From contig NZ_JSVC01000001.1 of NCBI RefSeq assembly GCF_000814475.1, forward strand, positions 62,001 to 126,000: a stretch of DNA of 64,000 nucleotides. Direction: 5' to 3'. This DNA is from Flavihumibacter solisilvae. GTDB lineage: Bacteria > Bacteroidota > Bacteroidia > Chitinophagales > Chitinophagaceae. Every line of letters begins with the position of its first letter. Position 1 is the stretch's first letter. A model generated the notes under the pieces. It was given only the letters and a program-made list of their open reading frames with translations, was not told the origin of the DNA and ran no database searches. Position numbers and translations under genes: made by a program. Shown in pieces: positions 1 through 64,000 of the stretch.

Positions 1-1
1 C

Positions 2-1000
2 GCAAGAATCAATCTTCCGGGTGGTAAAAAAGCGTTGGCCATGTCAGCATATCCTGCAGAATCAGCAGGCGATACTGCCTGGAGCCGTTCAACAGAATAT
101 GTAAAGGGTGCGGTTGAATTCTATTCACGTTACCTCTATCCGTATCATTATCCCGTGGCTGTAAATGTTGCCGGAATTGTAGGTGGAATGGAATATCCGG
201 GGATTGTGTTCTGCGGCGCGCGTGCAAAACGCGATGGATTATGGGGCGTTACTTCGCATGAATTCGGTCACCACTGGTTCCCGATGGTAGTAGGCTCCGA
301 CGAACGTCGCTTCCCCTGGATGGACGAAGGCTTCAACACATTTATCAACGAACTGGCGGACAGAGACTTCAATAACGGTGAATATGCCCGCAAGACAGCA
401 ACAAATGCGAGAAACTATGTGCGACCATTCTTCGGTCCCACCTCAGAAAGCATATTAACAGTGCCGGATGTAACTGCGGGGGCGAATCTCGGTAATGTTG
501 CTTACGGAAAACCTGGTTATGGCCTGGCCCTTCTGCGTGAAAATATATTGGGCCCTGAGCGGCTAGACAGTGCATTGCGATATTATGTTCACAAATGGGC
601 GTTCAAGCATCCTACTCCATACGATTTCTTTCATTGCATTGAAAACTATGCAGGTGAATCACTTGATTGGTTCTGGCGCGGATGGTTCATGAATAACTGG
701 AAGATCGACCAGGAAATCCAGGGTGTCGCTTATGTGCAGAATGATTCCTCGAAAGGATCAATCATCACCATCGCAAATATGGAAAAGCTGCCTATGCCGG
801 TTGTTCTTGAAATAAAAGAAGCCAATGGAAAAACAAATCGCGTTAAACTGCCGGTTGAAATCTGGCAACATGGAAATGTCTGGAAATTCCATTTTGCTTC
901 GACCGATAAAATCACTTCTATAACATTGGATCCGGATAACACACTTCCGGATGTGAATTCGAAGAATAACGTGTGGACTGGCGAAAAGCTTGGGTTTTAA
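2..1000 (+). CDS. M1-family metallopeptidase, C-terminal part (5' end outside window)
   Basis: The frame is open from the first base of the window, so this is the C-terminal part of a larger protein and the ATG at 35 is probably internal. A gluzincin site is visible: HEFGH (nucleotides 257-271) followed after 18 residues by the third zinc ligand in WMDEGF, the HExxH-x18-E spacing of M1 aminopeptidases. A GGMEYPG segment just upstream matches the GxMEN-type exopeptidase loop of the family. The roughly 200 residues after the zinc site fit the helical part of the catalytic domain plus a beta-sandwich tail. M1 enzymes of this size in Bacteroidota are usually secreted or periplasmic; the signal peptide would lie upstream. 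A strong hairpin terminator follows at 1028. Family assignment is firm; substrate specificity cannot be read. Confidence 0.9.
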   Translation, partial: ARINLPGGKKALAMSAYPAESAGDTAWSRSTEYVKGAVEFYSRYLYPYHYPVAVNVAGIVGGMEYPGIVFCGARAKRDGLWGVTSHEFGHHWFPMVVGSDERRFPWMDEGFNTFINELADRDFNNGEYARKTATNARNYVRPFFGPTSESILTVPDVTAGANLGNVAYGKPGYGLALLRENILGPERLDSALRYYVHKWAFKHPTPYDFFHCIENYAGESLDWFWRGWFMNNWKIDQEIQGVAYVQNDSSKGSIITIANMEKLPMPVVLEIKEANGKTNRVKLPVEIWQHGNVWKFHFASTDKITSITLDPDNTLPDVNSKNNVWTGEKLGF

Positions 1001-1027
1001 ACTTTTTGTCTGATTGATTTCCAGACT

Positions 1028-1056
1028 AGCCTTGTACTTCGGTACAAGGCTTTTTT
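1028..1056 (+). terminator. Rho-independent terminator after the M1 peptidase
   Basis: A 10-bp perfect stem (AGCCTTGTAC / GTACAAGGCT) closed by a TTCG tetraloop is followed by a run of six T. It begins 28 bases after the stop codon of the M1 peptidase and separates it from the next operon. Confidence 0.93.
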
Positions 1057-1134
1057 AATAAGACACAGCAAAATCGTATCTTAAAAGAAATCGTTCTTAC
1101 CGTGTTCAGGCGAAACTCTTTTCGCGACATAATA

Positions 1135-1329
1135 ATGGCTACAGTTATTATGTTCTGCGGCCTGGGATTTAGTGCCAGGTCACAGCAAGGTTTCTATATG
1201 TCTCCCGGCAGAGTTATTAAATCAATTGACGCTATGACACTCAACTGGATGGGTGGGGGGATGCACTGCGCATCGCAGAACGAGCCCAAATCAGCGCGGA
1301 AGAATGCGCGCTTAACTGAAAAAGAATGA
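1135..1329 (+). CDS. Small putative exported protein (uncertain)
   Basis: This is a 64-residue frame from the ATG at 1135; an in-frame non-ATG start at 1102 would give 75 residues. The N-terminus (MATVIMFCGLGFSARSQQG) looks like a short signal peptide ending near SARS-QQ, and the rest is polar and basic without a motif I recognise. Its stop overlaps the start of the MtfA-like gene as ATGA (1326-1329), the same junction used between the next two genes, so it may be the translationally coupled first gene of a three-gene operon. It could equally be a leader ORF or chance. No function is proposed. Confidence 0.4.
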   Translation: MATVIMFCGLGFSARSQQGFYMSPGRVIKSIDAMTLNWMGGGMHCASQNEPKSARKNARLTEKE

Positions 1330-2129
1330 GTATTTACCTGGCAATTGCATTTGTAATCGGCGGACCGATACTGGTATACCTGCTGCTTTCCCGCAGGCAA
1401 AAGTATGTTGCACCTCCAGGAACATTCCCTGAATCTTACCGCGAAATCCTGCTGAAGGATGTACCGTTTTATGCAAGACTCGACGCAACGGGAAAGACGT
1501 TGTTTGAAGAAAAGATGTGGCGCTTTCTAAGCCGAACAAGAATCACCGGCGTAAATGCGACTGTTCAAGACGTCGACAAAGTATATATCGCGGCCAGTGC
1601 AATCATCCCGATCTATGGATTTAAGGATTGGGAATACAACAACCTGGCTGAGGTATTGCTTTATCCCGAATCGTTCAGCCACGACTTCGGACAGACGGGC
1701 GACGGCAGGAATACATTGGGTGTTGTCGGTGAAGGTCCATTACAACGCATTATGGTTTTGTCGCAACATGAACTCCGGCAGGCATTCCTGAACAGAACCA
1801 GCAAGGAAAATACCGCTATCCATGAATTCGTGCACCTGATCGATAAATCAGACGGAAGTGTCGATGGCATTCCGGAATTTTTCGTGGACCGCCAATATGT
1901 GAAGCCATGGGTGCAACTCATTCATAAGGAAATCAGGAAGATCCTGGACAACAGGTCTGATATTGATCCATATGGCGCTACCAATGAAGCAGAGTTCTTC
2001 GCCGTGGTATCGGAATATTTCTTTGAACGACCGGACCTGCTGGAACTAAAACATCCTGAGCTATACCAGCTTCTCACGGAAGTATTCAATCAACAGCCTG
2101 CGGAAGAAGCAAGGCAGGATAAAATATGA
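1326..2129 (+). CDS. MtfA-like zinc-dependent peptidase (M90 family)
   Basis: This 267-residue protein has one N-terminal membrane segment (residues 3-22) followed by a soluble domain. The HEFVHLID motif at residues 166-173 carries the HExxH zinc site with the characteristic following Asp, and the segment from about 219 (ATNEAEFFAVVSEYFF) supplies the downstream acidic ligand and family-typical helix. Length matches E. coli MtfA (about 265 residues), which is a cytosolic aminopeptidase that interacts with the Mlc glucose repressor. Here the hydrophobic N-terminus suggests membrane anchoring instead. It shares ATGA overlaps with the genes before and after it and is probably translated with the CapA-like gene. 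Physiological substrate unknown. Confidence 0.88.
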   Translation: MSIYLAIAFVIGGPILVYLLLSRRQKYVAPPGTFPESYREILLKDVPFYARLDATGKTLFEEKMWRFLSRTRITGVNATVQDVDKVYIAASAIIPIYGFKDWEYNNLAEVLLYPESFSHDFGQTGDGRNTLGVVGEGPLQRIMVLSQHELRQAFLNRTSKENTAIHEFVHLIDKSDGSVDGIPEFFVDRQYVKPWVQLIHKEIRKILDNRSDIDPYGATNEAEFFAVVSEYFFERPDLLELKHPELYQLLTEVFNQQPAEEARQDKI

Positions 2130-3109
2130 CCGCATCAACAGACAGCCTGCTCATCGGGTTTGCCGGCGACGTGATGTTGGGTCGCAATGTAAACGGGCAA
2201 ATTACGAACAGCGATCACAGATACCCCTGGGGCAATTTGATACCGGTGCTCAGAAGTACCGACCTGAATATTATCAATCTCGAATGCGCCATCACCAATC
2301 ACAACAAGAAGGCCGCCAAAACATTCAACTTCAAAATGGACCCTGCCAATATTGGTGTTCTGACTGCCGCGGGAATCGATGCGGTTAGTCTTGCCAACAA
2401 TCATGTGCTGGACTATGGAATTCCCGGGTTATTGGACACCATGCTTTTGCTAAAAGCCGCCGGCATCAGTCATGCCGGTGCAGGACAAAATGCTATAGAG
2501 GCCTCGCAGGCTGTCCTACTCACCAGGAAGAATATACGCGTGGCGTTACTTGGATTTACTGACAATGAACCCGGCTGGCGGGCGGGCAACAACAACCCTG
2601 GTACGAATTACGTGGTGGTTGGTAATATTGAACCAATAACAACAGCCATCAGGAAAATAAAATCACAATGTGACCTGGTTATAGTGAGCTTGCACTGGGG
2701 ACCGAATATGCGTGAAGCGCCAACGCAGGACTTTATTGATTTTGCCCATGCCATCATCGATAATGGCGCCGATATCATTCACGGTCACAGTGCCCACATC
2801 TTCCAGGGAATTGAATGGTATAAGGGAAAACTGATCATGTATGACACCGGCGATTTTATCGATGACTACCGGGTAGACCTGGTCTACCGGAATGACCGTT
2901 CATTCCTCTTCCTATGCGAAGCTGGCAGGCATGTCATTTACCAGCTTAAACTAGTGCCGGTTGTTATTTCAAACATGCAGGTGAACATGGCTTCCGGAAA
3001 TGAATATGACTGGCTGTTAAAACGTATCAGGGAAATTTGTCAGCCGTTTGGAACGATCATAAGCGAACATAGCCGGGAAGGGATTATTTGTCGCCCACCT
3101 GCAGCATGA
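2126..3109 (+). CDS. CapA/PgsA-type metallophosphatase-fold protein
   Basis: This 327-residue protein belongs to the CapA (PGA_cap) family of the calcineurin-like metallophosphoesterase fold. Visible hallmarks are FAGDVMLGR at residues 11-19, NLECAIT at about 51-57, the NNHVLDYG block (about residues 92-99) and the late HWG and GHSAH motifs that supply the metal ligands. CapA proteins take part in poly-gamma-glutamate capsule synthesis or anchoring, but many relatives stand alone and have no proven role. There are no capB or capC genes nearby, so capsule synthesis is not supported by context. No signal peptide is evident. Its start overlaps the MtfA-like gene by ATGA, and its 3' end overlaps the convergent dehydrogenase by 26 bp. 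Confidence 0.85.
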   Translation: MTASTDSLLIGFAGDVMLGRNVNGQITNSDHRYPWGNLIPVLRSTDLNIINLECAITNHNKKAAKTFNFKMDPANIGVLTAAGIDAVSLANNHVLDYGIPGLLDTMLLLKAAGISHAGAGQNAIEASQAVLLTRKNIRVALLGFTDNEPGWRAGNNNPGTNYVVVGNIEPITTAIRKIKSQCDLVIVSLHWGPNMREAPTQDFIDFAHAIIDNGADIIHGHSAHIFQGIEWYKGKLIMYDTGDFIDDYRVDLVYRNDRSFLFLCEAGRHVIYQLKLVPVVISNMQVNMASGNEYDWLLKRIREICQPFGTIISEHSREGIICRPPAA

Positions 3110-4082
3110 TCTTACCAAAATGTTCACCGGAATTCATATAATCGCGTGCTGCGTTAACCTCATTCAACTGGAAGGTCTTATCAATCGTGGGGCCCAATTT
3201 GTGTTTGCTGTAGAATTCCAGCATGGCCTTGAATTCCGCAGGTGTGCCCATCATTGTTCCCAGGATCTGCAGCTGCTTATTATACACCAGCCAGGGTTTC
3301 AATCCATTGATATTCCCGGCTGTTCTACCGAAATTAACAATCCTGGCACCAGGGTTGGCAACATCTGCCAATACCGCGAAGCCATCGCCACCTGCACTGT
3401 CAATGATCACATCGAAGCCACCAATCTCATCCTTTGCTTTAGTCACCCATGCTGCGTCCCTGTAATTATACCCCCCTTTGGCTCCCATGGCTATTGCCCG
3501 CCGGATCTTCTCTTCAGAGGATGATGTAACATAAACCGAAGCTCCGGCGGCATTAGCGATCTGCAACAGGTAAAGTGCAGCGCCGCCACCGATACCGGTG
3601 ATAAGAACTTTGTCAGACGGTTGCAGGTCTGCCCTGGAAAAAAGCGCCCGGTAAGCGGTCAGTGCTGCCAGTGGTAATGCTGCAGCTTCTTCCAGATTCA
3701 GGTGAGCGGGTTTTTCGTGTACATATTCCCGTGGAATCGTGATGTATTCTGCAAATGTTCCGTTTGTCGGGTTGCCCAGGATCTGGAAATTCTTTCCGGT
3801 GAACCGCTCATCGTCACCCCAATATAAACCCGGGTTAATGATCACTTCCTTCCCGACAAGTGATTTATCCACGCCTCTACCGACCGATTCCACTACGCCG
3901 CTACCATCAGCACCCGAGATCACGGGTTTCTCCAGCACTTTTTCCTGCCAGATCCAGAGATCAAGATGATTGAATGCGGCAAAAGCTAACCTTATCAACA
4001 CTTCTCCGTCCGCGGGTACCGGCGTGGGAACTTCCTTAACTTCCAAAGGCAAATCCTTTGAAAGAAACTGCACTGCTTTCAT
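3084..4082 (-). CDS. MDR-family zinc-type/quinone oxidoreductase
   Basis: This 332-residue medium-chain dehydrogenase/reductase has an N-terminal GroES-like domain (residues 1-130) and a Rossmann NAD(P) domain with a GIGGGAALYLLQ nucleotide loop. I chose the ATG at 4082 (MKAVQFLSK), the canonical family start; an in-frame extension of 13 residues is possible. The GADGSGVVESVG segment is the family signature near the catalytic site. No cluster of four structural-zinc cysteines is visible, so it is closer to the quinone oxidoreductase/zeta-crystallin branch than to alcohol dehydrogenases. Substrate unknown. It is 46 bp downstream of the XRE gene on the same strand and overlaps the CapA-like gene end by 26 bp. 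Confidence 0.88.
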   Translation of the reverse strand: MKAVQFLSKDLPLEVKEVPTPVPADGEVLIRLAFAAFNHLDLWIWQEKVLEKPVISGADGSGVVESVGRGVDKSLVGKEVIINPGLYWGDDERFTGKNFQILGNPTNGTFAEYITIPREYVHEKPAHLNLEEAAALPLAALTAYRALFSRADLQPSDKVLITGIGGGAALYLLQIANAAGASVYVTSSSEEKIRRAIAMGAKGGYNYRDAAWVTKAKDEIGGFDVIIDSAGGDGFAVLADVANPGARIVNFGRTAGNINGLKPWLVYNKQLQILGTMMGTPAEFKAMLEFYSKHKLGPTIDKTFQLNEVNAARDYMNSGEHFGKIMLQVGDK

Positions 4083-4128
4083 TGCTAATAAATTTTCCGG
4101 TAAAGGAGAAGATAACAGCAAATTGTGC

Positions 4129-4341
4129 CTATTGTTTATTCCCTACAAATTCTAATATGTCTCCAGGTTGGCATTCCAGCACTTTACAGATGGCTTCGAG
4201 TGTACTGAATCGGATGGCTTTCGCTTTGCCCGTCTTCAGGATCGAAAGATTGGCCAGGGTGAGGTCAACTTTTTCTGACAGCTCGTTCAAAGACATTTTC
4301 CGCCTGGCCATCATGACGTCGAGGTTTACAACGATGGGCAT
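4129..4341 (-). CDS. Small Cro/CI-type HTH regulator (YozG-like)
   Basis: This 70-residue protein is almost entirely an XRE helix-turn-helix domain: MSLNELSEKVDLTLANLS forms helices 2-3, and FSTLEAICKVLECQPGDIL is the typical last helix and tail. The family is known to sit immediately downstream of DUF2975 membrane proteins, as it does here with a 3-bp gap. It probably represses its own operon; a 26-bp palindrome overlaps the putative promoter of the upstream gene. No effector domain is present, so signal input may come from the membrane partner. Confidence 0.9.
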   Translation of the reverse strand: MPIVVNLDVMMARRKMSLNELSEKVDLTLANLSILKTGKAKAIRFSTLEAICKVLECQPGDILEFVGNKQ

Positions 4342-4344
4342 AGG

Positions 4345-4869
4345 TTATACGGTTAATTCGTTTTCGGATTGAATTTCCACACCCTTCTTGAAGATCTGCG
4401 AGAACACAAAGACTACTCCTGCCAGGAAAATAAATTCACCCGGGATCGTGTTCAACTGGAGTCCATCAACCCTTTTTGACAACCAGTCGGTATGCACATT
4501 GGACAACATGGCAACGATCCAAATGCCCAGGATGAAGTAACTGATTCGTTCCAAAATGTGTGAAACTTCTATCGTAAAGGGATTCGCCATTTTTATTTTT
4601 GAAAGGGCGCTTGTCACCAGGAAAGCGACGTAAGCCTCAAGAATAAGTATGGCGACCATAAAGCTTACGGAAACTGTGTAATGAAAGAAACTAAACTCTT
4701 TCAGTTGAGAAAGGTCCAGACCCTTGTACAGGTTTTTTGGCGGAAACAGGTTAAATGTGCTGATGCCGTAGGAAACCAGGATCGCACCGGCCTTGACCAT
4801 TAAACCAATGAATGTTATCCATGCCAGGACATTCATTACTGCGAGGATCTGTTCTGTCTTTGTTTTCAT
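4345..4869 (-). CDS. DUF2975 membrane protein
   Basis: This 174-residue protein has four predicted transmembrane segments (about residues 10-35, 63-88, 108-125 and 143-160), the DUF2975 layout. Function in the family is unknown. It is the first gene of a two-gene unit with the XRE regulator, a pairing seen across Firmicutes and Bacteroidota, which suggests a membrane-sensing partner for the small DNA-binding protein. A candidate promoter and palindromic operator lie directly upstream (4900-4931). Confidence 0.85.
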   Translation of the reverse strand: MKTKTEQILAVMNVLAWITFIGLMVKAGAILVSYGISTFNLFPPKNLYKGLDLSQLKEFSFFHYTVSVSFMVAILILEAYVAFLVTSALSKIKMANPFTIEVSHILERISYFILGIWIVAMLSNVHTDWLSKRVDGLQLNTIPGEFIFLAGVVFVFSQIFKKGVEIQSENELTV

Positions 4870-4899
4870 AAACCAATATTTATGTGTTTAAGAACAACA

Positions 4900-4931
4900 C
4901 AAATATCGGTAAATATTTATCGATATTCAAT
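4900..4931 (-). promoter_or_regulatory. Promoter with 26-bp palindrome upstream of the DUF2975/XRE operon
   Basis: Positions 4902-4927 form a near-perfect palindrome with 12 of 13 base pairs matching (left arm AATATCGGTAAAT). On the minus strand a -7-like element GATATTTG (4907-4900) is preceded, after 20 bases, by ATTG (4931-4928) in the place of the -33 TTTG. This leaves a leader of about 24 nt before the start at 4869. The palindrome lies exactly between the two promoter elements, the expected place for autorepression by the XRE protein. This is inferred from position and symmetry only. Confidence 0.6.
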
Positions 4932-4972
4932 AATTATATTACGAATTTCATTAAAATACCCGGAAACCCGCA

Positions 4973-5299
4973 TTAGTCCCCTTCTCTTACGACCTCGATC
5001 CGCCGGATGAAATCATCATAGCCTTCCGCCTGGTCGGAGTCTGCTCCATATACATCGATGCTGTACCCGATAAGGCCGTCATTTGCTTCTATCAGGTAAA
5101 TGATAGACATATCGGCGGGATTTGAATCTCCCTCGAAGCGGTAGGTCCTGATGATCTTCAGGTCTTCGGGCTGGTAATCTTTTCCTTTGCCAGCGTGGAA
5201 TGCACCGTTCTCGTATTGAAACTCAATATCCTGGTTTCGCTTGCGCAGGTGTTCCAGGACTTCAGTAATAGTGGTCATTGGTGTGTTGGAAGTATCCAT
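4973..5299 (-). CDS. Small conserved hypothetical protein
   Basis: This 108-residue acidic soluble protein starts with an MTTITEVLEHLRK helix after a short N-terminal extension; the ATG at codon 8 is an alternative start. A short beta-rich body contains TYRFEGDSNPADMSIIYLI. I recall the same core pattern (TITEVLExL, FEGxSxPxD, YGIDVYG-like) from a Bacteroidota family that is often mislabelled phosphoribosylpyrophosphate synthetase; nothing here supports that enzymatic function. It is probably transcribed alone. A 23-25 bp sequence 20 bases upstream of its start recurs in front of the next gene upstream. Confidence 0.75.
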   Translation of the reverse strand: MDTSNTPMTTITEVLEHLRKRNQDIEFQYENGAFHAGKGKDYQPEDLKIIRTYRFEGDSNPADMSIIYLIEANDGLIGYSIDVYGADSDQAEGYDDFIRRIEVVREGD

Positions 5300-5351
5300 A
5301 ATTCGCTTTTCCCCACATTATGCAAATCGGGGGCCCGACGAAGGTTAGGGA

Positions 5352-6380
5352 TCAACCTGTTTTCGCCACGAGTAAAGTAATAGCGCTGCCGCCGTCCTCC
5401 AGCGGTAACAACGAGAGGCTACCATTGAAGGTTGCCGCACGACTATTGATATCTTTCAGGGCGGCGTGGGAAAATAATTCTTCGCCGTTGATTTTCTCTC
5501 CTGAGATGGCGATGGTCAGGCAATCTGATTCTTCTGCCGTGGTCAGGGTTATCTGCACCTGGCTTGCGTTGCCTGTGACATGCCGGAGGGCTTCCTGGCA
5601 GATGCGGAAGAAATCAAGTTTCATTTCATGGGTAAAGCGGGAATCTTCGAAGTCGCCTTCGAAGTAACAGGGAATATTGTGGTGCATGGAAAACTCCCAG
5701 CACAAGGCGTTCAATGCCGAATGCAGGCCGGTATCTTCAACCATATTCGGACTGATGGAAAAGGAAACCTTTCCAATAGTGCGGATCATGAGATCGGTAA
5801 CTGCCATTGCATGTTCCATCCTGTTCTTCACCTGTCCGCCAGCTTCCGGGATGTTGTTCATCAGCCAGTCCATATCCATTTTGATAACGGTTGCAAGCTG
5901 CGCAATCTGTTCATGCAGTTCGGTGGCGATCAGCTTGCGATCCCTTTCGATGGACTGTTTAAAATGCGCAGTGAGTTCCCTTAGTTCCCGGTACTTGTCC
6001 TGAACCTGGCGCTCAATCAATTTCCTTTCTGTAATGTCTTTTGCAATGGCGAAAACAACTTCCTGGTCAGCAATATAAATGGATGTCCAATGGAGCCACA
6101 CTACACTACCGGGTTTGGTAATGTACCGGTTCTGGAAATTAATCAGTGGCGTTCCATTAATGAGTTTTACCCGTTCGCGATGTGTAAGTTCCTTGTCTTC
6201 AGGATGGATAAACGAAGCAATCGGCCTTGAAAAAAGTTCTGCCTTATTATACCCGAGGCATTTGTAAACTGACTGGTTGACCTTCCGAAAGTAACCGTCG
6301 CGACTGGCAATACAGACCAGGTCGGGGGTCATTTCAAAGAATGGCGTCAATTCATATTGCATATCAGGAGCCTCGAACAT
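5352..6380 (-). CDS. PAS-domain histidine-kinase-like protein with degenerate ATPase domain
   Basis: Of 342 residues, 10-120 form a PAS domain ending in the DITERK linker. A short coiled coil follows, then a HisKA_3-type dimerization helix with ERDRKLIATELHEQ (His156 is the expected phospho-acceptor), and finally an HATPase-like domain. The ATPase motifs are eroded: the N-box QEALRHVT has His where Asn is expected, and the G1 position reads AISGEKING without the Asp of DxGxG. No membrane segment is seen, so it is cytosolic. The usual LuxR-type response regulator is not adjacent. It may be a pseudo-kinase, a phosphotransfer scaffold or a weak kinase. The ATG at 6362 is an alternative start. 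Confidence 0.8.
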   Translation of the reverse strand: MFEAPDMQYELTPFFEMTPDLVCIASRDGYFRKVNQSVYKCLGYNKAELFSRPIASFIHPEDKELTHRERVKLINGTPLINFQNRYITKPGSVVWLHWTSIYIADQEVVFAIAKDITERKLIERQVQDKYRELRELTAHFKQSIERDRKLIATELHEQIAQLATVIKMDMDWLMNNIPEAGGQVKNRMEHAMAVTDLMIRTIGKVSFSISPNMVEDTGLHSALNALCWEFSMHHNIPCYFEGDFEDSRFTHEMKLDFFRICQEALRHVTGNASQVQITLTTAEESDCLTIAISGEKINGEELFSHAALKDINSRAATFNGSLSLLPLEDGGSAITLLVAKTG

Positions 6381-6424
6381 GGGCTAAAAATAAACCTTAC
6401 TATGCAAATTGAGGGCCGCGAAGT

Positions 6425-7330
6425 CTAGAAGTCCTCCTCGAGTAGCATCCTGTTTGCCATCATAGCGGCTGTGGTGCCTGTAGCAACTGCGTTTGACAGT
6501 GTCCGTAACCGGGAGGCATTGTCACCGCACGCTAAGATTCCTGCGACAGTTGTTTCCTGGAATGAGCCGGTTTGTATATATCCGTCTTCAGTCAGCTCAC
6601 ATCCGAGTATTTCGGGTATTGCACAGTTCTGATCAAAAGGTAGCCGGGCATAAAGAACTTTTGTCGGGGATTTAGCACCATCCTTGAATACAATGTTCCG
6701 GATCACGCCCATTTCATGCTCCAGCTTATCAATTTCATTTTCGTTTATCCTTATACCGTGACTGTTTAATTTTGCCGTTTGTTCCGTGGTCAATTCCGAA
6801 TCGCCATTGGTGAACAGGGTCAGTTCATTTGTCCAGTTTGAAAGAAGTCTTGCGAACTCAAAAGCTATTTCACCGTTGGCAAGGATGCCCGTTACTTCAT
6901 TTCTTACTTCATACCCATGACAATATGGACAGTGAAGTACGGAGATTCCCCAACATTCAGCGATTCCTTCGATGGGTGGAAACCTGTCTTTAATCCCTGA
7001 AGCAAAAATCAACTTCCGTGCGGCAAAAGTTTCACCCGTAGACACCCTGATTTCAAACCCTTTGTCCGTTTTTGTTGCACGGGAAGCAATGCCGTTGAAG
7101 AATTCAATTGTATTGTATTGTTCAACCTGTTGCCGGGCAACTGTTGCAATAACTTTCGGAGTGCTGCCATCCTGCGTAAGAAAGTTATGTGAATGCGGCG
7201 TTTGACTGTTGCAGGGTTCTTTGCTGTCAATGATCAATACCTGTCTCAATGCCCGGCCCAGGGCCATGGCGGCTGACAGCCCGGAGTAACTTCCGCCTAC
7301 GATGATCACATCATACTGTTTATTTGCCAT
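6425..7330 (-). CDS. Thioredoxin-reductase-like NAD(P)/FAD oxidoreductase
   Basis: This 301-residue protein has an N-terminal FAD-binding Rossmann motif (VIIVGGSYSGLSAAMALG), a central NAD(P) domain and a C-terminal FAD motif ILACGDNAS. The mid-protein CPYCHGYE provides a CxxC pair at the redox-centre position of thioredoxin reductases, in the variant context common to small uncharacterised flavoproteins. I chose the ATG at 7330 because MANKQYDVIIVGG is the usual start; an upstream extension of 17 residues overlaps the preceding gene more deeply. It overlaps the small membrane protein gene by 11 bp, so the two are probably translationally linked. Confidence 0.88.
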   Translation of the reverse strand: MANKQYDVIIVGGSYSGLSAAMALGRALRQVLIIDSKEPCNSQTPHSHNFLTQDGSTPKVIATVARQQVEQYNTIEFFNGIASRATKTDKGFEIRVSTGETFAARKLIFASGIKDRFPPIEGIAECWGISVLHCPYCHGYEVRNEVTGILANGEIAFEFARLLSNWTNELTLFTNGDSELTTEQTAKLNSHGIRINENEIDKLEHEMGVIRNIVFKDGAKSPTKVLYARLPFDQNCAIPEILGCELTEDGYIQTGSFQETTVAGILACGDNASRLRTLSNAVATGTTAAMMANRMLLEEDF

Positions 7331-7544
7331 TGGATTCAGATGAAAAAGTTTTGAGAATAAAATCAACAAAGGGGACACCAATAAATACGATCCATGGTAC
7401 GAGGGATATCGTTAAGATAAATGTTCTTGCATACAATGGCAAAAGAGATAATTGTTTCCCGAAAAAGAACAGGAACAGGGTAATGGAAGGATAGATCACA
7501 ATCCAGATCTTTAAGGATGCCAGTAATCTTGCTTTTGTTTTCAT
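7320..7544 (-). CDS. Small two-TM membrane protein
   Basis: This 74-residue protein from the ATG at 7544 (MKTKARLLASLKIW) has two hydrophobic segments (about residues 13-28 and 37-62) separated by a short basic loop. I do not recognise a named family, although the fold resembles small DUF2798-type proteins. It lies between the AraC regulator and the oxidoreductase and overlaps the latter by 11 bp, suggesting joint expression under AraC control. No function can be assigned. Confidence 0.6.
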   Translation of the reverse strand: MKTKARLLASLKIWIVIYPSITLFLFFFGKQLSLLPLYARTFILTISLVPWIVFIGVPFVDFILKTFSSESNGK

Positions 7545-7622
7545 GACAATGTTTTTTAATGAACACAAAAGTAGATGGTGCATGAGGCGGGGTGATAGGA
7601 CAAACACGGAGTCGGACAGCAC

Positions 7623-8483
7623 TTATACAGAATTTCTAAATGTCTCAGGTGTGAAGCCAGTATGCTTTTTAAAGAACCTGATGAAGTAAGACACATCTTC
7701 ATAACCGAGGTGATCTGCTACCTGGTTCACCTGTTCAGAAGTTGCAAGAAGCAGTCGCTTCGCTTCCAGGATGATTCGTTCATTGATAAGATCAGAGCAA
7801 GTTTTACCAAGAGTGGATTTAGTGATGGCGTTGAGCTGGTAGGGAGTAAGGTGCATCCTGCCGGCGTACTGCGCCACCTGTTTCTCCGCCTTCAAATGGG
7901 TGTCGAGTAATTCGAGCAATTCTTCAAGCCGTTCCTGTGTATAGGAATTATTACCATTCAAAGGACTGCCAGGTTGCCGGCTTTGCCTCGCGAGTTCAAT
8001 GAAAAAGATCTCCATATAGGCACGGATGGATTCATAATATCTTTCCTGCTTGGCATTGAACTCTTCGAGGATACTGGTTAAGGCCGCATATAGTTTGTTG
8101 AAACTGTGCACACCACTCTTACAATAATTTTTAGAACTCACTTTCCTTAACCCCTGGATGGCCGATTTTCCCTGCGGGGAATAGAAGGTATTATCGAACC
8201 CCATCATAATGCCTTTGCTTCCCTTCTTCAATGTAAGGTGGTGAACCTGACCAGGTCGCAGAAAATAAACTGAGCAGTTGCCCACCGGGTACGCAGTAAA
8301 ATCTATTTCATGTTTTCCCTTCCCATTAGCAAGCGCCAGCACATAATAGAAATCATGCCGGTGAAGCTCCTGCACCAGGTCCTGTTCATGTAACAAAATG
8401 CCCAGATCCCGGATGTTAAAGCCACCGGTAAAAGCCGGTTCCTTAAGGGCTGGGGAGATACGTCTTACGGGAATTCTATCCAT
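7623..8483 (-). CDS. AraC-family transcriptional regulator
   Basis: This 286-residue protein has an N-terminal cupin-like ligand domain (His-rich ELHRHDFYY, residues 39-47) and a C-terminal double HTH ending in the classical signature GYEDVSYFIRFFKKHTGFTP. It is the first gene of a probable three-gene unit with the small membrane protein (78 bp downstream) and the flavin oxidoreductase, which suggests it controls that redox pair. The effector is not evident. Confidence 0.9.
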   Translation of the reverse strand: MDRIPVRRISPALKEPAFTGGFNIRDLGILLHEQDLVQELHRHDFYYVLALANGKGKHEIDFTAYPVGNCSVYFLRPGQVHHLTLKKGSKGIMMGFDNTFYSPQGKSAIQGLRKVSSKNYCKSGVHSFNKLYAALTSILEEFNAKQERYYESIRAYMEIFFIELARQSRQPGSPLNGNNSYTQERLEELLELLDTHLKAEKQVAQYAGRMHLTPYQLNAITKSTLGKTCSDLINERIILEAKRLLLATSEQVNQVADHLGYEDVSYFIRFFKKHTGFTPETFRNSV

Positions 8484-8585
8484 CGGCAGGTTAATGTAAG
8501 ACCCCGAATATACAGCCTAAAAAATTTGCAGCGGATTGGCGGAAGCTTGTTGACTTTGGTGTCTTATTTATGTTTGTATCTGGTC

Positions 8586-8631
8586 AAAAACGAAAAAGGG
8601 GTCCCTGGTTTGCCGGGACCCTTTTCGTTTT
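8586..8631 (-). terminator. Terminator of the SusCD/glycosidase operon
   Basis: A long symmetric hairpin: AACGAAAA and GGGTCCC pair with GGGACCC and TTTTCGTT around a 9-nt loop. It lies 20 bases after the stop of the GH127 gene (minus strand), with T-rich flanks on both strands so it can work in both directions. It ends the PUL operon and insulates the AraC operon. Confidence 0.88.
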
Positions 8632-8650
8632 CATACAGGTAAAGACGATA

Positions 8651-10618
8651 CTATTGCTGGGTTGTATTCACTTTCAGTTGCTTAAAGGCAGTTGGCAGCC
8701 ATACCTGCATTTCATCCGCACCGCGGTTGTTCCAGGCGAAATAAGGAATTGCCTTAACGGGAACTTGCGTAGTCGTGAGTGACTGTCCGTCAGCTGAAGC
8801 AGCAGCGCCTTTTGCAGTAAAGGAAATCGTGTTAACGCCACCCAGTAGTCCAGGTTCGTAATTCACGTTAAACGAGGGCGCGGAGGGAACGATAAAGTTC
8901 CAGGCATGTTTTCCGTTGTCAGCGCCTTCTACACAATATACCATTGGGCCATACTGGATGGCAACGCGATCGTTATTCTGCTTCAGTTCGGGGCGGCTGG
9001 AGATCATGCGGACTTCCATCGGCGTTGCTATTTCCACCACATCGCCTTTCTTCCATTTACGGGCGATCACGGCATAACCTTTCTCCATCCGGATGTCGAC
9101 CGGTTTGCCGTTTAACTGTACCTGAATCTTTCCTTCAGTACCACCTTTGTAAGTGTAAAGGTCGCCGGGGGCGGGTTCTTTCATCCAACCCGGCTGGCGG
9201 AGCCGCAGTTCGCACGACTGTTTCGGTGCTTCGGTAATTGAAATAGTAGTTGTTCCTTTCCAGGGATAACCGGTTTGCATGGACAAACCAAGTGCTTCCT
9301 TAGCCATCGGGATCCTGACATTACTGCCGATATAGAGGTTTACCCAGGCTGCATTTGCCGAGTGACTGTAAACATAATTGCCGAGCGATGAAACCAGGCG
9401 GGCGATATTCGAAGGGCAGCAGGCGGTACCGAACCATTCGCGGCGTTTGTGTGTGGCCTGCGAAGCAAGCGGGTTGCCATAGAAGAACCGGTCACCAGAA
9501 AGTGATAATCCGTCGAGTGCGCCGTTATAGAGGCTTTTCTCCAGGACATCGATGTATTTGGAATCACCAGACAACATGTTCATGCGCTGGTTCCAGAATA
9601 CCATACCAACTGACGCACAGGTTTCGCAATACGCGGATTCGTTCGGAAGGTCGTAGTCGAGGCCGAAACCTTCGTTCGTGCCCTGGGCGCCGATGCCGCC
9701 TGTGATATACATATTGCGGTACACTACATCTTCCCAGATGCTGTTCATAGCTTTTACATAGCCGGCGTCATTGGTAACCGCCGCAACATCAGCAGCCCCT
9801 GCATACATGTACATAGCTCTTACTGCATGCCCGGTGATTTCCCGCTGATCCTTAACTGGCAGGCGATCCTGGCAATAATCAGGATCTTTCCACTGATCCC
9901 AGATCACGCCTTTACCATGGCCTTTGCCCCTTTGCTCAAGGAACCATTGGGCGAGTTCGAGGTATTTTCTTTCACTGGTATGGTGGTAGAGACGCATGAG
10001 CGCCAGCTCGATCTCCTGGTGACCACTGACCCATGGACGGTTAGCGCGGCGGAAAGTGGAATCGATGTGTTCTGTGAACCGGGTTGCCACATCGAGAAGC
10101 TGGCGTTTGCCCGTAGTGTTATGATAAGCAATCGCAGCTTCGATCAGGTGACCGGCGCAATAGTCTTCATGCTTTTCCATGTCGGTCCAACGCTTGTTGA
10201 GGTCCGTCAGCTCATAGAATGTATTGAGGTAACCATCCGGGAGTTGCGCTGCTGCAATTTTGCTGATCCATTCGTCAGCTTTCTTTTCGATAGCCGGGTT
10301 TGGGTTGTTCTTTAGCGAGTAGGCCATCGCCTCAATTGCTTTGTACACATCTGAATCATCATAGTAGATGCCTTCATGCTTACCACTTCGGGTGGCAGCT
10401 TTCTCAAAATTGCGGATGCGCCCGGTCTTGTTTTCCGTATACAAAATACAGGCGTCGAGTGTGGCAGTTGCAACGGTCTGCATCCTGCCCTTCCAGAACG
10501 GGTCAGTGATAGCAACCTGCGAAAAATTTACGGGGTAGAGTTTCTGCAACGACTCCTGTGAATACGCTGAAGAACCAGCCAGTAAAAGTCCTAGTGAAAG
10601 AGTTCTGACAATTCTCAT
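8651..10618 (-). CDS. GH127-family beta-L-arabinofuranosidase, secreted
   Basis: This 655-residue protein has a signal peptide cleaved near residue 20 (AYSQ). The DUF1680/GH127 alpha/alpha barrel follows, with a C-terminal beta-sandwich. The zinc-cysteine catalytic site of the family is intact: CETCAS gives Glu332 and Cys334, and TACCPSN gives Cys400 and Cys401, corresponding to the nucleophilic cysteine pair of Bifidobacterium HypBA1. Characterised members remove beta-1,2-linked L-arabinofuranose from plant glycoproteins or pectins. It is the last gene of the SusC-led operon, 11 bp after the six-hairpin glycosidase, and a strong terminator follows. Family confidence is high; the exact linkage is inference. 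Confidence 0.92.
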   Translation of the reverse strand: MRIVRTLSLGLLLAGSSAYSQESLQKLYPVNFSQVAITDPFWKGRMQTVATATLDACILYTENKTGRIRNFEKAATRSGKHEGIYYDDSDVYKAIEAMAYSLKNNPNPAIEKKADEWISKIAAAQLPDGYLNTFYELTDLNKRWTDMEKHEDYCAGHLIEAAIAYHNTTGKRQLLDVATRFTEHIDSTFRRANRPWVSGHQEIELALMRLYHHTSERKYLELAQWFLEQRGKGHGKGVIWDQWKDPDYCQDRLPVKDQREITGHAVRAMYMYAGAADVAAVTNDAGYVKAMNSIWEDVVYRNMYITGGIGAQGTNEGFGLDYDLPNESAYCETCASVGMVFWNQRMNMLSGDSKYIDVLEKSLYNGALDGLSLSGDRFFYGNPLASQATHKRREWFGTACCPSNIARLVSSLGNYVYSHSANAAWVNLYIGSNVRIPMAKEALGLSMQTGYPWKGTTTISITEAPKQSCELRLRQPGWMKEPAPGDLYTYKGGTEGKIQVQLNGKPVDIRMEKGYAVIARKWKKGDVVEIATPMEVRMISSRPELKQNNDRVAIQYGPMVYCVEGADNGKHAWNFIVPSAPSFNVNYEPGLLGGVNTISFTAKGAAASADGQSLTTTQVPVKAIPYFAWNNRGADEMQVWLPTAFKQLKVNTTQQ

Positions 10619-10629
10619 AATTCAAATCA

Positions 10630-13600
10630 TTAAAAGGAAACCGTGATGGTTTGCCTGCTATAAATTTCCGGTGATTCCGGCATTTTTATTTCTAATGTGA
10701 TAATATTCTCATTAACGGATAATACCCGTGCATTGCGGACTTCCTTAACCGGATTTTCCGCGAAAGCAGTGAAGGTATAAGTTTTACCAGGTCTTCCTTC
10801 TGCCAGCCATTCCATTTGATTGCCTGCGGAAATTTTTTCGGTGAGGATCTTCAGTCCCGAAGAAGGTTGGTTAACAACTGCAGCCGTAACGACTGGCAAT
10901 ACTCCTATACCACCGGATGTGGAGATCCGGAGATCGTGATGGCCCGCATCAATGGTTGTTTTCACACAGACCCTGATACCGTCAGCTTCCTGTCTAAGTG
11001 TGAAGGGAACCTGTTTACCATCGAGTTCAACAGCATTGATTCCAGTCAGTGGTGGAAATGCGGGTGAAAAATCGAGTCCGGTTTTCCTGTTTACATCAAA
11101 TGAATAAGAAGTTTCGCCTTTAGTTCTCTTCATGTTCATAGACATCACTGTGCCGCCCATGCGAATATTGGAAACTTTGGCCGTGGGCCAATGCCAGGGG
11201 AAATAAGGTGCGAGCCGGATAACTTTTTTGATGGCATCGGGTTCAAGTCCCAGCATGCCTTCGATGGCAGGCTGCAGCACCATTGTTTCACTCCAGCACT
11301 GGTGACTGCAAACGCCATTCGGCTTGTATACCTGGCCATTCAATGTTTCTTCAATGCTGCCTGGAGACCAGTTTTTATATACCAGCATATTCGACAGAAT
11401 ATACTGGTAGCCTGCTTTATACAGTCCATTGCTGAATGCGCCGAGTGAACCCCAACCGCCGTAAAGGGGCCATACCATGCCGGCATGGTAACTACCGGCT
11501 TTATATTTCGGGTTGTCTTCTTCCAGCATCCTGATGCCCCAGTCGGTTGTGAATTTGCTTCCGGTTATGCTATGCATCACAGCGAAAGACTTTGCTGAGT
11601 CAGTGATGGCTTTCAGGTACATCGGAACTGTTGCAATGCCGGTTGAATGATCCATAAAGCTGCCGTCGGCCATCTTTCCATTGTAGAAATAGTTCTTGTC
11701 GCTGTTCCAGAATGCGGTGTTGATCGTGTTCCTGACATTGTCTGCCTGCTTACGGTAGTTCCCGGTTGATCTGCTGGTTGCGCCAGACATATATTCCATG
11801 GCATCAAGGGTTGCTGCCCAGCAGCCGGCGAGATAAAATTCAGTATGGGTCCCAAAGAGCGCGCCGCCTTCGATCCAGCCATGGCCAACATTGGTATTTT
11901 CAATAAGGCCGTCGCCGTCGGTGTCAGTGCTATAGCAGAACTTCATCGCGCTTTCGATCGCAGGCCAGATCCGGTTGATATATGCAACGTCACCACTGTA
12001 TTTCAGGTAGTGAGCTGCAAGAATGATGAACAGCGGTGTAGCGTCTGATGCGTCATAGTGGGCAACGGCACTCGAAGTGAGTTCGTGGTAGATCTTACCG
12101 TTAAGGTCCTGGAACCGAACGAAGGTTTCCAGTTGCTCTTTTACCATTTTGAAATCACCGTATGCATTGATGGCCATTGCACTCCATTGGGCATCGCGGC
12201 CGAAGTACCAGGCATATCCGGGTCTTCCGCTAATTGCCTGGCGGCCATTCCAGCCGCGGGCGGTGGTGCCGAAACCAGCCATGAGTGCGGTTCCCAGTCC
12301 TGGTGTGGTCTGAAGGAACTGATCAGTACGTGCCAGTGCCCAGGCATATCCCTTGTTGAACATGGTGTCGGGTGTTTCAAAATTTACGAAGCCCGCCAGC
12401 AGGTTCCGGTAATATTCATTACTTGTTTTGAAGAGTGTATTAAACTGATCGCGGTTGGCATAAAATGGTTTCAAGGCATCAGCAAGACCCGTAGAGCTGC
12501 CGCTGAAATAGATGTTTACCGGCTTCGCGCTGGTAATGGCAAAATGAGCTGAAGCATGAACTTCATGTCGGGCAGGATTTGCTTCTGTCGATTGGCTGGC
12601 AGGTTTCTCACTGTATAGTACAGCTGTGTTCAATGCACCATCCTGGCCGCTGATGATATGACCGTTTACCGCCGCATCGAAAGCAAACTTGAGGCTTCCG
12701 GTTGCAAGGTGACTATAAGGCCACATATATCGTAGGTTGGAAGCAAATTTCACCTGCAGTTCCTCTATGGGTTCACCGCTGATTTCATAATGCGCCACCC
12801 CGTATGGCTGGTCGAAGGAAACCGTATAAATTTCTTTCAGGGTTGTTTTTCCAAGTGAATATGTTCTGACCAGGTATTCAGGCGTGACGAGGACTGACGC
12901 ATGCATATGCTTTAGCCAGCTGACGCTGTCATTGCCTTTCAATTTCACTCCCGCTTCGAAATCTCGTAGTGACATATTGGGATGGATCCAGAGTTCTTCC
13001 ATTCCACCGTTCAATTTTCCCATCCACAACATGCGCCTGCCTACGAGATCATAGAATGCGGTGGAGAGTGTATCAACACGCATGGATAGCGAAGGCTCAG
13101 GTAATTTCCACGGACCCGCCTTGATCGGGACAATTCTTTTAAGGTTGAACCTGGTGGTGATAAAAGTTGGCGCATTGTAATTCCAGTAATGTGCATCCCC
13201 TTTCAGATTTCCTGAGAGGTACCTGAATACATTCCCTGTGAATTTAGCGAGGTGATCCTGGTTGCGGTTGGGAGCTGCATAATATAGGTAAGCACCTGCA
13301 GCCAGTACCTTCCCTTTCCCTTTATCGAGCTCTAAAAGCAATTTGTTGTTCTCCGTGAAAGTGATGTAGGTCCAGTCGATGCCCAATACTTTAGATTTCG
13401 ATGGAACAGCGTTACCGAAAAATCCATGTTTACGGACGATGTGATCTGTGGGTCGCTTTGACGTGTAGGCGCCGCCCTGTAATCCAGTGAAAAGCGGATG
13501 CGACTTAAATGCGTGGAACCCAAGCGGGCGACCGAAGCCATTATCCTTTACCGTATCGCGCTGCATGGTGATTGCGCCTGGTTCCCATCCCCAGTTATTG

Positions 13601-13983
13601 AGAAGCGGCATTGCTTCCATGGAAAGAAAGATCTTTCCGCCGGCTTCTGCGTAGGCCCCGAGTTTTTTACCAGCTTCCTTTTCAGTAGCATCAAAAGCCG
13701 TGGTATCGGTGCGGTGATACCAGATGTGTGAAAATGCAGCGAGGTTTCTTCCGTTCAATTCTTCCAATGAGAGAAGGTTGACCTTGAATCCGTGATCCTT
13801 TTCAAGCAACCTGCTGATTGCTGATAATTCATCATTATCGGTATGGTTCTTAATCACTGCGATGTTCACAGACAGCTGTGAAAAGGAATCGGCCGCTGTT
13901 ACCAGCGAGCCGATTACAACCAAAACATACTGCAGAGAATCTTTAATACTTCGTAAACGCATTACTCTGAATTTATTTCGCAT
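10630..13983 (-). CDS. Secreted multidomain six-hairpin glycosidase with N-terminal GATase-like domain
   Basis: This 1117-residue exported protein has a hydrophobic leader at residues 15-36; ATG codons at 13983 and 13962 are both possible. Residues 38-260 form an alpha/beta domain resembling class I glutamine-amidotransferase or DUF4960-like folds (IAVIKNHTDND at the start; GKGKVLAAGAYLYY near the end). A beta-sandwich follows to about 530, then an alpha/alpha toroid (about 540-930) typical of GH15/GH63/GH78-like enzymes, with GYAWYFGRDAQW, HGWIEGG (Glu705) and CWSETM (Glu899) as candidate acid/base positions. A beta domain closes the protein. Its place in a PUL makes exo-glycosidase activity likely, but I cannot name the GH family. 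The first start overlaps the preceding gene by 11 bp. Confidence 0.72.
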   Translation of the reverse strand: MRNKFRVMRLRSIKDSLQYVLVVIGSLVTAADSFSQLSVNIAVIKNHTDNDELSAISRLLEKDHGFKVNLLSLEELNGRNLAAFSHIWYHRTDTTAFDATEKEAGKKLGAYAEAGGKIFLSMEAMPLLNNWGWEPGAITMQRDTVKDNGFGRPLGFHAFKSHPLFTGLQGGAYTSKRPTDHIVRKHGFFGNAVPSKSKVLGIDWTYITFTENNKLLLELDKGKGKVLAAGAYLYYAAPNRNQDHLAKFTGNVFRYLSGNLKGDAHYWNYNAPTFITTRFNLKRIVPIKAGPWKLPEPSLSMRVDTLSTAFYDLVGRRMLWMGKLNGGMEELWIHPNMSLRDFEAGVKLKGNDSVSWLKHMHASVLVTPEYLVRTYSLGKTTLKEIYTVSFDQPYGVAHYEISGEPIEELQVKFASNLRYMWPYSHLATGSLKFAFDAAVNGHIISGQDGALNTAVLYSEKPASQSTEANPARHEVHASAHFAITSAKPVNIYFSGSSTGLADALKPFYANRDQFNTLFKTSNEYYRNLLAGFVNFETPDTMFNKGYAWALARTDQFLQTTPGLGTALMAGFGTTARGWNGRQAISGRPGYAWYFGRDAQWSAMAINAYGDFKMVKEQLETFVRFQDLNGKIYHELTSSAVAHYDASDATPLFIILAAHYLKYSGDVAYINRIWPAIESAMKFCYSTDTDGDGLIENTNVGHGWIEGGALFGTHTEFYLAGCWAATLDAMEYMSGATSRSTGNYRKQADNVRNTINTAFWNSDKNYFYNGKMADGSFMDHSTGIATVPMYLKAITDSAKSFAVMHSITGSKFTTDWGIRMLEEDNPKYKAGSYHAGMVWPLYGGWGSLGAFSNGLYKAGYQYILSNMLVYKNWSPGSIEETLNGQVYKPNGVCSHQCWSETMVLQPAIEGMLGLEPDAIKKVIRLAPYFPWHWPTAKVSNIRMGGTVMSMNMKRTKGETSYSFDVNRKTGLDFSPAFPPLTGINAVELDGKQVPFTLRQEADGIRVCVKTTIDAGHHDLRISTSGGIGVLPVVTAAVVNQPSSGLKILTEKISAGNQMEWLAEGRPGKTYTFTAFAENPVKEVRNARVLSVNENIITLEIKMPESPEIYSRQTITVSF

Positions 13984-16774
13984 CCTTAATGCACCTGAAA
14001 CCTACGGTGGCGTTCCGTTCGAATCCCTGGCTTACCCGAAGCAGGAACTGGCGGTAATGAAGTTCCCTTGCGCCACCCTGTACGTACCACCAGCTTGATG
14101 ATGGCTTGAAATAGGAGCCGCCTTTCATCATGATATAACGATGGCTTCCGCTCATGTAGACATCATTTGTCAGTTGCCATACTGATCCTACCAGGTCTTC
14201 AAGTCCGTAAGGGTTGGCGCCAGCAGGATAAGAACCTACTGCGTGGGGTTTACCATCGCCCAGGTTACTGACACTTGGATCGATGCCTTCGAGATGGCTC
14301 ACGGTAAGAGTATTGGTAACGTACTCCAGTTTGCGGGTTACAGGTTGCTTCTGCTCCCATGGCCATTCGCGCAGGGCCGGAGTCTGTGCTGCATATTGCC
14401 ATTCAATTTCTGTTGGCAGTCTTTTTCCTGCCCACTTAGCATAAGCTCTCGCATCTTCATAACTGATATAAACAACCGGGAATTTTTCCTGGCCGGCAGG
14501 GATCTTTCCATTTTTCCAATGCTTCAGGAAATTCGCGGGATCTGATGGCTTGTATTTTGTAGCAATGAGGAATTTGCTGAATTGCTCATTTGTAACGGGA
14601 TGTTTATCCATGTAGCAGGAAGGCATTTCGAATGTGCTGTCGACATCCTGTTTAGGATAGGCAATGAACTCATCACCGTTGGTGGCCTTGAACTTGAATT
14701 TCCCTGCAGGGATGCGAACCATTCCTGCGGGCACTTCGGGTGTACCGCCGGTTTTTGCAACCAGTGAAACACGCCTTGCTGTACCAGGCACAATTTTAAC
14801 AACCTGTTCATCCATTAAAATACCCTCTTTCATCTGCTGGATAACGACAGCGCCTTCAAACCTGTCAAAGTGTTCGCTGATCCTCACCATGTGAGTCCCA
14901 GGTTTCAGTTTCAGGGGTTCTTTTTCATACGAAGGCGCTCCAGCCCAAATGCGAATTTCATCGCCGTCGCCATTGCTGGAAACGGCAAGCTCGTCACCAT
15001 TAAGCTTTGCGGACAAGAGAATGGGCAACCTGGCTATACAGTCAACTTCGCCTTCATTATTTGTTCCCAGGTCGCTTGCGTTGAAGGCATCTGTAGAAGC
15101 TTCAATAAACCACTTGTTGTCTTTTTGTTTTGGTTCAAGTAAAGTATGGTGCCAGAGGTCAACATAGTGAAAGCCTGTTGCAGGCTGCACTTCAATAAGT
15201 TTTCCTTTAAAACCCTGTGGAATGATACTGTAAATGGTGTAGATGGTCTTTGCACCCAGCTCCCATTTGTTTGCCCAGATGCTGTCGGCAATAACCGGTA
15301 CGATCGGCGTGTATCCACGCGATACAAAGTTGTGCGTGTTTTCGCGGAGGATTCGTGTTGTTCTGCCGAGATATTTATACTGTTCAATGGCCCAGTCTGG
15401 TTGTCCGGGAGCCATTATGTTTATCTCCGTTCCGTAGCCATTGAAGAATGATGTGGCAAATTCGCGGCGGATTTTTTCCTTGAAGAGTTCTGCCACGCGG
15501 TAGATCGTGAATTCAGGTTTGATCAATTTGTTCAGGTTCAGCATGGGCGCATAGTAGAGCGCGTTATGAACACGTCCGGAAACTATTCCTGCCATGTCTT
15601 TTGGAACAGCCATGCCTTCGCTGTACATGATCACACCGTCGCGGACAACGTCAGCGGCATCCTGCAGTTCGCGGCTTGATTCCCCTTTTGTATCCAGCAC
15701 CACGCCGTCGGCAGAAGTTTCCGCTATCAGTTTTGACAACCCTTTGAAGTGATTCTCGCTCCTTGTGCTTTCGTCCCACGGGTTGTAACAGATAAAAAAC
15801 TTTGTTCCCTGGTTACGGCTCAGTGCAGCCTGTTTTCCCATAGCTGCCGTGCCGCCCGGGAGATCGCGGAAAAGATCGAACTGGTTGCGCTGATCGAGTC
15901 CAAGGGTCGGCCAGGTCGGCCAGATGCTTACGATATCGTCGCCACCATAAAGTTTTTTACCACGTTGTAAAAATTCCTGCAGGTGGTACTTCCCATCTTT
16001 GATGTCAAAATAGAATTTATCCCATGCATCCACCAGGTGGAGCACATAAGTATGCCTGATCCACTTCAGGTCTTTGCGCTGGTAAAGGCTATCGTTGAAG
16101 GCCTGCTGGTCGTACAGCATTTTTTCCTGGAAGATCTTAACCAGGCCATTCTGCCAGTTTCCCTTATAAGGCTCTGCATAAAGTTTGTATTGCACTGAAC
16201 CACCAGGATTGAGGATTGTCTCGAACCTTCTTCTTGAACCCTTTACAATCGTGTTCCTGTCGCGCCTGGTAAGCATCGCTATTTTCTGATCACCGTTGAT
16301 GGTCAGAGAGCTGTAACCAAGGTCCCAGGCATTATCCGGAACGATCACGTTCACAGGCAATTTACCGGGGAGGAAAAGGTGGGTACGCGATAAACCATGC
16401 GTACCCAGTCCTGTTATGTAGGCATCTGTTCCTTCTTTATCGAGCGGCATTACGTTCCTGAGTTCTACAGTATCGCCGGAATTATTTTTGAATTCGACAA
16501 TCGCGTATACCAGTCCGGTGGTGTCTTTCCAGTTCACTTCGCAGCTCACCCTGGCATCCTGCCTGTCGGAGCGGAAATATTTCTTATCCACTTCATAAGA
16601 CACAATGGGCATGGCCTGGCTGAGTGATAAGCTGCCTGAGCTGAGTTTCACCGAGGTGATCCTCTTCTGTGGATCAAGCTGCACAGCCTGCAGTGTTTGT
16701 GCAACACCGGAAACTTTCAGGATCACCAGGTGAGCCAGGAGTGCACAACCGTTTTTAAAGAAGTTTTTTTTCAT
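13973..16774 (-). CDS. Secreted TIM-barrel glycosidase-like protein fused to a SUMF/FGE-like domain
   Basis: This 933-residue protein has a signal peptide (to about residue 25). A beta domain (30-210) is followed by a probable TIM-barrel (about 235-520) with VVLDTKGES (Asp361/Glu365) and MYSEG (Glu386) as candidate catalytic acids, and a small beta domain. Residues 683-929 form a formylglycine-generating-enzyme (SUMF1) type domain with the signatures PVTNEQFSKFL, AGKRLPTEIEWQYAA, GGSYF and a terminal GFRC. The paired active-site cysteines that FGE carries after GGSY are absent, so sulfatase activation is unlikely; a structural or carbohydrate-binding role is more plausible. It lies third in the SusCD operon, 21 bp after the susD-like gene. 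Confidence 0.7.
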   Translation of the reverse strand: MKKNFFKNGCALLAHLVILKVSGVAQTLQAVQLDPQKRITSVKLSSGSLSLSQAMPIVSYEVDKKYFRSDRQDARVSCEVNWKDTTGLVYAIVEFKNNSGDTVELRNVMPLDKEGTDAYITGLGTHGLSRTHLFLPGKLPVNVIVPDNAWDLGYSSLTINGDQKIAMLTRRDRNTIVKGSRRRFETILNPGGSVQYKLYAEPYKGNWQNGLVKIFQEKMLYDQQAFNDSLYQRKDLKWIRHTYVLHLVDAWDKFYFDIKDGKYHLQEFLQRGKKLYGGDDIVSIWPTWPTLGLDQRNQFDLFRDLPGGTAAMGKQAALSRNQGTKFFICYNPWDESTRSENHFKGLSKLIAETSADGVVLDTKGESSRELQDAADVVRDGVIMYSEGMAVPKDMAGIVSGRVHNALYYAPMLNLNKLIKPEFTIYRVAELFKEKIRREFATSFFNGYGTEINIMAPGQPDWAIEQYKYLGRTTRILRENTHNFVSRGYTPIVPVIADSIWANKWELGAKTIYTIYSIIPQGFKGKLIEVQPATGFHYVDLWHHTLLEPKQKDNKWFIEASTDAFNASDLGTNNEGEVDCIARLPILLSAKLNGDELAVSSNGDGDEIRIWAGAPSYEKEPLKLKPGTHMVRISEHFDRFEGAVVIQQMKEGILMDEQVVKIVPGTARRVSLVAKTGGTPEVPAGMVRIPAGKFKFKATNGDEFIAYPKQDVDSTFEMPSCYMDKHPVTNEQFSKFLIATKYKPSDPANFLKHWKNGKIPAGQEKFPVVYISYEDARAYAKWAGKRLPTEIEWQYAAQTPALREWPWEQKQPVTRKLEYVTNTLTVSHLEGIDPSVSNLGDGKPHAVGSYPAGANPYGLEDLVGSVWQLTNDVYMSGSHRYIMMKGGSYFKPSSSWWYVQGGARELHYRQFLLRVSQGFERNATVGFRCIKDAK

Positions 16775-16795
16775 GATGCTTTTAAAAGATTACTC

Positions 16796-18139
16796 TTAAT
16801 ATCCTTCGTTCTGTTCAATCTTCTTATTCGTCAATACTTCTGTTCCGGGAATCGGGAAAACATATTTTTTGGAATCTGAAACACCCAAAACTGCGTTAAC
16901 GCGGTTAGTGCGGATCAGGTCGAACCAGCGGTGCGGTTCAAATGCGAACTCTATCCTTCTTTCTTCTTCGATTGCAAGCAGCAATTCGTCTTTGGTTGTG
17001 GCGTTCGTTCCTGCTAGTCCTGCCCTGTCACGAACAACATCCAGGTCTTCAACTCCTTCCGTTGCCCTGTCCTGGTTTGCCCTTGCTTCTGCCCTGATCA
17101 GATACATCTCTGCGAGCCTGATGATGGGATAGTTGTCGTCTTTCGTTCCACCGAGTGCTTTGCGGAACCGGTTTCCGAATACAACACCGCCTTCTTCTGC
17201 AAGCAATACGCTACGGGTGCCGGCAACTAATGGATCTTTCAGCAGTGCTTCCAGTGCATCAGTTGGACCGGTACGATAGTACCCACCTTTAGCTGTCGGA
17301 TAGAAATAAGCAGAGAGCTCATTCCTGTCGACCTGGTTATAATCCAGTTCAAAGATCGATTCAGTATTCTTTTTTTCTGTGATGATCTTTTCGAAAGGCA
17401 TTACCAGGGAGAAATCTGTGGAGGCGTTGATCACCTCCGTTGCCATGCTTTCAGCCGTTGCCCAATCTTTCTGGTACAAGGCTACGCGGGCACGCAAAGC
17501 CTGTGCGGCTTTTTTGTGAGCGATATTGCGGTTTACCGTAGATGGTAGGTTAGATTCTGCAGCAGTAAGGTCACTAACCACCTGGGCATACACCTGGTCA
17601 ACAGTGCTACGTGCAGGGAAGGATTCGTCTGTAAGTCCGCGTGTAGGTGTAAGTACCAGCGGAACACCACCCCATGTCCTGACCATATCGAAATAAACGA
17701 GTGCACGTATGAACTGCGCCTGGCCGAGGATATTCTTACGGTCTTCGTCGGTCATGGCGGGGTCGCTGACTTTGCCCGCTGCATCGATCACATTGTTTGC
17801 AGCATTGATGGCCTGGTACATTGACTTCCAGGTAATCTCCATAGTATTGGAGGATGCGAGAACGGCATGCCCATCGAACTGCAGGTCGGTTGTACCTGCG
17901 CTATATGGTTCCACGTTATCATCTGACAACCATACTGCGTTCGGCCATTCAGCGCCGTAATATTCGATAACCTGCAGGCGGCTGTATGCCCCTGTGAGCG
18001 CGCGCTGAATGCGCTCCTTCGTTGTGAGTGCCACTTCCTCACCAATCTGGTTGACAGGCTGGATCTCCAGGAATTTCTTACAGGAAGACAGCGATACTGA
18101 AGCGATCAATATGGCACCTATATAATGTTTTGCTTTCAT
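16796..18139 (-). CDS. SusD/RagB-family glycan-binding lipoprotein
   Basis: This 447-residue protein has a lipoprotein signal (SVSLSSCKK, lipidated Cys20), which predicts outer-membrane surface exposure. The helical TPR-like core of the SusD family is recognisable from RALTGAYSRLQ, QAINAANNVID, AQFIRALVYFDMVRTWGGVPLV and the C-terminal ERRIEFAFEPHRWFDLIR. SusD proteins cap the paired SusC channel and bind oligosaccharides. It lies 22 bp downstream of the susC-like gene. At 447 residues it is at the short end for the family. Confidence 0.96.
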   Translation of the reverse strand: MKAKHYIGAILIASVSLSSCKKFLEIQPVNQIGEEVALTTKERIQRALTGAYSRLQVIEYYGAEWPNAVWLSDDNVEPYSAGTTDLQFDGHAVLASSNTMEITWKSMYQAINAANNVIDAAGKVSDPAMTDEDRKNILGQAQFIRALVYFDMVRTWGGVPLVLTPTRGLTDESFPARSTVDQVYAQVVSDLTAAESNLPSTVNRNIAHKKAAQALRARVALYQKDWATAESMATEVINASTDFSLVMPFEKIITEKKNTESIFELDYNQVDRNELSAYFYPTAKGGYYRTGPTDALEALLKDPLVAGTRSVLLAEEGGVVFGNRFRKALGGTKDDNYPIIRLAEMYLIRAEARANQDRATEGVEDLDVVRDRAGLAGTNATTKDELLLAIEEERRIEFAFEPHRWFDLIRTNRVNAVLGVSDSKKYVFPIPGTEVLTNKKIEQNEGY

Positions 18140-18161
18140 GATGTTTTGCTTTTGCGATGAA

Positions 18162-21100
18162 TTAAAATGTTACACTGATACCACCCTGGAAAGTGCGTGG
18201 CTGGGGAACGGTGAACATTTCCACACCACCAACTGTGCCTTTACCACCACCGGCATTGATCTCAGGATCAAGTCCGCTGTATTTGGTGAAAGTGAGCAGG
18301 TTAGTTCCCAGTACATAAACCCTTGCATTGCTGATACCGATCTTTTTCGTGATGTTACCCGGGATCGTGTAACCCAGAGTTACATTACGCAGTCGGGTGT
18401 AAGAACCATCTTCAAGTGCGCGGCTGGTAAACCTGCCATAGTTGTTGGAACGTTCAGCTGCTGTACCACCAACTTTCGGAATGTTGGTACGGTCGCCTGG
18501 CTTTTGCCAACGGCTCAGCTGTTCCGGATAATAGCCCCATGTTGCCTGGCCATTTGAACCATTCATCCTTGTACCACCGGAAACCATGAAAAATGTGTTC
18601 CAGTTAACGAGTTCCTGGCCCCACTCATAGTTGAAAGCAAAGGAGAAATCAAACCCTTTGTAACGGAGCGTTGAGCTGAGCCCACCAAGCAGGTTAGGCT
18701 GGTTTGATCCGAGGATGCTGCGGTCATCATCGTTGATGATACCGTTCTTGTCGCGGTCAGTGTATACTGCGTTACCAGTCTGCTCATCAACCCGCTCCTG
18801 GTTCCACAGCCAGAAGCCGTTTACAGGATGTCCCTCCTGGAAGAGAATGAAGCGCCTGCTGAATGGCTCGAAATAAGGAGCATCGAGTCTTTCGATCATG
18901 TTCTTATTGTGAGCTACGTTGAAGTTCACATCCCAACGGAAATCTTTTGTTCTCACGATTCCAGCGTTGATAGAAACTTCCACTCCTTTGTTGCTGATGT
19001 CACCGCCATTGTATGCCATCGTGCTGAAACCTGTTGACATTGGCACCGGCTTATTCAGCAAAACGCCGTTGGTCATTTTGTCGTAGTAGTTTACTTCAGC
19101 TTCAATACGGTTGTTGAGGAAGCCGAATTCAAGACCGATGTTGAATTGTTTGGTTTGTTCCCATTTCAGGTTTGGGTTAGCGATCTGCGAAGGCATTGTT
19201 CCCGGCTGCATGAGGTAGTTGTCGTTACCTACCCACAGACCGCGGCTTGCATATTCGCTGATGGTTTCCTGTGAACCAGTGATACCATAGCTGGTCTTGA
19301 ATTTCAGGTTGGAGAACAATTCCTGGTTTTGCATGAAGTCTTCATTAATCACCCTCCAGGCAAAACCGGCAGAAGGGAAGAAGCCCCAGCGATTGTTGGC
19401 ACCGAAGCGGCTTGATGCATCGCCTCGTGCACTCACATCAAAGATGTACTTTTCGTTGAGGGAATAGTCTACACGGCCGAAGAATGAAACGAGGGCACTT
19501 TGTGTTTCGCCGCCATTCCAGCCGGTTGATTGTGCAGCTGAACTGATGTTACGCAAGTCGTCATTTGGGAAGTTAGAAGCACTAACCCCAAAGTATTTGG
19601 TGGTGGTCTGCTGAACTGTGTTACCTGCGAGGAAGTTAAAGTTGTGCTGAGCTGAGGGACGCCAGTTATATCGCAGCGTTTGTTCGTTGATCCAGGTAAC
19701 CTGGCGGTTGCTTTGTTCGTAAGCATTTGCAACGGAGCCTGGTCCATTCAGCTTAGTGCTGCTGAACGCACGGTTGTTGGCGTCATTGAAATCTAGGCTC
19801 CAGCTGCTCTTGAAAAGAAGTTTAGGAAGCACTTCCCACTCACCATAGATATTTCCGATGTACCTGATACCGGTAGAAGTTTCATCGCTTTCATTGATGA
19901 GGGCGATGGCGTTATTACCTACAGGTCCACGGAAGTATGTGCCATCGGGGTTGTAAGTGGGATAAATGGTTGAGTTACCAAGTCCCATAAGCAGCAAACC
20001 ACCACCAGAGTTGTCATTGGGCACGATCTTGCGGAAGTTGCGAAGAATGGTATTTGATGTGCTGATCTTGAATTTGCTGGTCAGCTGGTTATCGAGGTTA
20101 AGCCTGAAGGTAGCGCGATTGAATTCCTGCGGCTTCAGAATACCTTCCTGGTTGAAATAGGAACCGCCGATAAAGTAAGAAGTTTTTGCATCGCCCCCTG
20201 TAACGCTTAGGTCAATATTGGATGTTGCTGCTGAACGGAACAAATCATTTACACGATTATACGTTTTAAGCGATGAAGGGTCTTGATAAGGAACTTTTGC
20301 GGGGTCTTTTCCATCATTGATCCAGATCTCGTTGAGGAGCTCTGCAGTTTGCGGAGCGTCGATCAGTTCAGGAAGTTTGGTGGCTTTTGACTGCCCATAG
20401 TATGCGTTCACACTTACCTGTGCTTTCTTGTTCCTTGATCCGCGTTTTGTAGTGATGATCACAACACCATTGGCACCACGGCTTCCGTAGATCGCAGTGC
20501 TGTTCGCATCTTTCAGTACTTCAACAGAAGCGATATCAGCCGGGTTGATGTCTGCGAGCGGGTTAGCTATCTGCTGTTCTGTTCCATAACCTGCAGGTCC
20601 GAGTGGTGTGGTATTCATGAATACACCATCAATGATATACAGTGGTTGAGATGCCGGTGAACCTGCAGAGAACGAAGAAGTTCCGCGAACCCTTACTGTT
20701 ACACCACCACCTGGAGTTCCACTCTGGCTGGAAATCTGCACACCTGCTGCTTTTCCCTGCAACAGCTGGTCAGCGCTTGCCATTGGCATGTTTCTGATCT
20801 CTTCTGCATTTACGCGGGCAACAGAACCGGTGAGATCTTTTTTACTTTTCCTGCCATAACCTACTACAACAACATCTTCTTCCTGATCGGCAGCAAGATC
20901 AAGAGAGATAACCAGGTTATCGTTTCCGCCTACCTGAATCTCCCTGTTGGCATATCCAATGCTGGAGATGATTATTCGTGCGTTGTTGCCGGAAACTGTA
21001 ATTGAGAAATTTCCTTCCGCATCTGATGCTGTTCCCTGCTGTGAACCTTTCACACTGACAGTTGCACCCTGGATCGCTGATCCATCTTTGTTGCTGCGCA

Positions 21101-21200
21101 CTTTTCCCCTGATTGTTTTCTGTTGCGCCCAAACACTGGCGGTGCAACAAACCAGGACAAGCATGGTGCAAGCAATTCGCTTTAAAAATGATTTACCCAT
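18162..21200 (-). CDS. SusC/RagA-family TonB-linked outer-membrane transporter
   Basis: This 1012-residue protein has a signal peptide and an N-terminal carboxypeptidase-D-like beta-sandwich (about 28-105; GKVRSNKDGSAIQGATVSVK). A DVVVVGYG TonB-box region follows, then a plug domain with the typical SusC signature IASVEVLKDANSTAIYGSRG, and a 22-strand barrel ending in a C-terminal aromatic residue. It imports oligosaccharides across the outer membrane with the adjacent SusD-like lipoprotein. It is the first gene of a five-gene operon ending at the 8586-8631 terminator. A palindromic site matching the LacI-gene operator lies 91-106 bases upstream of the start. Confidence 0.97.
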   Translation of the reverse strand: MGKSFLKRIACTMLVLVCCTASVWAQQKTIRGKVRSNKDGSAIQGATVSVKGSQQGTASDAEGNFSITVSGNNARIIISSIGYANREIQVGGNDNLVISLDLAADQEEDVVVVGYGRKSKKDLTGSVARVNAEEIRNMPMASADQLLQGKAAGVQISSQSGTPGGGVTVRVRGTSSFSAGSPASQPLYIIDGVFMNTTPLGPAGYGTEQQIANPLADINPADIASVEVLKDANSTAIYGSRGANGVVIITTKRGSRNKKAQVSVNAYYGQSKATKLPELIDAPQTAELLNEIWINDGKDPAKVPYQDPSSLKTYNRVNDLFRSAATSNIDLSVTGGDAKTSYFIGGSYFNQEGILKPQEFNRATFRLNLDNQLTSKFKISTSNTILRNFRKIVPNDNSGGGLLLMGLGNSTIYPTYNPDGTYFRGPVGNNAIALINESDETSTGIRYIGNIYGEWEVLPKLLFKSSWSLDFNDANNRAFSSTKLNGPGSVANAYEQSNRQVTWINEQTLRYNWRPSAQHNFNFLAGNTVQQTTTKYFGVSASNFPNDDLRNISSAAQSTGWNGGETQSALVSFFGRVDYSLNEKYIFDVSARGDASSRFGANNRWGFFPSAGFAWRVINEDFMQNQELFSNLKFKTSYGITGSQETISEYASRGLWVGNDNYLMQPGTMPSQIANPNLKWEQTKQFNIGLEFGFLNNRIEAEVNYYDKMTNGVLLNKPVPMSTGFSTMAYNGGDISNKGVEVSINAGIVRTKDFRWDVNFNVAHNKNMIERLDAPYFEPFSRRFILFQEGHPVNGFWLWNQERVDEQTGNAVYTDRDKNGIINDDDRSILGSNQPNLLGGLSSTLRYKGFDFSFAFNYEWGQELVNWNTFFMVSGGTRMNGSNGQATWGYYPEQLSRWQKPGDRTNIPKVGGTAAERSNNYGRFTSRALEDGSYTRLRNVTLGYTIPGNITKKIGISNARVYVLGTNLLTFTKYSGLDPEINAGGGKGTVGGVEMFTVPQPRTFQGGISVTF

Positions 21201-21290
21201 AGCAGTTTAGTTTTTAAAAATTTGCCTGACTAAATTAATTGCCTGCACACTTTAAAATTTTTTTTGAGGCCTGTTTCTTGCTTTTGGGAA

Positions 21291-21306
21291 CCGGCAACGT
21301 TCTCGG
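21291..21306 (-). promoter_or_regulatory. Candidate LacI-type operator upstream of susC
   Basis: The sequence CCGGCAACGTTCTCGG matches the reverse complement of the palindrome at 23507-23522 in 14 of 16 positions and keeps the AACGTT centre. It lies about 91 bp upstream of the susC start in a 207-bp intergenic region. Two sites with the same core in the only two regulatory regions of this PUL suggest shared control by the local LacI protein. Inference from sequence match and position. Confidence 0.6.
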
Positions 21307-21357
21307 AAAATCAAACAGATGGGAGTTCTTTACCATACAGCATTTGCTGGAAATCAA

Positions 21358-21384
21358 AAGGCTTCTCCATAGCGGAGAAGCCTT
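21358..21384 (-). terminator. Terminator after the DUF1680 glycosidase gene
   Basis: An 11-bp perfect stem (AAGGCTTCTCC / GGAGAAGCCTT) with a 5-nt loop begins 24 bases after the stop of the minus-strand glycosidase gene and is followed by CTTTTGATTT on that strand. It separates this transcription unit from the susC promoter region. Confidence 0.85.
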
Positions 21385-21407
21385 AACACAAAAAGTAATA
21401 TAAAATG

Positions 21408-23423
21408 TTACTGAACTACAGGAAATTGACTTATTCGCAACGTAGTGCAACCATAAGGCAGTAATTCAATCTCTTCTTCGGGTGTTTCTTTCAAATACTT
21501 GATTCCGCTGTATGGAACCGGGCCTGCGCCATCGTTATACAACTGCCACTCAGGTATCCTTTTTCCTTTTGCTTTCAATGTAACCGGTGCGTTTTCAAGG
21601 TTCCATGGATTGCCATTAACCGGTTTCACTTTTCGGAACTGGAAGACACTATCCATCCTTTTTACCGCGAGATCTGTAAGCCCGTAGTTCCAGGGAGTTG
21701 AAGGATGAACTTCGCGGAAGTTGCCATACTTGTCCTGGTTTTTTACTTCTTTCCAGTTCTCACCAATCTTCAACGCATAAACAAGCGGGCCTCTTTCTAC
21801 TACAACCGACTGGTTGAATAATCTTGAGTTGCTCAGGTGCATGGGCAGTTCCAATGTAACCACGTCCTTATCTTTCCATTTTCTTGTAAGTTTAACCACC
21901 TGGTTTCCATCAGCTTTCATCCACAATTCTCCATTCACATAAATGTTGGCTTTCTTACACCAGCCGGGAATGCGAAGGTGCATGGGGAAGAGCACTTGGT
22001 GCTTCGAATTGTACGTAAATTTCACTTTATCGTCGAACGGGTATTCTGTTTCTTCTGTGAACTTTACTTCTTTTCCGTCGGCAACTTTTACGGTTACTTC
22101 AGAAGAAGCATATTGAAGTGCGGCGACTCCTTTATCAGCTGTCGCGTGCCACAGCTGTTGCACGAACTTCGGCCAGCCCTGGTGCATGTTGGTAGTACAG
22201 CAGGGAAAGCCGGTAAGCAATCCGAAACACTGGTCTGTACCATCATAGTTGGTTACGAAGTTGCGGTGGTGACGACTTACCATCACCTGGTTGGCCTGTT
22301 GGTAATACTGGCGCGTTGCATAGTCGTCGCTTACCTGCGTTGGCAGTGCATTGAAAACAATTTTTTCGAGGTAGTCCATTTGCGAAACATCGCCGGTGAT
22401 AGTGATCATATTCTCGAGCGAATACATCATTTCAACAGCGGTACACAATTCAGATCCGAGGTTGGGATCGTTACCACGTGTGAGTTCATCGGCGCCATAT
22501 AGTCCATGTGCCTGAGCCTGATATGTACGGATATCCTGGAAGGCCTTCTTAACTGCGTCGAGGTAATGTTGTGAAGGTTGTTGCTGGTAGTAGATCACCG
22601 GCTCCTTGATCCCCTGCGCAAGGTTCACGCCATGGAATTTGAAATTGGTTGCGAGGTTGTTGGTGTAAAGGAAGGTATTGGTCCAGTCGAAAGATTGTTT
22701 GTGGATCATCTCTGCGAGTTCGAGGAGGAATTTTTCGCCGGTCACATTGTACAGCCACTGAACTATGACCAGGTTATCGCCACCGCGCTGCGAGCCCCAC
22801 CAACTGTAATGACCAAGCGGAGTCACAGGGAGAGTTTTTAGCTGGTAACGCGCATACCTCAGCATCAGGTCAATGACACGCTGATCGCCGGTAGCCATAT
22901 AGTATTGCTGCAAAACTTTAAGCATCACCATTTTAGGCCACCAGTCACGGGCGCGATCGCGCTGAAGTCCGGGCTCGGGTGAAGGTTCCTTTTCGGGTGG
23001 GATGGGTCCGAAATAGCCGTCTGCCATCTGGTTGGCGATTGACCATTCGATCCAGGGCTGCAATTTCTTTTGCAGTGATTTGTCGTCGAGAATATATGCA
23101 AGGGGTGCAAGACCGTCGAGCCAGTAAGGACCTCTTTCCCACACATCACCGTCTCCACCGAGCCAGCCATTTCTTTTTCCCAGAACTGTAGGATAAAGTT
23201 CATCGAGATTACCGCACATTCCATCTTTCATCTTTACGAGGTTCTCTTTCAGCCATCCTTTTGGCTGAATGCTGCCAAATGGCAGGTCGAGGTACGGTTT
23301 TTCACGGAGCGGCAGCCTGTTCTGAAGGTAGTTCGGTAGCGTATCACCACTGCTTTGATGAGCGCCGGCCTGCACAGTCGCAGTCAGAAACATCATTGAG
23401 GTGAAAAATAACTTAGCTTTCAT
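21408..23423 (-). CDS. Secreted DUF1680/GH127-like glycoside hydrolase
   Basis: This 671-residue protein starts at the ATG at 23423 (MKAKLFFTSMMFLTATVQAG, a signal peptide); an upstream in-frame ATG would add 12 residues. It belongs to the DUF1680 superfamily, but differs clearly from the GH127 enzyme of the same locus. The putative zinc-thiolate site is conserved: SELCTAVE gives Glu325 and Cys327, and GFPCCTTNMHQ gives Cys408 and Cys409. The tryptophan-rich WERGPYWLDGLAPLAY near the N-terminus is a marker of this subgroup. It probably acts on L-arabinofuranosides or related furanosides in the periplasm. It is transcribed alone, divergently from the LacI regulator. Confidence 0.85.
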   Translation of the reverse strand: MKAKLFFTSMMFLTATVQAGAHQSSGDTLPNYLQNRLPLREKPYLDLPFGSIQPKGWLKENLVKMKDGMCGNLDELYPTVLGKRNGWLGGDGDVWERGPYWLDGLAPLAYILDDKSLQKKLQPWIEWSIANQMADGYFGPIPPEKEPSPEPGLQRDRARDWWPKMVMLKVLQQYYMATGDQRVIDLMLRYARYQLKTLPVTPLGHYSWWGSQRGGDNLVIVQWLYNVTGEKFLLELAEMIHKQSFDWTNTFLYTNNLATNFKFHGVNLAQGIKEPVIYYQQQPSQHYLDAVKKAFQDIRTYQAQAHGLYGADELTRGNDPNLGSELCTAVEMMYSLENMITITGDVSQMDYLEKIVFNALPTQVSDDYATRQYYQQANQVMVSRHHRNFVTNYDGTDQCFGLLTGFPCCTTNMHQGWPKFVQQLWHATADKGVAALQYASSEVTVKVADGKEVKFTEETEYPFDDKVKFTYNSKHQVLFPMHLRIPGWCKKANIYVNGELWMKADGNQVVKLTRKWKDKDVVTLELPMHLSNSRLFNQSVVVERGPLVYALKIGENWKEVKNQDKYGNFREVHPSTPWNYGLTDLAVKRMDSVFQFRKVKPVNGNPWNLENAPVTLKAKGKRIPEWQLYNDGAGPVPYSGIKYLKETPEEEIELLPYGCTTLRISQFPVVQ

Positions 23424-23506
23424 GCTGAATAAATTTTCTATAAAACTTGAGGGGCTCAAATTAGTTATTCATAAACGTGGATGTACGAATTGAGCGACCG
23501 GGAACT

Positions 23507-23530
23507 CCGGTAACGTTGCCGGGATTTTTG
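23507..23530 (+). promoter_or_regulatory. LacI-type palindromic operator and -7 element of the lacI-like gene
   Basis: CCGGTAACGTTGCCGG (23507-23522) is a palindrome with one mismatched base pair, with the central AACGTT usual for LacI-family operators. It abuts GATTTTTG (23523-23530), which matches the Bacteroidota -7 consensus TAnnTTTG at 5 of its 6 defined positions, 14 bases before the start codon. A bound repressor would block lacI transcription (autoregulation) and could affect the divergent DUF1680 gene. An AAGGAG sequence lies at 23531-23536. Confidence 0.65.
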
Positions 23531-23543
23531 AAGGAGATAAGTA

Positions 23544-24545
23544 ATGATCAAACCAGTAACGATTAAAGATCTTGCCAGGCAGTTGAATATTTCCATTTCA
23601 ACGGTATCGAGAGCTTTACGGAATGCGAATGACATCAACCCTGATACAAAGGAAACCGTGTTGAAACTTGCGCGGGAACTTGAATACGAGCCCAATTTCA
23701 TTGCACAGAGTCTTGTCAAGAAACAGACCAGGATCATTGGAGTAGTTGTGCCATTGATCAATTCAAATTATTTTTCTGAAGCACTTAGCGGAATGACCGA
23801 CCTGGCCATCGAACAGAATTACCATCTCATGATCTGCCAGAGCAATGAGCGGGTTGACCTGGAAAATAAAAGCATCCGCAAACTGGTGGCATGCAATATC
23901 AACGGGTTGCTGATTTCAGTATCGAAGGATACCAAATCGCCGGAAGTAATCAGGGAAGCGCAGAATAAGAATATTCCTGTTGTGATGTTTGACCGCATCA
24001 TACCCGAAGTGAGCTGCACAAAAGTGATCGTTGATGAATATGAAGGTGCATATAAGGCTGTGGAGCATCTAATCCGCAAGGGATGCAAAAAAATAGCCCA
24101 CATAGGCGGACCACGCGACCTGTCCGTTTCGAAAAAGAGGAAACAGGGATATCTTGATGCGTTGCGTGATTACAAAATAGAAGACGATCCCAAACTTATC
24201 ATCCATTGCAAGTCTTTTGAAGAGGATGCATCCAACGCGATCCGGAAGGTCCTGGCGGAAAGCCCGGATGCAATATTCTGCATCAATGATCTTACAGCAA
24301 TCATGGCAATCCAGTATGCGCGCAAAAAGGGCTTTTCGATTCCAGGCGATATACGCATAGTGGGATTTAATAACGACCCGGTAAGCGGAGTAGTGCAGCC
24401 GGCATTAACGACTGTAATGCAACCGGGTTATGAGGTGGGTAAACTGGCGATGGGGGTGTTGATTGATGAGATTGAGAAGAAGACTGCGAAGCATAAACTA
24501 TTTACGCTTCGCACAAGACTGGTTACGCGACTGTCGAGCAGGTAG
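23544..24545 (+). CDS. LacI-family transcriptional regulator of the PUL
   Basis: This 333-residue protein has an N-terminal LacI HTH (residues 5-51: VTIKDLARQLNISISTVSRA) with the hinge helix LEYEPNFIAQSL. A type I periplasmic-binding-protein-like effector domain follows (RIIGVVVPLINSNYFSEAL to the end). It is divergent from the DUF1680 glycosidase, and an operator-like palindrome precedes both it and susC. The effector is probably a sugar released by the locus enzymes, such as L-arabinose or an arabino-oligosaccharide; that is inference. Length is typical of the family. Confidence 0.95.
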   Translation: MIKPVTIKDLARQLNISISTVSRALRNANDINPDTKETVLKLARELEYEPNFIAQSLVKKQTRIIGVVVPLINSNYFSEALSGMTDLAIEQNYHLMICQSNERVDLENKSIRKLVACNINGLLISVSKDTKSPEVIREAQNKNIPVVMFDRIIPEVSCTKVIVDEYEGAYKAVEHLIRKGCKKIAHIGGPRDLSVSKKRKQGYLDALRDYKIEDDPKLIIHCKSFEEDASNAIRKVLAESPDAIFCINDLTAIMAIQYARKKGFSIPGDIRIVGFNNDPVSGVVQPALTTVMQPGYEVGKLAMGVLIDEIEKKTAKHKLFTLRTRLVTRLSSR

Positions 24546-24575
24546 ACCGTCAACAGAGATAGTTTCAATTTATTC

Positions 24576-24863
24576 TTAATCAAAATCAAAAAGATCGCCC
24601 AAAAAGCCTCCTCTCTTTTTATACGGTTTATTGCTATGCTCCCTTTTATGCCTGCCGAAAAAATCATCATTTAGGTCAGTGTCATCATAACGGTTGGGTT
24701 TTTGTAGCTGTTGCTGACTGGATTGATCAACAAAAGATCTTTCAATGATTTTATCCAGTTCCCCTTTGTCAAGCCATACACCGCGGCACTTTGGGCAATA
24801 GTCAATTTCGATTCCCTGTCTTTCGGTCATTACAAGTGTTTCATCACAATTCGGACATTTCAT
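24576..24863 (-). CDS. Zinc-ribbon (zf-TFIIB) protein
   Basis: This 95-residue protein has an N-terminal TFIIB-type zinc ribbon: CPNC at residues 3-6 and CPKC at 23-26, followed by the GVWLDKGELDKII helix that defines the zf-TFIIB family. The C-terminal half is charged, low in complexity and ends in an acidic FDFD. Function in bacteria is unknown; members are small cytosolic proteins. It converges with the LacI gene, with 30 bp between the stop codons. Confidence 0.88.
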   Translation of the reverse strand: MKCPNCDETLVMTERQGIEIDYCPKCRGVWLDKGELDKIIERSFVDQSSQQQLQKPNRYDDTDLNDDFFGRHKREHSNKPYKKRGGFLGDLFDFD

Positions 24864-24974
24864 AATGGTTGTTTTTTATTTAAAAGATTATTGCGCGGAT
24901 GCCAATATGACGGCATCCAGGGGCTAACGGATACCGGCCCTGGGGTTAAAAAGAAGTTTTTCAGGCATTCTATT

Positions 24975-25009
24975 CCTCCACTCATCCTCCACTCATCCTC
25001 CACTCATCC
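24975..25009. repeat. 11-bp tandem repeat (three units)
   Basis: The unit CCTCCACTCAT occurs three times without a mismatch (24975-25007), followed by a partial fourth unit. It lies in the 218-bp interval between the zinc-ribbon gene start and the TerC gene end, which otherwise shows no gene. The unit length equals about one helical turn. Confidence 0.9.
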
Positions 25010-25081
25010 AATACTCAGGGTATTACCAGGAATTGCCGGATTTATGCCCCTGCCTTTTTGGCAAAAAACTCAGCGTCCGGA

Positions 25082-25879
25082 TCATTCCTCTTCGACCTTT
25101 AAATTCTCAGGCTGTGGGTTCAGCTGTACATTTTCAGCCTTCCGGCGAAGGCGGATGTTCAGCATTTCAACACCAAGCGAGAAGCCAAGGCAGGAATAGA
25201 TGATGCTTTTGCTGACTTCCTGGTGGAGGCCGCTTGCGATCAGTACGACGCCGATTACCACGAGGAACGACAGGGCGAGCATCTGCAGGGTGGGCTGTCG
25301 GTTGATCAGGGTCGTTACCGGGCCGGCAAACAGCATCATGATGGCAATGGATACGACAACGGCAATGATCATGATGAGCACATTATCGACCAGTCCGACC
25401 GCTGTCAGGATGGAATCAAATGAGAAGACCGCATCGACCAGCACGATCTGGAAGATGACATTGGAAAAACCGATGGCTTTCCGGCCGCTTTCCTTTTCAT
25501 GAGCGCCGCTATCCTTCTGGAGCTTATGGTGGATCTCAAGTGTACTTTTGACGATCAGGAAGACGCCGCCTGCTATAAGTATTAGATCCTTCACACTCAA
25601 CGGGATGCCGGCGGACTCACCGGAAATTGACGGAATGGTGAACAGGGGGTCCTTAAGGCTGATGATCCAGTTGATGCTGAGCAGCAGTCCCACCCGGAAT
25701 ACCATAGCCAGCAACAGACCGATATTACGGGCTCTCCGCTGTTGGCTTTTGGGCAATTTGCCGGCAACTATGGAAATAAAAATGATATTATCGATCCCCA
25801 GTACGATCTCAAGAAAGCTGAGGGTAAGTAAGCTGATCCATACCCCAGGGTTTGCAAAGTCGGGTATTATAAAGTCCAT
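25082..25879 (-). CDS. TerC-family integral membrane protein
   Basis: This 265-residue protein has about seven transmembrane segments. TerC hallmarks are LEIVLGIDNIIFISI near residue 24 and VDAVFSFDSI in the middle, both contributing membrane acidic residues thought to bind metal. TerC/Alx/MeeF/YkoY relatives export manganese or support metalation of exported proteins; tellurite resistance is the historical name. The C-terminus is acidic and cytosolic (ENLKVEEE). It lies 35 bp downstream of the DedA gene on the same strand, so the two may be cotranscribed. Confidence 0.93.
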   Translation of the reverse strand: MDFIIPDFANPGVWISLLTLSFLEIVLGIDNIIFISIVAGKLPKSQQRRARNIGLLLAMVFRVGLLLSINWIISLKDPLFTIPSISGESAGIPLSVKDLILIAGGVFLIVKSTLEIHHKLQKDSGAHEKESGRKAIGFSNVIFQIVLVDAVFSFDSILTAVGLVDNVLIMIIAVVVSIAIMMLFAGPVTTLINRQPTLQMLALSFLVVIGVVLIASGLHQEVSKSIIYSCLGFSLGVEMLNIRLRRKAENVQLNPQPENLKVEEE

Positions 25880-25914
25880 AACCTAAATTTTTTCAGTGAA
25901 TAAAGTTAGTGCGG

Positions 25915-26559
25915 CTATACGCCCGGCCTGAATTTCTTTGTGATCATCTTCAGGATAACCGGTGCAGTCGCTGCCATCACAATTCCTATCACGATCCATT
26001 CCAGGTGCGACTTTACCCATTCATTCTCTCCAAGCAGGAAGCCGGCCGAAACAATAGTGCCAGCCCAAAGAAAGCTGCCGAGAATGTTATAAAATGAAAA
26101 TTTCCCTGCATTCATTTTCACCACACCAGCTATTATCGGGGCAAAAGTCCTGATGACAGGGACAAACCTGGCCAGTACAATAGCGCCGCCGCCCTTCCTG
26201 TCATAAAAGGCCCTTGCCTGGGTAAGGTATTTCTGTTTGAAGATCCAGGTGTCCTTGCCCTGAAAAAGCAGTCCGTCGGATTTCCGTCCGAACCAATAAC
26301 TGACGTAATTGCCAATGACCCCGGCCGTTGCAATCAGCACAATCCAGTATAACAGGTTCAGCAATGGCAGGCTGAAAGGGGCTATCGTGTTGGCTATGAT
26401 CATACCTGCAATGAATAAGAGGGGGTCACCCGGTAAAAAGAACCCGAAGATCAGCCCGGTTTCAATGAATACGATGAGCACTACTATATAGAGTCCACCA
26501 TTCTGAACGATCCACTGCGGATCAGTAAGGTTATTCAACAATTCGGTAATTATTTGCAT
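25915..26559 (-). CDS. DedA-family membrane protein
   Basis: This 214-residue protein has the DedA (VTT/SNARE-associated) motifs: GFFLPGDPLLFIAGM (about residues 39-53), GNYVSYWFGR and the FVPVIRTFAPIIAGV re-entrant segment. Four to five membrane helices are visible. Family members act in phospholipid scrambling, including undecaprenyl-phosphate and phosphatidylethanolamine flipping, and in envelope homeostasis. It is probably the first gene of a DedA-TerC unit. A small UUCG-type hairpin and octamer repeats lie upstream. Confidence 0.93.
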   Translation of the reverse strand: MQIITELLNNLTDPQWIVQNGGLYIVVLIVFIETGLIFGFFLPGDPLLFIAGMIIANTIAPFSLPLLNLLYWIVLIATAGVIGNYVSYWFGRKSDGLLFQGKDTWIFKQKYLTQARAFYDRKGGGAIVLARFVPVIRTFAPIIAGVVKMNAGKFSFYNILGSFLWAGTIVSAGFLLGENEWVKSHLEWIVIGIVMAATAPVILKMITKKFRPGV

Positions 26560-26604
26560 AGAGAGAAAGCAATTTTGTAACCCACTTTCGAGTGGGAGTC
26601 AAAG

Positions 26605-26636
26605 TGAACAGGTCACTAGGTGAATAAATGAGTGGG
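26605..26636. repeat. Octamer repeat array (four units)
   Basis: Four in-phase 8-nt units occur: TGAACAGG, TCACTAGG, TGAATAAA and TGAGTGGG. They resemble the TSAATARG octamers at 29153, 43766, 44792 and 58917. The array lies between the DedA start and the end of the next minus-strand gene, beside a 6-bp UUCG hairpin (26581-26596). Confidence 0.6.
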
Positions 26637-26640
26637 CTTT

Positions 26641-27060
26641 CTAAAACAGGTTGTACCTGAACAGGAAGGCGTAATAAGAAGGTCTTACCAGTGCGGTGGC
26701 AACAAGTGAAACAGGATCATACAAGTTGCCTGAAGCCGGATTTTCATTCCCAGGCCCGGTGATTTTCACCGGACGGTCAGGGTTGTGCCGGCTTTTTGTG
26801 GAGAATATGCTACTGTGCAGATCCTTGGCAGCGTGTGTACCCTCCTCACCATCCGGGATACCTGAAGAAGTTTCTACGGGTACGGATACGATCATTTCCG
26901 TACCGGAATAGACCCTGTTAAGGGAAGGCAATGAAAAAATACAACCCAGCAGGAGCAGGTATACGCAGATCTGCTTAATCTTCAGACCAGTATGAATGCT
27001 TGACTTCAATGTATTATTTCCCAAATTACAGCCCGCAAAATTACCGGAAAATAGTTCCAT
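26641..27060 (-). CDS. Hypothetical membrane-anchored or exported protein
   Basis: This is a 139-residue frame from the ATG at 27060 (MELFSGNFAG); the longer 160-residue frame overlaps the ompA promoter region. A hydrophobic stretch at about residues 30-46 (QICVYLLLLGCIFSLP) preceded by lysines may be an internal signal anchor, so the true start may be further downstream. The remainder is polar and Pro/Gly-rich, with no recognisable domain. It is divergent from the OmpA-family gene. Gene status is uncertain. Confidence 0.45.
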   Translation of the reverse strand: MELFSGNFAGCNLGNNTLKSSIHTGLKIKQICVYLLLLGCIFSLPSLNRVYSGTEMIVSVPVETSSGIPDGEEGTHAAKDLHSSIFSTKSRHNPDRPVKITGPGNENPASGNLYDPVSLVATALVRPSYYAFLFRYNLF

Positions 27061-27095
27061 AAATGTTAGTGTTTTAATAAACTGGCAAAGCAGGC

Positions 27096-27103
27096 TATCT
27101 TTG
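27096..27103 (+). promoter_or_regulatory. -7 promoter element of the OmpA-family gene
   Basis: TATCTTTG matches the Bacteroidota -7 consensus TAnnTTTG exactly. The predicted transcript start, about 7 bases downstream, gives a leader of about 14 nt before the ATG at 27124. A clear -33 TTTG is not visible. Confidence 0.6.
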
Positions 27104-27123
27104 ATATTAAGGCAAACGGTCAT

Positions 27124-29151
27124 ATGAAAAGGTTCTGCCTGTACTTTCTGCTCTTAATGGCGCCGGTTTTTTTGAAGTCCCAGAACTTTCCAGGCTACAG
27201 GGCTTCCAACTACACTGGTGTTACGGGTGTTTTTTTCAACCCGGCCAACATTGCCGACAATCGTTACAAATGGGATGTCAATATTTTTTCTGCTGACGGG
27301 TTTGCAGGCAATAACCAGCAGGGACTGACCTTCGGCGACGTATTTGATGCTTCTTTCAATATTGACACGCTTAAATCCATCCTGTTAAGCGGAACAGGTC
27401 CGGGCCTGCGAGCGCTGGGCAGGCTTGACATTATCGGTCCATCGGGCATGTTAGAGCTGGGCGGCAGGACCAGTGTAGCTGTCATGACCAGGGGACGGAT
27501 ATTTTCCAATGCGAGGGAAATTGACGGCCGGTTGGTATATGCGGTTATTGATGGCAGAATGACACCCGCTTACCCTTTCCGCTTTGATATGGAATCAGCA
27601 CTGATCCATAGTGTTGGCTGGAATGAAATCGGGGCGGCAGTAGCCCATACCTTCACGAAAAAGCCCGGGCGGCATTTTATTAAGGGCGGAGTGACCTTAA
27701 AATACCTTGCCGGAGTTGCAGATACCTACCTGAGGGTACAGGACTTTACCGGAACTGCCGGTTTTGGCTCCCGGGGAACATATCTTACCGGCACTACCGG
27801 CAGACTGAAAATGAACACAACGAATGCCAACTTCGTGGATTTCCATTTTAATGATTTTTTCAAATTCAATGGGAGTGGTTTCGGCGGGGATATCGGTGTC
27901 GTTTATGAGTTTCGGCAGCCGCAGGACTATTCCGCATATACCAATGACCGGTTTGCCAACAAGTACAAATTCAAGGCGGGGCTGGCCATACTGGATCTTG
28001 GCTGGATCAGTTTCAACAGGAGTGGCAACCAGAATGCCCAGTATACCGTAAACATCCCGGTGGATCAGCAATACACCCTCGCACGGTTCAGGACCAGGTC
28101 TGTGAAGGACTATAAACAGTTTTTTGACAGCAGCCCGCAGTTCACAGCAACAGAGGATAACGATGACGCCTATTCGGTCACATTACCATCGATTATACAT
28201 GTAGATGCTGATTACCGCTTCCGGAAAGATTATTACCTCAGCTTGTCAGGGCAGCTCGATCTGAATAAATCCGACGGACTGAACCTCTTTGCTTATAATT
28301 CGGTAACGCTTACCCCGCGTTTCGAAAATGAGAAATACACCCTGGCTGTTCCACTGTCCTACAGCGAGGTCACCGATTTTAACGCAGGCATATCCTTCAG
28401 GTACAAAACGTTCTTCATCGGCTCCGGCAGCCTGTTCACGGCGATCTTCGGGTCGAAGCAGGCGGATCTTCATATAGGTTTCCGGTATGGGTTGTTGCAC
28501 CGGAAAACCCCGCGCCCTGACCGGGATAAGGATGGAATATATGATGATGCAGACCTTTGTCCGCTCGATTTTGGCCTGCCGAAGTACCGCGGTTGCCCTG
28601 TTCCTGACAGCGACCAGGATGGCATACCGGATGATGAAGATTCCTGTGCTACTATTCCGGGGCCAGTAAAATACCATGGCTGCCCGATCCCGGATACGGA
28701 TAAGGATGGTATCGATGATGAGAAGGATCAATGCCCTGACACAGCAGGCACGCCAGAAAATAATGGATGCCCCGAGGCTGATAAGGCGAAGGAAGCGGAG
28801 GCAGTGAAGGAAATAGATACGATAACCGTTCGCTTTGAACATGGCAGTCCACGGCTTCTCCCACTTGATGAATACGACCTGCTGCAACAGATTGGCAGGA
28901 TGAACATCCGGTATCCTGAAGCACATTTCTACATCGATGGATATACAGACAACACCGGAACTGCGGCAATTAACAACAAACTTTCCAGGCTCAGAGCGGA
29001 ACAGGTTGCGATACTTTTCCGCAGGGCTGGCCTGGATTCGCATCGCTTTACGATTCGTTCATTCGGGATGACCAATCCGAAGTGCGGGAATGATACAGAA
29101 AGCGGCAAGGCCTGCAACAGGCGTGTGGAAATTATAAGACAAGGAGAATAG
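27124..29151 (+). CDS. OmpA-family protein with DUF5723 barrel and type-3 thrombospondin repeats
   Basis: This 675-residue outer-membrane protein has a signal peptide of about 19 residues. A DUF5723-type beta-barrel region (about 20-470) begins YRASNYTGVTGVFFNPANIA. Three calcium-binding thrombospondin type-3 repeats follow (DRDKDGIYDD, DSDQDGIPDD, DTDKDGIDDE, about 475-550). A C-terminal OmpA domain binds peptidoglycan (YIDGYTDNTG, NKLSRLRAEQV). The design links the outer membrane to the cell wall through a calcium-stiffened stalk. It is monocistronic, with a promoter element at 27096 and an inverted repeat directly at its stop codon. Confidence 0.92.
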   Translation: MKRFCLYFLLLMAPVFLKSQNFPGYRASNYTGVTGVFFNPANIADNRYKWDVNIFSADGFAGNNQQGLTFGDVFDASFNIDTLKSILLSGTGPGLRALGRLDIIGPSGMLELGGRTSVAVMTRGRIFSNAREIDGRLVYAVIDGRMTPAYPFRFDMESALIHSVGWNEIGAAVAHTFTKKPGRHFIKGGVTLKYLAGVADTYLRVQDFTGTAGFGSRGTYLTGTTGRLKMNTTNANFVDFHFNDFFKFNGSGFGGDIGVVYEFRQPQDYSAYTNDRFANKYKFKAGLAILDLGWISFNRSGNQNAQYTVNIPVDQQYTLARFRTRSVKDYKQFFDSSPQFTATEDNDDAYSVTLPSIIHVDADYRFRKDYYLSLSGQLDLNKSDGLNLFAYNSVTLTPRFENEKYTLAVPLSYSEVTDFNAGISFRYKTFFIGSGSLFTAIFGSKQADLHIGFRYGLLHRKTPRPDRDKDGIYDDADLCPLDFGLPKYRGCPVPDSDQDGIPDDEDSCATIPGPVKYHGCPIPDTDKDGIDDEKDQCPDTAGTPENNGCPEADKAKEAEAVKEIDTITVRFEHGSPRLLPLDEYDLLQQIGRMNIRYPEAHFYIDGYTDNTGTAAINNKLSRLRAEQVAILFRRAGLDSHRFTIRSFGMTNPKCGNDTESGKACNRRVEIIRQGE

Positions 29152-29207
29152 GTCAATAAGTGAATTTGGCGTGTACATATTCACTTATTGACCTATTTAC
29201 TTATTCA
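29151..29207 (+). repeat. Inverted octamer array forming a terminator-like hairpin
   Basis: A 15-bp perfect inverted repeat (GGTCAATAAGTGAAT at 29151-29165; its complement at 29179-29193) starts on the last base of the ompA stop codon. The plus strand has TCAATAAG and TGAATTTG. The minus strand carries four in-phase octamers over 29207-29176: TGAATAAG, TAAATAGG, TCAATAAG and TGAATATG. The hairpin could terminate transcription, but no T run follows, and the octamer periodicity shows it also belongs to a dispersed repeat family. Confidence 0.75.
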
Positions 29208-29215
29208 TTGGTCGG

Positions 29216-29491
29216 TTAACTTTCGGGCAAGACCTCATCTAATTTGTTTTCTTTTACAAATTTGTCGCGGGCTGCAGTAAAGTCTGCCTGCAATGACGTT
29301 ACATCTGCCAGTGCTTCATCGATTTTTGCGTATACATCCGGCAGTTTCTTTTCAATCAGTCCGTTGCCAAGATTGATATTGTCCGCTTCTATCTGTCCGA
29401 TCTTCTTCAGCAGTGAGGTTTCACTATTTGCAAGATCTTCCAGTTCACGAACCACCTTGTCCATTACTTTCATTTTTTCCATTTTGCCCAT
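29216..29491 (-). CDS. Small coiled-coil hypothetical protein
   Basis: This 91-residue, highly charged, helix-forming protein has heptad-like spacing of hydrophobic residues through most of its length (VVRELEDLANSETSLLKKI). It has no cysteine, signal peptide or membrane segment. I do not recognise the family. Alternative start codons MEKM or MKVMDK are in frame a few residues in. It sits alone, convergent with the OmpA gene across the octamer hairpin. Confidence 0.6.
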   Translation of the reverse strand: MGKMEKMKVMDKVVRELEDLANSETSLLKKIGQIEADNINLGNGLIEKKLPDVYAKIDEALADVTSLQADFTAARDKFVKENKLDEVLPES

Positions 29492-29633
29492 AACTGATGT
29501 ATTAGTTCAACAGATTTGCCCCAAATACGATGCCCAAAGCAGGTTCATTTGTTAATTTCCCTTATGTTAAAAGCCCGCCAAAACTGCTGAACACGCGCGG
29601 AATAAAGCGAATGAAGGAAAAAGGTAGTGAATA

Positions 29634-32003
29634 TCACTTTCCCATTGTCGTCAGCTCTTTATAGCTGACCAAGCGAATTCCCCGACGAACAATGGCTTCT
29701 TTCAGTTTTTCGCTGGTGAGCATGTCGGTTACTGCCTGCCGGTCCTGCGCGACATTTTCATAACCGATGTGGTGAATGGCTTTGAGTTCATCGTTATCCA
29801 TTCCTGGGTGCTCCACATAAACGTAGGTGTGGCCAGGTTTCAGTTCATCAAGTTTGGTAATGAAGGCGTCGATGCGTTGGTCTGTCGACATATTCCTGCT
29901 GTCGAACCAGATGTATTCTGCATTGAATACGTTTTCACGTCCACCGTCTACCAGGGTAAGATTAAATTCTTCAGCAACTCTTTTTGACATTTCCTTTACT
30001 TCCCCTGAAAGTGATATCGATCCCATATGCCCGGAGATATGGCTGAGCCGCGGGATATACTTCAAAGCAAGTGCGAGCTGCGCCCTGAGTTCCTTTTCGA
30101 TATCCTTCAACGCCGCGGCGTTCTCAACTACTGATTGTGACGGGTAATGTTTATTCGGAAAGGTCATCGGGTAGAAATAGCCATCGTTGTTCCGTAGGCT
30201 TGGTGCATCGCTGAGCGGCCGCCATTTAACATTATCCCATTCGCTTGAAACAGCGAAGTGGAGGCCAACATCGATCTGTGGATTTTGCTGCAGGTATTTT
30301 GCCGCTTCAGGGAACCAGGGAGAAGGCGCAATTACTTCGATTGATGTAAGTATGCCTTCTTTGTATGTTTTAATGAGAGCTTCGTTGGCGCTGTGTGAAA
30401 AGCCCATGTCATCGCCCCGGATTACGAGTCGTGCAGGTTGGTCAATAGTTTTTGTAAGGACAGCCTTATGCCGGATCTCTTTCTTAGTGAAACTGTTTGT
30501 AATAACAAGGTTTGCATAATCGTCGTTGAAGCTGCAGCGGATAGTTTCAGTATGTGGACTTTCCATATACCTCAGTCGCAGTTCAATCGTGTTGTCATCT
30601 ATCCAGTCATAGTTTCCGGCAACCCGGAATGGTGCCAGGCCAACCCGGTTGTTCCGCGCAACAGTAACCAGGTAAGGGCCATATTTTCCAGTTACGCCCT
30701 GTTCCCATTTACCGCTTCCGAATTTAAGTGTATGTGACGCGCTGTCCGTTTTCATTATCAATTCACAGACGTCATTCTTAAAATTGAACTGAACAGATTC
30801 CAGTGTGCGGTCGGAAGAGAAGACACCGAATGTTCGCCCGGAAATCTGGCTTTCACGGCCCTGATTATTTTTCCTGCGGGGAGTCAGGCTCAAATCGGCA
30901 ATCTGTGATTTCATCTGTTTGAGTGAACGGGAATCAGCCGGAAGCTTATCCTTGCTGAATGCAGGAAGCAGCAAGGACCACACGAGATTGATCTCGTTCT
31001 GCATATTGGGAGTTTCGGATGTAATGGCGATGACAGCATCCTGTTCCGGAAGAACCAGGATATATTGACCGAAGGCTCCGTCTGCGCGGTAAGAGTTGTT
31101 CCTGCTTCGCCACATCTGGTAAGCATATCCCTGGAGCCAATCGCTGGAATCTTTTTTTACCTGCGGAGCATCCGGTTCCTGTTCGATCTTGAGCGTTGAG
31201 GCTTCCTCGATCCACGAAGCAGGGATAACCTGTTTTCCTTCCCACTTGCCTTTCTGTAAAAAAAGCTGACCAAATTTGGCCATGTCTTCCGTCTTCAACC
31301 GCAGTCCCCAACCACCCACATTAATTCCGGCAGGATCGAGTTCCCAGTCGATCCCGGTTATACCGAGGGGCTTAAAAAGTCGCGGTTTCAGGTAGTCGAA
31401 AACCGTATTCCCTGTTACCTTCTGAACGATGGCCGACAACATATAGGTTGCAGCGGAATTGTAAAGAAACTTTGAACCGGGCTTATAGACCACCGGGATA
31501 TTGAGAAAGGTCCTGATCCAATCATCTGTGGCTGCCACTTTACCTGTCGGATCTGTTTCGTGTCCTACACTCATACTGAGCAGGTCTTTGATCCGAAGTT
31601 CCCGCAGGTTCTCACTAACGGTATCGGGCAGCCGGTCAGGAAAAAAAGAGATGACCTTATCGTCGACAGTGAGTTTCTTCTCTGCTACGGCAAAACCAAC
31701 GGCAGTTGCAGTAAAACTTTTGCTGACCGAATACATCGTGTGTTTGAGTTGCGGAGCGTATGGATTCCACCAGCCTTCCGCAACCACTTTACCATGACGC
31801 AGCACCATAAAGCTATGCAGCTCATTGCTGCCGGACTTAGCAGAGTCAAGGAAGCGAATGATTCCCTGTGAGGAAACACCTTCTGCTTCAGGAGTGCTGC
31901 GCGGAAGTGAAGTCGGCTTCTGGGCCAGCAGTGTAGAAGAGACACATGTGAACAGTACGAATATTACGATATTACGTGCACCGGGTATGCGCGGAATTTT
32001 CAT
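29634..32003 (-). CDS. Secreted serine hydrolase (class C beta-lactamase fold) fused to ChbG/YdjC deacetylase
   Basis: This 789-residue protein has a signal peptide (cleavage near LLAQ, residue 28). The N-terminal half is a penicillin-binding/beta-lactamase-type serine hydrolase: nucleophile motif SVSK at Ser92-Lys95, and FLYNSAATYML (about 179-189) as the second catalytic block. A small beta domain follows. Residues from about 515 to the end form a ChbG/YdjC carbohydrate deacetylase: IRGDDMGFSHSAN (metal-binding Asp pair), VGLHFAVSSEW and SHISGHMGS provide the metal histidines. ChbG enzymes remove N-acetyl groups from chito-oligosaccharides. Fusion to a serine esterase or peptidase could join de-esterification or peptide cleavage with de-N-acetylation. 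It is transcribed alone. Confidence 0.85.
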   Translation of the reverse strand: MKIPRIPGARNIVIFVLFTCVSSTLLAQKPTSLPRSTPEAEGVSSQGIIRFLDSAKSGSNELHSFMVLRHGKVVAEGWWNPYAPQLKHTMYSVSKSFTATAVGFAVAEKKLTVDDKVISFFPDRLPDTVSENLRELRIKDLLSMSVGHETDPTGKVAATDDWIRTFLNIPVVYKPGSKFLYNSAATYMLSAIVQKVTGNTVFDYLKPRLFKPLGITGIDWELDPAGINVGGWGLRLKTEDMAKFGQLFLQKGKWEGKQVIPASWIEEASTLKIEQEPDAPQVKKDSSDWLQGYAYQMWRSRNNSYRADGAFGQYILVLPEQDAVIAITSETPNMQNEINLVWSLLLPAFSKDKLPADSRSLKQMKSQIADLSLTPRRKNNQGRESQISGRTFGVFSSDRTLESVQFNFKNDVCELIMKTDSASHTLKFGSGKWEQGVTGKYGPYLVTVARNNRVGLAPFRVAGNYDWIDDNTIELRLRYMESPHTETIRCSFNDDYANLVITNSFTKKEIRHKAVLTKTIDQPARLVIRGDDMGFSHSANEALIKTYKEGILTSIEVIAPSPWFPEAAKYLQQNPQIDVGLHFAVSSEWDNVKWRPLSDAPSLRNNDGYFYPMTFPNKHYPSQSVVENAAALKDIEKELRAQLALALKYIPRLSHISGHMGSISLSGEVKEMSKRVAEEFNLTLVDGGRENVFNAEYIWFDSRNMSTDQRIDAFITKLDELKPGHTYVYVEHPGMDNDELKAIHHIGYENVAQDRQAVTDMLTSEKLKEAIVRRGIRLVSYKELTTMGK

Positions 32004-32041
32004 GTCAGCGATTTTCCAATAAGGTAGTGCAAATCCCGGAA

Positions 32042-32953
32042 CTATGCACCCTCAAAAGCTTCTTCCAGCTTTTCAATATCAAATTTTTTCATTTGCATGA
32101 ATGCTTTAGTAACCCTTTGGGTTTTCGCCTTGTCCGGATCCTTAAGCATTTCGCTGAGTTGTACCGGTACAACCTGCCATGAAACACCAAACCTGTCTTT
32201 AAGCCAGCCGCACTGAACGGGCTCGCCACCCTCTGTCAGTTTTGCCCAGTACCTGTCAATTTCTTCCTGTGTTGTACAATTGATGCAAAATGAAACACCT
32301 TCATTAAAATTGAACTTATGGTCATGCGAACTATCCATTGCCATAAACACCTGGTCAAGCAGCCGGAACTGGGCATGCTTTACATTTCCGGGTATGTCCT
32401 GTTCACCTTTTTCATATTTCATGACCCCCTCGATTTTTGATTCTTTGAAAATGGAAGTATAAAATTTCATAGCCGCTTCCGCATGTCCTTCTTTGCCAAC
32501 AAACAACAGGGAAGGAGTGATTCTCTGGCCGACCTCTTCAACCTTTCCCTGGGCTATCTGCCAGGATACACCAAACCTGTCTTGCAGCCAGCCATATTTT
32601 TCGCTCCACGGATATTTATCCAGGGCCATGAGTACGGAGCCTCCCTTCACGAGCTGATTCCAGACTTTATCAGTTTCTTCCAGCGTATCACAGACAGCAA
32701 AGAATGAAACTGAAGGATTAATTTTAAAGACAGGGCCACCATTCAGGCCAAGGAATCCAAGGCCGCCGAGCCGAAATTCAACTGTCATTACGGACCCTTC
32801 CGGTTGCCCATGGAACTCGAAACCCTCCTTGCCATAATAGGCGGTATTATCAATCCCTGAATCCGGGAATAAGGATGTGTAAAATTTTGCCGCTTCTTCG
32901 GCTTCTTTGTCAAACCACAAACAATTGGTGATCCTGTTCAGAATTTTTGCCAT
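32042..32953 (-). CDS. Tandem VOC (PhnB-like) protein
   Basis: This 303-residue protein contains two PhnB/3-demethylubiquinone-methyltransferase-like glyoxalase-fold domains (about 1-140 and 145-285). Each has the recurring pattern CLWFDKEAEEAAKFYTSLFP or LLFVGKEGHAEAAMKFYTSI and ends in YGWLQDRFGVSWQ or CGWLKDRFGVSWQ. I chose the ATG at 32953, which fits domain one; a longer frame crosses the regulatory region. These proteins lack a proven activity. It is divergent from the ArsR-SRPBCC operon and may respond to the same regulator through the twin palindromes between them. Confidence 0.85.
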   Translation of the reverse strand: MAKILNRITNCLWFDKEAEEAAKFYTSLFPDSGIDNTAYYGKEGFEFHGQPEGSVMTVEFRLGGLGFLGLNGGPVFKINPSVSFFAVCDTLEETDKVWNQLVKGGSVLMALDKYPWSEKYGWLQDRFGVSWQIAQGKVEEVGQRITPSLLFVGKEGHAEAAMKFYTSIFKESKIEGVMKYEKGEQDIPGNVKHAQFRLLDQVFMAMDSSHDHKFNFNEGVSFCINCTTQEEIDRYWAKLTEGGEPVQCGWLKDRFGVSWQVVPVQLSEMLKDPDKAKTQRVTKAFMQMKKFDIEKLEEAFEGA

Positions 32954-33096
32954 GACTACTGGATTTGAAGATGTGATTGAAAGATTAATTGACAAACCAA
33001 AAATAAGCCGCCTCCTGTTCTGATAGCGGGGGCTAAAACGACAAGTTAGCGGGTCGAATGCGCCTAGCCCGATAAGGACTGAAGGAAATATTTTGC

Positions 33097-33136
33097 GCAA
33101 CCGATCGATTGCATTAATTTGCAACCGTTCAGTTGC
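33097..33136 (+). promoter_or_regulatory. Twin palindromic operator for the ArsR-family regulator
   Basis: Two related 16-bp dyads, GCAACCGATCGATTGC (33097-33112) and GCAACCGTTCAGTTGC (33121-33136), are spaced 24 bp start to start. The second ends 20 bp before the ArsR start codon. The GCAAC...GTTGC half-sites are the kind bound by winged-helix dimers, and the position between two divergent genes suggests autoregulation plus control of the VOC gene. Inferred from symmetry and position. Confidence 0.7.
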
Positions 33137-33156
33137 ATAATAAACAAACATTCAAG

Positions 33157-33477
33157 ATGAGACGAGATGTATTCCAGGCAATTGCTGATCCGACAAGGAG
33201 GGAAATAATCGATGTCATCTCCCGTGGTTCCATGAACCTGAATGCGGTAGCAGAGACTTTTGACATCAGCAGGCAGGCAGTTTCGAGGCATATCAAGATA
33301 CTTACGGAGTGCGGACTGGTGGTGATCAGGCAGCAGGGCAGGGAAAGATATTGCGAGGCCCGGTTGAAGAATCTCAACGAGGTGTCGGAATGGATCGACC
33401 AGTACAGGAAATTCTGGACAGGAAAACTGAACGCGTTGGAAACACATTTGTCAAAACCAAAAAGATCAAAAAAATGA
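33157..33477 (+). CDS. ArsR-family HTH regulator
   Basis: This 106-residue protein starts at the ATG at 33157 (MRRDVFQAIADPTRREII), the classical ArsR opening; a TTG eight codons upstream falls inside the operator and is unlikely. The winged-helix core includes NLNAVAETFDISRQAVSRHIKIL as recognition helix and RERYCEARL as wing. No metal-binding cysteine motif is present, matching the metal-independent ArsR subgroup paired with SRPBCC proteins. It overlaps the next gene by ATGA, so the pair is translationally coupled. Confidence 0.92.
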   Translation: MRRDVFQAIADPTRREIIDVISRGSMNLNAVAETFDISRQAVSRHIKILTECGLVVIRQQGRERYCEARLKNLNEVSEWIDQYRKFWTGKLNALETHLSKPKRSKK

Positions 33478-33911
33478 GCAATGAACCGATTGTAATGGAA
33501 AGGTTGTTTGATGCGCCTGTTTCAAAAGTATGGAACGCCATTACAGACAAGAATGAAATGAAAAACTGGTATTTCGACCTGGAGGAATTCAGGCCGGAAG
33601 TTGGCTTCCGGTTCACATTTACCGGGGGGCCCAGTCCGGAAAAACAATATGTTCATCTCTGCGAGGTTACAGAGGTTGTGCCGGGAAAGAAGCTCGTGTA
33701 CAGCTGGCGATACGAAGGTTACCGGGGTATTTCGCATGTAAGCTGGGAGCTGTCTGAAAAAGATAACAAGACACTCCTGCGCCTTACTCATACCGGTATC
33801 GATTCCTTCCCCAGTGACAACCCGGATTTCGATATCAGCAATTTCAGGCAGGGATGGACCGAAATCATCAACAAGAATCTCAAGGACTATCTGGAAAAGG
33901 CTGTGGCCTGA
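33474..33911 (+). CDS. SRPBCC (AHSA1-like) ligand-binding protein
   Basis: This 145-residue START/Bet v1-fold protein of the AHSA1 subfamily starts at the ATG at 33474, inside the ArsR stop codon. Family markers are VMERLFDAPVSKVWNAITD at the start, PGKKLVYSWRYEGY in the middle and the final long helix RQGWTEIINKNLKDYLE. These proteins bind hydrophobic ligands, and ArsR-SRPBCC pairs are a common two-gene module. It ends adjacent to the convergent VOC gene with no spacer. Confidence 0.9.
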   Translation: MSNEPIVMERLFDAPVSKVWNAITDKNEMKNWYFDLEEFRPEVGFRFTFTGGPSPEKQYVHLCEVTEVVPGKKLVYSWRYEGYRGISHVSWELSEKDNKTLLRLTHTGIDSFPSDNPDFDISNFRQGWTEIINKNLKDYLEKAVA

Positions 33912-34307
33912 TCAATCAGTATTCAGCTGGGTTCCTATTGCCCAGGTATTACCTGCAAAATCCTTAAAGGACCCACGCTTATCCGGATCGCCAGGTTTTA
34001 CCGTTGGCTGTTCGTCGACGGTACAACCTGCTGCGATCGCCCTATCGAATACAGCATCTACATTGCTGACATAAACATGGATGAGATGGGTTATTGGTGG
34101 ATATGAGTCATTGGACTCACCAATCATTATCACGGAATCGTCGATCTGCAATTCTGCATGCATGATGCTGCCATCTTCGTTTTCATATCTCCTCAGGGGC
34201 CTGGCATTGAAAATATGGCTGATGAGTTCAATGAATTTTTTTGCATCGCTTACTACAAAATAAGGTGACACTGAATTGTAGCCCTGAGGTTTGAAATCGG
34301 CATTCAT
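33912..34307 (-). CDS. VOC-family (glyoxalase/PhnB-like) protein
   Basis: This 131-residue single-domain VOC protein starts at the ATG at 34307 (MNADFKPQGYNSVSPYFVV). The body shows the beta-alpha-beta-beta-beta modules with HAELQIDDSVIMIGES and the final GSFKDFAGNTWAIGTQ strand common to bleomycin-resistance/PhnB-like proteins. Substrate unknown. It is convergent with the SRPBCC gene and lies 16 bp downstream of the macro-TIR gene on the same strand; whether it belongs to that operon is unclear. Confidence 0.85.
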   Translation of the reverse strand: MNADFKPQGYNSVSPYFVVSDAKKFIELISHIFNARPLRRYENEDGSIMHAELQIDDSVIMIGESNDSYPPITHLIHVYVSNVDAVFDRAIAAGCTVDEQPTVKPGDPDKRGSFKDFAGNTWAIGTQLNTD

Positions 34308-34323
34308 ATTCCTGGTTTCTGAT

Positions 34324-35370
34324 TTAACTGATCTGTTGCGCGGCTGACCTGAATTTCTGGAGGTCGCCTTCTGTACAGTCGATATAGCTGTAAATGCCCA
34401 TAATGGGAGGAAGTTCCTTGTCACTATACAGGTAAACCGTTTTGATGACGGGTTTACGTAGACGGTATTCCTTGAGCTTTGCACATTGGAATTCATCCCA
34501 GCAAACGTCTGACTTACTATATTGGGGCGACAGTACGTAGATGACTGATTCGGCCTGCTGGATCGCATCCGAGATCAGCCGGATCCATTGTCCGCCCGCC
34601 GGAATGCTGCTGCGATCATAAAAAATGCGAAGGCCCTGATTTTTCTCCTTCATTGCTTTTACAAATTCCTCCACCTCACTGGTATGAACATGCGCATAAC
34701 TGATGAAGTAGTCGTACCCGGGAGGCGGTGGCGCTGCAGCTGCTGGTGCCAGGTCGCGGGTATCCGCTAATTTCTTTTGGTATGCATTTCGTTTTTCGCG
34801 GAAGATATTTTTGGCTGTGTCTGCATCATCCCCGTCAATTACACAAAATCGGATAACGTTCAGGGGAAGGTCATTTTCGAGCCAGAAAATTGCTGTGTCA
34901 AGCAATGCTGCAAAAACATTTCCTGCCTCGCCCCGCTGGTTGCCGGTTGCAACGATGGGCAGAGCTACAGAGGAAACAGCTTCATTGAATGCGAAGGTGT
35001 TGATGCACCGGAAAATATTTCCAACCAGTTCCTCAGGCTTCGCGCTAAGGTGACCTGATTCGAAACAGAGGATCCTTTCAAAATGAAGCCGGGACTGCAG
35101 ATCCTGGTCAACAGGTGCTGACAGCCAACAACCCAATTGAGCCGTGAGATCTGCTTCCTTGTGATCAGCAAGAGACGCAACTGAGATTCCCTTGCGGTGA
35201 AGACTTCCGATTATTGTACCGTCAACAGGAGTATAATCGCCCGGAAAGGCGGATACAACCAGCAGGTCGACTGCATATTCCTCCGGTAATGCGGTAATGT
35301 CGCCCAGGAGTAGCTGGATGATTGCGCCACCACTGGTCCTGTGAACAGTAAGTTGTGAAAGCAATTCCAT
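34324..35370 (-). CDS. Macro-like domain fused to TIR domain
   Basis: This 348-residue protein has no signal peptide. Residues 10-190 resemble a macro (ADP-ribose-binding) fold: GDIT at 23-26, DLLVVSAFPGDY where macro domains carry their nucleotide loop, and ALPIVATGNQRGEAG (136-150) like the second phosphate loop. The usual Asn-Ala-Ala-Asn is not conserved. An Ala/Pro-rich linker (207-217) leads to a TIR domain (219-348) with DYFISYAH, IFYDRSSIPAGGQW and SDVCWDEFQ; Glu293 is in the position of the NADase glutamate of enzymatic TIRs. A TIR with an ADP-ribose-type sensor suggests NAD cleavage or cyclic-ADP-ribose signalling. It lies 10 bp downstream of the patatin gene. Confidence 0.75.
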   Translation of the reverse strand: MELLSQLTVHRTSGGAIIQLLLGDITALPEEYAVDLLVVSAFPGDYTPVDGTIIGSLHRKGISVASLADHKEADLTAQLGCWLSAPVDQDLQSRLHFERILCFESGHLSAKPEELVGNIFRCINTFAFNEAVSSVALPIVATGNQRGEAGNVFAALLDTAIFWLENDLPLNVIRFCVIDGDDADTAKNIFREKRNAYQKKLADTRDLAPAAAAPPPPGYDYFISYAHVHTSEVEEFVKAMKEKNQGLRIFYDRSSIPAGGQWIRLISDAIQQAESVIYVLSPQYSKSDVCWDEFQCAKLKEYRLRKPVIKTVYLYSDKELPPIMGIYSYIDCTEGDLQKFRSAAQQIS

Positions 35371-35380
35371 TAAAAATTAT

Positions 35381-36784
35381 TTACGCCTCAGCAATATATG
35401 TTTGCTCAAAAACTTCTTTCGCGCAGGGATACATTTCACCGTTGATCCCGATCATGAGGTAATCGCCGGCACGGCCTTTCATCAGTCCCTCAAGGGTTTC
35501 CACTTCAAAGGCCTCCGCCATGCGGCAGCAACGGACAGCAATTGGCTTTTTGGTAACAAGTTGAAATTCGAATTCCGGGATTACGCCCTGTTTAAAATGC
35601 CGGATCGAATTGCCGGCCTGAGACGCTTCTGGTGAAGGCATGAACGATGTATCAAAATGCGTCGGGTCTACCTGCTTTTCTGCAGCTGCCAGGCCGATGT
35701 CATATAATTCAAACCTACTGTCTGCATTGCTCATCTCGACGAGCCTGGCGACGTCTTCACTGCTATAACTTTTCCCGGTCAGTTGCTTCAGTTCCTCCGC
35801 AGCAATCCAGGTGTTGTAACGCAGATAGCTGAAGAGACCTTTACCATTACTGTCTGCTACCAAAAGATCGTCGCGCATGTCACCGATCTCTTCATCAATT
35901 TGCCAGGCAGTAGGTGATTTAGCCAGCCATTGCAGGATGATCTGGTTGTTCCAGCTGGCATCCTGCATCAGCATATCCGGAATTTCCGCTGCCCAGTTAA
36001 GCAGGTGATTATCGGTAACATTCTCCGGCAGGCTTGTGAGCTTTCCCATTCCCGTACCGACCGATACCAATAGCAAATTACCCGCACCCATTTTCCACCT
36101 GAAGGGAAAACCCTTCAGGGTCGCAACCATCAGCAATTGAAGGGCGGGGTTATTGGCCATGCTTACTCCGCCATCAACAAACGCTGCAGTCGGCGCATTT
36201 CCTCCAACGTCAATTACCTGGGGCAAAAAATAAGTCGGTGCCGCAGCGCTTGCACGTACTGCCTTCCACAGTAAAACATTTTTATTGAGACCGAACTGGC
36301 TGTCGTAAAATTTACCCGACGGGTGATTGATGAGGGGCCACACACTATTCGTATCTGCGCGCTTTGTTACAATACATAACCCGGTCCTGATTTTATCACT
36401 GCCGAGGGTAGTATCACCGAAAACTGCCTTCAATTCTTTTTCGAGCGGACCAGCATCATACTTTGCCTTGATCAGTTTGGTTATCTCGTACCATTTGAAT
36501 TTGTCGCCAAAAATCTTTCCTCCCAGGTCAAGGTACATGCTTTTGATGTCGTCTACTTTCATTCCAATGGACAGGCAGGCAGCAATGATGGATCCTGTGC
36601 TGGTACCGCCGATCAGGTCAAAATAATCGCAGAGCCTGAAGGCGGGGTCATTGTCGAATTGCGAGGCAAGGGAATCCTCGATTTTTTTCAGGTAGCCGAG
36701 GGTAAGAGCACCGCGGATTCCGCCGCCATCCAGCGCCAGAATTCTCTTCGGGCCTTCCGACTGCAATCGCTGTAACAGTGTCAT
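35381..36784 (-). CDS. Patatin-like phospholipase
   Basis: This 467-residue cytosolic protein has all patatin motifs: oxyanion loop DGGGIRG (19-25), nucleophile GGTSTG with Ser62, and DGG with Asp204 completing the Ser-Asp dyad. The catalytic domain spans about residues 12-220. A roughly 240-residue C-terminal region follows that I do not recognise; it probably regulates activity. Patatin enzymes hydrolyse phospholipid acyl chains and include immune effectors such as CapV of CBASS. No cyclic-nucleotide synthase gene lies nearby. It is the first gene of a two-gene unit with the macro-TIR protein and is divergent from a lipoprotein gene 43 bp away. Confidence 0.9.
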   Translation of the reverse strand: MTLLQRLQSEGPKRILALDGGGIRGALTLGYLKKIEDSLASQFDNDPAFRLCDYFDLIGGTSTGSIIAACLSIGMKVDDIKSMYLDLGGKIFGDKFKWYEITKLIKAKYDAGPLEKELKAVFGDTTLGSDKIRTGLCIVTKRADTNSVWPLINHPSGKFYDSQFGLNKNVLLWKAVRASAAAPTYFLPQVIDVGGNAPTAAFVDGGVSMANNPALQLLMVATLKGFPFRWKMGAGNLLLVSVGTGMGKLTSLPENVTDNHLLNWAAEIPDMLMQDASWNNQIILQWLAKSPTAWQIDEEIGDMRDDLLVADSNGKGLFSYLRYNTWIAAEELKQLTGKSYSSEDVARLVEMSNADSRFELYDIGLAAAEKQVDPTHFDTSFMPSPEASQAGNSIRHFKQGVIPEFEFQLVTKKPIAVRCCRMAEAFEVETLEGLMKGRAGDYLMIGINGEMYPCAKEVFEQTYIAEA

Positions 36785-36815
36785 ATCACAAATTACGTTT
36801 TTATTACATACTTTT

Positions 36816-36829
36816 ATCGGTCAACCGAT
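36816..36829. promoter_or_regulatory. Palindrome in the patatin/lipoprotein divergent promoter
   Basis: ATCGGT-CA-ACCGAT is a perfect 6-bp inverted repeat with a 2-nt spacer. It lies in the 43-bp gap between the divergent patatin and lipoprotein genes and overlaps the first base of the lipoprotein ATG. It could be an operator or a start-site hairpin. Short length makes chance possible. Confidence 0.4.
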
Positions 36830-37844
36830 GAACATGCATTCGATTTTAATCGTTTCTGTGTTAGCGTTATTCCTGTTCCTGGCGTGTTCTTCTGCACCGG
36901 AAAGCCAATCACCCGTTGCGATACAGGAGGAACTGGATAAACTGAAGCAGGCGCTTTTGGACCGCGACTTCATGACCGGTGTTGCAAGGGCACAGGAAGC
37001 GGCATACTACGATGCGCTGGGCCAGGCGGTACCGTCTTTTATTTCCGCGGAAGACAGCAGCCAGGTCATTTTGAAAAGTCTTCGCGATGAGCGAATAGCG
37101 GCAACGCTTTCATCGTTTTACGCCCTGGAGTGCGGAATTAGTGCAATGACGAGAAGGAAGCGGGGAACCACGCCTCTGACTATACTCCAGCAGGTTGAAG
37201 CATGGAGGATCGACACTACATCAAAATTATTACTGAGATGCTTTGCAGATGCGACGTGGAGGACCGGGCAGCCATTTATGAGTCTGAAAAGTATAGTGAA
37301 GGTTCAGCCGAATTATGAAGTTCAACTCAGGCTCGTTGCGAAAAAAATGATTGCGGACCTTGAAGATGTTGCCGGCGGAAGCTGCCAGATGCAGACAAAA
37401 AAGATCAGGCACCTTATGCAGGATTCCACCTATATGCATAAGATGGCAGAATACATCGATCCGGCAATACTGAAAACAGAAACAGGCATTATAGAAAGAA
37501 GCAAATACGAAGAGAAGGTTGCTACTAATCTTCCAGGCGCATTCGCGCTCGAATGTGGAATCACGTTCCTTGCGAAGACGAAACAACAGTTGCCATCTGC
37601 ATTGATCCGTTCCATAAATGAAAACACTATTTCAGAAGAAGACATGATGTTGATGTGCAGATTTGCAAATGCCACCTGGAAATCATCACAACCCTTCAGG
37701 GGCCTAAACCGGATAAAAGGCAGTACGTTTATCCCTTTCAGTCAGCTGAGTGACGAAGAGGTAGAAAAAGACCGGGTGCAGATCAGGTCTGCCGCAGGTT
37801 TTTTTACACAAAATGTTTTTTCAGGAACTCAAAAGCATTATTAA
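36828..37844 (+). CDS. Lipoprotein with duplicated domain, unknown function
   Basis: This 338-residue protein has a lipoprotein signal ending in FLAC (Cys20). Two halves are homologous to each other: residues 88-157 and 228-297 share ALECGI (99-104; 240-245) and CFADATWRTGQPF versus CRFANATWKSSQPF, with similar spacing. The N-terminal 25-85 region is helical. I recognise no named family. It lies 43 bp from the divergent patatin gene and converges with the M19-like gene with a 41-bp overlap. A second ATG (36834) is also a possible start. Confidence 0.75.
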   Translation: MNMHSILIVSVLALFLFLACSSAPESQSPVAIQEELDKLKQALLDRDFMTGVARAQEAAYYDALGQAVPSFISAEDSSQVILKSLRDERIAATLSSFYALECGISAMTRRKRGTTPLTILQQVEAWRIDTTSKLLLRCFADATWRTGQPFMSLKSIVKVQPNYEVQLRLVAKKMIADLEDVAGGSCQMQTKKIRHLMQDSTYMHKMAEYIDPAILKTETGIIERSKYEEKVATNLPGAFALECGITFLAKTKQQLPSALIRSINENTISEEDMMLMCRFANATWKSSQPFRGLNRIKGSTFIPFSQLSDEEVEKDRVQIRSAAGFFTQNVFSGTQKHY

Positions 37845-39375
37845 AAAACAAGCCATCGACAAGTGCATCAATATCCAGGTCTGATTTGGAGAAAGACAGG
37901 CTTTTCCATAGCGTCCTTTTTAGCTGCAACCTGCGCCGGATTTCGCGTTTGAATGCTTCGAGGCTGGTTACGTCCGGACAAACATCCAGCGGGTTAATCA
38001 GGCCATCGAAGTCCGAACCGATGCAGATCTGGCGGGACACTTTATTGAGGTCAAGCCTGTTTCTTTTCGCAACATCCAGGATATGCAGCAACTGGTTTAG
38101 AAAATAAGAATAGTGAACTTCCATCGTGATCTCACCCTGGTTAAGCGCATCATCGCCGGACAAAACATTGCTCATATCCAGCCAGGGAGCGATATCGCCG
38201 GGGTCATTAAAGCCCCGGAAGAAAATATCCTGTTCCGCGTCGGCAATGTACTCGTGATCAAACGGAAGATCGTTCAGCTGGTATGCAATATTTTCGATCG
38301 GGAAACCGAGGATTCGCTGGTCAAGTGAAATCCCGATTAGTCCACCCGAGTTCAGGATCGCGACAATTTCATCATCATAGAGATTGATGCTGCTGTGATT
38401 AAACGCGGAATCAGGAACAAGGCCAGTTGATTTAAGGTGTTTGATCTTCCATACACCATCGGTTCTCTTCGGTCTTTCCAGCAGGCGATGATAACGGTCA
38501 TTACTGTGTAGGCCTGTAACTCCTGCATGGGTGCAGATGAGAGGCCTGTCATCGAATCCAAGCTGTGAGCGCTGTGCTATGAGTTGGGTGCGGGTGAAAT
38601 AACTCATGTGCTTGATATCGATCAGTATATCGTTGTCGTACATTTTTTTTATCATCCGCTTGCCCCAGTCGGGCAGTCCGCGCCGTTCCGGAAAGAACAG
38701 GTCTTCTTTTATGAATTGCATTCCGAAAGCATGGTTTGCAAATGGGAAATCCTGCATGTGGGGTATATTCACCGCGAAGATCCTCACTCCATAACGCTGC
38801 CTGAAGTCGTCAAAATTGTTTTCGAAGTCCGCCTCGCCATTTGCGCTGAAAGGATCATTACAGAAATTATGGAGGCCTTCCAGGATAAGCAGTCCATGAA
38901 TTGTGCCTGCATCATCCGGGTTATATTCATTGATGGAATTAATAAATTTAAAAGCCGGTTTTCCATTTGAAGCGTTTGCAGGATGGGGGTTATTTACCAA
39001 TGCGTCCATCGTTTTCTTTGTCCATTCATAGTAACTGTTACCATTGCTCAGCTGGCGCATTATTTCCGGGTCAAGAAGATTGATTTTCCCGCTGTTTGCA
39101 GCCTTTCTCAATAAAATCCCCTGCGCTATCCTGTTCTCGATAGAATAGATGATAACCCCCGCGAGATTCACATTTGCCTTATGCATCTGCATCAGGTTGC
39201 TTTGTGAATTCATCACTCCATTGAAAATCGTATTGATGCCAATTTGCGTTTCGCGGCCGAAGAGTTTCCCGATATTCAGTTTTACAGAAAGCTGATCCCA
39301 GGGTGTGAGCGTTGTACCGGGAGGTGCAAGCAATTGCTTGAGTGATGGATGGCAGTGGAAGTCAAAGAATGGCAT
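37804..39375 (-). CDS. M19-type dipeptidase/amidohydrolase-like protein
   Basis: This 523-residue protein of the metal-dependent amidohydrolase fold has FHCHP at residues 6-10 (first metal ligands), DIKHMS, CTHAGVTG and GSDFDG blocks in the order seen in renal/membrane dipeptidases (M19). It is longer than typical M19 enzymes (about 330-400 residues) because of insertions before and after the central barrel. No signal peptide is visible, so cytosolic. Its 3' end overlaps the convergent lipoprotein gene by 41 bp. Exact substrate unknown; membership in the peptidase family is likely but not certain. Confidence 0.72.
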   Translation of the reverse strand: MPFFDFHCHPSLKQLLAPPGTTLTPWDQLSVKLNIGKLFGRETQIGINTIFNGVMNSQSNLMQMHKANVNLAGVIIYSIENRIAQGILLRKAANSGKINLLDPEIMRQLSNGNSYYEWTKKTMDALVNNPHPANASNGKPAFKFINSINEYNPDDAGTIHGLLILEGLHNFCNDPFSANGEADFENNFDDFRQRYGVRIFAVNIPHMQDFPFANHAFGMQFIKEDLFFPERRGLPDWGKRMIKKMYDNDILIDIKHMSYFTRTQLIAQRSQLGFDDRPLICTHAGVTGLHSNDRYHRLLERPKRTDGVWKIKHLKSTGLVPDSAFNHSSINLYDDEIVAILNSGGLIGISLDQRILGFPIENIAYQLNDLPFDHEYIADAEQDIFFRGFNDPGDIAPWLDMSNVLSGDDALNQGEITMEVHYSYFLNQLLHILDVAKRNRLDLNKVSRQICIGSDFDGLINPLDVCPDVTSLEAFKREIRRRLQLKRTLWKSLSFSKSDLDIDALVDGLFFNNAFEFLKKHFV

Positions 39376-39475
39376 GGCTAAAGGATTGGATAGTTAAAGC
39401 TAATACATTATGCAGTGTGGTTTTACCGCTTTAATCCCCTTGAAAATGCTATGGATTTTTGGTATATTAAATAGT

Positions 39476-40888
39476 TCAGTCTTCGCGGCTTCCGTCATCT
39501 GCCATCCGCACCATTTTTGGCGAGAAACTAGCCTGCACTTCAACCAGGTCCTGTTGGGCAGCCATTACCTGGTGAATGTCTTTGTATGCAGCCGGCGCTT
39601 CGTCGGTTCCTCCGCCGATAAGGGTAACCCCGCTTTCCTTCAACTGCTTTCGCATTGTCTCGGACGTGATAGTCTGGTTTGCTTTTGTGCGGCTCATCTG
39701 CCTGCCGGCACCATGGGATGCAGAATTCAGTGACGCAGGATTGCCTTTCCCCCGTACCAGGAAGCCGGGAGCTGTCATTGATCCAGGAATGATTCCCAGT
39801 TCCCCTTTACCCGCGGGGGTGGCTCCTTTGCGATGAACGATCACATCACGGCCGTTATGATGTTCTTTCCAGGCGAAATTGTGGTGATTCTCCACTCTTG
39901 CGAGCAGTCCTGCGCCAAGTGATTTTGTGATCTTGTCATGAATGATCTCATGGCACGCAGAGGCATAGGCGCCTGCAAGGTTCATTGCCCGCCAGTACTC
40001 CTGACCTTCTTCGCTGTCGAGGTCAAAGTAAGCCAGGTGGGCTGCTTCCTTCGGAAGCCTGGATACCGACCTGGCAAGTTTCGTGTAATGATTGGCGATT
40101 GTTGCCCCGAGGCCCCTGGAGCCGGAATGTGATAACAGGGCTATGTATTTCCCTTTTGGAATTCCCAATTCGTTTTCCTGCGCAAGCATTTCCAGAATGC
40201 CGAATTCCACGAAATGGTTGCCGCCGCCGGAACTGCCTAACTGCGTATAGGCCTTGTCTTTAAGTTCGCTGACGAACCGCGTGGTATTAAAACCGTCATC
40301 ACTAAGCACCTGGTGGTCGGAACGATCGGAGCCGCTGAACCCGGATCCTGCACCGAATTTCGTATGGGCGATCAGTTCGCGTTTATATTTTGATTCATTG
40401 GTGTAGAAATGTGACTCAGGAATGTCGTAAATACTCAGGCACATCCGGCACCCGATATCCACTCCAACGCCATAGGGAATCACGGCATTGTCAGTTGCCA
40501 GGACTCCACCGATCGGCAGTCCATAACCCTGGTGAGCGTCAGGCATCAGCGCCCCAGCCACAGCTACCGGCAGGCGAACAGCGGTTTGCATCTGGCCTCG
40601 GGCCCCTTCGTCTATAAATGCCTCGCCGTAGGAAGTGTAAGGCACAGGTGGGATAAGGGGAACTGTTTCGTTCTGCTGACTTATCAGGGCCAATGCAACA
40701 TCTGACCAGACGGCATCGGAAGTAAAAAGGAGTGGTTGCAACAGGACCGATCTTAATTGTTCCAGTGCGACATTACGTTGGTCTGCTGGAAAGCTGCGTT
40801 GTACAGCTTCCATAGCTTTTGCAACAGCAGGAGACGGAGTGAACCCGATTGCCAGCAATTCCTTTCCCGATAATACCAGTTGTTCCAT
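39476..40888 (-). CDS. rtcB: RtcB RNA ligase
   Basis: This 470-residue protein joins 2',3'-cyclic-phosphate or 3'-phosphate RNA ends to 5'-OH ends with GTP and Mn. Family motifs are present: MPDAHQGYGLPIGGV, GVGVDIGCRM (metal Cys), GSSGGGNHFVEF, LSHSGSRGLG, ENHHNFAW and the GTP-linked histidine region near NSASHGAGRQMSR. I chose the ATG at 40888 (MEQLVLSGKELLAIGF); an upstream frame is open but runs into the previous gene. It lies 31 bp downstream of an unrecognised gene that may be its partner. No archease gene is visible. Confidence 0.95.
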   Translation of the reverse strand: MEQLVLSGKELLAIGFTPSPAVAKAMEAVQRSFPADQRNVALEQLRSVLLQPLLFTSDAVWSDVALALISQQNETVPLIPPVPYTSYGEAFIDEGARGQMQTAVRLPVAVAGALMPDAHQGYGLPIGGVLATDNAVIPYGVGVDIGCRMCLSIYDIPESHFYTNESKYKRELIAHTKFGAGSGFSGSDRSDHQVLSDDGFNTTRFVSELKDKAYTQLGSSGGGNHFVEFGILEMLAQENELGIPKGKYIALLSHSGSRGLGATIANHYTKLARSVSRLPKEAAHLAYFDLDSEEGQEYWRAMNLAGAYASACHEIIHDKITKSLGAGLLARVENHHNFAWKEHHNGRDVIVHRKGATPAGKGELGIIPGSMTAPGFLVRGKGNPASLNSASHGAGRQMSRTKANQTITSETMRKQLKESGVTLIGGGTDEAPAAYKDIHQVMAAQQDLVEVQASFSPKMVRMADDGSRED

Positions 40889-40919
40889 AGTAAAGGCATT
40901 TGTAATATGGGTACAAAGT

Positions 40920-41855
40920 TTATACCCGGCACAGCTTATACAGCAATTCAATGCCGAATCCGGATATAAGCAATCGTTCCTTTTTGTTGCCCAGCAATTG
41001 CTGCGTCCAGTCAACGAATCCACCATCTGCTATTTCCAGGTCCTCACCACCGACATTGATCACGACCTTGAACTGCAGACCCTTGTAATAATTGTTTGAC
41101 TCAGCGTTTTCTTTTACTTCGATGGGGATGCCCTGCAGCTGATCGTTTAACGCCTGGTGCAGATGGGAGATAAACACCTGTGGCGTGGGGTAACCATTCC
41201 GGGGTATCATTCTTAACGATAATTCGTTGATGCCAAAATATTCGGAGAGCAGGATTTGCCAGGTTTCAAGGTGATGTACCAGCGACCTTGATTCGAAACT
41301 GAAATTGCCTGAATCGAGTGCCGAGGATACCAGGCAACCAATTGTAAAATGCGCGGTAAATTTCGGTGATGGCAGTGGCTGTGAACGTACATGCCGCTGA
41401 ATTGTGGAATAATGGGTTGAAGTGAGGCCGGTAATTTTACCCGCCTGCCTTTCGGCTGCGATATGGAGTGCAATGGCATTGGTAGCGTCAGCCATTACTT
41501 CGGTGCTGCGTGCAGCGCTGATCACTTTATCCTGGTTCACTGTGCCAGGTACGGAACATGCGCCGAACGGTGCAAGGGGAGATAACAGAATGGGCTCGAA
41601 TAGCTTTTTCCTGAAGATCTTAAGTGCCGCTAGTTCTGCTTCCATAAATGCAATACTATCGACGGATGCTGGCTTTACAAACCTGTTAAGGTTATACTGC
41701 TGCAATAGCTGTACAGGGGTAATCGCGGAGGCACGACGGTTGTAAACTTCGAGCATCAGGGTATTGAAATCAGCACCAGGCAGTTGCGAGAGTGCTTCAA
41801 CAATATCCTTGTTCTGCAGTTGACTCGTTATCCGTTGCAGTTTAGATGATGGCAT
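40920..41855 (-). CDS. Uncharacterised protein upstream of rtcB, possibly class II synthetase-like
   Basis: This 311-residue protein starts at the ATG at 41855 (MPSSKLQRIT). I do not recognise a named family. The segment SPLAPFGACSVPGTVNQDKVISAARSTEVMADATNAIALHIA and the C-terminal LLISGFGIELLYKL faintly recall motif 2 surroundings and the Gly-rich motif 3 of class II aminoacyl-tRNA synthetase-like folds, but this is weak. It precedes rtcB by 31 bp on the same strand, so a role in RNA repair or tRNA processing is a reasonable inference. Confidence 0.6.
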   Translation of the reverse strand: MPSSKLQRITSQLQNKDIVEALSQLPGADFNTLMLEVYNRRASAITPVQLLQQYNLNRFVKPASVDSIAFMEAELAALKIFRKKLFEPILLSPLAPFGACSVPGTVNQDKVISAARSTEVMADATNAIALHIAAERQAGKITGLTSTHYSTIQRHVRSQPLPSPKFTAHFTIGCLVSSALDSGNFSFESRSLVHHLETWQILLSEYFGINELSLRMIPRNGYPTPQVFISHLHQALNDQLQGIPIEVKENAESNNYYKGLQFKVVINVGGEDLEIADGGFVDWTQQLLGNKKERLLISGFGIELLYKLCRV

Positions 41856-41891
41856 GCCGGTATTTTGAAGCAATTTACAATGACTGCTTTG

Positions 41892-42185
41892 TTATACCGG
41901 CTTCAGCCTGTTCCATTCAGGATGCCTCTTGAGATAAGCTACAACAAGCGGACAAAGCGGAATCAGCTTTAAATGATTGTCTTCAATGTATTGAAGGGTT
42001 TTTTCTATAATAGCAGTCCCGGCACCTTTCCCTTCCAACGCGGGCTCCACCTCAGTATGAATCAGGGTCACCCTGTCTTTTGACTGCCTGAATTCTATTA
42101 GGGCCAACATGCCGTCGACTTTCATTTCGAATCGGTGCTCGTCATCGTTCCTTATTAAAGGCAATGAAACATATTCTTCTTTCAT
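41892..42185 (-). CDS. Small GNAT-like N-acetyltransferase
   Basis: This 97-residue protein belongs to the short COG2388 GNAT branch. FEMKVDGMLALIEFRQ gives the first strands, and HTEVEPALEGKGAGTAIIEKTLQYIEDN contains the acetyl-CoA pyrophosphate loop (Q/R-x-x-G-x-G/A, here EGKGAG). The late CPLVVAYLKRHPEW matches the terminal strand and helix. Substrate unknown. It lies 16 bp after pirin and 36 bp before the rtcB partner gene on the same strand. Confidence 0.88.
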   Translation of the reverse strand: MKEEYVSLPLIRNDDEHRFEMKVDGMLALIEFRQSKDRVTLIHTEVEPALEGKGAGTAIIEKTLQYIEDNHLKLIPLCPLVVAYLKRHPEWNRLKPV

Positions 42186-42201
42186 ATTCCAGTATTAGTG
42201 G

Positions 42202-43056
42202 TTAATATTCGAGTGTACCAAAGACGCCGTTACTATAATCGATTATAGCCTGCTCAACTTCCTCCTGGGTGTTCATGACGAAATTATCTTTAGCGGCAAC
42301 CGGTTCATTGATGGGCTCTGCCGACAGAAACAAAATTATGGAGTCTTCTTCCGCTGAAAAAATGATCTCATTGTTGTTCTTTTCAAAAACTACGAGGTTG
42401 TATTGGTCAACCTGCTCCTGGTCGATACAGAGTTTTCCCTTTGCCACATAGAGTAGTGTCCAATAACCTGGGGTTGCGTTGAATTGCACACGCGCACCTT
42501 TCTTTATTTCGCCCGCAATGGATATGATGTCGGTGAAAGTCTTCATGGGACCGGTATAACCATCATAAGTTCCACTGGCCAATCGCATTGACACCCCATC
42601 CTGTTGTATCACCTGGGGCAGTTGGTGCTTCTCTGCTGACTGGTAGGAAGGTTCGTCCCATTTATGGGCCGCTGGCACGTTTATCCACAGTTGAATCAGC
42701 TCCTGGACCCCTCCTGTAGCGAGCATTTCTTTGGTCGGACCTTCACTGTGAAGGATCCCCCTGCCAGCAAACATCCATTGAACATCTCCTTCGCGGATGA
42801 TTTCATCATGTCCAGCATTGTCTTTATGATAACCTTCACCCTGCAGCATGAATGTAACCGGCGCAAATCCACGATGAGGGTGCGGATGGAGGCGCATGGA
42901 TGAACCGGCTTCTATCTTTTGCGGGCGCATATGATGCAAAACAATGAAAGGATTGGCAAAACGGAAATCCTTGTGTGGCAAGGGCTGAAGTACGGTTTCG
43001 TCTTTGCCTATCAGTTTTTCCCGGCCCTCAAGGATATGCATGATGGCTTTTTTCAT
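42202..43056 (-). CDS. Pirin-family bicupin
   Basis: This 284-residue pirin homologue has the N-terminal cupin metal site RLHPHPHRGF (His residues) and downstream GILHSEGP, with a degenerate second cupin. FVLHHMRPQKI-type sequence after FRFANPFI is characteristic. Pirins are redox-sensing metal cupins, some with quercetinase activity; the in vivo role in bacteria is varied. It is the first gene of a probable pirin-GNAT-unknown-RtcB run. Confidence 0.92.
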   Translation of the reverse strand: MKKAIMHILEGREKLIGKDETVLQPLPHKDFRFANPFIVLHHMRPQKIEAGSSMRLHPHPHRGFAPVTFMLQGEGYHKDNAGHDEIIREGDVQWMFAGRGILHSEGPTKEMLATGGVQELIQLWINVPAAHKWDEPSYQSAEKHQLPQVIQQDGVSMRLASGTYDGYTGPMKTFTDIISIAGEIKKGARVQFNATPGYWTLLYVAKGKLCIDQEQVDQYNLVVFEKNNNEIIFSAEEDSIILFLSAEPINEPVAAKDNFVMNTQEEVEQAIIDYSNGVFGTLEY

Positions 43057-43154
43057 GCCTGGATATTTTATAATTACAAAACTAACCGGGAGGCTGAACG
43101 GTTCCCAATAATCTGGATTAAGAATCCTAAATTTCTTGTGTAAAACCGACTGTC

Positions 43155-43772
43155 ATGAAAAGGCTCTTCAAGGAACTGAAAGACACGATCCTTGCCGGGG
43201 TTGTGTTTCTATTACCACTGCTTATCCTGATTGTATTATTGGGTAAAGCTTACCAATTGCTGACAGGAGTATCTACTAAGCTGGCCAGTCTTTTCGGGGT
43301 CAAAACCCTGTTAGGTCTACCCGGGCATACCATCGCCAGCAGTGTTTTGATCCTCATAATGCTATTGGTATGTGGATACCTGGTTCGACTTACTTTGTTC
43401 CGGAGGATGTATAACTGGCTCGACCGTAAGCTGGCGGAACACCTTCCACCTTACAAAGTATACCGCGAACTTGCCATGTCAAAACTGAATGTGCAGGAGG
43501 AGATGCTTCCTTATAAAAGTGCCGCGAGCATTGTAAATGACGGTACGGCACAGCCCTGTTTCATAATGGATGAACTGGCAGATGGCAGTTATGTCGTTTT
43601 CATTCCGACAGCGGGGAATGTTAAGGAAGGAAATGTCGCCATTCTTCCTGCAAACCGGATACAGCTATTTCCCGGAATTGATATTAAACTGTACCGGAAC
43701 GCGCTGGCAAACCAGGGACAGGGAATTGGCAAGCTGATGGTACCGGGTGCTGGACCGGGGGTAATTCAATAA
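43155..43772 (+). CDS. DUF502-family membrane protein
   Basis: This 205-residue protein has two N-terminal membrane segments (about 12-34 and 57-80) and a soluble C-terminal beta domain with DGSYVVFIPTAGNVKEGNVAILP, the pattern of DUF502/COG2928 proteins. Function is unknown. Its stop codon lies within the first unit of an octamer repeat array. Divergent from pirin with a 98-bp gap. Confidence 0.75.
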   Translation: MKRLFKELKDTILAGVVFLLPLLILIVLLGKAYQLLTGVSTKLASLFGVKTLLGLPGHTIASSVLILIMLLVCGYLVRLTLFRRMYNWLDRKLAEHLPPYKVYRELAMSKLNVQEEMLPYKSAASIVNDGTAQPCFIMDELADGSYVVFIPTAGNVKEGNVAILPANRIQLFPGIDIKLYRNALANQGQGIGKLMVPGAGPGVIQ

Positions 43773-43789
43773 GTCAATAAGTGAATAAA
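43766..43789. repeat. Octamer repeat array (three units)
   Basis: Three in-phase units, TCAATAAG, TCAATAAG and TGAATAAA, cover the DUF502 stop codon and the 23-bp gap to the convergent DUF1203 gene. Same unit type as the arrays at 26605, 29151, 44792 and 58917. Confidence 0.75.
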
Positions 43790-43795
43790 GAAGGA

Positions 43796-44281
43796 TCAAC
43801 CTGTTACACGGTCGATCCGGCAGATATAACAGCATGCTTTTGCATTTCTTGCATGCAGGTATTCCACATCTGCATTATTTTCAAAAATTTCACTGATAAG
43901 TTCATCCACATCACGGTCACCGACGAGTTCCGTGAGGAGCATCTGCTGGTCGGGATTATAACCGATCAGTGATAAGGGAAAACTTGTCTTGTTGGCCTTA
44001 ATTTCCGGTGGGAAGCGGTGAATATCTCTATACGGCTCAACACTTTCACTACTGATAAAAATCGGTCCGGGCTGGTTGAATGCATTGTCTACTGCAAATG
44101 GGCTGTGGCTGAGTAAAAGCCGTCGATCTTTTCCTTTCACGAATGGTTTTAGTGAGACCCTGCAGGGACCACTGCCTGTTGCAATTTGTTCAACTACTTC
44201 GTGGCCAAAATCATCTATCCGTGTTTCGCGGATCTTTTCTGCGTATTCAGCTGAAAGCGGAACAATTCTGAATCTGGTCAT
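43796..44281 (-). CDS. DUF1203-family protein
   Basis: This 161-residue protein starts at the ATG at 44281 (MTRFRIVPLSAE). DUF1203 features are the opening FRIVPL, the CRVSL..F.KG.RRLLLSHSPF block, GPIFIS and the C-terminal ADVEYLHARNAKACCYICRIDR. Function unknown; small cytosolic protein. It converges with the DUF502 gene across the octamer array and is divergent from the cupin gene. Confidence 0.85.
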   Translation of the reverse strand: MTRFRIVPLSAEYAEKIRETRIDDFGHEVVEQIATGSGPCRVSLKPFVKGKDRRLLLSHSPFAVDNAFNQPGPIFISSESVEPYRDIHRFPPEIKANKTSFPLSLIGYNPDQQMLLTELVGDRDVDELISEIFENNADVEYLHARNAKACCYICRIDRVTG

Positions 44282-44373
44282 AACTTTATGTTTTGTTATG
44301 CCAAAATTCACTCTCCGCAGTCGCATAAAAAACCCGTTACTTGCGGAGTTTCATTCCTTATTAAAAAAGCATT

Positions 44374-44733
44374 ATGGAGAAAATAAATCTTGCTGAAAAG
44401 TTCGACCGCATCGATGCTTATTGGGATCCCCGGATCGCTTGTGAATTGAATAGCCAGCATGTAAAGCTGGTGAAGTTCAAGGGCCCATTCGTGTGGCATC
44501 ACCATGAGAATGAGGATGAATTGTTTTTTGTGGTAAAAGGTCGTTTTAACATGGAGTTCAGGGACAGAACGGAAATTGTGAATGAAAACGAACTGATAGT
44601 TGTTCCGCGTGGTGTGGAGCACAGGCCGGTTGCTGATGAGGAAGTGTGGGTTATGTTGTTTGAACCTGCATCAACACTGAACACCGGTAATATAGAAAAC
44701 GACCTGACAAAAAAGAACCTGGATCTGATTTAG
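44374..44733 (+). CDS. Single-domain cupin protein
   Basis: This 119-residue cupin has the metal-binding motif WHHHENEDELFFVVKGRF (motif 1) and GVEHRP (motif 2), with intact His and Glu ligands. Such proteins often act as small mannose-6-phosphate-isomerase-like or oxygenase-like enzymes; the substrate cannot be read. A strong hairpin terminator follows 20 bp after the stop. Confidence 0.9.
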   Translation: MEKINLAEKFDRIDAYWDPRIACELNSQHVKLVKFKGPFVWHHHENEDELFFVVKGRFNMEFRDRTEIVNENELIVVPRGVEHRPVADEEVWVMLFEPASTLNTGNIENDLTKKNLDLI

Positions 44734-44753
44734 CAATGGGCTAAAAATAAAGT

Positions 44754-44782
44754 GGGCCAGCTGGAGGGATCTCAGCTGGCCC
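44754..44782. terminator. Bidirectional terminator between cupin and TonB receptor genes
   Basis: A 10-bp perfect GC-rich stem GGGCCAGCTG / CAGCTGGCCC with a 9-nt loop lies between the convergent stop codons. T tracts are weak, but the A-rich run on the left gives T residues on the minus strand. Confidence 0.8.
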
Positions 44783-44791
44783 GGAAGTTAT

Positions 44792-44807
44792 TCAATAAGT
44801 GAAATGG
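44792..44807. repeat. Octamer repeat (two units)
   Basis: TCAATAAG followed in phase by TGAAATGG, immediately beyond the terminator at 44754-44782. Belongs with the other octamer sites in this window. Confidence 0.5.
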
Positions 44808-44812
44808 TTTCA

Positions 44813-47170
44813 TCAGAAGCGCATACGCCAGGTAATTCCCGCGTTGGATGGATCTCCAAGGTGAATACCGCCAAAATCGTACGCATAAGAAATGTAGCGG
44901 GTATCGAAAAGATTCCGCACCCATAAGGCTGCTTCCATTTGTTTCCAGGTTACTCCCCCGCGAATATGTACAAGGTGATAGGCCGGCTGACGGATTCTGT
45001 TTGCGAGATCGAAGTAGGTTGTACCCAACCAATACCATTCCGCGCGCAGAAGGCCAGAAATTGAGTGTTTGCGCGACAATACCGGCATATACTGAACTGC
45101 AAGCAGTGAAGTTGTAGCCGGAGTAAAGACCTGCCTGTTCCCGGACAGGTCAGTTTCCGAACCCTGGGATGTTGTTTTATAATCCTGGTAACGCGAATCA
45201 GTATACGCAAAATTGTACTGGAACTGCAGTCGGCTGAAAGGCACTGCTGTAATTTCCGCTTCCATTCCACGTGAACGCAGTTTTCCGGTATTTTTTATTA
45301 CAGTGATTGCATCAGGCAACTGAAGTGTAGGCACCTGTGCATCATTCACTATAGAATAAAATGCTGCCAGGTTTACCTGCAATTTCTTCTGCCACCAGTC
45401 CGACTTCCATCCCAGTTCCAGGTTGTTGCCATATTCCGGATCGTAAGGAAATAATGGAGGCTGGGAAGGATCTGAACTGAGTTCAGTTAGTCCACCTGTC
45501 CGGAACCCCCTGCTGTAGCTGAAGTAGAGATAATTTGATTCATTCGACTTATATCCTATTGAGGCGCGCGGTGAAAGTGCGGTGTAGCTGGTATGGGCTG
45601 AAGTATCCGGAAGTGTTACTATTGGTTCGGTCATGCCGTCTTTCATGTACAACCCGCTTACTTCCTTTTGCTGGCGATTGGTTTCGGCACGCAATCCTCC
45701 TCTCAGGTCCCACTTCGGATGCAGATTGTACGTTAATTCGCCGTACAATGCAGCACCTGTATTATGGGTAATACTGATATTGGTAGTTGTGAAGAGGGAA
45801 TCACCTATGCCTATCAGGTTCGCATCCTGGCCAAAGCGTGTTGACTGACGAACAGGTGACTTCTGGTAATACAGGTAAAGACCGGTATTCCATTGCACGC
45901 GTGATCCTGTTCCTTCAGGTGAAGTAAGTCGCAGTTCTTCCGTTAGGACACGGGTCCTGTTCCATTCATCTCCATAATCATTGATGATAGAGATAGCATC
46001 AAGCGGCGAAAAGTCAGCATCAATAGGTTGTTGATAGATCCGTTTGTTCTGTTGAAAGGCAGTCTGACTGCTGAATCGAAATTTTTCTGCCTGGTGCATG
46101 ACAGACAACGATGCGTTCAGGGTATTGTCCTGCATAGTTGTAGTTGCATTCTGGTTCAGGTGAAAGGGATTTGACAATGCTTCATCTTTGCCGATCACTA
46201 GTGGAAATGCGCCCTTGTTGTTTGCATTCAGGTGTTTGAAATTAAGATTCAACTGCCAGTTATGTGCGGGCTTATACAGCAGGTAATAGTTACCAGAGGC
46301 CATGATCTGCTTATCATAAGGCTTGCCATTGAAATCATTGGTGTAAAAGCCCCGCTGATCGTGAACCAGTCCTGCAATACCAAAATAAAGCTTCTGTTTG
46401 ATTATCGGAGCTTTATAACCGGCACTCAGCCGCCATTGCCTGTTTCGCTGGCCAGCCGAGGCTTCTACAAAACCGGTCGCGTTATCAGCAGGTTTTCTGG
46501 TTACAATATTTATCACTCCACCCATTGCATTGCGCCCGAAAAGAGTACCCTGCGGTCCACGCAGGACTTCAATCCTTTCTATATCATACAAGGGAGAAAT
46601 GTAAGTGTCCAGACCGAACTGGTTTACTCCATCGATATACGTAGCAACGGCAGGATCATAGGACGTTGACGTTATACCCCGGATGCTGATGACATTGCGG
46701 TTGTCACCGGGATTAGCGGAATACAAAGCGGGTGAAATCGCTGTAAGATCCCGGTTGTCCCACAACCTGAAATCCTGGACATCCCTGGCAGACAGGTGAG
46801 AAATGCCTGCCGGAACTGTTTGCAGGACTTCCTCTTTTTTCTGCGCGACCACGACTACTTCATCCAACCGTTTGCCGCTTACCGGGATGACAATATTCAG
46901 CCCATTTTCTTTCGGGTTCACTTCCACGATTGTGGCAGCATATCCTGTTGCAGTGACCTGGAGCCGTAGTTGCCTGTTGCTGATAGCCGGGAGACGAAAG
47001 TTTCCACTACTGTCGGTAATTACAAAATCGCTGCCGTTCAATACATGTACGCTGGCAGCTTCTACGGGTTCGGATTTTTCATTGAGTACACGACCCTGGA
47101 TGGAACGCCCGGTCTGTGCGACCAGGCTTCCGCAATACAGGGACAAGATCATTAACAATAAAGCTTTCAT
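44813..47170 (-). CDS. TonB-dependent receptor with N-terminal carboxypeptidase-like domain
   Basis: This 785-residue outer-membrane receptor starts at the ATG at 47170 (MKALLLMILSLYCGSLVAQ, signal peptide); a GTG five codons upstream is less likely. Residues 23-105 form a carboxypeptidase-D-like beta-sandwich, followed by a TonB box and plug (DEVVVVAQKKEEVLQTVPAG; VEVLRGPQGTLFGRNAMGG), then the barrel ending in Phe. It is not a SusC and has no SusD partner. It lies 11 bp downstream of the ThuA/cytochrome lipoprotein in the rhamnose operon, so it may import a rhamnose-containing ligand or a cofactor such as PQQ; that is inference. Confidence 0.92.
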   Translation of the reverse strand: MKALLLMILSLYCGSLVAQTGRSIQGRVLNEKSEPVEAASVHVLNGSDFVITDSSGNFRLPAISNRQLRLQVTATGYAATIVEVNPKENGLNIVIPVSGKRLDEVVVVAQKKEEVLQTVPAGISHLSARDVQDFRLWDNRDLTAISPALYSANPGDNRNVISIRGITSTSYDPAVATYIDGVNQFGLDTYISPLYDIERIEVLRGPQGTLFGRNAMGGVINIVTRKPADNATGFVEASAGQRNRQWRLSAGYKAPIIKQKLYFGIAGLVHDQRGFYTNDFNGKPYDKQIMASGNYYLLYKPAHNWQLNLNFKHLNANNKGAFPLVIGKDEALSNPFHLNQNATTTMQDNTLNASLSVMHQAEKFRFSSQTAFQQNKRIYQQPIDADFSPLDAISIINDYGDEWNRTRVLTEELRLTSPEGTGSRVQWNTGLYLYYQKSPVRQSTRFGQDANLIGIGDSLFTTTNISITHNTGAALYGELTYNLHPKWDLRGGLRAETNRQQKEVSGLYMKDGMTEPIVTLPDTSAHTSYTALSPRASIGYKSNESNYLYFSYSRGFRTGGLTELSSDPSQPPLFPYDPEYGNNLELGWKSDWWQKKLQVNLAAFYSIVNDAQVPTLQLPDAITVIKNTGKLRSRGMEAEITAVPFSRLQFQYNFAYTDSRYQDYKTTSQGSETDLSGNRQVFTPATTSLLAVQYMPVLSRKHSISGLLRAEWYWLGTTYFDLANRIRQPAYHLVHIRGGVTWKQMEAALWVRNLFDTRYISYAYDFGGIHLGDPSNAGITWRMRF

Positions 47171-47181
47171 TTTCCGGGTTT

Positions 47182-50100
47182 TCACAGTGCAGGCAGGTAT
47201 TCGATTGAGGTTAAAGAAGGGGTTTTACCTGTTTCAGCAGTGGTGCGCTGCACCACAATATAGAGCGTATGCAGGCGGCCGTCGTTCACAGGCGTAACGG
47301 GAATAACAGATACGTCAGATCCGCCGGCTTTTGTTGCTGCGATTACCCGGCCATCCGGTGCATCGAGTCGAAGCTCAACGGTCGTCAGTTTCCCGCTCCC
47401 CTGCTGCCATTGCACCTGGAGTGCGCGGATATTGGTCAGGTCAACGCTGTCAACAGCGAACCAGCCCGTCTGATCATCCAGCTGCAGCCAGTTACGGCCC
47501 TCTTCAGAACCTTTGCTGAAACCTTTCATTGTAGAGAACTGGTTCGGGCGCATCCGGCTGTTCAGCAACTGAACTGACCCATTCCCCGTAAGCGGGCGGA
47601 TTTTCTGATTGCCCTTATCTGTATAGGAGGCGGACAAAACCAGCGTTTGCTGCGGGTTAGTTCCTGCAGGTACAGGCACCGATCCTGTTGGAGGGAGTGT
47701 GTTCTTCTTCGCATCCTTGCCAAGCGACAGGATATATTGAACTATCATTTTGGCATCCTGCTCTTTCATATCAGGGTGTGCTGCCATCGCTACTTCGCCC
47801 CATACTCCACTTCCGCCTTTCATGATCTTTTCAGCCAGGTAAGCAGGTGCGGTCTTATCCTTTGCATAACGGTCTGCCACAGCTGTAAATGCTGGTCCCA
47901 CAGACTTTTCGTTTACTTTATGGCAGGCCATACAATCGGATGAAGAGATCAGGTTTTTGCCTTGCAGCGGCTCGGACAGGATCTGGTGACCAAGTTGTGC
48001 GCGGTCAGCACTCTCCAGGAAACTTGCAGAAACAAAAAGATCAGCTGGATCAACAACCGCGGCATTACCCGGATCGGTCACTTTCACTTCATACTGTACC
48101 GGCCTTCCTGGGAAATAAAAACTCCGGTTGCCTTTCACTTGTATGTCAACTTCAGGAGCTGCATTACCGGCGTATACTTCGATTGGTGTGCTGCTTGCAG
48201 CGGCACCACCTGCATCCACAACTTCTGCATACACTTTAAAGCTGCCAATGTCATTTATTGTATATTCCAGTTCCGGCGTTTTTGTCTCCTTCACGACATT
48301 ATTGATATGCCAGCGGTAGGTCAGGGCATCCTTTTCAGGATCCTTAACAGTGACTGTGGCTTTTATAGTGAGAGGAAGATTGCCGGTGGCGGGGGTAACC
48401 GATACATCGCTTATAGCTGGTTCGCGGTTGCCGGCATTGTAATCGATCCGGGCAAGGCCGGCATCGGCGTTTTTGGAAAACCAGCCACTGCCATATTCCA
48501 GGACATATATCCGTCCATCCGGGCCCATCTCCATATCAACAGGAGCATTGAATTTAAGATGGGGTACGAAAGGCTCCATTTTATCGAAATCACCGTTTTC
48601 CTTCATTGTAACGGCCATAATCCATCCACGGATCCATTCATACACGAACAATTTCTTATCATAGTATTCTGCAAGGCGTTCTTTGGTGGAATAGAGGTCG
48701 GTGTAAAAAACAGGGCCAGCCATAGCTGTTCTTCCACCTGTACCTACCTGGGGAAAATCAGATGAAGGGCCATAGGGATACCAGATGAATGCGGGTTGGG
48801 CCGGGGGCAGTTGCTGGAGGCCTGTATTATTACGCGACTCGTTAACTGGTTGTTTTGCATCAAAGGGTTTACCCGACTTTCCAGTTGTATAGTCATAAGA
48901 GACATACGGGTAATTGTTTCCAACAAAATAAGGCCAGCCAAAATTGCCTGCAGTCCGTGCCTGGTTCACTTCATCATAACCCATCGGACCGCGAATTCCA
49001 AGACTATCAATATTGGAATCCGGGCCAACTTCGCCCCAGTACAGGAAATCGTTCTTTTTATCTACGGAAATACGATATGGATTCCTGTTTCCCATCACAT
49101 AAATTTCCGGTTTGGCTTTGCTTTCGTTTTTTGCAAACAAGTTGCCATCAGGAATGGAATAAGTGCCATCCTCATTAATCCTGATACGCAGGATCTTTCC
49201 GCGCAGGTCGTTTGAGTTACCGGCGCCGCGGCGGGCATCATATTGCTGGAGTCCGGGCCGGTCATCAAGGGGCGAATATCCATAAAGGTTATATTTTCCT
49301 TCCGGCTCATTGAATGGGGTCGAGTTATCGCCTGTTGACACAAATAAGGTCCTGTCTTTCCCAAAAGCGATAGATCCACCGGTATGACAACAGATATCAC
49401 GTTGAACCGGAACATCGAGAATCACTTTTTCGGAAGCAAGATGAAGTGAATCATCTTTGAAAACAAAACGTGAAAGCCTGTCCACAGGGGCGCTGACCGG
49501 GCTGTAAAACAGGTAAATGAAATTGTTCTTCCCGAAATCCGGATCTGCCTGGAGGCCGAGCAGCCCTTCTTCAGAATTCACTCCCGGAGCGTCTGTTTTC
49601 CAGTATACATTCAACGATCCAACCTGGCTGGTCTTTTTCGTTGCAGATTTGTACAGCATCAATTCACCACGCCGTTGCGCAATCAGAACATCGAAGTTGG
49701 GAAGAATGGTCATCTCGGTAGGTTCGAACAGTTCGCCGAGCACCAGCTGAGTTTTTTTAAAGCGATCATTCTCGGGTACCCGGAGGGTGTGAGCTTTCTT
49801 ATAGTCGAGCTCTTTCCGGTCGCCGATCGCATAACGGATACCTCCCAGAAGGTGATTCAGGTAAAGCGGGTCTGAAAAAGATTCGTTTGTATGCCCCAGG
49901 GCGGTATACCAGGCCCGGCCACCGTCGTATTCGTGGTACCAGGCAACGGGGTGGTTGTCGCCATTGGTACCACCAGTATAACTTTTTTCGTTAAGCTTCA
50001 TCAGCAACTTAACACCAGGATTGAGCTTTTTGAAATTATACCATTCATCCTTACGCTTCCAGGTACGGGGCAGGTGACTGGTAGAAATGTGCGTGCTGTC

Positions 50101-50541
50101 GATTACCTGGAGTTCGGCCTCCTGCTGAGCCGGGTGGCTTGCGAAATAACCACCGACCAGTCGACCATACCAGCCCCAGTCGTATTCTGTATCCGTAGCA
50201 GCATGAACGCCTACATAGCCGCCGCCAGCCTGGATATATCTTTCAAAATCAGCCTCCTGGAAATTGTTAAGCACATCGCCGGTTGTTTGGAGGAATACAA
50301 CGGCGTTATATAATCGAAGACTGTCTTCGTTAAATAACGCTGCGTCTGTGGTGGTGTCTACTGTAAACTGGTTTTCCTGTCCCAGTTTGCGAATAGCTTC
50401 AATTCCAGCCGGGATGGATTCGTGATGAAAACCGGCAGTTTTCGTGAAGACCAGTATGCGCGACGGACCGGAGCGTTGGTTACACGCTGCCAATACATAC
50501 ACGCAACAGAAAGTCAAAATGCTCAAAGCAATCCTGTTCAT
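47182..50541 (-). CDS. Multidomain lipoprotein: ThuA, PQQ-type sugar dehydrogenase, PKD, cytochrome c
   Basis: This 1119-residue lipoprotein has a lipobox LAAC (Cys20). Residues 27-240 are a ThuA-like domain (RILVFTKTAGFHHES, GGGYVGVHAATD, LGHTNESF). Residues 262-700 resemble soluble aldose/PQQ sugar dehydrogenase beta-propellers (PTEMTILPNFDVLIAQR, GDNSTPF, MGNRNPYRISVD). Residues 708-795 form a PKD domain (FKVYAEVVDAGG). A cytochrome c domain has heme motif CMACH at 870-874 and Met axial ligand candidates near 919-925. A C-terminal beta domain (about 960-1119) looks carbohydrate-binding. The arrangement allows sugar oxidation with electrons passed to heme at the outer membrane. It follows the rhamnose kinase gene by 57 bp. 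Confidence 0.88.
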   Translation of the reverse strand: MNRIALSILTFCCVYVLAACNQRSGPSRILVFTKTAGFHHESIPAGIEAIRKLGQENQFTVDTTTDAALFNEDSLRLYNAVVFLQTTGDVLNNFQEADFERYIQAGGGYVGVHAATDTEYDWGWYGRLVGGYFASHPAQQEAELQVIDSTHISTSHLPRTWKRKDEWYNFKKLNPGVKLLMKLNEKSYTGGTNGDNHPVAWYHEYDGGRAWYTALGHTNESFSDPLYLNHLLGGIRYAIGDRKELDYKKAHTLRVPENDRFKKTQLVLGELFEPTEMTILPNFDVLIAQRRGELMLYKSATKKTSQVGSLNVYWKTDAPGVNSEEGLLGLQADPDFGKNNFIYLFYSPVSAPVDRLSRFVFKDDSLHLASEKVILDVPVQRDICCHTGGSIAFGKDRTLFVSTGDNSTPFNEPEGKYNLYGYSPLDDRPGLQQYDARRGAGNSNDLRGKILRIRINEDGTYSIPDGNLFAKNESKAKPEIYVMGNRNPYRISVDKKNDFLYWGEVGPDSNIDSLGIRGPMGYDEVNQARTAGNFGWPYFVGNNYPYVSYDYTTGKSGKPFDAKQPVNESRNNTGLQQLPPAQPAFIWYPYGPSSDFPQVGTGGRTAMAGPVFYTDLYSTKERLAEYYDKKLFVYEWIRGWIMAVTMKENGDFDKMEPFVPHLKFNAPVDMEMGPDGRIYVLEYGSGWFSKNADAGLARIDYNAGNREPAISDVSVTPATGNLPLTIKATVTVKDPEKDALTYRWHINNVVKETKTPELEYTINDIGSFKVYAEVVDAGGAAASSTPIEVYAGNAAPEVDIQVKGNRSFYFPGRPVQYEVKVTDPGNAAVVDPADLFVSASFLESADRAQLGHQILSEPLQGKNLISSSDCMACHKVNEKSVGPAFTAVADRYAKDKTAPAYLAEKIMKGGSGVWGEVAMAAHPDMKEQDAKMIVQYILSLGKDAKKNTLPPTGSVPVPAGTNPQQTLVLSASYTDKGNQKIRPLTGNGSVQLLNSRMRPNQFSTMKGFSKGSEEGRNWLQLDDQTGWFAVDSVDLTNIRALQVQWQQGSGKLTTVELRLDAPDGRVIAATKAGGSDVSVIPVTPVNDGRLHTLYIVVQRTTAETGKTPSLTSIEYLPAL

Positions 50542-50598
50542 GATGATGATGGTGATTTTTAAGCTTTTAAAGTTAGGCCAGAAGATGTCACCAGCCGC

Positions 50599-51954
50599 CT
50601 ATTTTTCAAATTGCCGGTGAGGGAAAAAAGTGAGCTTTACCAGGTTATTCAGAATCGGGAGCGGATTCCAGCTATCGTGAATGGACAGGGCTGCACCGAG
50701 AGCAGTAGCCTGGGGAACTTCTGCAGCGAAAATTTTGTAAGCTGGCAGGCGCTCCGCAAGCAGGCGCATGAAAATTTCATTCCTGCTGAACCCGCCATCA
50801 ACATAAATGCGATTAATGGAATTGTCATTCTGAACCAGCCTTATGCAGCCGAGTTGCTGTTCTACCAGTACAGACACCAGGAAATGGTATGCTTCCTCAA
50901 CAGAATTAAATATAGCTGGATTGAAAGTTTCAGGATCCGGGATTTCGCCAGGAATGGCATTACAATCTGAAAGCAAGTGCGGATCGAAGCTGATATTTTT
51001 GTAAAAGCCCTTTTTCAGGTTGAAATGAGCAGCGATGCGATCGCAAAATTTGTCGTGAAGGCGACCAGCAAATAGCCGGGCAGCTTTTACGGGATTGCCG
51101 GAATAACTCAGATAATAAAGGCAGCCGGATTCAATCTCAGCTGCAGTAAGCGGATCACTATTAAATGGATTAAGGGTGATGTTCCATGTTCCTGTTGAAA
51201 CCAGGATAAACCGTGCAGGATCCAGCACCAGGTAGGGTATCAGCGCCGCTGAGCTATCATGCAACCCGATCCCGCATTGAATTGTTTTACCGTTCAGGGT
51301 AACAGGAAATGTCCTGCTGCTGTCAGCCAAGGGTGCAAGCTTTGATGAAATGCCTTCATCGCTTACCCATCGGTGGTATGCCTTTTTACTAAAATCCCAT
51401 AACAAAGTGTGGCAGCCGATGCTGGTCAGATCGGAAACAGGCTGGTTGTTAACAAGCCATGACAGGTATTGGGGCAGATGAAGGCTAAAATGAATCCGGT
51501 CAAATATCCCGGGTTGCTCTCTTTTTAATCTCAACAGCTGAAGTGCCGAGTTCAGGCTTCCCAACATCGGAGATGAGACTTCCGTACAAAACTTGTCTGA
51601 ACCGCCATAGATTCTCAGCAGTTCCTCCTGTAAATGCGGCGGGCAGGGTTTAAGATAATTATAGAGCGGTGTAAGTTCCCGGCCATTTTCATCGATGTGC
51701 ACCAGGCTTGCACCATATGCGGAAAAATTTATAGCCTTCCAGTTGACATCATTGTTCCGTGATAGCTGGCTTATTGTTTCCGAAATATATTTTTTTAACA
51801 GGCGGATGTCTTCACAGGGAAATCCGTCTTCGTCGTTCGTCTCAGGAAATGTTACCGTTTCTTCATTCAGCACCTTATATTCTGCATCGAAGAGAAGCAC
51901 CTTTTTATTGGTCTTCCCGGAATCGATGACCGCTATGACATCGGGTTTATTCAT
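50599..51954 (-). CDS. rhaB: FGGY-family carbohydrate kinase, probable L-rhamnulokinase
   Basis: This 451-residue FGGY kinase begins with the ATP-binding VIAVIDSGKTNKKVLLFD (about 5-22) and has the second phosphate block FILVSTGTWNITLNPF and the ADP-binding YVDGGFSRNEIFMRLLAE. It phosphorylates the ketose made by the isomerase, most likely L-rhamnulose, judged from neighbours rather than from residues. The start shares one base with the isomerase stop codon (51954), typical of tight coupling. Fuculokinase activity cannot be excluded. Confidence 0.85.
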   Translation of the reverse strand: MNKPDVIAVIDSGKTNKKVLLFDAEYKVLNEETVTFPETNDEDGFPCEDIRLLKKYISETISQLSRNNDVNWKAINFSAYGASLVHIDENGRELTPLYNYLKPCPPHLQEELLRIYGGSDKFCTEVSSPMLGSLNSALQLLRLKREQPGIFDRIHFSLHLPQYLSWLVNNQPVSDLTSIGCHTLLWDFSKKAYHRWVSDEGISSKLAPLADSSRTFPVTLNGKTIQCGIGLHDSSAALIPYLVLDPARFILVSTGTWNITLNPFNSDPLTAAEIESGCLYYLSYSGNPVKAARLFAGRLHDKFCDRIAAHFNLKKGFYKNISFDPHLLSDCNAIPGEIPDPETFNPAIFNSVEEAYHFLVSVLVEQQLGCIRLVQNDNSINRIYVDGGFSRNEIFMRLLAERLPAYKIFAAEVPQATALGAALSIHDSWNPLPILNNLVKLTFFPHRQFEK

Positions 51955-53225
51955 TATAATCCGGTCGCTACTGTGTGGATGCCTCTTTGTTCGGTAAGTG
52001 TGCGGCGAAGCTGCATGTCACGGAAGATCCCAAGCGGATGCAATGCGCCACCAGAGCGGAGCCGCGCTTCAGCAAGTAGTGGTCTGCAGTCGGTGCGAAA
52101 AGCGTCCTGTAAGATCTCCTGGGCTTTTACAACGTCATTTTCCTGCTGGGCATGGTAAAGGGATTGCCTGTCAACCAGCAGTGCCTGTGCATAAGCGAGA
52201 AGAATTGCTTCCACAGACTGCAGCAGGTCTTCGAGTGGATCTTTTACATTATGGCTGGCATCGATCATCCATGCCAGCTCAAGTGCATGATCCATTTTTC
52301 TTGCGTCCATTCCCTCAACTAGCTCATTGAAGATGAGAAAGAGCTGGTAAGGTTTTATCGAACCGACAGTAAGGTCGTCATCGCCATACTTGCTGTCATT
52401 GAAATGAAAGCCACCGAGCTTACCTTCCATAAGCAGCAATGAGACAATCTGCTCGATATTCGTGTTGGGATGGTGATGGCCCAGGTCGACAAGGGTGTAG
52501 GCTTTGTTGCCAAGTTTGGAAGCGAGCAGGTGCGACTGGCCCCAGTCGCCTACTGTTGTTGAATAAAAGTTCGGTTCGTACGCTTTATACTCCACCAACA
52601 TTTTCCAGTCAGCAGGTAGTGCCGCATAAATCTCCTGCAGGCTTTCAAGTGTGTTCAGAAATGCGCGCCTGAAATTCAGCTGCCCGGGGAAGCATGAACC
52701 GTCTGCAAGCCACACGGTAAGCGTGTTTGAACCCAGGGCTACCCCATGCCTGATGACTTCAATATTATGTTCAATGGCCTGTTTCCTTACGGCCTTGTCT
52801 ACGTGCTGCAGCGAGCCGAATTTATAACTCTGTGCCTGCCCGGGCTGGTCCTGGAAGGTATTTGAGTTCACTGCGTCGAAGCGGATCCCATATTTATCGG
52901 CAAGTGACCTGATTGAATCCGGGTGGTCGGGAATATCCCACGGAATGTGCAGTGAGATTGCGCCGCTACTGCGATTGAGCTGGTGAAGCAATGCCACATC
53001 AAGGATCTTTTCTTCAAGCGTGCCGGGTTCACCAGGTCCAGAAAACCTTCCGAATCGTGTACCCCCGGTACCCAGAGCCCAGCTGGGAATAGCAACCTGG
53101 AACGCAATTAATTTGCTGACGATATCTTCCGCAGCCGGAATATTTTCCCTGAGAAAATCAAACCGTCTTACGTGATCTTTAAGCAGGCTATCGTTATGAG
53201 CCTGGATACTTCCAGATAAAATCAT
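51954..53225 (-). CDS. rhaI: L-rhamnose isomerase, RhaI type
   Basis: This 423-residue TIM-barrel isomerase of the RhaI branch (distinct from E. coli RhaA) has the metal and substrate residues in EYKAYEPNFYSTTVGDWG, LVDLGHHHPNTNIEQI and GFHFNDSKYGDDDL. It converts L-rhamnose to L-rhamnulose in the cytosol. An N-terminal segment contains the substrate-loop WALGTGGTRFGRF. It follows the fused aldolase gene by 22 bp and overlaps the kinase start by one base. Confidence 0.92.
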   Translation of the reverse strand: MILSGSIQAHNDSLLKDHVRRFDFLRENIPAAEDIVSKLIAFQVAIPSWALGTGGTRFGRFSGPGEPGTLEEKILDVALLHQLNRSSGAISLHIPWDIPDHPDSIRSLADKYGIRFDAVNSNTFQDQPGQAQSYKFGSLQHVDKAVRKQAIEHNIEVIRHGVALGSNTLTVWLADGSCFPGQLNFRRAFLNTLESLQEIYAALPADWKMLVEYKAYEPNFYSTTVGDWGQSHLLASKLGNKAYTLVDLGHHHPNTNIEQIVSLLLMEGKLGGFHFNDSKYGDDDLTVGSIKPYQLFLIFNELVEGMDARKMDHALELAWMIDASHNVKDPLEDLLQSVEAILLAYAQALLVDRQSLYHAQQENDVVKAQEILQDAFRTDCRPLLAEARLRSGGALHPLGIFRDMQLRRTLTEQRGIHTVATGL

Positions 53226-53247
53226 AGGATAAATTTATGATTTTGCA

Positions 53248-55362
53248 TCAGCGTACAAATGCCATTGCTACGCCGCCATCAACGTTCAGGACGTTTCCGG
53301 TTGATTTATTTAATAAGCCACCTACAAACACAAAGCAGGCATTGGCAATATCATCGGGTTCGATGATCGCGTTGAGGAGTGTCCTTCCCGCATAATATGC
53401 AGGCAGTTCTTCCACGGTCACGCCATAAGCTTTTGCCCGTCCAGCCGCCCATTCACCCTCCCAGATCTTACTGTTAAGGATCACTGCATCAGGATTAACG
53501 ACATTCACACGAATGTGGTCTTTGCCAAGTTCGGCAGCATTGAGCCTGCTGAGGTGTAGCTGCGCACTCTTTGCGGATCCATAAGCGGCATTGTTGGGAC
53601 CACTTACCAGGGCATTCTTGCTGACAATGTTCAGGATGTCGCCGCCGGTCTGTTGTTTCCGTAAAATTTCAACTGCCTTCTGGGTTACGAGGAATTGTCC
53701 TTTCACCAGGACATCATACAGAATATCCCAATCCGCCTCTGTATGTTCTTCCAGCGGTTTTGAAATGGATAGTCCTGCACAATTCACGACGATATCCAGT
53801 CCGCCAAAAGCCAGGCAGGATTTGTCCACCAGCGATAGTAAGCTGTTTTTATCTGTAACATCAAGGAAACCCGCAATTATATTGTCCCTGCCGAACTGTG
53901 AGATAAACGCCTGCTCAGCGCTTTCAAGCCTTTCAGCATCATTGTCATTCAAAACAATGCAGGCGCCTTCATCCGCAAATTTTTTGGCGATAGCCTTGCC
54001 GATTCCACCGGCACTGCCCGTGATAAGCGCAACTTTTCCACTCAAAGGTTTCGGCTTTGGCATCCGTTGCAACTTCGCTTCTTCCAGAAGCCAGTATTCA
54101 ATATTGAATGCTTCCTGTCGTGGAAGGGAAGTGTATGTTGAAATGGCCTCTGCACCCCGCATGACATTGATAGCATTCGTATAAAACTCAGCTGCCACCC
54201 TTGCTGTTTGCTTGTCTTTTGCAAAAGTGAACATACCAATGCCGGGATAGAGTATGACAACCGGATTGGGATCCCGCATCGGCGGACTGTCCGCATGCCT
54301 GCATGAGTTATAATATTCTGTGTATTGAGCGCGGTATAAATCGAACTGGCCGGCAATTCTATTCCTTATAGCGACAGCGTCTGAAAGGTCATCACCTGGT
54401 TGCAGGTCAAGGATCAGCGGGGCGATCTTAGTGCGGAGGAAGTGATCGGGGCAACTCGTTCCCATTGGCGCCAGGCGCTGCAGGTCGTTTGAGTTAATGA
54501 ATTCCAGTACCCTTTCGTTATCCGTGAAGTGACCGATCATGTGCTGCACGGACGAACATAATCCCCGAAGTACCGGTGCAACTGCTGCTGCCTGTTTCCA
54601 TCGATAGGGCTCTTCAGTAGCGGGTAAATGTTGCCCTCCGAATGCTGGCTTCCGGGAATTGTCCTCAATATAACCTGCACATCGTTCGATAACCTCGAGC
54701 GTATTGAGGTAACATTCATAAGCCGTGTCGCCCCAGGTAAAGAGACCATGTGATCCCAGCATGATTCCCCTTATTCCGGGATTTTCTTCCAGGCATTGGC
54801 GAAGCCTGAGCCCGAGGTCAAAACCAGGGCGTTGCCAGTCTACCCAGCCGATTGTTCCACCAAACAGTTCCCTGGTTATGGCTTTGCCGTCTTTTGAAGC
54901 GGCAATAGCAATGGCCGCATCAGGGTGTAAGTGATCTATATGGTTAAAGGGGAGGAATCCATGTAATGGCGTATCAATAGATGGAGCTTTGGACTCAAGG
55001 TCATAAATGCAATGCTGGAAGAGACCGACCATTTCATCCTCATGTTCAATACCACGATAGACCTTTTCCAGGCTATGGAGCCTGTTCATGTATAATGCAG
55101 CAAGTCCATTCCGTTTCATGGTACCCAGGTCGCCGCCTGAACCTTTTACATACATCACCTGTGTTAAACTGCCGCTAAGCGGATCCGTCGCCATCAGCTT
55201 GCAGGATGTATTTCCCCCGCCATAATTTGTAAGACGAAGATCTTGCCCGAGCAGGTTCGAACGGTAAACGAGGAGGCCCACCTCATCTCCTTCCAGGCCA
55301 GCCGCCATTTTCTCATCCCACAGGTAGCTAACGTGTTTAAATTCTTGTGTTTGAACGGGCAT
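53248..55362 (-). CDS. rhaEW: Bifunctional rhamnulose-1-phosphate aldolase / short-chain dehydrogenase
   Basis: This 704-residue fusion has a class II aldolase-like N-terminal half (about 1-425): DHLHPDAAIAIA and GSHGLFTWGD give metal-binding histidines, with STPLHGFLPFNHI-type loops. The short-chain dehydrogenase half starts at GKVALITGSAGGIGKAIA (about 429) and has NCAGLSISKP and the catalytic Tyr-x-x-x-Lys in AAYGSAKSA. The first cleaves L-rhamnulose-1-phosphate to dihydroxyacetone phosphate and L-lactaldehyde; the second oxidises lactaldehyde. This architecture is known as RhaEW. It follows the transporter gene by 21 bp. Confidence 0.92.
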   Translation of the reverse strand: MPVQTQEFKHVSYLWDEKMAAGLEGDEVGLLVYRSNLLGQDLRLTNYGGGNTSCKLMATDPLSGSLTQVMYVKGSGGDLGTMKRNGLAALYMNRLHSLEKVYRGIEHEDEMVGLFQHCIYDLESKAPSIDTPLHGFLPFNHIDHLHPDAAIAIAASKDGKAITRELFGGTIGWVDWQRPGFDLGLRLRQCLEENPGIRGIMLGSHGLFTWGDTAYECYLNTLEVIERCAGYIEDNSRKPAFGGQHLPATEEPYRWKQAAAVAPVLRGLCSSVQHMIGHFTDNERVLEFINSNDLQRLAPMGTSCPDHFLRTKIAPLILDLQPGDDLSDAVAIRNRIAGQFDLYRAQYTEYYNSCRHADSPPMRDPNPVVILYPGIGMFTFAKDKQTARVAAEFYTNAINVMRGAEAISTYTSLPRQEAFNIEYWLLEEAKLQRMPKPKPLSGKVALITGSAGGIGKAIAKKFADEGACIVLNDNDAERLESAEQAFISQFGRDNIIAGFLDVTDKNSLLSLVDKSCLAFGGLDIVVNCAGLSISKPLEEHTEADWDILYDVLVKGQFLVTQKAVEILRKQQTGGDILNIVSKNALVSGPNNAAYGSAKSAQLHLSRLNAAELGKDHIRVNVVNPDAVILNSKIWEGEWAAGRAKAYGVTVEELPAYYAGRTLLNAIIEPDDIANACFVFVGGLLNKSTGNVLNVDGGVAMAFVR

Positions 55363-55383
55363 ATCAGTTGCTTTTTCGTGAAA

Positions 55384-56439
55384 CTATTGAATCAGTGAAT
55401 TACCATAACCTACCAGTATAACCGAAAAAATTATAACGGTAATTCCTGCTATGATTGTAAACAATGTTTTTTTGCTAACGCCTTTCCATTCTTTGAGAGT
55501 CAGTCCCCACATGGTGGAGACCAGGATGATAAATGACATATGCAGGATCCATGAACTGGCACCATTGCCGAGTTTACTTTCACCCATCCCGTAAAAGAAG
55601 AATTGCATGAACCAGGTTGCACCTGCCAGTGCAGCAAAGAGGTAATTGGAAAATAACGGTGTTGACTTATTGGAATAATCGCCAAAGGACCGGTTGCGGA
55701 TATTCAAAAGCAGGCACCAGATGAAATTGGTTGTGAGGCCACCCCAGAGAATAACCACGAAGATGACATTATTCTGAAAAAGTGGGTTGGTACCTCTCGC
55801 CACGGCTTCCACCGCCATTGGCTTGCCCGCTTCTATGCCAAAATTGAAACACGCGCTAAGAATACCTGAGATAGTAGCGACCACCAATCCTTTTTTAAGG
55901 GTGAACTCGCTGATGCTTTTCTTCTTCATTTCATCGCTCAGTTCTTTTTCCTTGCGCATTCCGGCCTTTCCGCAAATTGCTATGCCAACGAGGCAGAGTA
56001 ATACCCCAAGAAGGATGATGCGACCTCCGGTGGATGCCATCATATGAGTAAAACGGACCCCTTCAGCGCGGGTCAAATCGCGATAAACAGAAGGAACGAG
56101 GGCGCCAAAGGCAGAAGTGAAACCAAGGGCCACAGACATTCCCAATGACATTCCGAGGTAACGCATTGACAAGCCGAAGGTTAATCCGCCAATTCCCCAA
56201 AGCAGTCCCATCAAGTAAGTCCAGCCCAGGGTAGATACATCAGCGGAAGTGATGATCGACATATAATTGGGGATCGTCAGCCAGGCGGACAGAAAAGGTA
56301 CGATCAGCCAGGAGAAGAAACCCCCTACTATCCAATAACTTTCCCAGGACCAGCCTTTTACTTTTTTATAAGGCAGATAAAAACTCCCGGAGGCAAATCC
56401 ACCGATGAAATGAAATATGATTCCCATTATGGCCTGCAT
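55384..56439 (-). CDS. rhaT: L-rhamnose/proton symporter
   Basis: This 351-residue inner-membrane protein has ten predicted helices of the RhaT (DMT superfamily) type. Opening GIIFHFIGGFASGSFYLPYKKVKGWSWE, GFFSWLIVPFLSAWLTIPN and LTFGLSMRYLGMSLGMSVALGF are diagnostic for RhaT. It imports L-rhamnose liberated by the GH78 enzyme. It lies 65 bp downstream of the GH78 gene, which leaves room for a secondary promoter. Confidence 0.96.
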   Translation of the reverse strand: MQAIMGIIFHFIGGFASGSFYLPYKKVKGWSWESYWIVGGFFSWLIVPFLSAWLTIPNYMSIITSADVSTLGWTYLMGLLWGIGGLTFGLSMRYLGMSLGMSVALGFTSAFGALVPSVYRDLTRAEGVRFTHMMASTGGRIILLGVLLCLVGIAICGKAGMRKEKELSDEMKKKSISEFTLKKGLVVATISGILSACFNFGIEAGKPMAVEAVARGTNPLFQNNVIFVVILWGGLTTNFIWCLLLNIRNRSFGDYSNKSTPLFSNYLFAALAGATWFMQFFFYGMGESKLGNGASSWILHMSFIILVSTMWGLTLKEWKGVSKKTLFTIIAGITVIIFSVILVGYGNSLIQ

Positions 56440-56504
56440 ACCTGCAATTTAATTTGTGATGATTATTTAACTATGATGCACTGTCATGTGTTTTTAATCA
56501 CACA

Positions 56505-58904
56505 TTACCTGATCTGTTTCAATAAATTATTCCCGCTTTTTAAGGGGTATTCTTTCCCGTTCCAGACGAACGTACCTGAGGTTCCTCCGGGTAGTTTAAT
56601 GTCAGCGTTCACTGATCCATTTTTTCCTATTTCGTAACTCACTTCGATTGTTCCTTTTGGATGCGGCATTTTTCCAGTCAGCCTGGAAAGTTTCCCCGGA
56701 TGAGGTGCTATCCTGATCCTGTTGAATCCGGGTGCATCTGAATCAATACCCAGCACAATCCTGAAGAATTCTATGTTTGGACTTGACCCCCATGCATGGC
56801 AATCGGATCTTGACTTGTATATGTCACTCATCTCTGCCCATGTTGTCATACCATACTTCAGATTTTCTTCCCAGATATCGAGCCTTTCGAGATACAAGTT
56901 TCCAAAACCGGCCCTGCAAAGTGCCTGGTTAACGTAATACAGGAAGTAAATAGTTGCCTTCGAAAGCGAAGCATCATTCATGAGTTTGTTGGCAACGGAC
57001 TTCGTTTCTGCCGCTGTTGTAACCCCAGTCAGTATAGCGAGTGTATTTACATGTTGCGAATACGTGTCTTTGTTACGGCTATCTGAAAACATATTTTTTG
57101 CAGCATCCCAATACGTACTGCGGATAGTTCTTTTTAGTGCATTAGCCTTACTGCTGTAATGTTCCGCCATGCCTTTCATGCCAAGGCCGGCTTCCAATCT
57201 GGCAGCGAGTTGGAATGCCCAGAGTAACTGAAGGTCAACTGCAGCGGAGCAGCCATCTTTCCCTTTGGGCGCCATTCCGCTTTCCCAGCCTGTTTCGCTG
57301 GTCCAATCGGTAAATACCCAGTAGGGTGGGTTTTTCAATCTGCCGTCCACCTGTTGGATTTTTTCAAAAAAGGAAAGCACCTGCCTGATACCCGGGAGCA
57401 TAGAGCGAATAAATGCTTCATCATTACGATACATCCAGTAATCATGTATCATGCCTATCCACCAGAAGGAAAAAGTCGGTATTTGTTGAGCATTGCGCGT
57501 AGGGTAGCGACTGAGGGTTATACCTTCTGCCATCCGGGACCAGTCCAGTTGTTCTATTGCATTCCGCATGAGCCGGTCATCCCCACTGTTATATAAAGAG
57601 ACGAGGGCCTGGATGCGGGTATCGCCGAGGTATTGCAACTGTTCATAATAGGGGCAATCCATATATGTTTCAACTGCGCATAATCTTGCAGTTCGCCAGC
57701 CGGTCTCAAGAATCCTGTCATGCAGTTCGTTTCCCGAACTGAAACTGGCATTGAACCTGAAGGGATAGCCGGTAAATACATTGAAGAGAGAATCAATCCG
57801 GATACCCTGTGTTGCGGTTTCAATTTCCAGCTGCACGTAACGAAAAGTCCTCCAAGCCAATGGGACGAATGATTGCGACTGCGAACCATCCGAGATGCAG
57901 AGATCCTTCACTCCCACCATTCGTTTCCCCTCAACTTCATTCCTGTCACCCTTTGCGATATGCTCTTTCCATTTTGTGCTATCCTTTTCCGGTACGTATA
58001 GTGCTTCTGCATAGGTAAGCGTGAGTTTCGCATCCTTCCCCCCCTGGAAATGCAGGTTTGGATAAGCGTTGGTCAGGAAACCCTGGTCGAATATTAGTGA
58101 GGCTTTCGTGTTTGCTGGAATTTCGAGCGGAGACCTGCCTTCAACGAACCCTTCTGTAGAACGGATATTAACTGATTTTCTAACCGCATTAAACTTTTGA
58201 CTTTTCAATTCCATTTGAGGAAGGGCTGAAGGTACCAGCATCCAGCCATCGGCATAGGAAAAAACATTTTTAGGGAGGCCCTTGTATCCGGCCTCGGCAT
58301 CCTGCCAGTGACTATCATCAAAATTGCCACTCATCCAGCCTTTGGGTGAACGACTGTTTTCGACCCTATCGCCCGGACCAGCAACATAGTAGGCGTAAAT
58401 GAGATCGGGTGTAAGGGGACTGTATCCTTTGTCTACCGTTGCTTTCCAGGTCGCGTTCGTATTGCACACGGCCTCGGTCGCGCTATTGCCCTGGAGAATA
58501 AATCCAGGCTGAAAAGTAATCTGGGCTTCCGGCGCCCTGGATGCGAAATACCAGACCGTTGCAGATAACGTATTATTCCCTTCTTTCAGCAATGGGGCGA
58601 GATCTACTGTTTCAAAATTCCAATGATACAGGTCTCCGCGGGCGGGTCCCAGTGAAACCAGCTTTCCATTTACATACAATTTGTAACGGTTATCGGCGGA
58701 AACATGAACAATAAAGGTCGAGGGACGCTTTTCCAGCCTGAACGACTTCCTGAAATGAAATACGCCGTAATCATTTCGCGAAACGTCCTTTGGCGTTATC
58801 CAGTTAGCATCCCATTGCCTGTTCAGGATGGAATCAGCTGGTTTTTGTGCAACTGCGCAGATTGTACAGCAGAGGAAAAAAGTGACCAGGTTAATTTTAT
58901 ACAT
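56505..58904 (-). CDS. Secreted GH78 alpha-L-rhamnosidase
   Basis: This 799-residue protein starts at the ATG at 58904 (MYKINLVTFFLCCTICAVAQ, signal peptide); an upstream frame adds 11 residues. Residues 25-175 form a carbohydrate-binding beta-sandwich (YGVFHFRKSFRL, YKLYVNGKLVSLGPARGD), then further beta domains and an alpha/alpha toroid. The GH78 catalytic motif is present as DCPYYEQLQYLGD (general acid Glu and flanking Asp). The C-terminal HAWGSSPNIEFFRIVLGI motif precedes the final beta domain. It releases terminal L-rhamnose from plant glycans. First gene of the rhamnose operon and divergent from GntR. Confidence 0.93.
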   Translation of the reverse strand: MYKINLVTFFLCCTICAVAQKPADSILNRQWDANWITPKDVSRNDYGVFHFRKSFRLEKRPSTFIVHVSADNRYKLYVNGKLVSLGPARGDLYHWNFETVDLAPLLKEGNNTLSATVWYFASRAPEAQITFQPGFILQGNSATEAVCNTNATWKATVDKGYSPLTPDLIYAYYVAGPGDRVENSRSPKGWMSGNFDDSHWQDAEAGYKGLPKNVFSYADGWMLVPSALPQMELKSQKFNAVRKSVNIRSTEGFVEGRSPLEIPANTKASLIFDQGFLTNAYPNLHFQGGKDAKLTLTYAEALYVPEKDSTKWKEHIAKGDRNEVEGKRMVGVKDLCISDGSQSQSFVPLAWRTFRYVQLEIETATQGIRIDSLFNVFTGYPFRFNASFSSGNELHDRILETGWRTARLCAVETYMDCPYYEQLQYLGDTRIQALVSLYNSGDDRLMRNAIEQLDWSRMAEGITLSRYPTRNAQQIPTFSFWWIGMIHDYWMYRNDEAFIRSMLPGIRQVLSFFEKIQQVDGRLKNPPYWVFTDWTSETGWESGMAPKGKDGCSAAVDLQLLWAFQLAARLEAGLGMKGMAEHYSSKANALKRTIRSTYWDAAKNMFSDSRNKDTYSQHVNTLAILTGVTTAAETKSVANKLMNDASLSKATIYFLYYVNQALCRAGFGNLYLERLDIWEENLKYGMTTWAEMSDIYKSRSDCHAWGSSPNIEFFRIVLGIDSDAPGFNRIRIAPHPGKLSRLTGKMPHPKGTIEVSYEIGKNGSVNADIKLPGGTSGTFVWNGKEYPLKSGNNLLKQIR

Positions 58905-58916
58905 ATGGCTTGCAAG

Positions 58917-58941
58917 TGAATAGGTGAATGGAGTCACTTAT
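58917..58941. repeat. Octamer repeats in the rhamnose divergent promoter region
   Basis: TGAATAGG and TGAATGGA are in phase; a further GTCACTTAT segment lies one base out of phase. The site is 13 bases upstream of the GH78 start, within the 167-bp divergent region. Possible part of a regulatory hairpin (TGGAGTCAC/TTA), or an extra member of the octamer family. Confidence 0.45.
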
Positions 58942-59000
58942 CATATTACCCTAATTTAAATAACAAAGGGCTTGGAAGATCGGCAGGAGCGAATTTTACC

Positions 59001-59020
59001 TACAGCACAGTACAGGACAG
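59001..59020. promoter_or_regulatory. Four 5-bp tandem repeats in the rhamnose locus control region
   Basis: TACAG CACAG TACAG GACAG: four consecutive NACAG units, directly followed by TTTG (59021), a possible -33 element for the GntR gene with TATTTTAC 18 bases later. Direct repeats at half-helical-turn spacing beside a promoter are candidate binding sites for the divergent GntR regulator. Inferred from position. Confidence 0.45.
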
Positions 59021-59071
59021 TTTGATTTTATTTGTAATTTCCTATTTTACGATTGCCTGAATGTTTGCCAC

Positions 59072-60091
59072 ATGTCAACTGTTTTTAATATTGAGGATGA
59101 TAAAAAAACTCCGAAGTACATGCAGATCGTACGTTCGGTTACTGATGCGATTCGTGAGGGAAAACTTAAGAAAGGTGATCCCATATTATCCATCAATGAA
59201 CTAAGTGATGAATTCATCTTGTCCCGAGATACCGTGCAGAAGGCGTATATGCATCTGCGCAAACAGGGATATTTAGTATCAGTAAGGGGAAAGGGATTTT
59301 TTATTAATCGTACAGATGTAGCGACTCCTTTCCGCATCCTGCTTTTATTCAACAAGATCAGCAATTATAAAAAGCAGATCTACAATGCATTTGTTCATGC
59401 GATGGGCGAACAGGCGGTGATAGATTTGAAGATCCATCACTCGAACGTCAGGCTGTTTGAGAGCTTTGTGATCAATCATCAATTCGAATACGACTACTAT
59501 GTGATCATGCCGCATTTTTATGATCAGCCGGAAATTGTGGAAGCCATAATAAAAAAGATCCCGGCGGAAAAGCTGATTATTCTCGATAAGGATCTCACAA
59601 ATAACTATAGCAAATACGCCGGAGTTTACCAGGATTTCAAAAACGATATTTACCAGGCGCTTGAGTCAGGACTTGACCTGATTAGAAAATACAACCGGCT
59701 CGTGCTGGTTTATCCTAAAATGGTACCGTATCCACCGGAAATCAAGATCGGGTTCCGGTTCTTTTGTTCACACCACCAGGTTGATTATACTATCATCCCC
59801 GAGCTGGAGGAGGGAATGGATGCGGAGAAAGGAACTGCCTACATCGTAATAGAAGAGACCGACCTTGTTAACCTGATAAAAAATTGCCGGTCACAAAAAC
59901 TTGTGATCGGCAAGGACATTGGGATTATTTCCTATAATGAAACTCCGCTGAAAGAAATTTTGCTTGACGGTATTACGGTAATTTCAACAGATCATGTGAA
60001 AATGGGTGAAAATGCAGCCCGGATGATCCTCGATAAGAAAAGGGAAAAGGTTAAGAACCCTTTTATGCTGATCCGGCGAAACTCCTTGTAA
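59072..60091 (+). CDS. GntR-family regulator of the L-rhamnose locus
   Basis: This 339-residue protein has an N-terminal GntR winged helix (residues 14-80: YMQIVRSVTDAIREGKLKKGD, LSRDTVQKAYMHLRKQGYLVS). A C-terminal domain of about 250 residues looks like a periplasmic-binding-protein fold (RILLLFNKISNYKKQIYNAFVHAM; GIISYNETPLKEIL). This GntR plus sugar-binding architecture is known for Bacteroidota sugar regulators. It is divergent from GH78, so it probably controls the rhamnose operon and itself in response to rhamnose or a phosphorylated intermediate. Confidence 0.9.
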   Translation: MSTVFNIEDDKKTPKYMQIVRSVTDAIREGKLKKGDPILSINELSDEFILSRDTVQKAYMHLRKQGYLVSVRGKGFFINRTDVATPFRILLLFNKISNYKKQIYNAFVHAMGEQAVIDLKIHHSNVRLFESFVINHQFEYDYYVIMPHFYDQPEIVEAIIKKIPAEKLIILDKDLTNNYSKYAGVYQDFKNDIYQALESGLDLIRKYNRLVLVYPKMVPYPPEIKIGFRFFCSHHQVDYTIIPELEEGMDAEKGTAYIVIEETDLVNLIKNCRSQKLVIGKDIGIISYNETPLKEILLDGITVISTDHVKMGENAARMILDKKREKVKNPFMLIRRNSL

Positions 60092-60125
60092 ACTCAGTAA
60101 ATGCCTGCCCACGATAGGTGTCTGG

Positions 60126-60169
60126 AAAGGGCCTGCAAAGGGTCTGCTAAGGGCCTGCAAAGGGCCGGC
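60126..60169. repeat. 11-bp tandem repeat (four units)
   Basis: Four imperfect units: AAAGGGCCTGC, AAAGGGTCTGC, TAAGGGCCTGC and AAAGGGCCGGC, in the 121-bp interval between the convergent GntR and DUF4412 genes. Nothing else is seen in this interval. GC-rich, unlike its neighbours. Confidence 0.9.
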
Positions 60170-60212
60170 TCGTCTTCTCCCTATCTGCATTCTAGCTGCA
60201 GGAAGAAACTGA

Positions 60213-60884
60213 TCACTGACCCGGCATGTTCATTTTTTTGAAACCCGTAACATCAACTGACTTACCATCTTTATGAACTTTGGTCGCTACCAGGGTGGCT
60301 TTTTCTTTCGAGTCCTTTTCCGTTACCTCCATTTTCATCATTACGCCGCTGAGTCCATAGGTGTTGATGGGACTCGAATTGTCCTGGTTGCCCATAATTT
60401 CACCGAAACTTTTCGCAAAGGCCGCACCGTCGATACCCAGGTCTTTTGTAACCCATACCAGGGATTCGGATTTATTGGTTTTGATCAGGTACTGCTCGCA
60501 ATTATAACCGAGGATTTTCTCAGTTTTACCGGTTTTGGTTATGACTGGTTTTTCGCTATCCGGGTTTTCTGTTTTGGACTTCATTTTCTCCTTCATCTTC
60601 TTCAGGTCCATTACCATGTACATTTTTTGGGCAGGCATAATGTTCACAGCTGCCTGGTTTTTCATATCATAGACCATGAAAAAGGCGGACTGTCCGCCCA
60701 TTTCGACGCCGCTGTACTGGTTGTCGGCAAACCACATTGTCATTTCATTCGGACCTGAATTGCTGCTGTTGCTCATCGAATAGGTGATACCTGATTTAAA
60801 GTTGAAATCTTTATACTCCTGGGAAAAACCCGAGCATACAAAGACCACCTGCAATAATGCGAAAAGCAAAAAGGAGCGCTTCAT
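60213..60884 (-). CDS. DUF4412 periplasmic protein
   Basis: This 223-residue protein has a signal peptide (cleavage near GFSQ, residue 22). DUF4412 features are a beta-rich body with MTMWFADNQY, the Met/Lys-rich helix MKKMKEKMKSK-like segment, GKTEKILGYNCEQYLIK and VWVTKDLG. Function unknown; related in fold to lipoprotein-carrier-like proteins. It is transcribed alone or with the MFS gene upstream (37 bp apart). Confidence 0.85.
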   Translation of the reverse strand: MKRSFLLFALLQVVFVCSGFSQEYKDFNFKSGITYSMSNSSNSGPNEMTMWFADNQYSGVEMGGQSAFFMVYDMKNQAAVNIMPAQKMYMVMDLKKMKEKMKSKTENPDSEKPVITKTGKTEKILGYNCEQYLIKTNKSESLVWVTKDLGIDGAAFAKSFGEIMGNQDNSSPINTYGLSGVMMKMEVTEKDSKEKATLVATKVHKDGKSVDVTGFKKMNMPGQ

Positions 60885-60921
60885 AATATGATGTTTTTCA
60901 CAATTTATATAATTCCGGTGA

Positions 60922-62199
60922 TCAGGCCATTTCCATTTGCGGAGCGGGATTGACTGAAGACATTTTTGATTTAATCAGCCTGTGGACGCGGAAAATCAGG
61001 AAGATGCTGACGAGGGTAATTGTCATAACGACATATCCGACCGTGTTATAATGTTCGAGTGGGCTATATTGGTCTTTTTGTGCAACGATCATACCTGCTA
61101 CCGCTGCTGCGACCCCGCCGGCGATCTGCTGCAATGAGCTGTTGATACTCATGAATGCACCACGGTCCTGCATTTCAGGAATTGCACTAACCAAAGCGGT
61201 TGATGGAACCATGCGGCTCATGATGCCGATCATCATCAGCACATTAAAAGTCACCACGATCCAGAATGAAATTGGCGGAAGGTTGGTATAAATTCCTACC
61301 ATAACCATCATCCATACCGATGCAAATGCGAATAGTTTGAATTTGTCGATCTTGTCGCTTAGCCGACCTACCAGCGGCATGACAACAAGGGAACTGATAC
61401 CAGCGATCATGAAAAGTTCAGGTAATTCCTGTTGACTAATTCCAAGGTTATTTACTGAGTAAGCACTTCCGAAGGGCATCATCATGAATCCGCCAATAGA
61501 CAGCAATGCGGTGGCGGTAAATCCAATCCGGTAATGCCTGTTGGATATAGTATGAACCAGGTGGATTATCGGTGAACGGTCATGTTGTACGGCAAGGTGC
61601 GAAATGACTGGCTTAAGCCCAAACCCGATGAGTGTGGCGACAACGACAGCGAGGGCAGCCACCATCCAGAAAGGTGCTTCCCAGCCCCAGGCGTTGGCCA
61701 GGTACAGGCCGATGGGAATACCAAGCACCTGGCTGGCACCGAATCCCATCTGTACAAAACCCATTACCCTGCCCCGCTGTTGCAGCGAAAACAGGTCGGT
61801 GATTATGGCCATTGAAATCGACCCGATCACTCCCCCGAAAAGGCCGGTAATGATCCGTGCAGCTACAAGGGCAGGATAGCTTTGTGCGAGTCCGCAAAAG
61901 ACGGTCCCCACAATAAATCCTGAATAGAAGAACAACAATAATTTCTTACGGTCAAATTTGTCGGCGAACCCCGCTGTAAGCAGTCCAGAGATTCCTGCAC
62001 TGAAAGCATATGCAGAAACAGCAAAACCGAAATCTTGAGGTTTCAGCTTTAGCGATTTCATGAGCAGATCACCGAGCGGTGACATGACCATAAAATCGAG
62101 GATGACAGTAAACTGTGTTACTGCCAGGATGAATATGACAAACTTCTGGTAACGAGTCATCGCGGGTACATCCGCTTTCTTTGTTTCCATGGGTCTCAT
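60922..62199 (-). CDS. MFS transporter, DHA1-type
   Basis: This 425-residue inner-membrane protein has twelve predicted helices. The major-facilitator signature between helices 2 and 3 is GFADKFDRKKLLLFFY, and antiporter-type motif C is near helix 5 (GFVQMGFGASQVLGIPIGLYLA). It belongs to the drug:proton antiporter or sugar-efflux branch (arabinose efflux permease type). No regulator is adjacent. Substrate not known. ATG at 62190 is an alternative start. Confidence 0.88.
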   Translation of the reverse strand: MRPMETKKADVPAMTRYQKFVIFILAVTQFTVILDFMVMSPLGDLLMKSLKLKPQDFGFAVSAYAFSAGISGLLTAGFADKFDRKKLLLFFYSGFIVGTVFCGLAQSYPALVAARIITGLFGGVIGSISMAIITDLFSLQQRGRVMGFVQMGFGASQVLGIPIGLYLANAWGWEAPFWMVAALAVVVATLIGFGLKPVISHLAVQHDRSPIIHLVHTISNRHYRIGFTATALLSIGGFMMMPFGSAYSVNNLGISQQELPELFMIAGISSLVVMPLVGRLSDKIDKFKLFAFASVWMMVMVGIYTNLPPISFWIVVTFNVLMMIGIMSRMVPSTALVSAIPEMQDRGAFMSINSSLQQIAGGVAAAVAGMIVAQKDQYSPLEHYNTVGYVVMTITLVSIFLIFRVHRLIKSKMSSVNPAPQMEMA

Positions 62200-62225
62200 A
62201 ACGTTTTGGTACCGAAAATGTTGAA

Positions 62226-64000
62226 TTAGCTTTTCCTCAATCTTTCTATTTCTGCAATGAATTTATCCGCAACTAATTGGAAGCCGCTGTTGGTCGGATG
62301 GATCTCATCGAACCAGCTGTCGCGGGGCACGAGTCCGCGCACATCAATGTAGGTGATCCTGTTTGGAAATCGTTGCACTGCGACCTGGAGGCGATCGTTG
62401 AACTGATCGACCATGAAACTGATCAGCTGTTCCCTTTCAGCCTGCGGTTCAATTTTCTTTTCAATCATGTATTTGCCCAGCCAGCTTGTTTTTTTAGGTT
62501 CTGCAGTTGTGTTAACAGGGATAATATAATCATAACTATGTGTGAGTATATGTATCTGTGGATGGGTGTTAAGTAATTCAGCAAACATTTCGATGTACCA
62601 GTCCTGGAGCTTGTCCAGCTTATTGAAAAATGTTTCGTTCAGGTATCGTCGTGGTGTATTGTCATTCGCATCCGGAGTTTCTCTCAACGATCCCCTGAAC
62701 TGTTCACCGAGAATATCGTTACCACCGCCGCTTACCAGGAAGAAGTCAGCCTTTTCACGGTTCAGGGCCGGCAGGTACTCTCTTTTTTTCATATAGTTTT
62801 CCAGGGTATCGCCTGCTTCTGAAAAACTGCAAACAGCATACAGCCTGTACAGATGATCAAGGATATCCCTCACCAGGATGGGATATTGGAACCATGAATC
62901 ACCTTCTGCAACGATCCGCAGTTTTCCGGTTGCTTTCAGTTTCTGGTAAAGCTTTCTCCTGTGCATGGTTTCGATCGTATTGGCAAGCCACAATTTGACA
63001 TCACCCCAAAGTCCACGCTGTTCCTCCGGAAGTTTAATTCCCTCCTTAAGAACGAGCTTTGTTGGCTGTCCGTTTTCGTCCGATACCAGATCGTAATACA
63101 AACCGGCAGCAAACCAGGCCATGTCTTCGTTGTTCAACATCGCCTGGAGGGAAGCGGTATCGGGAAGGTTATATACGGGGTTCTTGTAAAGGAGGTGAAG
63201 CGGCTGGGTAGTCCAGCCGGTAAAGCTTACCACTTCCTTGTCAATCTCGAGTCCCCTGGTTTCCAGCGACAATGATTTAGGTTTGTTGAGCGTTACCGGT
63301 GGAGGCAAGGGCCCCAGTACAAGTTCTTCAGCGTTGAACAGGTCAGTACTGGCAATGAATTTAACAGACTCGACACTTACTGGCCAGTTGTATTCTTTTA
63401 CAAAATCATCAAGCGAGTATGGGATTGTCGACTTACCATTAATGCTTAGTTTGAACGATTCACCAGCTGCCAGCAGCTTCACCCTATCAGGAACAAGATC
63501 AAGAAAGCAGCGGAATGCATTTGTGAGGTAAACTGCAGCCACATAGAGACGCTGATCGCTTTTATTGTGAACTGTAATTTCTATTGCGCCTGCCCATTTG
63601 CCGTTCACATTTTCATATTCTAGCGTTACTGTATCAGCGTTAGGTTCAAGCTGCACTTTATCTTTATTATTCAAAACGCGGTTTACAGTGATCTCCAGGG
63701 GTCCGGTTACATTAGGGGCATCACGGTTTTCCAGCTGTCGGATAAAATGCCAGCGGGATATATGACGAAGCTGTTCGACTAGAGGATCAACATCATCTTC
63801 ACCAACAAATGAAACAGGCTGAACAAGAGGTCGGAATTGATCACCGGGACGAGTTAGGATAGCTTCGCCACCCCTGATGTGAAGCGTATAGTCAGCAGCA
63901 CGGGTAAATGTTCCGTCGGTTCCCTGGAATTCAAAATGCCCACCTGATTTCGCGATCAGTTTTTCAACCAGTGATTCGAGGTCACTCGGGTTGCCGTTGA
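62226..64000 (-). CDS. Large SGNH-hydrolase protein, 5' end outside window
   Basis: The frame stays open through the right window edge (codons traced without a stop to base 64000), so at least 590 residues are present and the TTG at 63674 is internal. The C-terminal part (about the last 230 residues) is an SGNH/GDSL-like hydrolase: EGDSW (block I, Ser), SGGGNDI (block III) and DEIHPTNSGF (block V, Asp and His). The central region is a beta-sandwich with an ITVHNKSDQRLYVAAVYL strand. The part near the window edge includes HISRWHFIRQLEN, which reminds me of linker regions in large caspase-like proteins, but no caspase motif is in the window. Probably cytosolic. Confidence 0.75.
   Translation of the reverse strand, partial: NGNPSDLESLVEKLIAKSGGHFEFQGTDGTFTRAADYTLHIRGGEAILTRPGDQFRPLVQPVSFVGEDDVDPLVEQLRHISRWHFIRQLENRDAPNVTGPLEITVNRVLNNKDKVQLEPNADTVTLEYENVNGKWAGAIEITVHNKSDQRLYVAAVYLTNAFRCFLDLVPDRVKLLAAGESFKLSINGKSTIPYSLDDFVKEYNWPVSVESVKFIASTDLFNAEELVLGPLPPPVTLNKPKSLSLETRGLEIDKEVVSFTGWTTQPLHLLYKNPVYNLPDTASLQAMLNNEDMAWFAAGLYYDLVSDENGQPTKLVLKEGIKLPEEQRGLWGDVKLWLANTIETMHRRKLYQKLKATGKLRIVAEGDSWFQYPILVRDILDHLYRLYAVCSFSEAGDTLENYMKKREYLPALNREKADFFLVSGGGNDILGEQFRGSLRETPDANDNTPRRYLNETFFNKLDKLQDWYIEMFAELLNTHPQIHILTHSYDYIIPVNTTAEPKKTSWLGKYMIEKKIEPQAEREQLISFMVDQFNDRLQVAVQRFPNRITYIDVRGLVPRDSWFDEIHPTNSGFQLVADKFIAEIERLRKS

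Follow-up and report, generated by a model that had tools for sequence, protein, structure and literature searches.

Three genes lie close together in the genome of Flavihumibacter solisilvae, raising the question of whether a macro-TIR fusion protein, a patatin-like phospholipase and a lipoprotein operate as one module. A preliminary description of the window (the whole stretch of 64,000 nucleotides analysed) had proposed such a module, drawing the link between the genes from their spacing.

Gene Layout of the Locus

The three open reading frames (ORFs) are found where they had been claimed, with intergenic gaps of 10 bp (macro-TIR/patatin) and 43 bp (patatin/lipoprotein). The locus comprises the following features:

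34324-35370, minus strand: macro-TIR fusion gene, 348 aa (ORF, TIR_2 match and AF2 model)
34327..34719, minus strand: C-terminal TIR domain, residues 218-348
34492..34494, minus strand: Glu293 codon, putative NADase glutamate (residue identity checked; conservation, Cat1 alignment)
34780..35370, minus strand: N-terminal macro domain, residues 1-197 (profile search and predicted structure)
35381-36784, minus strand: patatin-like phospholipase gene, 467 aa (ORF, Pfam Patatin, PADLOC phospholipase effector)
35384..35632, minus strand: PGDYG-like C-terminal extension of the patatin, residues 385-467 (Pfam PGDYG, phrog_419, alignment)
36173..36175, minus strand: Asp204 codon (DGG), identical in 31/31
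36599..36601, minus strand: Ser62 codon (GTSTG nucleophile), identical in 31/31
36828-37844, plus strand: divergent lipoprotein gene with internal duplication, 338 aa (ORF)

A scan of 15 window proteins (positions 29634 to 44326) detected no CD-NTase, in line with the preliminary description, nor any SIR2, SLOG or separate macro gene; no Argonaute or CRISPR gene occurs among these neighbors. The other neighbors scanned are ordinary genes, and searches of the window against Rfam and for tRNAs returned nothing.

The Macro-TIR Protein

The C-terminal part of the fusion matches Pfam TIR_2 over residues 222-339 (61.5 bits, cut-off 28). Glu293, suggested earlier as a likely NADase residue, is invariant in all 14 aligned macro-TIR proteins (window included) within the segment SDVCWDEF; this region can be aligned with other TIR enzymes (CWDE in Cat1), and the refuting outcome named earlier, a Glu293 out of register with the TIR catalytic residues, did not arise.

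The N-terminal domain is more divergent: searched alone, that of the window yields no Pfam Macro match, and 6 of the 21 members of its alignment match weakly (best E 0.023). Nevertheless, a profile built from all 21 rows retrieves solved macro domains, i.e., AF1521 (E 4.5e-5) and PARP14 (1.5e-4). Structure prediction, named earlier as a check of the macro-like N-terminus, returned a macro fold for this domain along with a TIR fold (AF2 model of the whole protein: pLDDT 84.2, pTM 0.83). No TM-macro ThsA structure was present among the 50 fold matches listed, which carries no weight. Hydrolytic macro domains are characterized by Asn-Ala-Ala-Asn and glycine loop motifs. In the alignment, the segment expected to form the catalytic loop reads VSAFP, with neither Asn-Ala-Ala-Asn nor a glycine triplet, and D24 and G143 are invariant in 21/21 rows. 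By inspection, the domain is judged to retain the adenine-side Asp and to be devoid of the hydrolytic loop motifs.

Full-length macro-TIR genes were found in 8/394 genomes of the family, own included, but in none of the 14 genomes of the same genus, where four weak partial matches were recorded (G018, G021, G037, G046); they are present in Accumulibacter as well. Full-length counts leave out the partial profile matches in G131, G141, G276, G503, G539, G726, G879 and G914. The plasmids, phages and viral contigs searched contained no relatives, hence a mobile or phage context is not indicated.

The Patatin

The assignment of the second protein to patatins is clear (Pfam Patatin, 115 bits at a cut-off of 27.7; PADLOC phospholipase effector, 9.3e-54). 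It is nearest to CBASS phospholipases, with CapV as the best solved sequence relative (1.2e-18). Both Ser62 and Asp204 are identical in 31/31 aligned patatins, window included, so the catalytic dyad appears intact, as noted before. The C-terminal extension is missing from all 30 aligned relatives; it resembles phrog_419 (4.5e-13) and, below the cut-off of 27, Pfam PGDYG (20.6 bits), and has no sequence relative in the PDB at E 1.

Linkage and Partners of the Two Genes

The adjacency of patatin and macro-TIR genes recurs in 9 of the 16 other full-length loci, hence their link goes beyond spacing alone; it is frequent in Bacteroidota (9/11) but absent in Accumulibacter (0/5), a mixed outcome that leans in favor of the pairing. 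Including the window, 10/17 loci are linked, always on the same strand (10/10) and in two gene orders. The divergence of the two proteins is correlated (Mantel r 0.89, 0/10000 permutations as high). The recurrent adjacency and the correlated divergence rule out a lone accident as the origin of the window pair.

The remaining 7/17 loci show no patatin in the flank examined, several of these flanks being short. Of the corresponding six genomes searched (all but that of L013), five encode a patatin elsewhere (G431, G994-G997) and G998 has none. In G994-G997, four of the five Accumulibacter genomes with macro-TIR, gene calling is poor and the flanks are short; their patatins are only 47-49% identical and lend weak support, since no TIR or TPR-S gene adjoins them by tblastn.

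Seven of the ten linked loci (L007, L008 of Agriterribacter humi, L009, L010, L011, L038, L039) have a TPR-S/MAP3K_TRAF_bd gene, over the Pfam cut-offs in every case, between the patatin and macro-TIR genes; L012, L015 and the window have none. TPR-S is Pfam PF20308, Tetratricopeptide Repeats-Sensor; Burroughs and Aravind reportedly predicted in 2020 that such proteins are NAD-signal sensors. The own genome (5.4 Mb) harbors only one TIR_2 match and three TPR-S matches over the cut-off, e.g., on contig C34 (61.8 bits, cut-off 27.6), with a TPR-S model loose enough for 3/14 control genomes to exceed it likewise.

The patatin clade has a variety of partners. A TIR, TPR-S, SIR2-TIR or macro-TIR gene is located near 22 of the 26 readable relatives, against the few TIR_2 and TPR-S matches in the whole of the own genome, the other four (L073, L081, L082, L091) being without a TIR-type partner. 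Eight of these 22 run opposite to the patatin gene: TPR-S in L076 and L089, SIR2-TIR in L083-L085 and L087, and TIR in L086 and L088. In a control by tblastn only, 10/20 readable patatin loci (22 fetched) had a TPR-S or TIR match, compared with 0/8 lipoprotein loci within 5 kb. A gene for a SLATT 2TM effector adjoins the patatin in L012, L075 and, by tblastn, L077; a YEATS-type gene occurs at L012, and pairing with STAND proteins is also found. Neither the intervening TPR-S gene in 7/10 linked loci nor the varied TIR-type partners figured in the preliminary description.

Since TPR-S genes intervene so often and the clade has several TIR-type partners, the unit is a patatin with an NAD-signal partner, not macro-TIR, patatin and lipoprotein.

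By inspection of its translation, the lipoprotein features a lipobox-like LFLAC and a repeated ALECGI... segment, which makes the label "duplicated" given to it earlier a fair one; it has no Pfam match above the cut-off. Its relatives occur in 9/195 family genomes, own included. Besides the window, L076 (G559) is the sole locus where the gene adjoins the patatin; in nine other genomes with both, the two lie apart, and only 4/16 further patatin genomes, all of one genus, possess it. A three-gene unit in the window was therefore rejected, the lipoprotein being mostly unlinked elsewhere; it is an accessory at most. Thus, the original interpretation stands in part: the predicted macro fold, the alignment of Glu293 and the macro-TIR/patatin linkage hold, and the membership of the lipoprotein does not; a TIR product that the macro part senses or that activates the patatin, as suggested there, is a possible signal flow.

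Proposed Mechanism and Its Alternatives

On balance, we consider it somewhat probable that the patatin and macro-TIR represent the effector and the signal-making and signal-reading parts of a Thoeris-like abortive-infection module. Underlying this reading are the observed gene set, recurrent adjacency, predicted folds and conserved active-site residues. Also in its favor are the correlated divergence, the 22/26 patatins with a partner, the closeness of the patatin to CBASS phospholipases and the SLATT genes; counting against it are the seven macro-TIR loci with no patatin in the flank, the four patatins without a partner, the eight opposite-strand partners, the lack of relatives in the plasmids, phages and viral contigs searched, the missing TPR-S gene of the window and the looseness of the TPR-S model. 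As to the trigger, the identity of the signal, the direction of signaling and the role in phage defense, we infer the following course. Phage infection is the probable trigger, upon which the TIR domain would cleave NAD+ to a product of the ADP-ribose type. Such a nucleotide would be read by the fused macro domain, which would gate or amplify the TIR activity. The signal would then switch on the patatin, which would cut membrane phospholipids, so the cell would be killed or stalled. In most linked relatives, the TPR-S protein encoded between the two genes probably passes the signal on to the patatin; in the own genome, where the locus has no such gene, this role may be played by the TPR-S protein of C34 in trans, the extra C-terminal domain of the patatin or direct contact.

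A competing, rather doubtful explanation is that the TIR protein itself kills via NAD+ depletion, with the patatin as a parallel second effector under a common sensor in a shared operon. Solo macro-TIR genes (L013, L040, Accumulibacter) and the many different partners of the patatin clade are consistent with it; the pairing of 22/26 patatins with NAD-processing or TPR-S partners argues against it, suggesting that the patatin depends on the products or proteins of those partners. It is unlikely that the macro domain serves as an eraser, i.e., as a built-in brake that acts until infection by hydrolyzing or trapping what the TIR domain makes, or by undoing ADP-ribosylation: the VSAFP segment is devoid of the loop motifs of hydrolytic domains.

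Still less probable is a function outside defense, e.g., in a lipid-remodelling or stress-signaling pair of environmental Chitinophagaceae. The lack of relatives in the phages, plasmids and viral contigs searched and the ordinary neighbors scanned in the window would fit it, but the patchy presence of macro-TIR (8/394 family genomes, own included, and 0/14 in the genus), its occurrence in Accumulibacter and the pairing of patatin relatives with STAND, SIR2-TIR, SLATT and TPR-S proteins would not. As for the divergent lipoprotein, we regard it as very unlikely to be a true third component, e.g., an envelope guard or a marker of the patatin target. It adjoins the patatin in L076 too, and the two co-occur above expectation, in 6/194 genomes (lipoprotein in 8, patatin in 11; hypergeometric 1.8e-7, with the own genome left out, kinship ignored and both searches assumed to cover the same sample). 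On the other side stand its separation from the patatin in nine other genomes and its confinement to a single genus among further patatin genomes.

Beyond the Thoeris-like module preferred here, one might speculate, with considerable doubt, about a new class of NAD-signal immunity, in which macro-TIR would both produce an ADP-ribose-type messenger and sense it itself, and interchangeable sensor cassettes would release a membrane-destroying phospholipase. Equally tentatively, these cassettes could be TPR-S (seven linked loci), the YEATS-type gene (L012) and the patatin-fused PGDYG-like domain (window).

If true, the module would add a phospholipase output to bacterial TIR/NAD signaling and, with its two to three genes, would be compact enough for testing in a laboratory strain. 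PMC8195603 ascribes a bacterial origin to the TRAF-binding region of animal ASK kinases; bacterial relatives of this MAP3K/ASK region would thereby be tied to a lipase output, giving TPR-S/MAP3K_TRAF_bd a live setting. Since the intervening gene differs from locus to locus, comparing loci offers a direct test of what the patatin senses.

Comparison with Known Systems

No description of a macro-TIR fusion, with or without a patatin, and no use of TPR-S in the present sense was found in the literature searched, an earlier mention in Burroughs and Aravind 2020 being possible; to our knowledge, by that literature, the window system would be the first TIR-driven one with a patatin executor. The TIR domains of SPARTA TIR-APAZ, AbTir and Cat1 and the PADLOC candidate PDC-S66 differ from that of the window, which has another N-terminal domain and no Argonaute or CRISPR genes among its scanned neighbors. 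With CBASS CapV and NCBIfam NF041079 (CBASS_lipase), the window patatin shares the patatin fold and the Ser-Asp dyad, but the 15 proteins scanned (29634-44326) include no CD-NTase and the patatin reaches 136.4 of the 200 bits required. TPR-S systems are resembled by relatives of the locus, where TPR-S/MAP3K_TRAF_bd proteins adjoin the patatin, although the window locus itself is without such a gene.

A further parallel is Thoeris. Like ThsB, macro-TIR has, at the sequence level, a TIR domain with a putative NADase glutamate (Glu293, 14/14), whereas its neighbor is a patatin and not a separate ThsA (SIR2-SLOG or TM-macro); the PADLOC ThsB profile gives only 13.5 bits (E 0.0071), and no NCBIfam Thoeris model matches the window protein at E 0.01. 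Thoeris with TM-macro ThsA likewise unites a macro domain and a TIR enzyme within one system; in the window, however, the two reside in a single fusion protein, and a patatin instead of a transmembrane segment is the candidate for attacking the membrane.

Gene set and its surroundings

The three ORFs and their spacing were found as the preliminary description had placed them, with intergenic gaps of 10 bp (macro-TIR/patatin) and 43 bp (patatin/lipoprotein):

34324-35370, minus strand: macro-TIR fusion; TIR_2, 61.5 bits, residues 222-339 (Pfam)
35381-36784, minus strand: patatin; Patatin, 115 bits (Pfam)
36828-37844, plus strand: lipoprotein; nothing over the Pfam cut-offs

The Pfam matches bear out the identity proposed for the patatin and for the TIR part of the fusion, and Ser62 and Asp204 are retained in 31/31 aligned patatins. 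The scanned neighbours are ordinary (YdjC/beta-lactamase-like, 3-dmu and glyoxalase proteins, an ArsR-type regulator, AHSA1, an M19 dipeptidase, RtcB, an acetyltransferase and a pirin), with regulators, dehydrogenases and one glycosidase farther out; tRNA and Rfam family scans of the window returned none. The glyoxalase ORF (33912-34568) overlaps the macro-TIR gene solely via its listed upstream start, and an inner Met start (residue 88) would remove the overlap.

Distribution and linkage of the macro-TIR gene

A profile scan of genome contigs yielded 13 macro-TIR loci, and searches of overlapping samples (59 relatives, 396 order, 394 family and 335 phylum genomes, many of them metagenome bins) added three full-length genes (genomes G485, G649 and G431), duplicates being recognized by matching coordinates (G613 = L007, G632 = L008, G534 = L012, G470 = L015; L-numbers denote loci of relatives). 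By this matching, Agriterribacter humi belongs to the window's family, which is therefore probably Chitinophagaceae. With the window, full-length loci number 17 (12 from Bacteroidota and 5 from Accumulibacter); one half only of the profile was matched in eight other genomes. Since the full-length gene occurs in 8/394 family genomes, the own one included, and in 0/14 same-genus genomes, its distribution is patchy. A macro domain of this type, with a different C-terminus, stands beside a putative DarT-like protein (L043:5944-8170) and a putative McrC-like protein (L140:1114-3526), both by reading; a related macro domain is fused to another C-terminal region in three copies (L041:5998-11564) and in L042:6762-7973, in genomes of 8.7-8.8 Mb.

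The link between the two genes, initially drawn from spacing, holds for part of these loci: a patatin orthologue (tblastn, 52-70% identity) adjoins macro-TIR in 10 of the 17 (the window, L007-L012, L015, L038 and L039), a count mixing related genomes, and all ten pairs share a strand, the order being reversed in L015 with 55 bp between the genes. In the other 7/17 (L013, L014, L016-L019 and L040), no patatin was found beside macro-TIR, the flanks being short in some. Among six unlinked macro-TIR genomes searched (L013 left out), the patatin lies on another contig in G431, 4/5 Accumulibacter genomes carry a 47-49% identical relative on another contig, and the remaining one returned none. Pairwise identities of patatin and macro-TIR across the ten loci are correlated (r 0.89; 0/10000 permutations as high), as would be expected for genes inherited together, and shared species history would give such a correlation too.

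The gene between patatin and macro-TIR

In 7/10 linked loci (L007-L011, L038 and L039), a gene of 457-478 aa separates the pair and exceeds the MAP3K_TRAF_bd and TPR-S Pfam cut-offs in 7/7, TPR-S being a loose model whose cut-off was also exceeded in 3/14 control genomes. A 226 aa gene follows it in L007, L008 and L010, with weak TIR-effector matches in the L008 copy (Agriterribacter humi). Downstream lie a second TIR gene (L007-L010 and L039; Pfam-tested in L008 and L039) and another TPR-S-type protein (L008-L011 and L039; called by Pfam in L008, by tblastn in L039 and by protein starts in the rest). In L012, the slot holds three small ORFs (4019-5052), the last encoding a prokaryotic YEATS (pYEATS) protein; perhaps these are fragments of a single gene disrupted in a metagenome bin.

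L015 and the window have no intervening gene. On contig C34, the window genome encodes a TPR-S protein that shares 65% identity with the downstream TPR-S-type protein of relatives, so a TPR-S partner is available to the window pair, though in trans. A 1750 aa DUF7379/CHAT/TPR-S protein is encoded near this TPR-S protein (G000:C34, L139:2756-8008, plus strand, and 10923-12302, minus strand), in what looks like a second NAD-signal/protease locus. The window patatin carries 83 extra C-terminal residues, absent from the other 30 aligned, with a sub-threshold PGDYG match (20.6 against a cut-off of 27 bits). They also match phage families without an assigned function (phrog_419, 4.5e-13); as a guess, this extension may now serve the regulatory function of the neighbour that is missing here.

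Partners of the patatin clade

A close patatin (1e-60) occurs in 28/394 family genomes, at 29 places. Leaving out the window and the contig-edge places L080 and L094, 26 loci are readable; 22 have an NAD-signal-type partner in the flank, and none was found in four (L073, L081, L082 and L091), a tally that likewise mixes related genomes.

Partners in readable patatin loci
macro-TIR: 6 loci (G534, G613, G632, G485, G649, G470)
TPR-S: 10 loci (L074-L079, L089, L090, L092, L093), all Pfam-tested; two are TIR-TPR-S fusions
SIR2-TIR: 4 loci (L083, L084, L085, L087), all Pfam-tested
TIR alone: 2 loci (L086, L088)

The partner is on the opposite strand in 8/22 (two TPR-S, the four SIR2-TIR and the two lone TIR genes). 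As a measure of background, the window's own genome (5.4 Mb) has one TIR_2 match and three TPR-S matches over cut-off, and a like-for-like control by tblastn only gave a TPR-S or TIR hit at 10/20 readable patatin loci, from one fetched subset, versus 0/8 lipoprotein loci.

In the four SIR2-TIR loci (L083:5599-10793, L084:2662-7713, L085:5649-10848 and L087:2407-7107), the clade stands with the SIR2-TIR fusion and a STAND ATPase (Pfam-tested in L084), possibly another composite system; L083-L085 add a small protein resembling nucleoside deoxyribosyltransferases (likewise Pfam-tested in L084). L093:1915-5923 combines the patatin with TPR-S and DUF4062 proteins and a TIR/pterin-4a-carbinolamine dehydratase fusion.

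The lipoprotein

The lipoprotein, formerly counted in the module, is set outside it: it adjoins the patatin in the window and L076 (= G559) only, whereas in nine other genomes with both, the two are on separate contigs or have hundreds of kilobases between them. Relatives occur in 9/195 family genomes and in 4/16 additional genomes with the patatin, these four belonging to a single genus; in eight loci fetched for the lipoprotein, no patatin was marked nearby. The two families co-occur across genera, usually unlinked (both in 6/194; hypergeometric 1.8e-7, uncorrected for kinship and treating both searches as one genome sample).

Mechanism and comparison with known systems

The preferred reading is a Thoeris-like chain in which the phospholipase would act as executor. 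What is shown is the gene set, its recurrent adjacency, the predicted folds and conserved residues at the active sites; the trigger, the identity of the signal, its direction and a part in phage defence are inferred. A reader role for the macro domain is plausible by analogy, since macro domains of TM-macro ThsA are reported to bind ADPR and IAD and to oligomerise (PMC11204291).

Neither a ThsA gene nor profile matches place the window pair in Thoeris, and neither a CD-NTase nor the lipase cut-off places it in CBASS (a CD-NTase was already missing from the set in the preliminary description). It is therefore filed in neither, although it may work like both. The gene set may have been mentioned in print before, for instance in the paper that introduced TPR-S. 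Overall, the predicted TPR-S systems are nearest to the window pair, differing in that their defining TPR-S gene is missing from the window.
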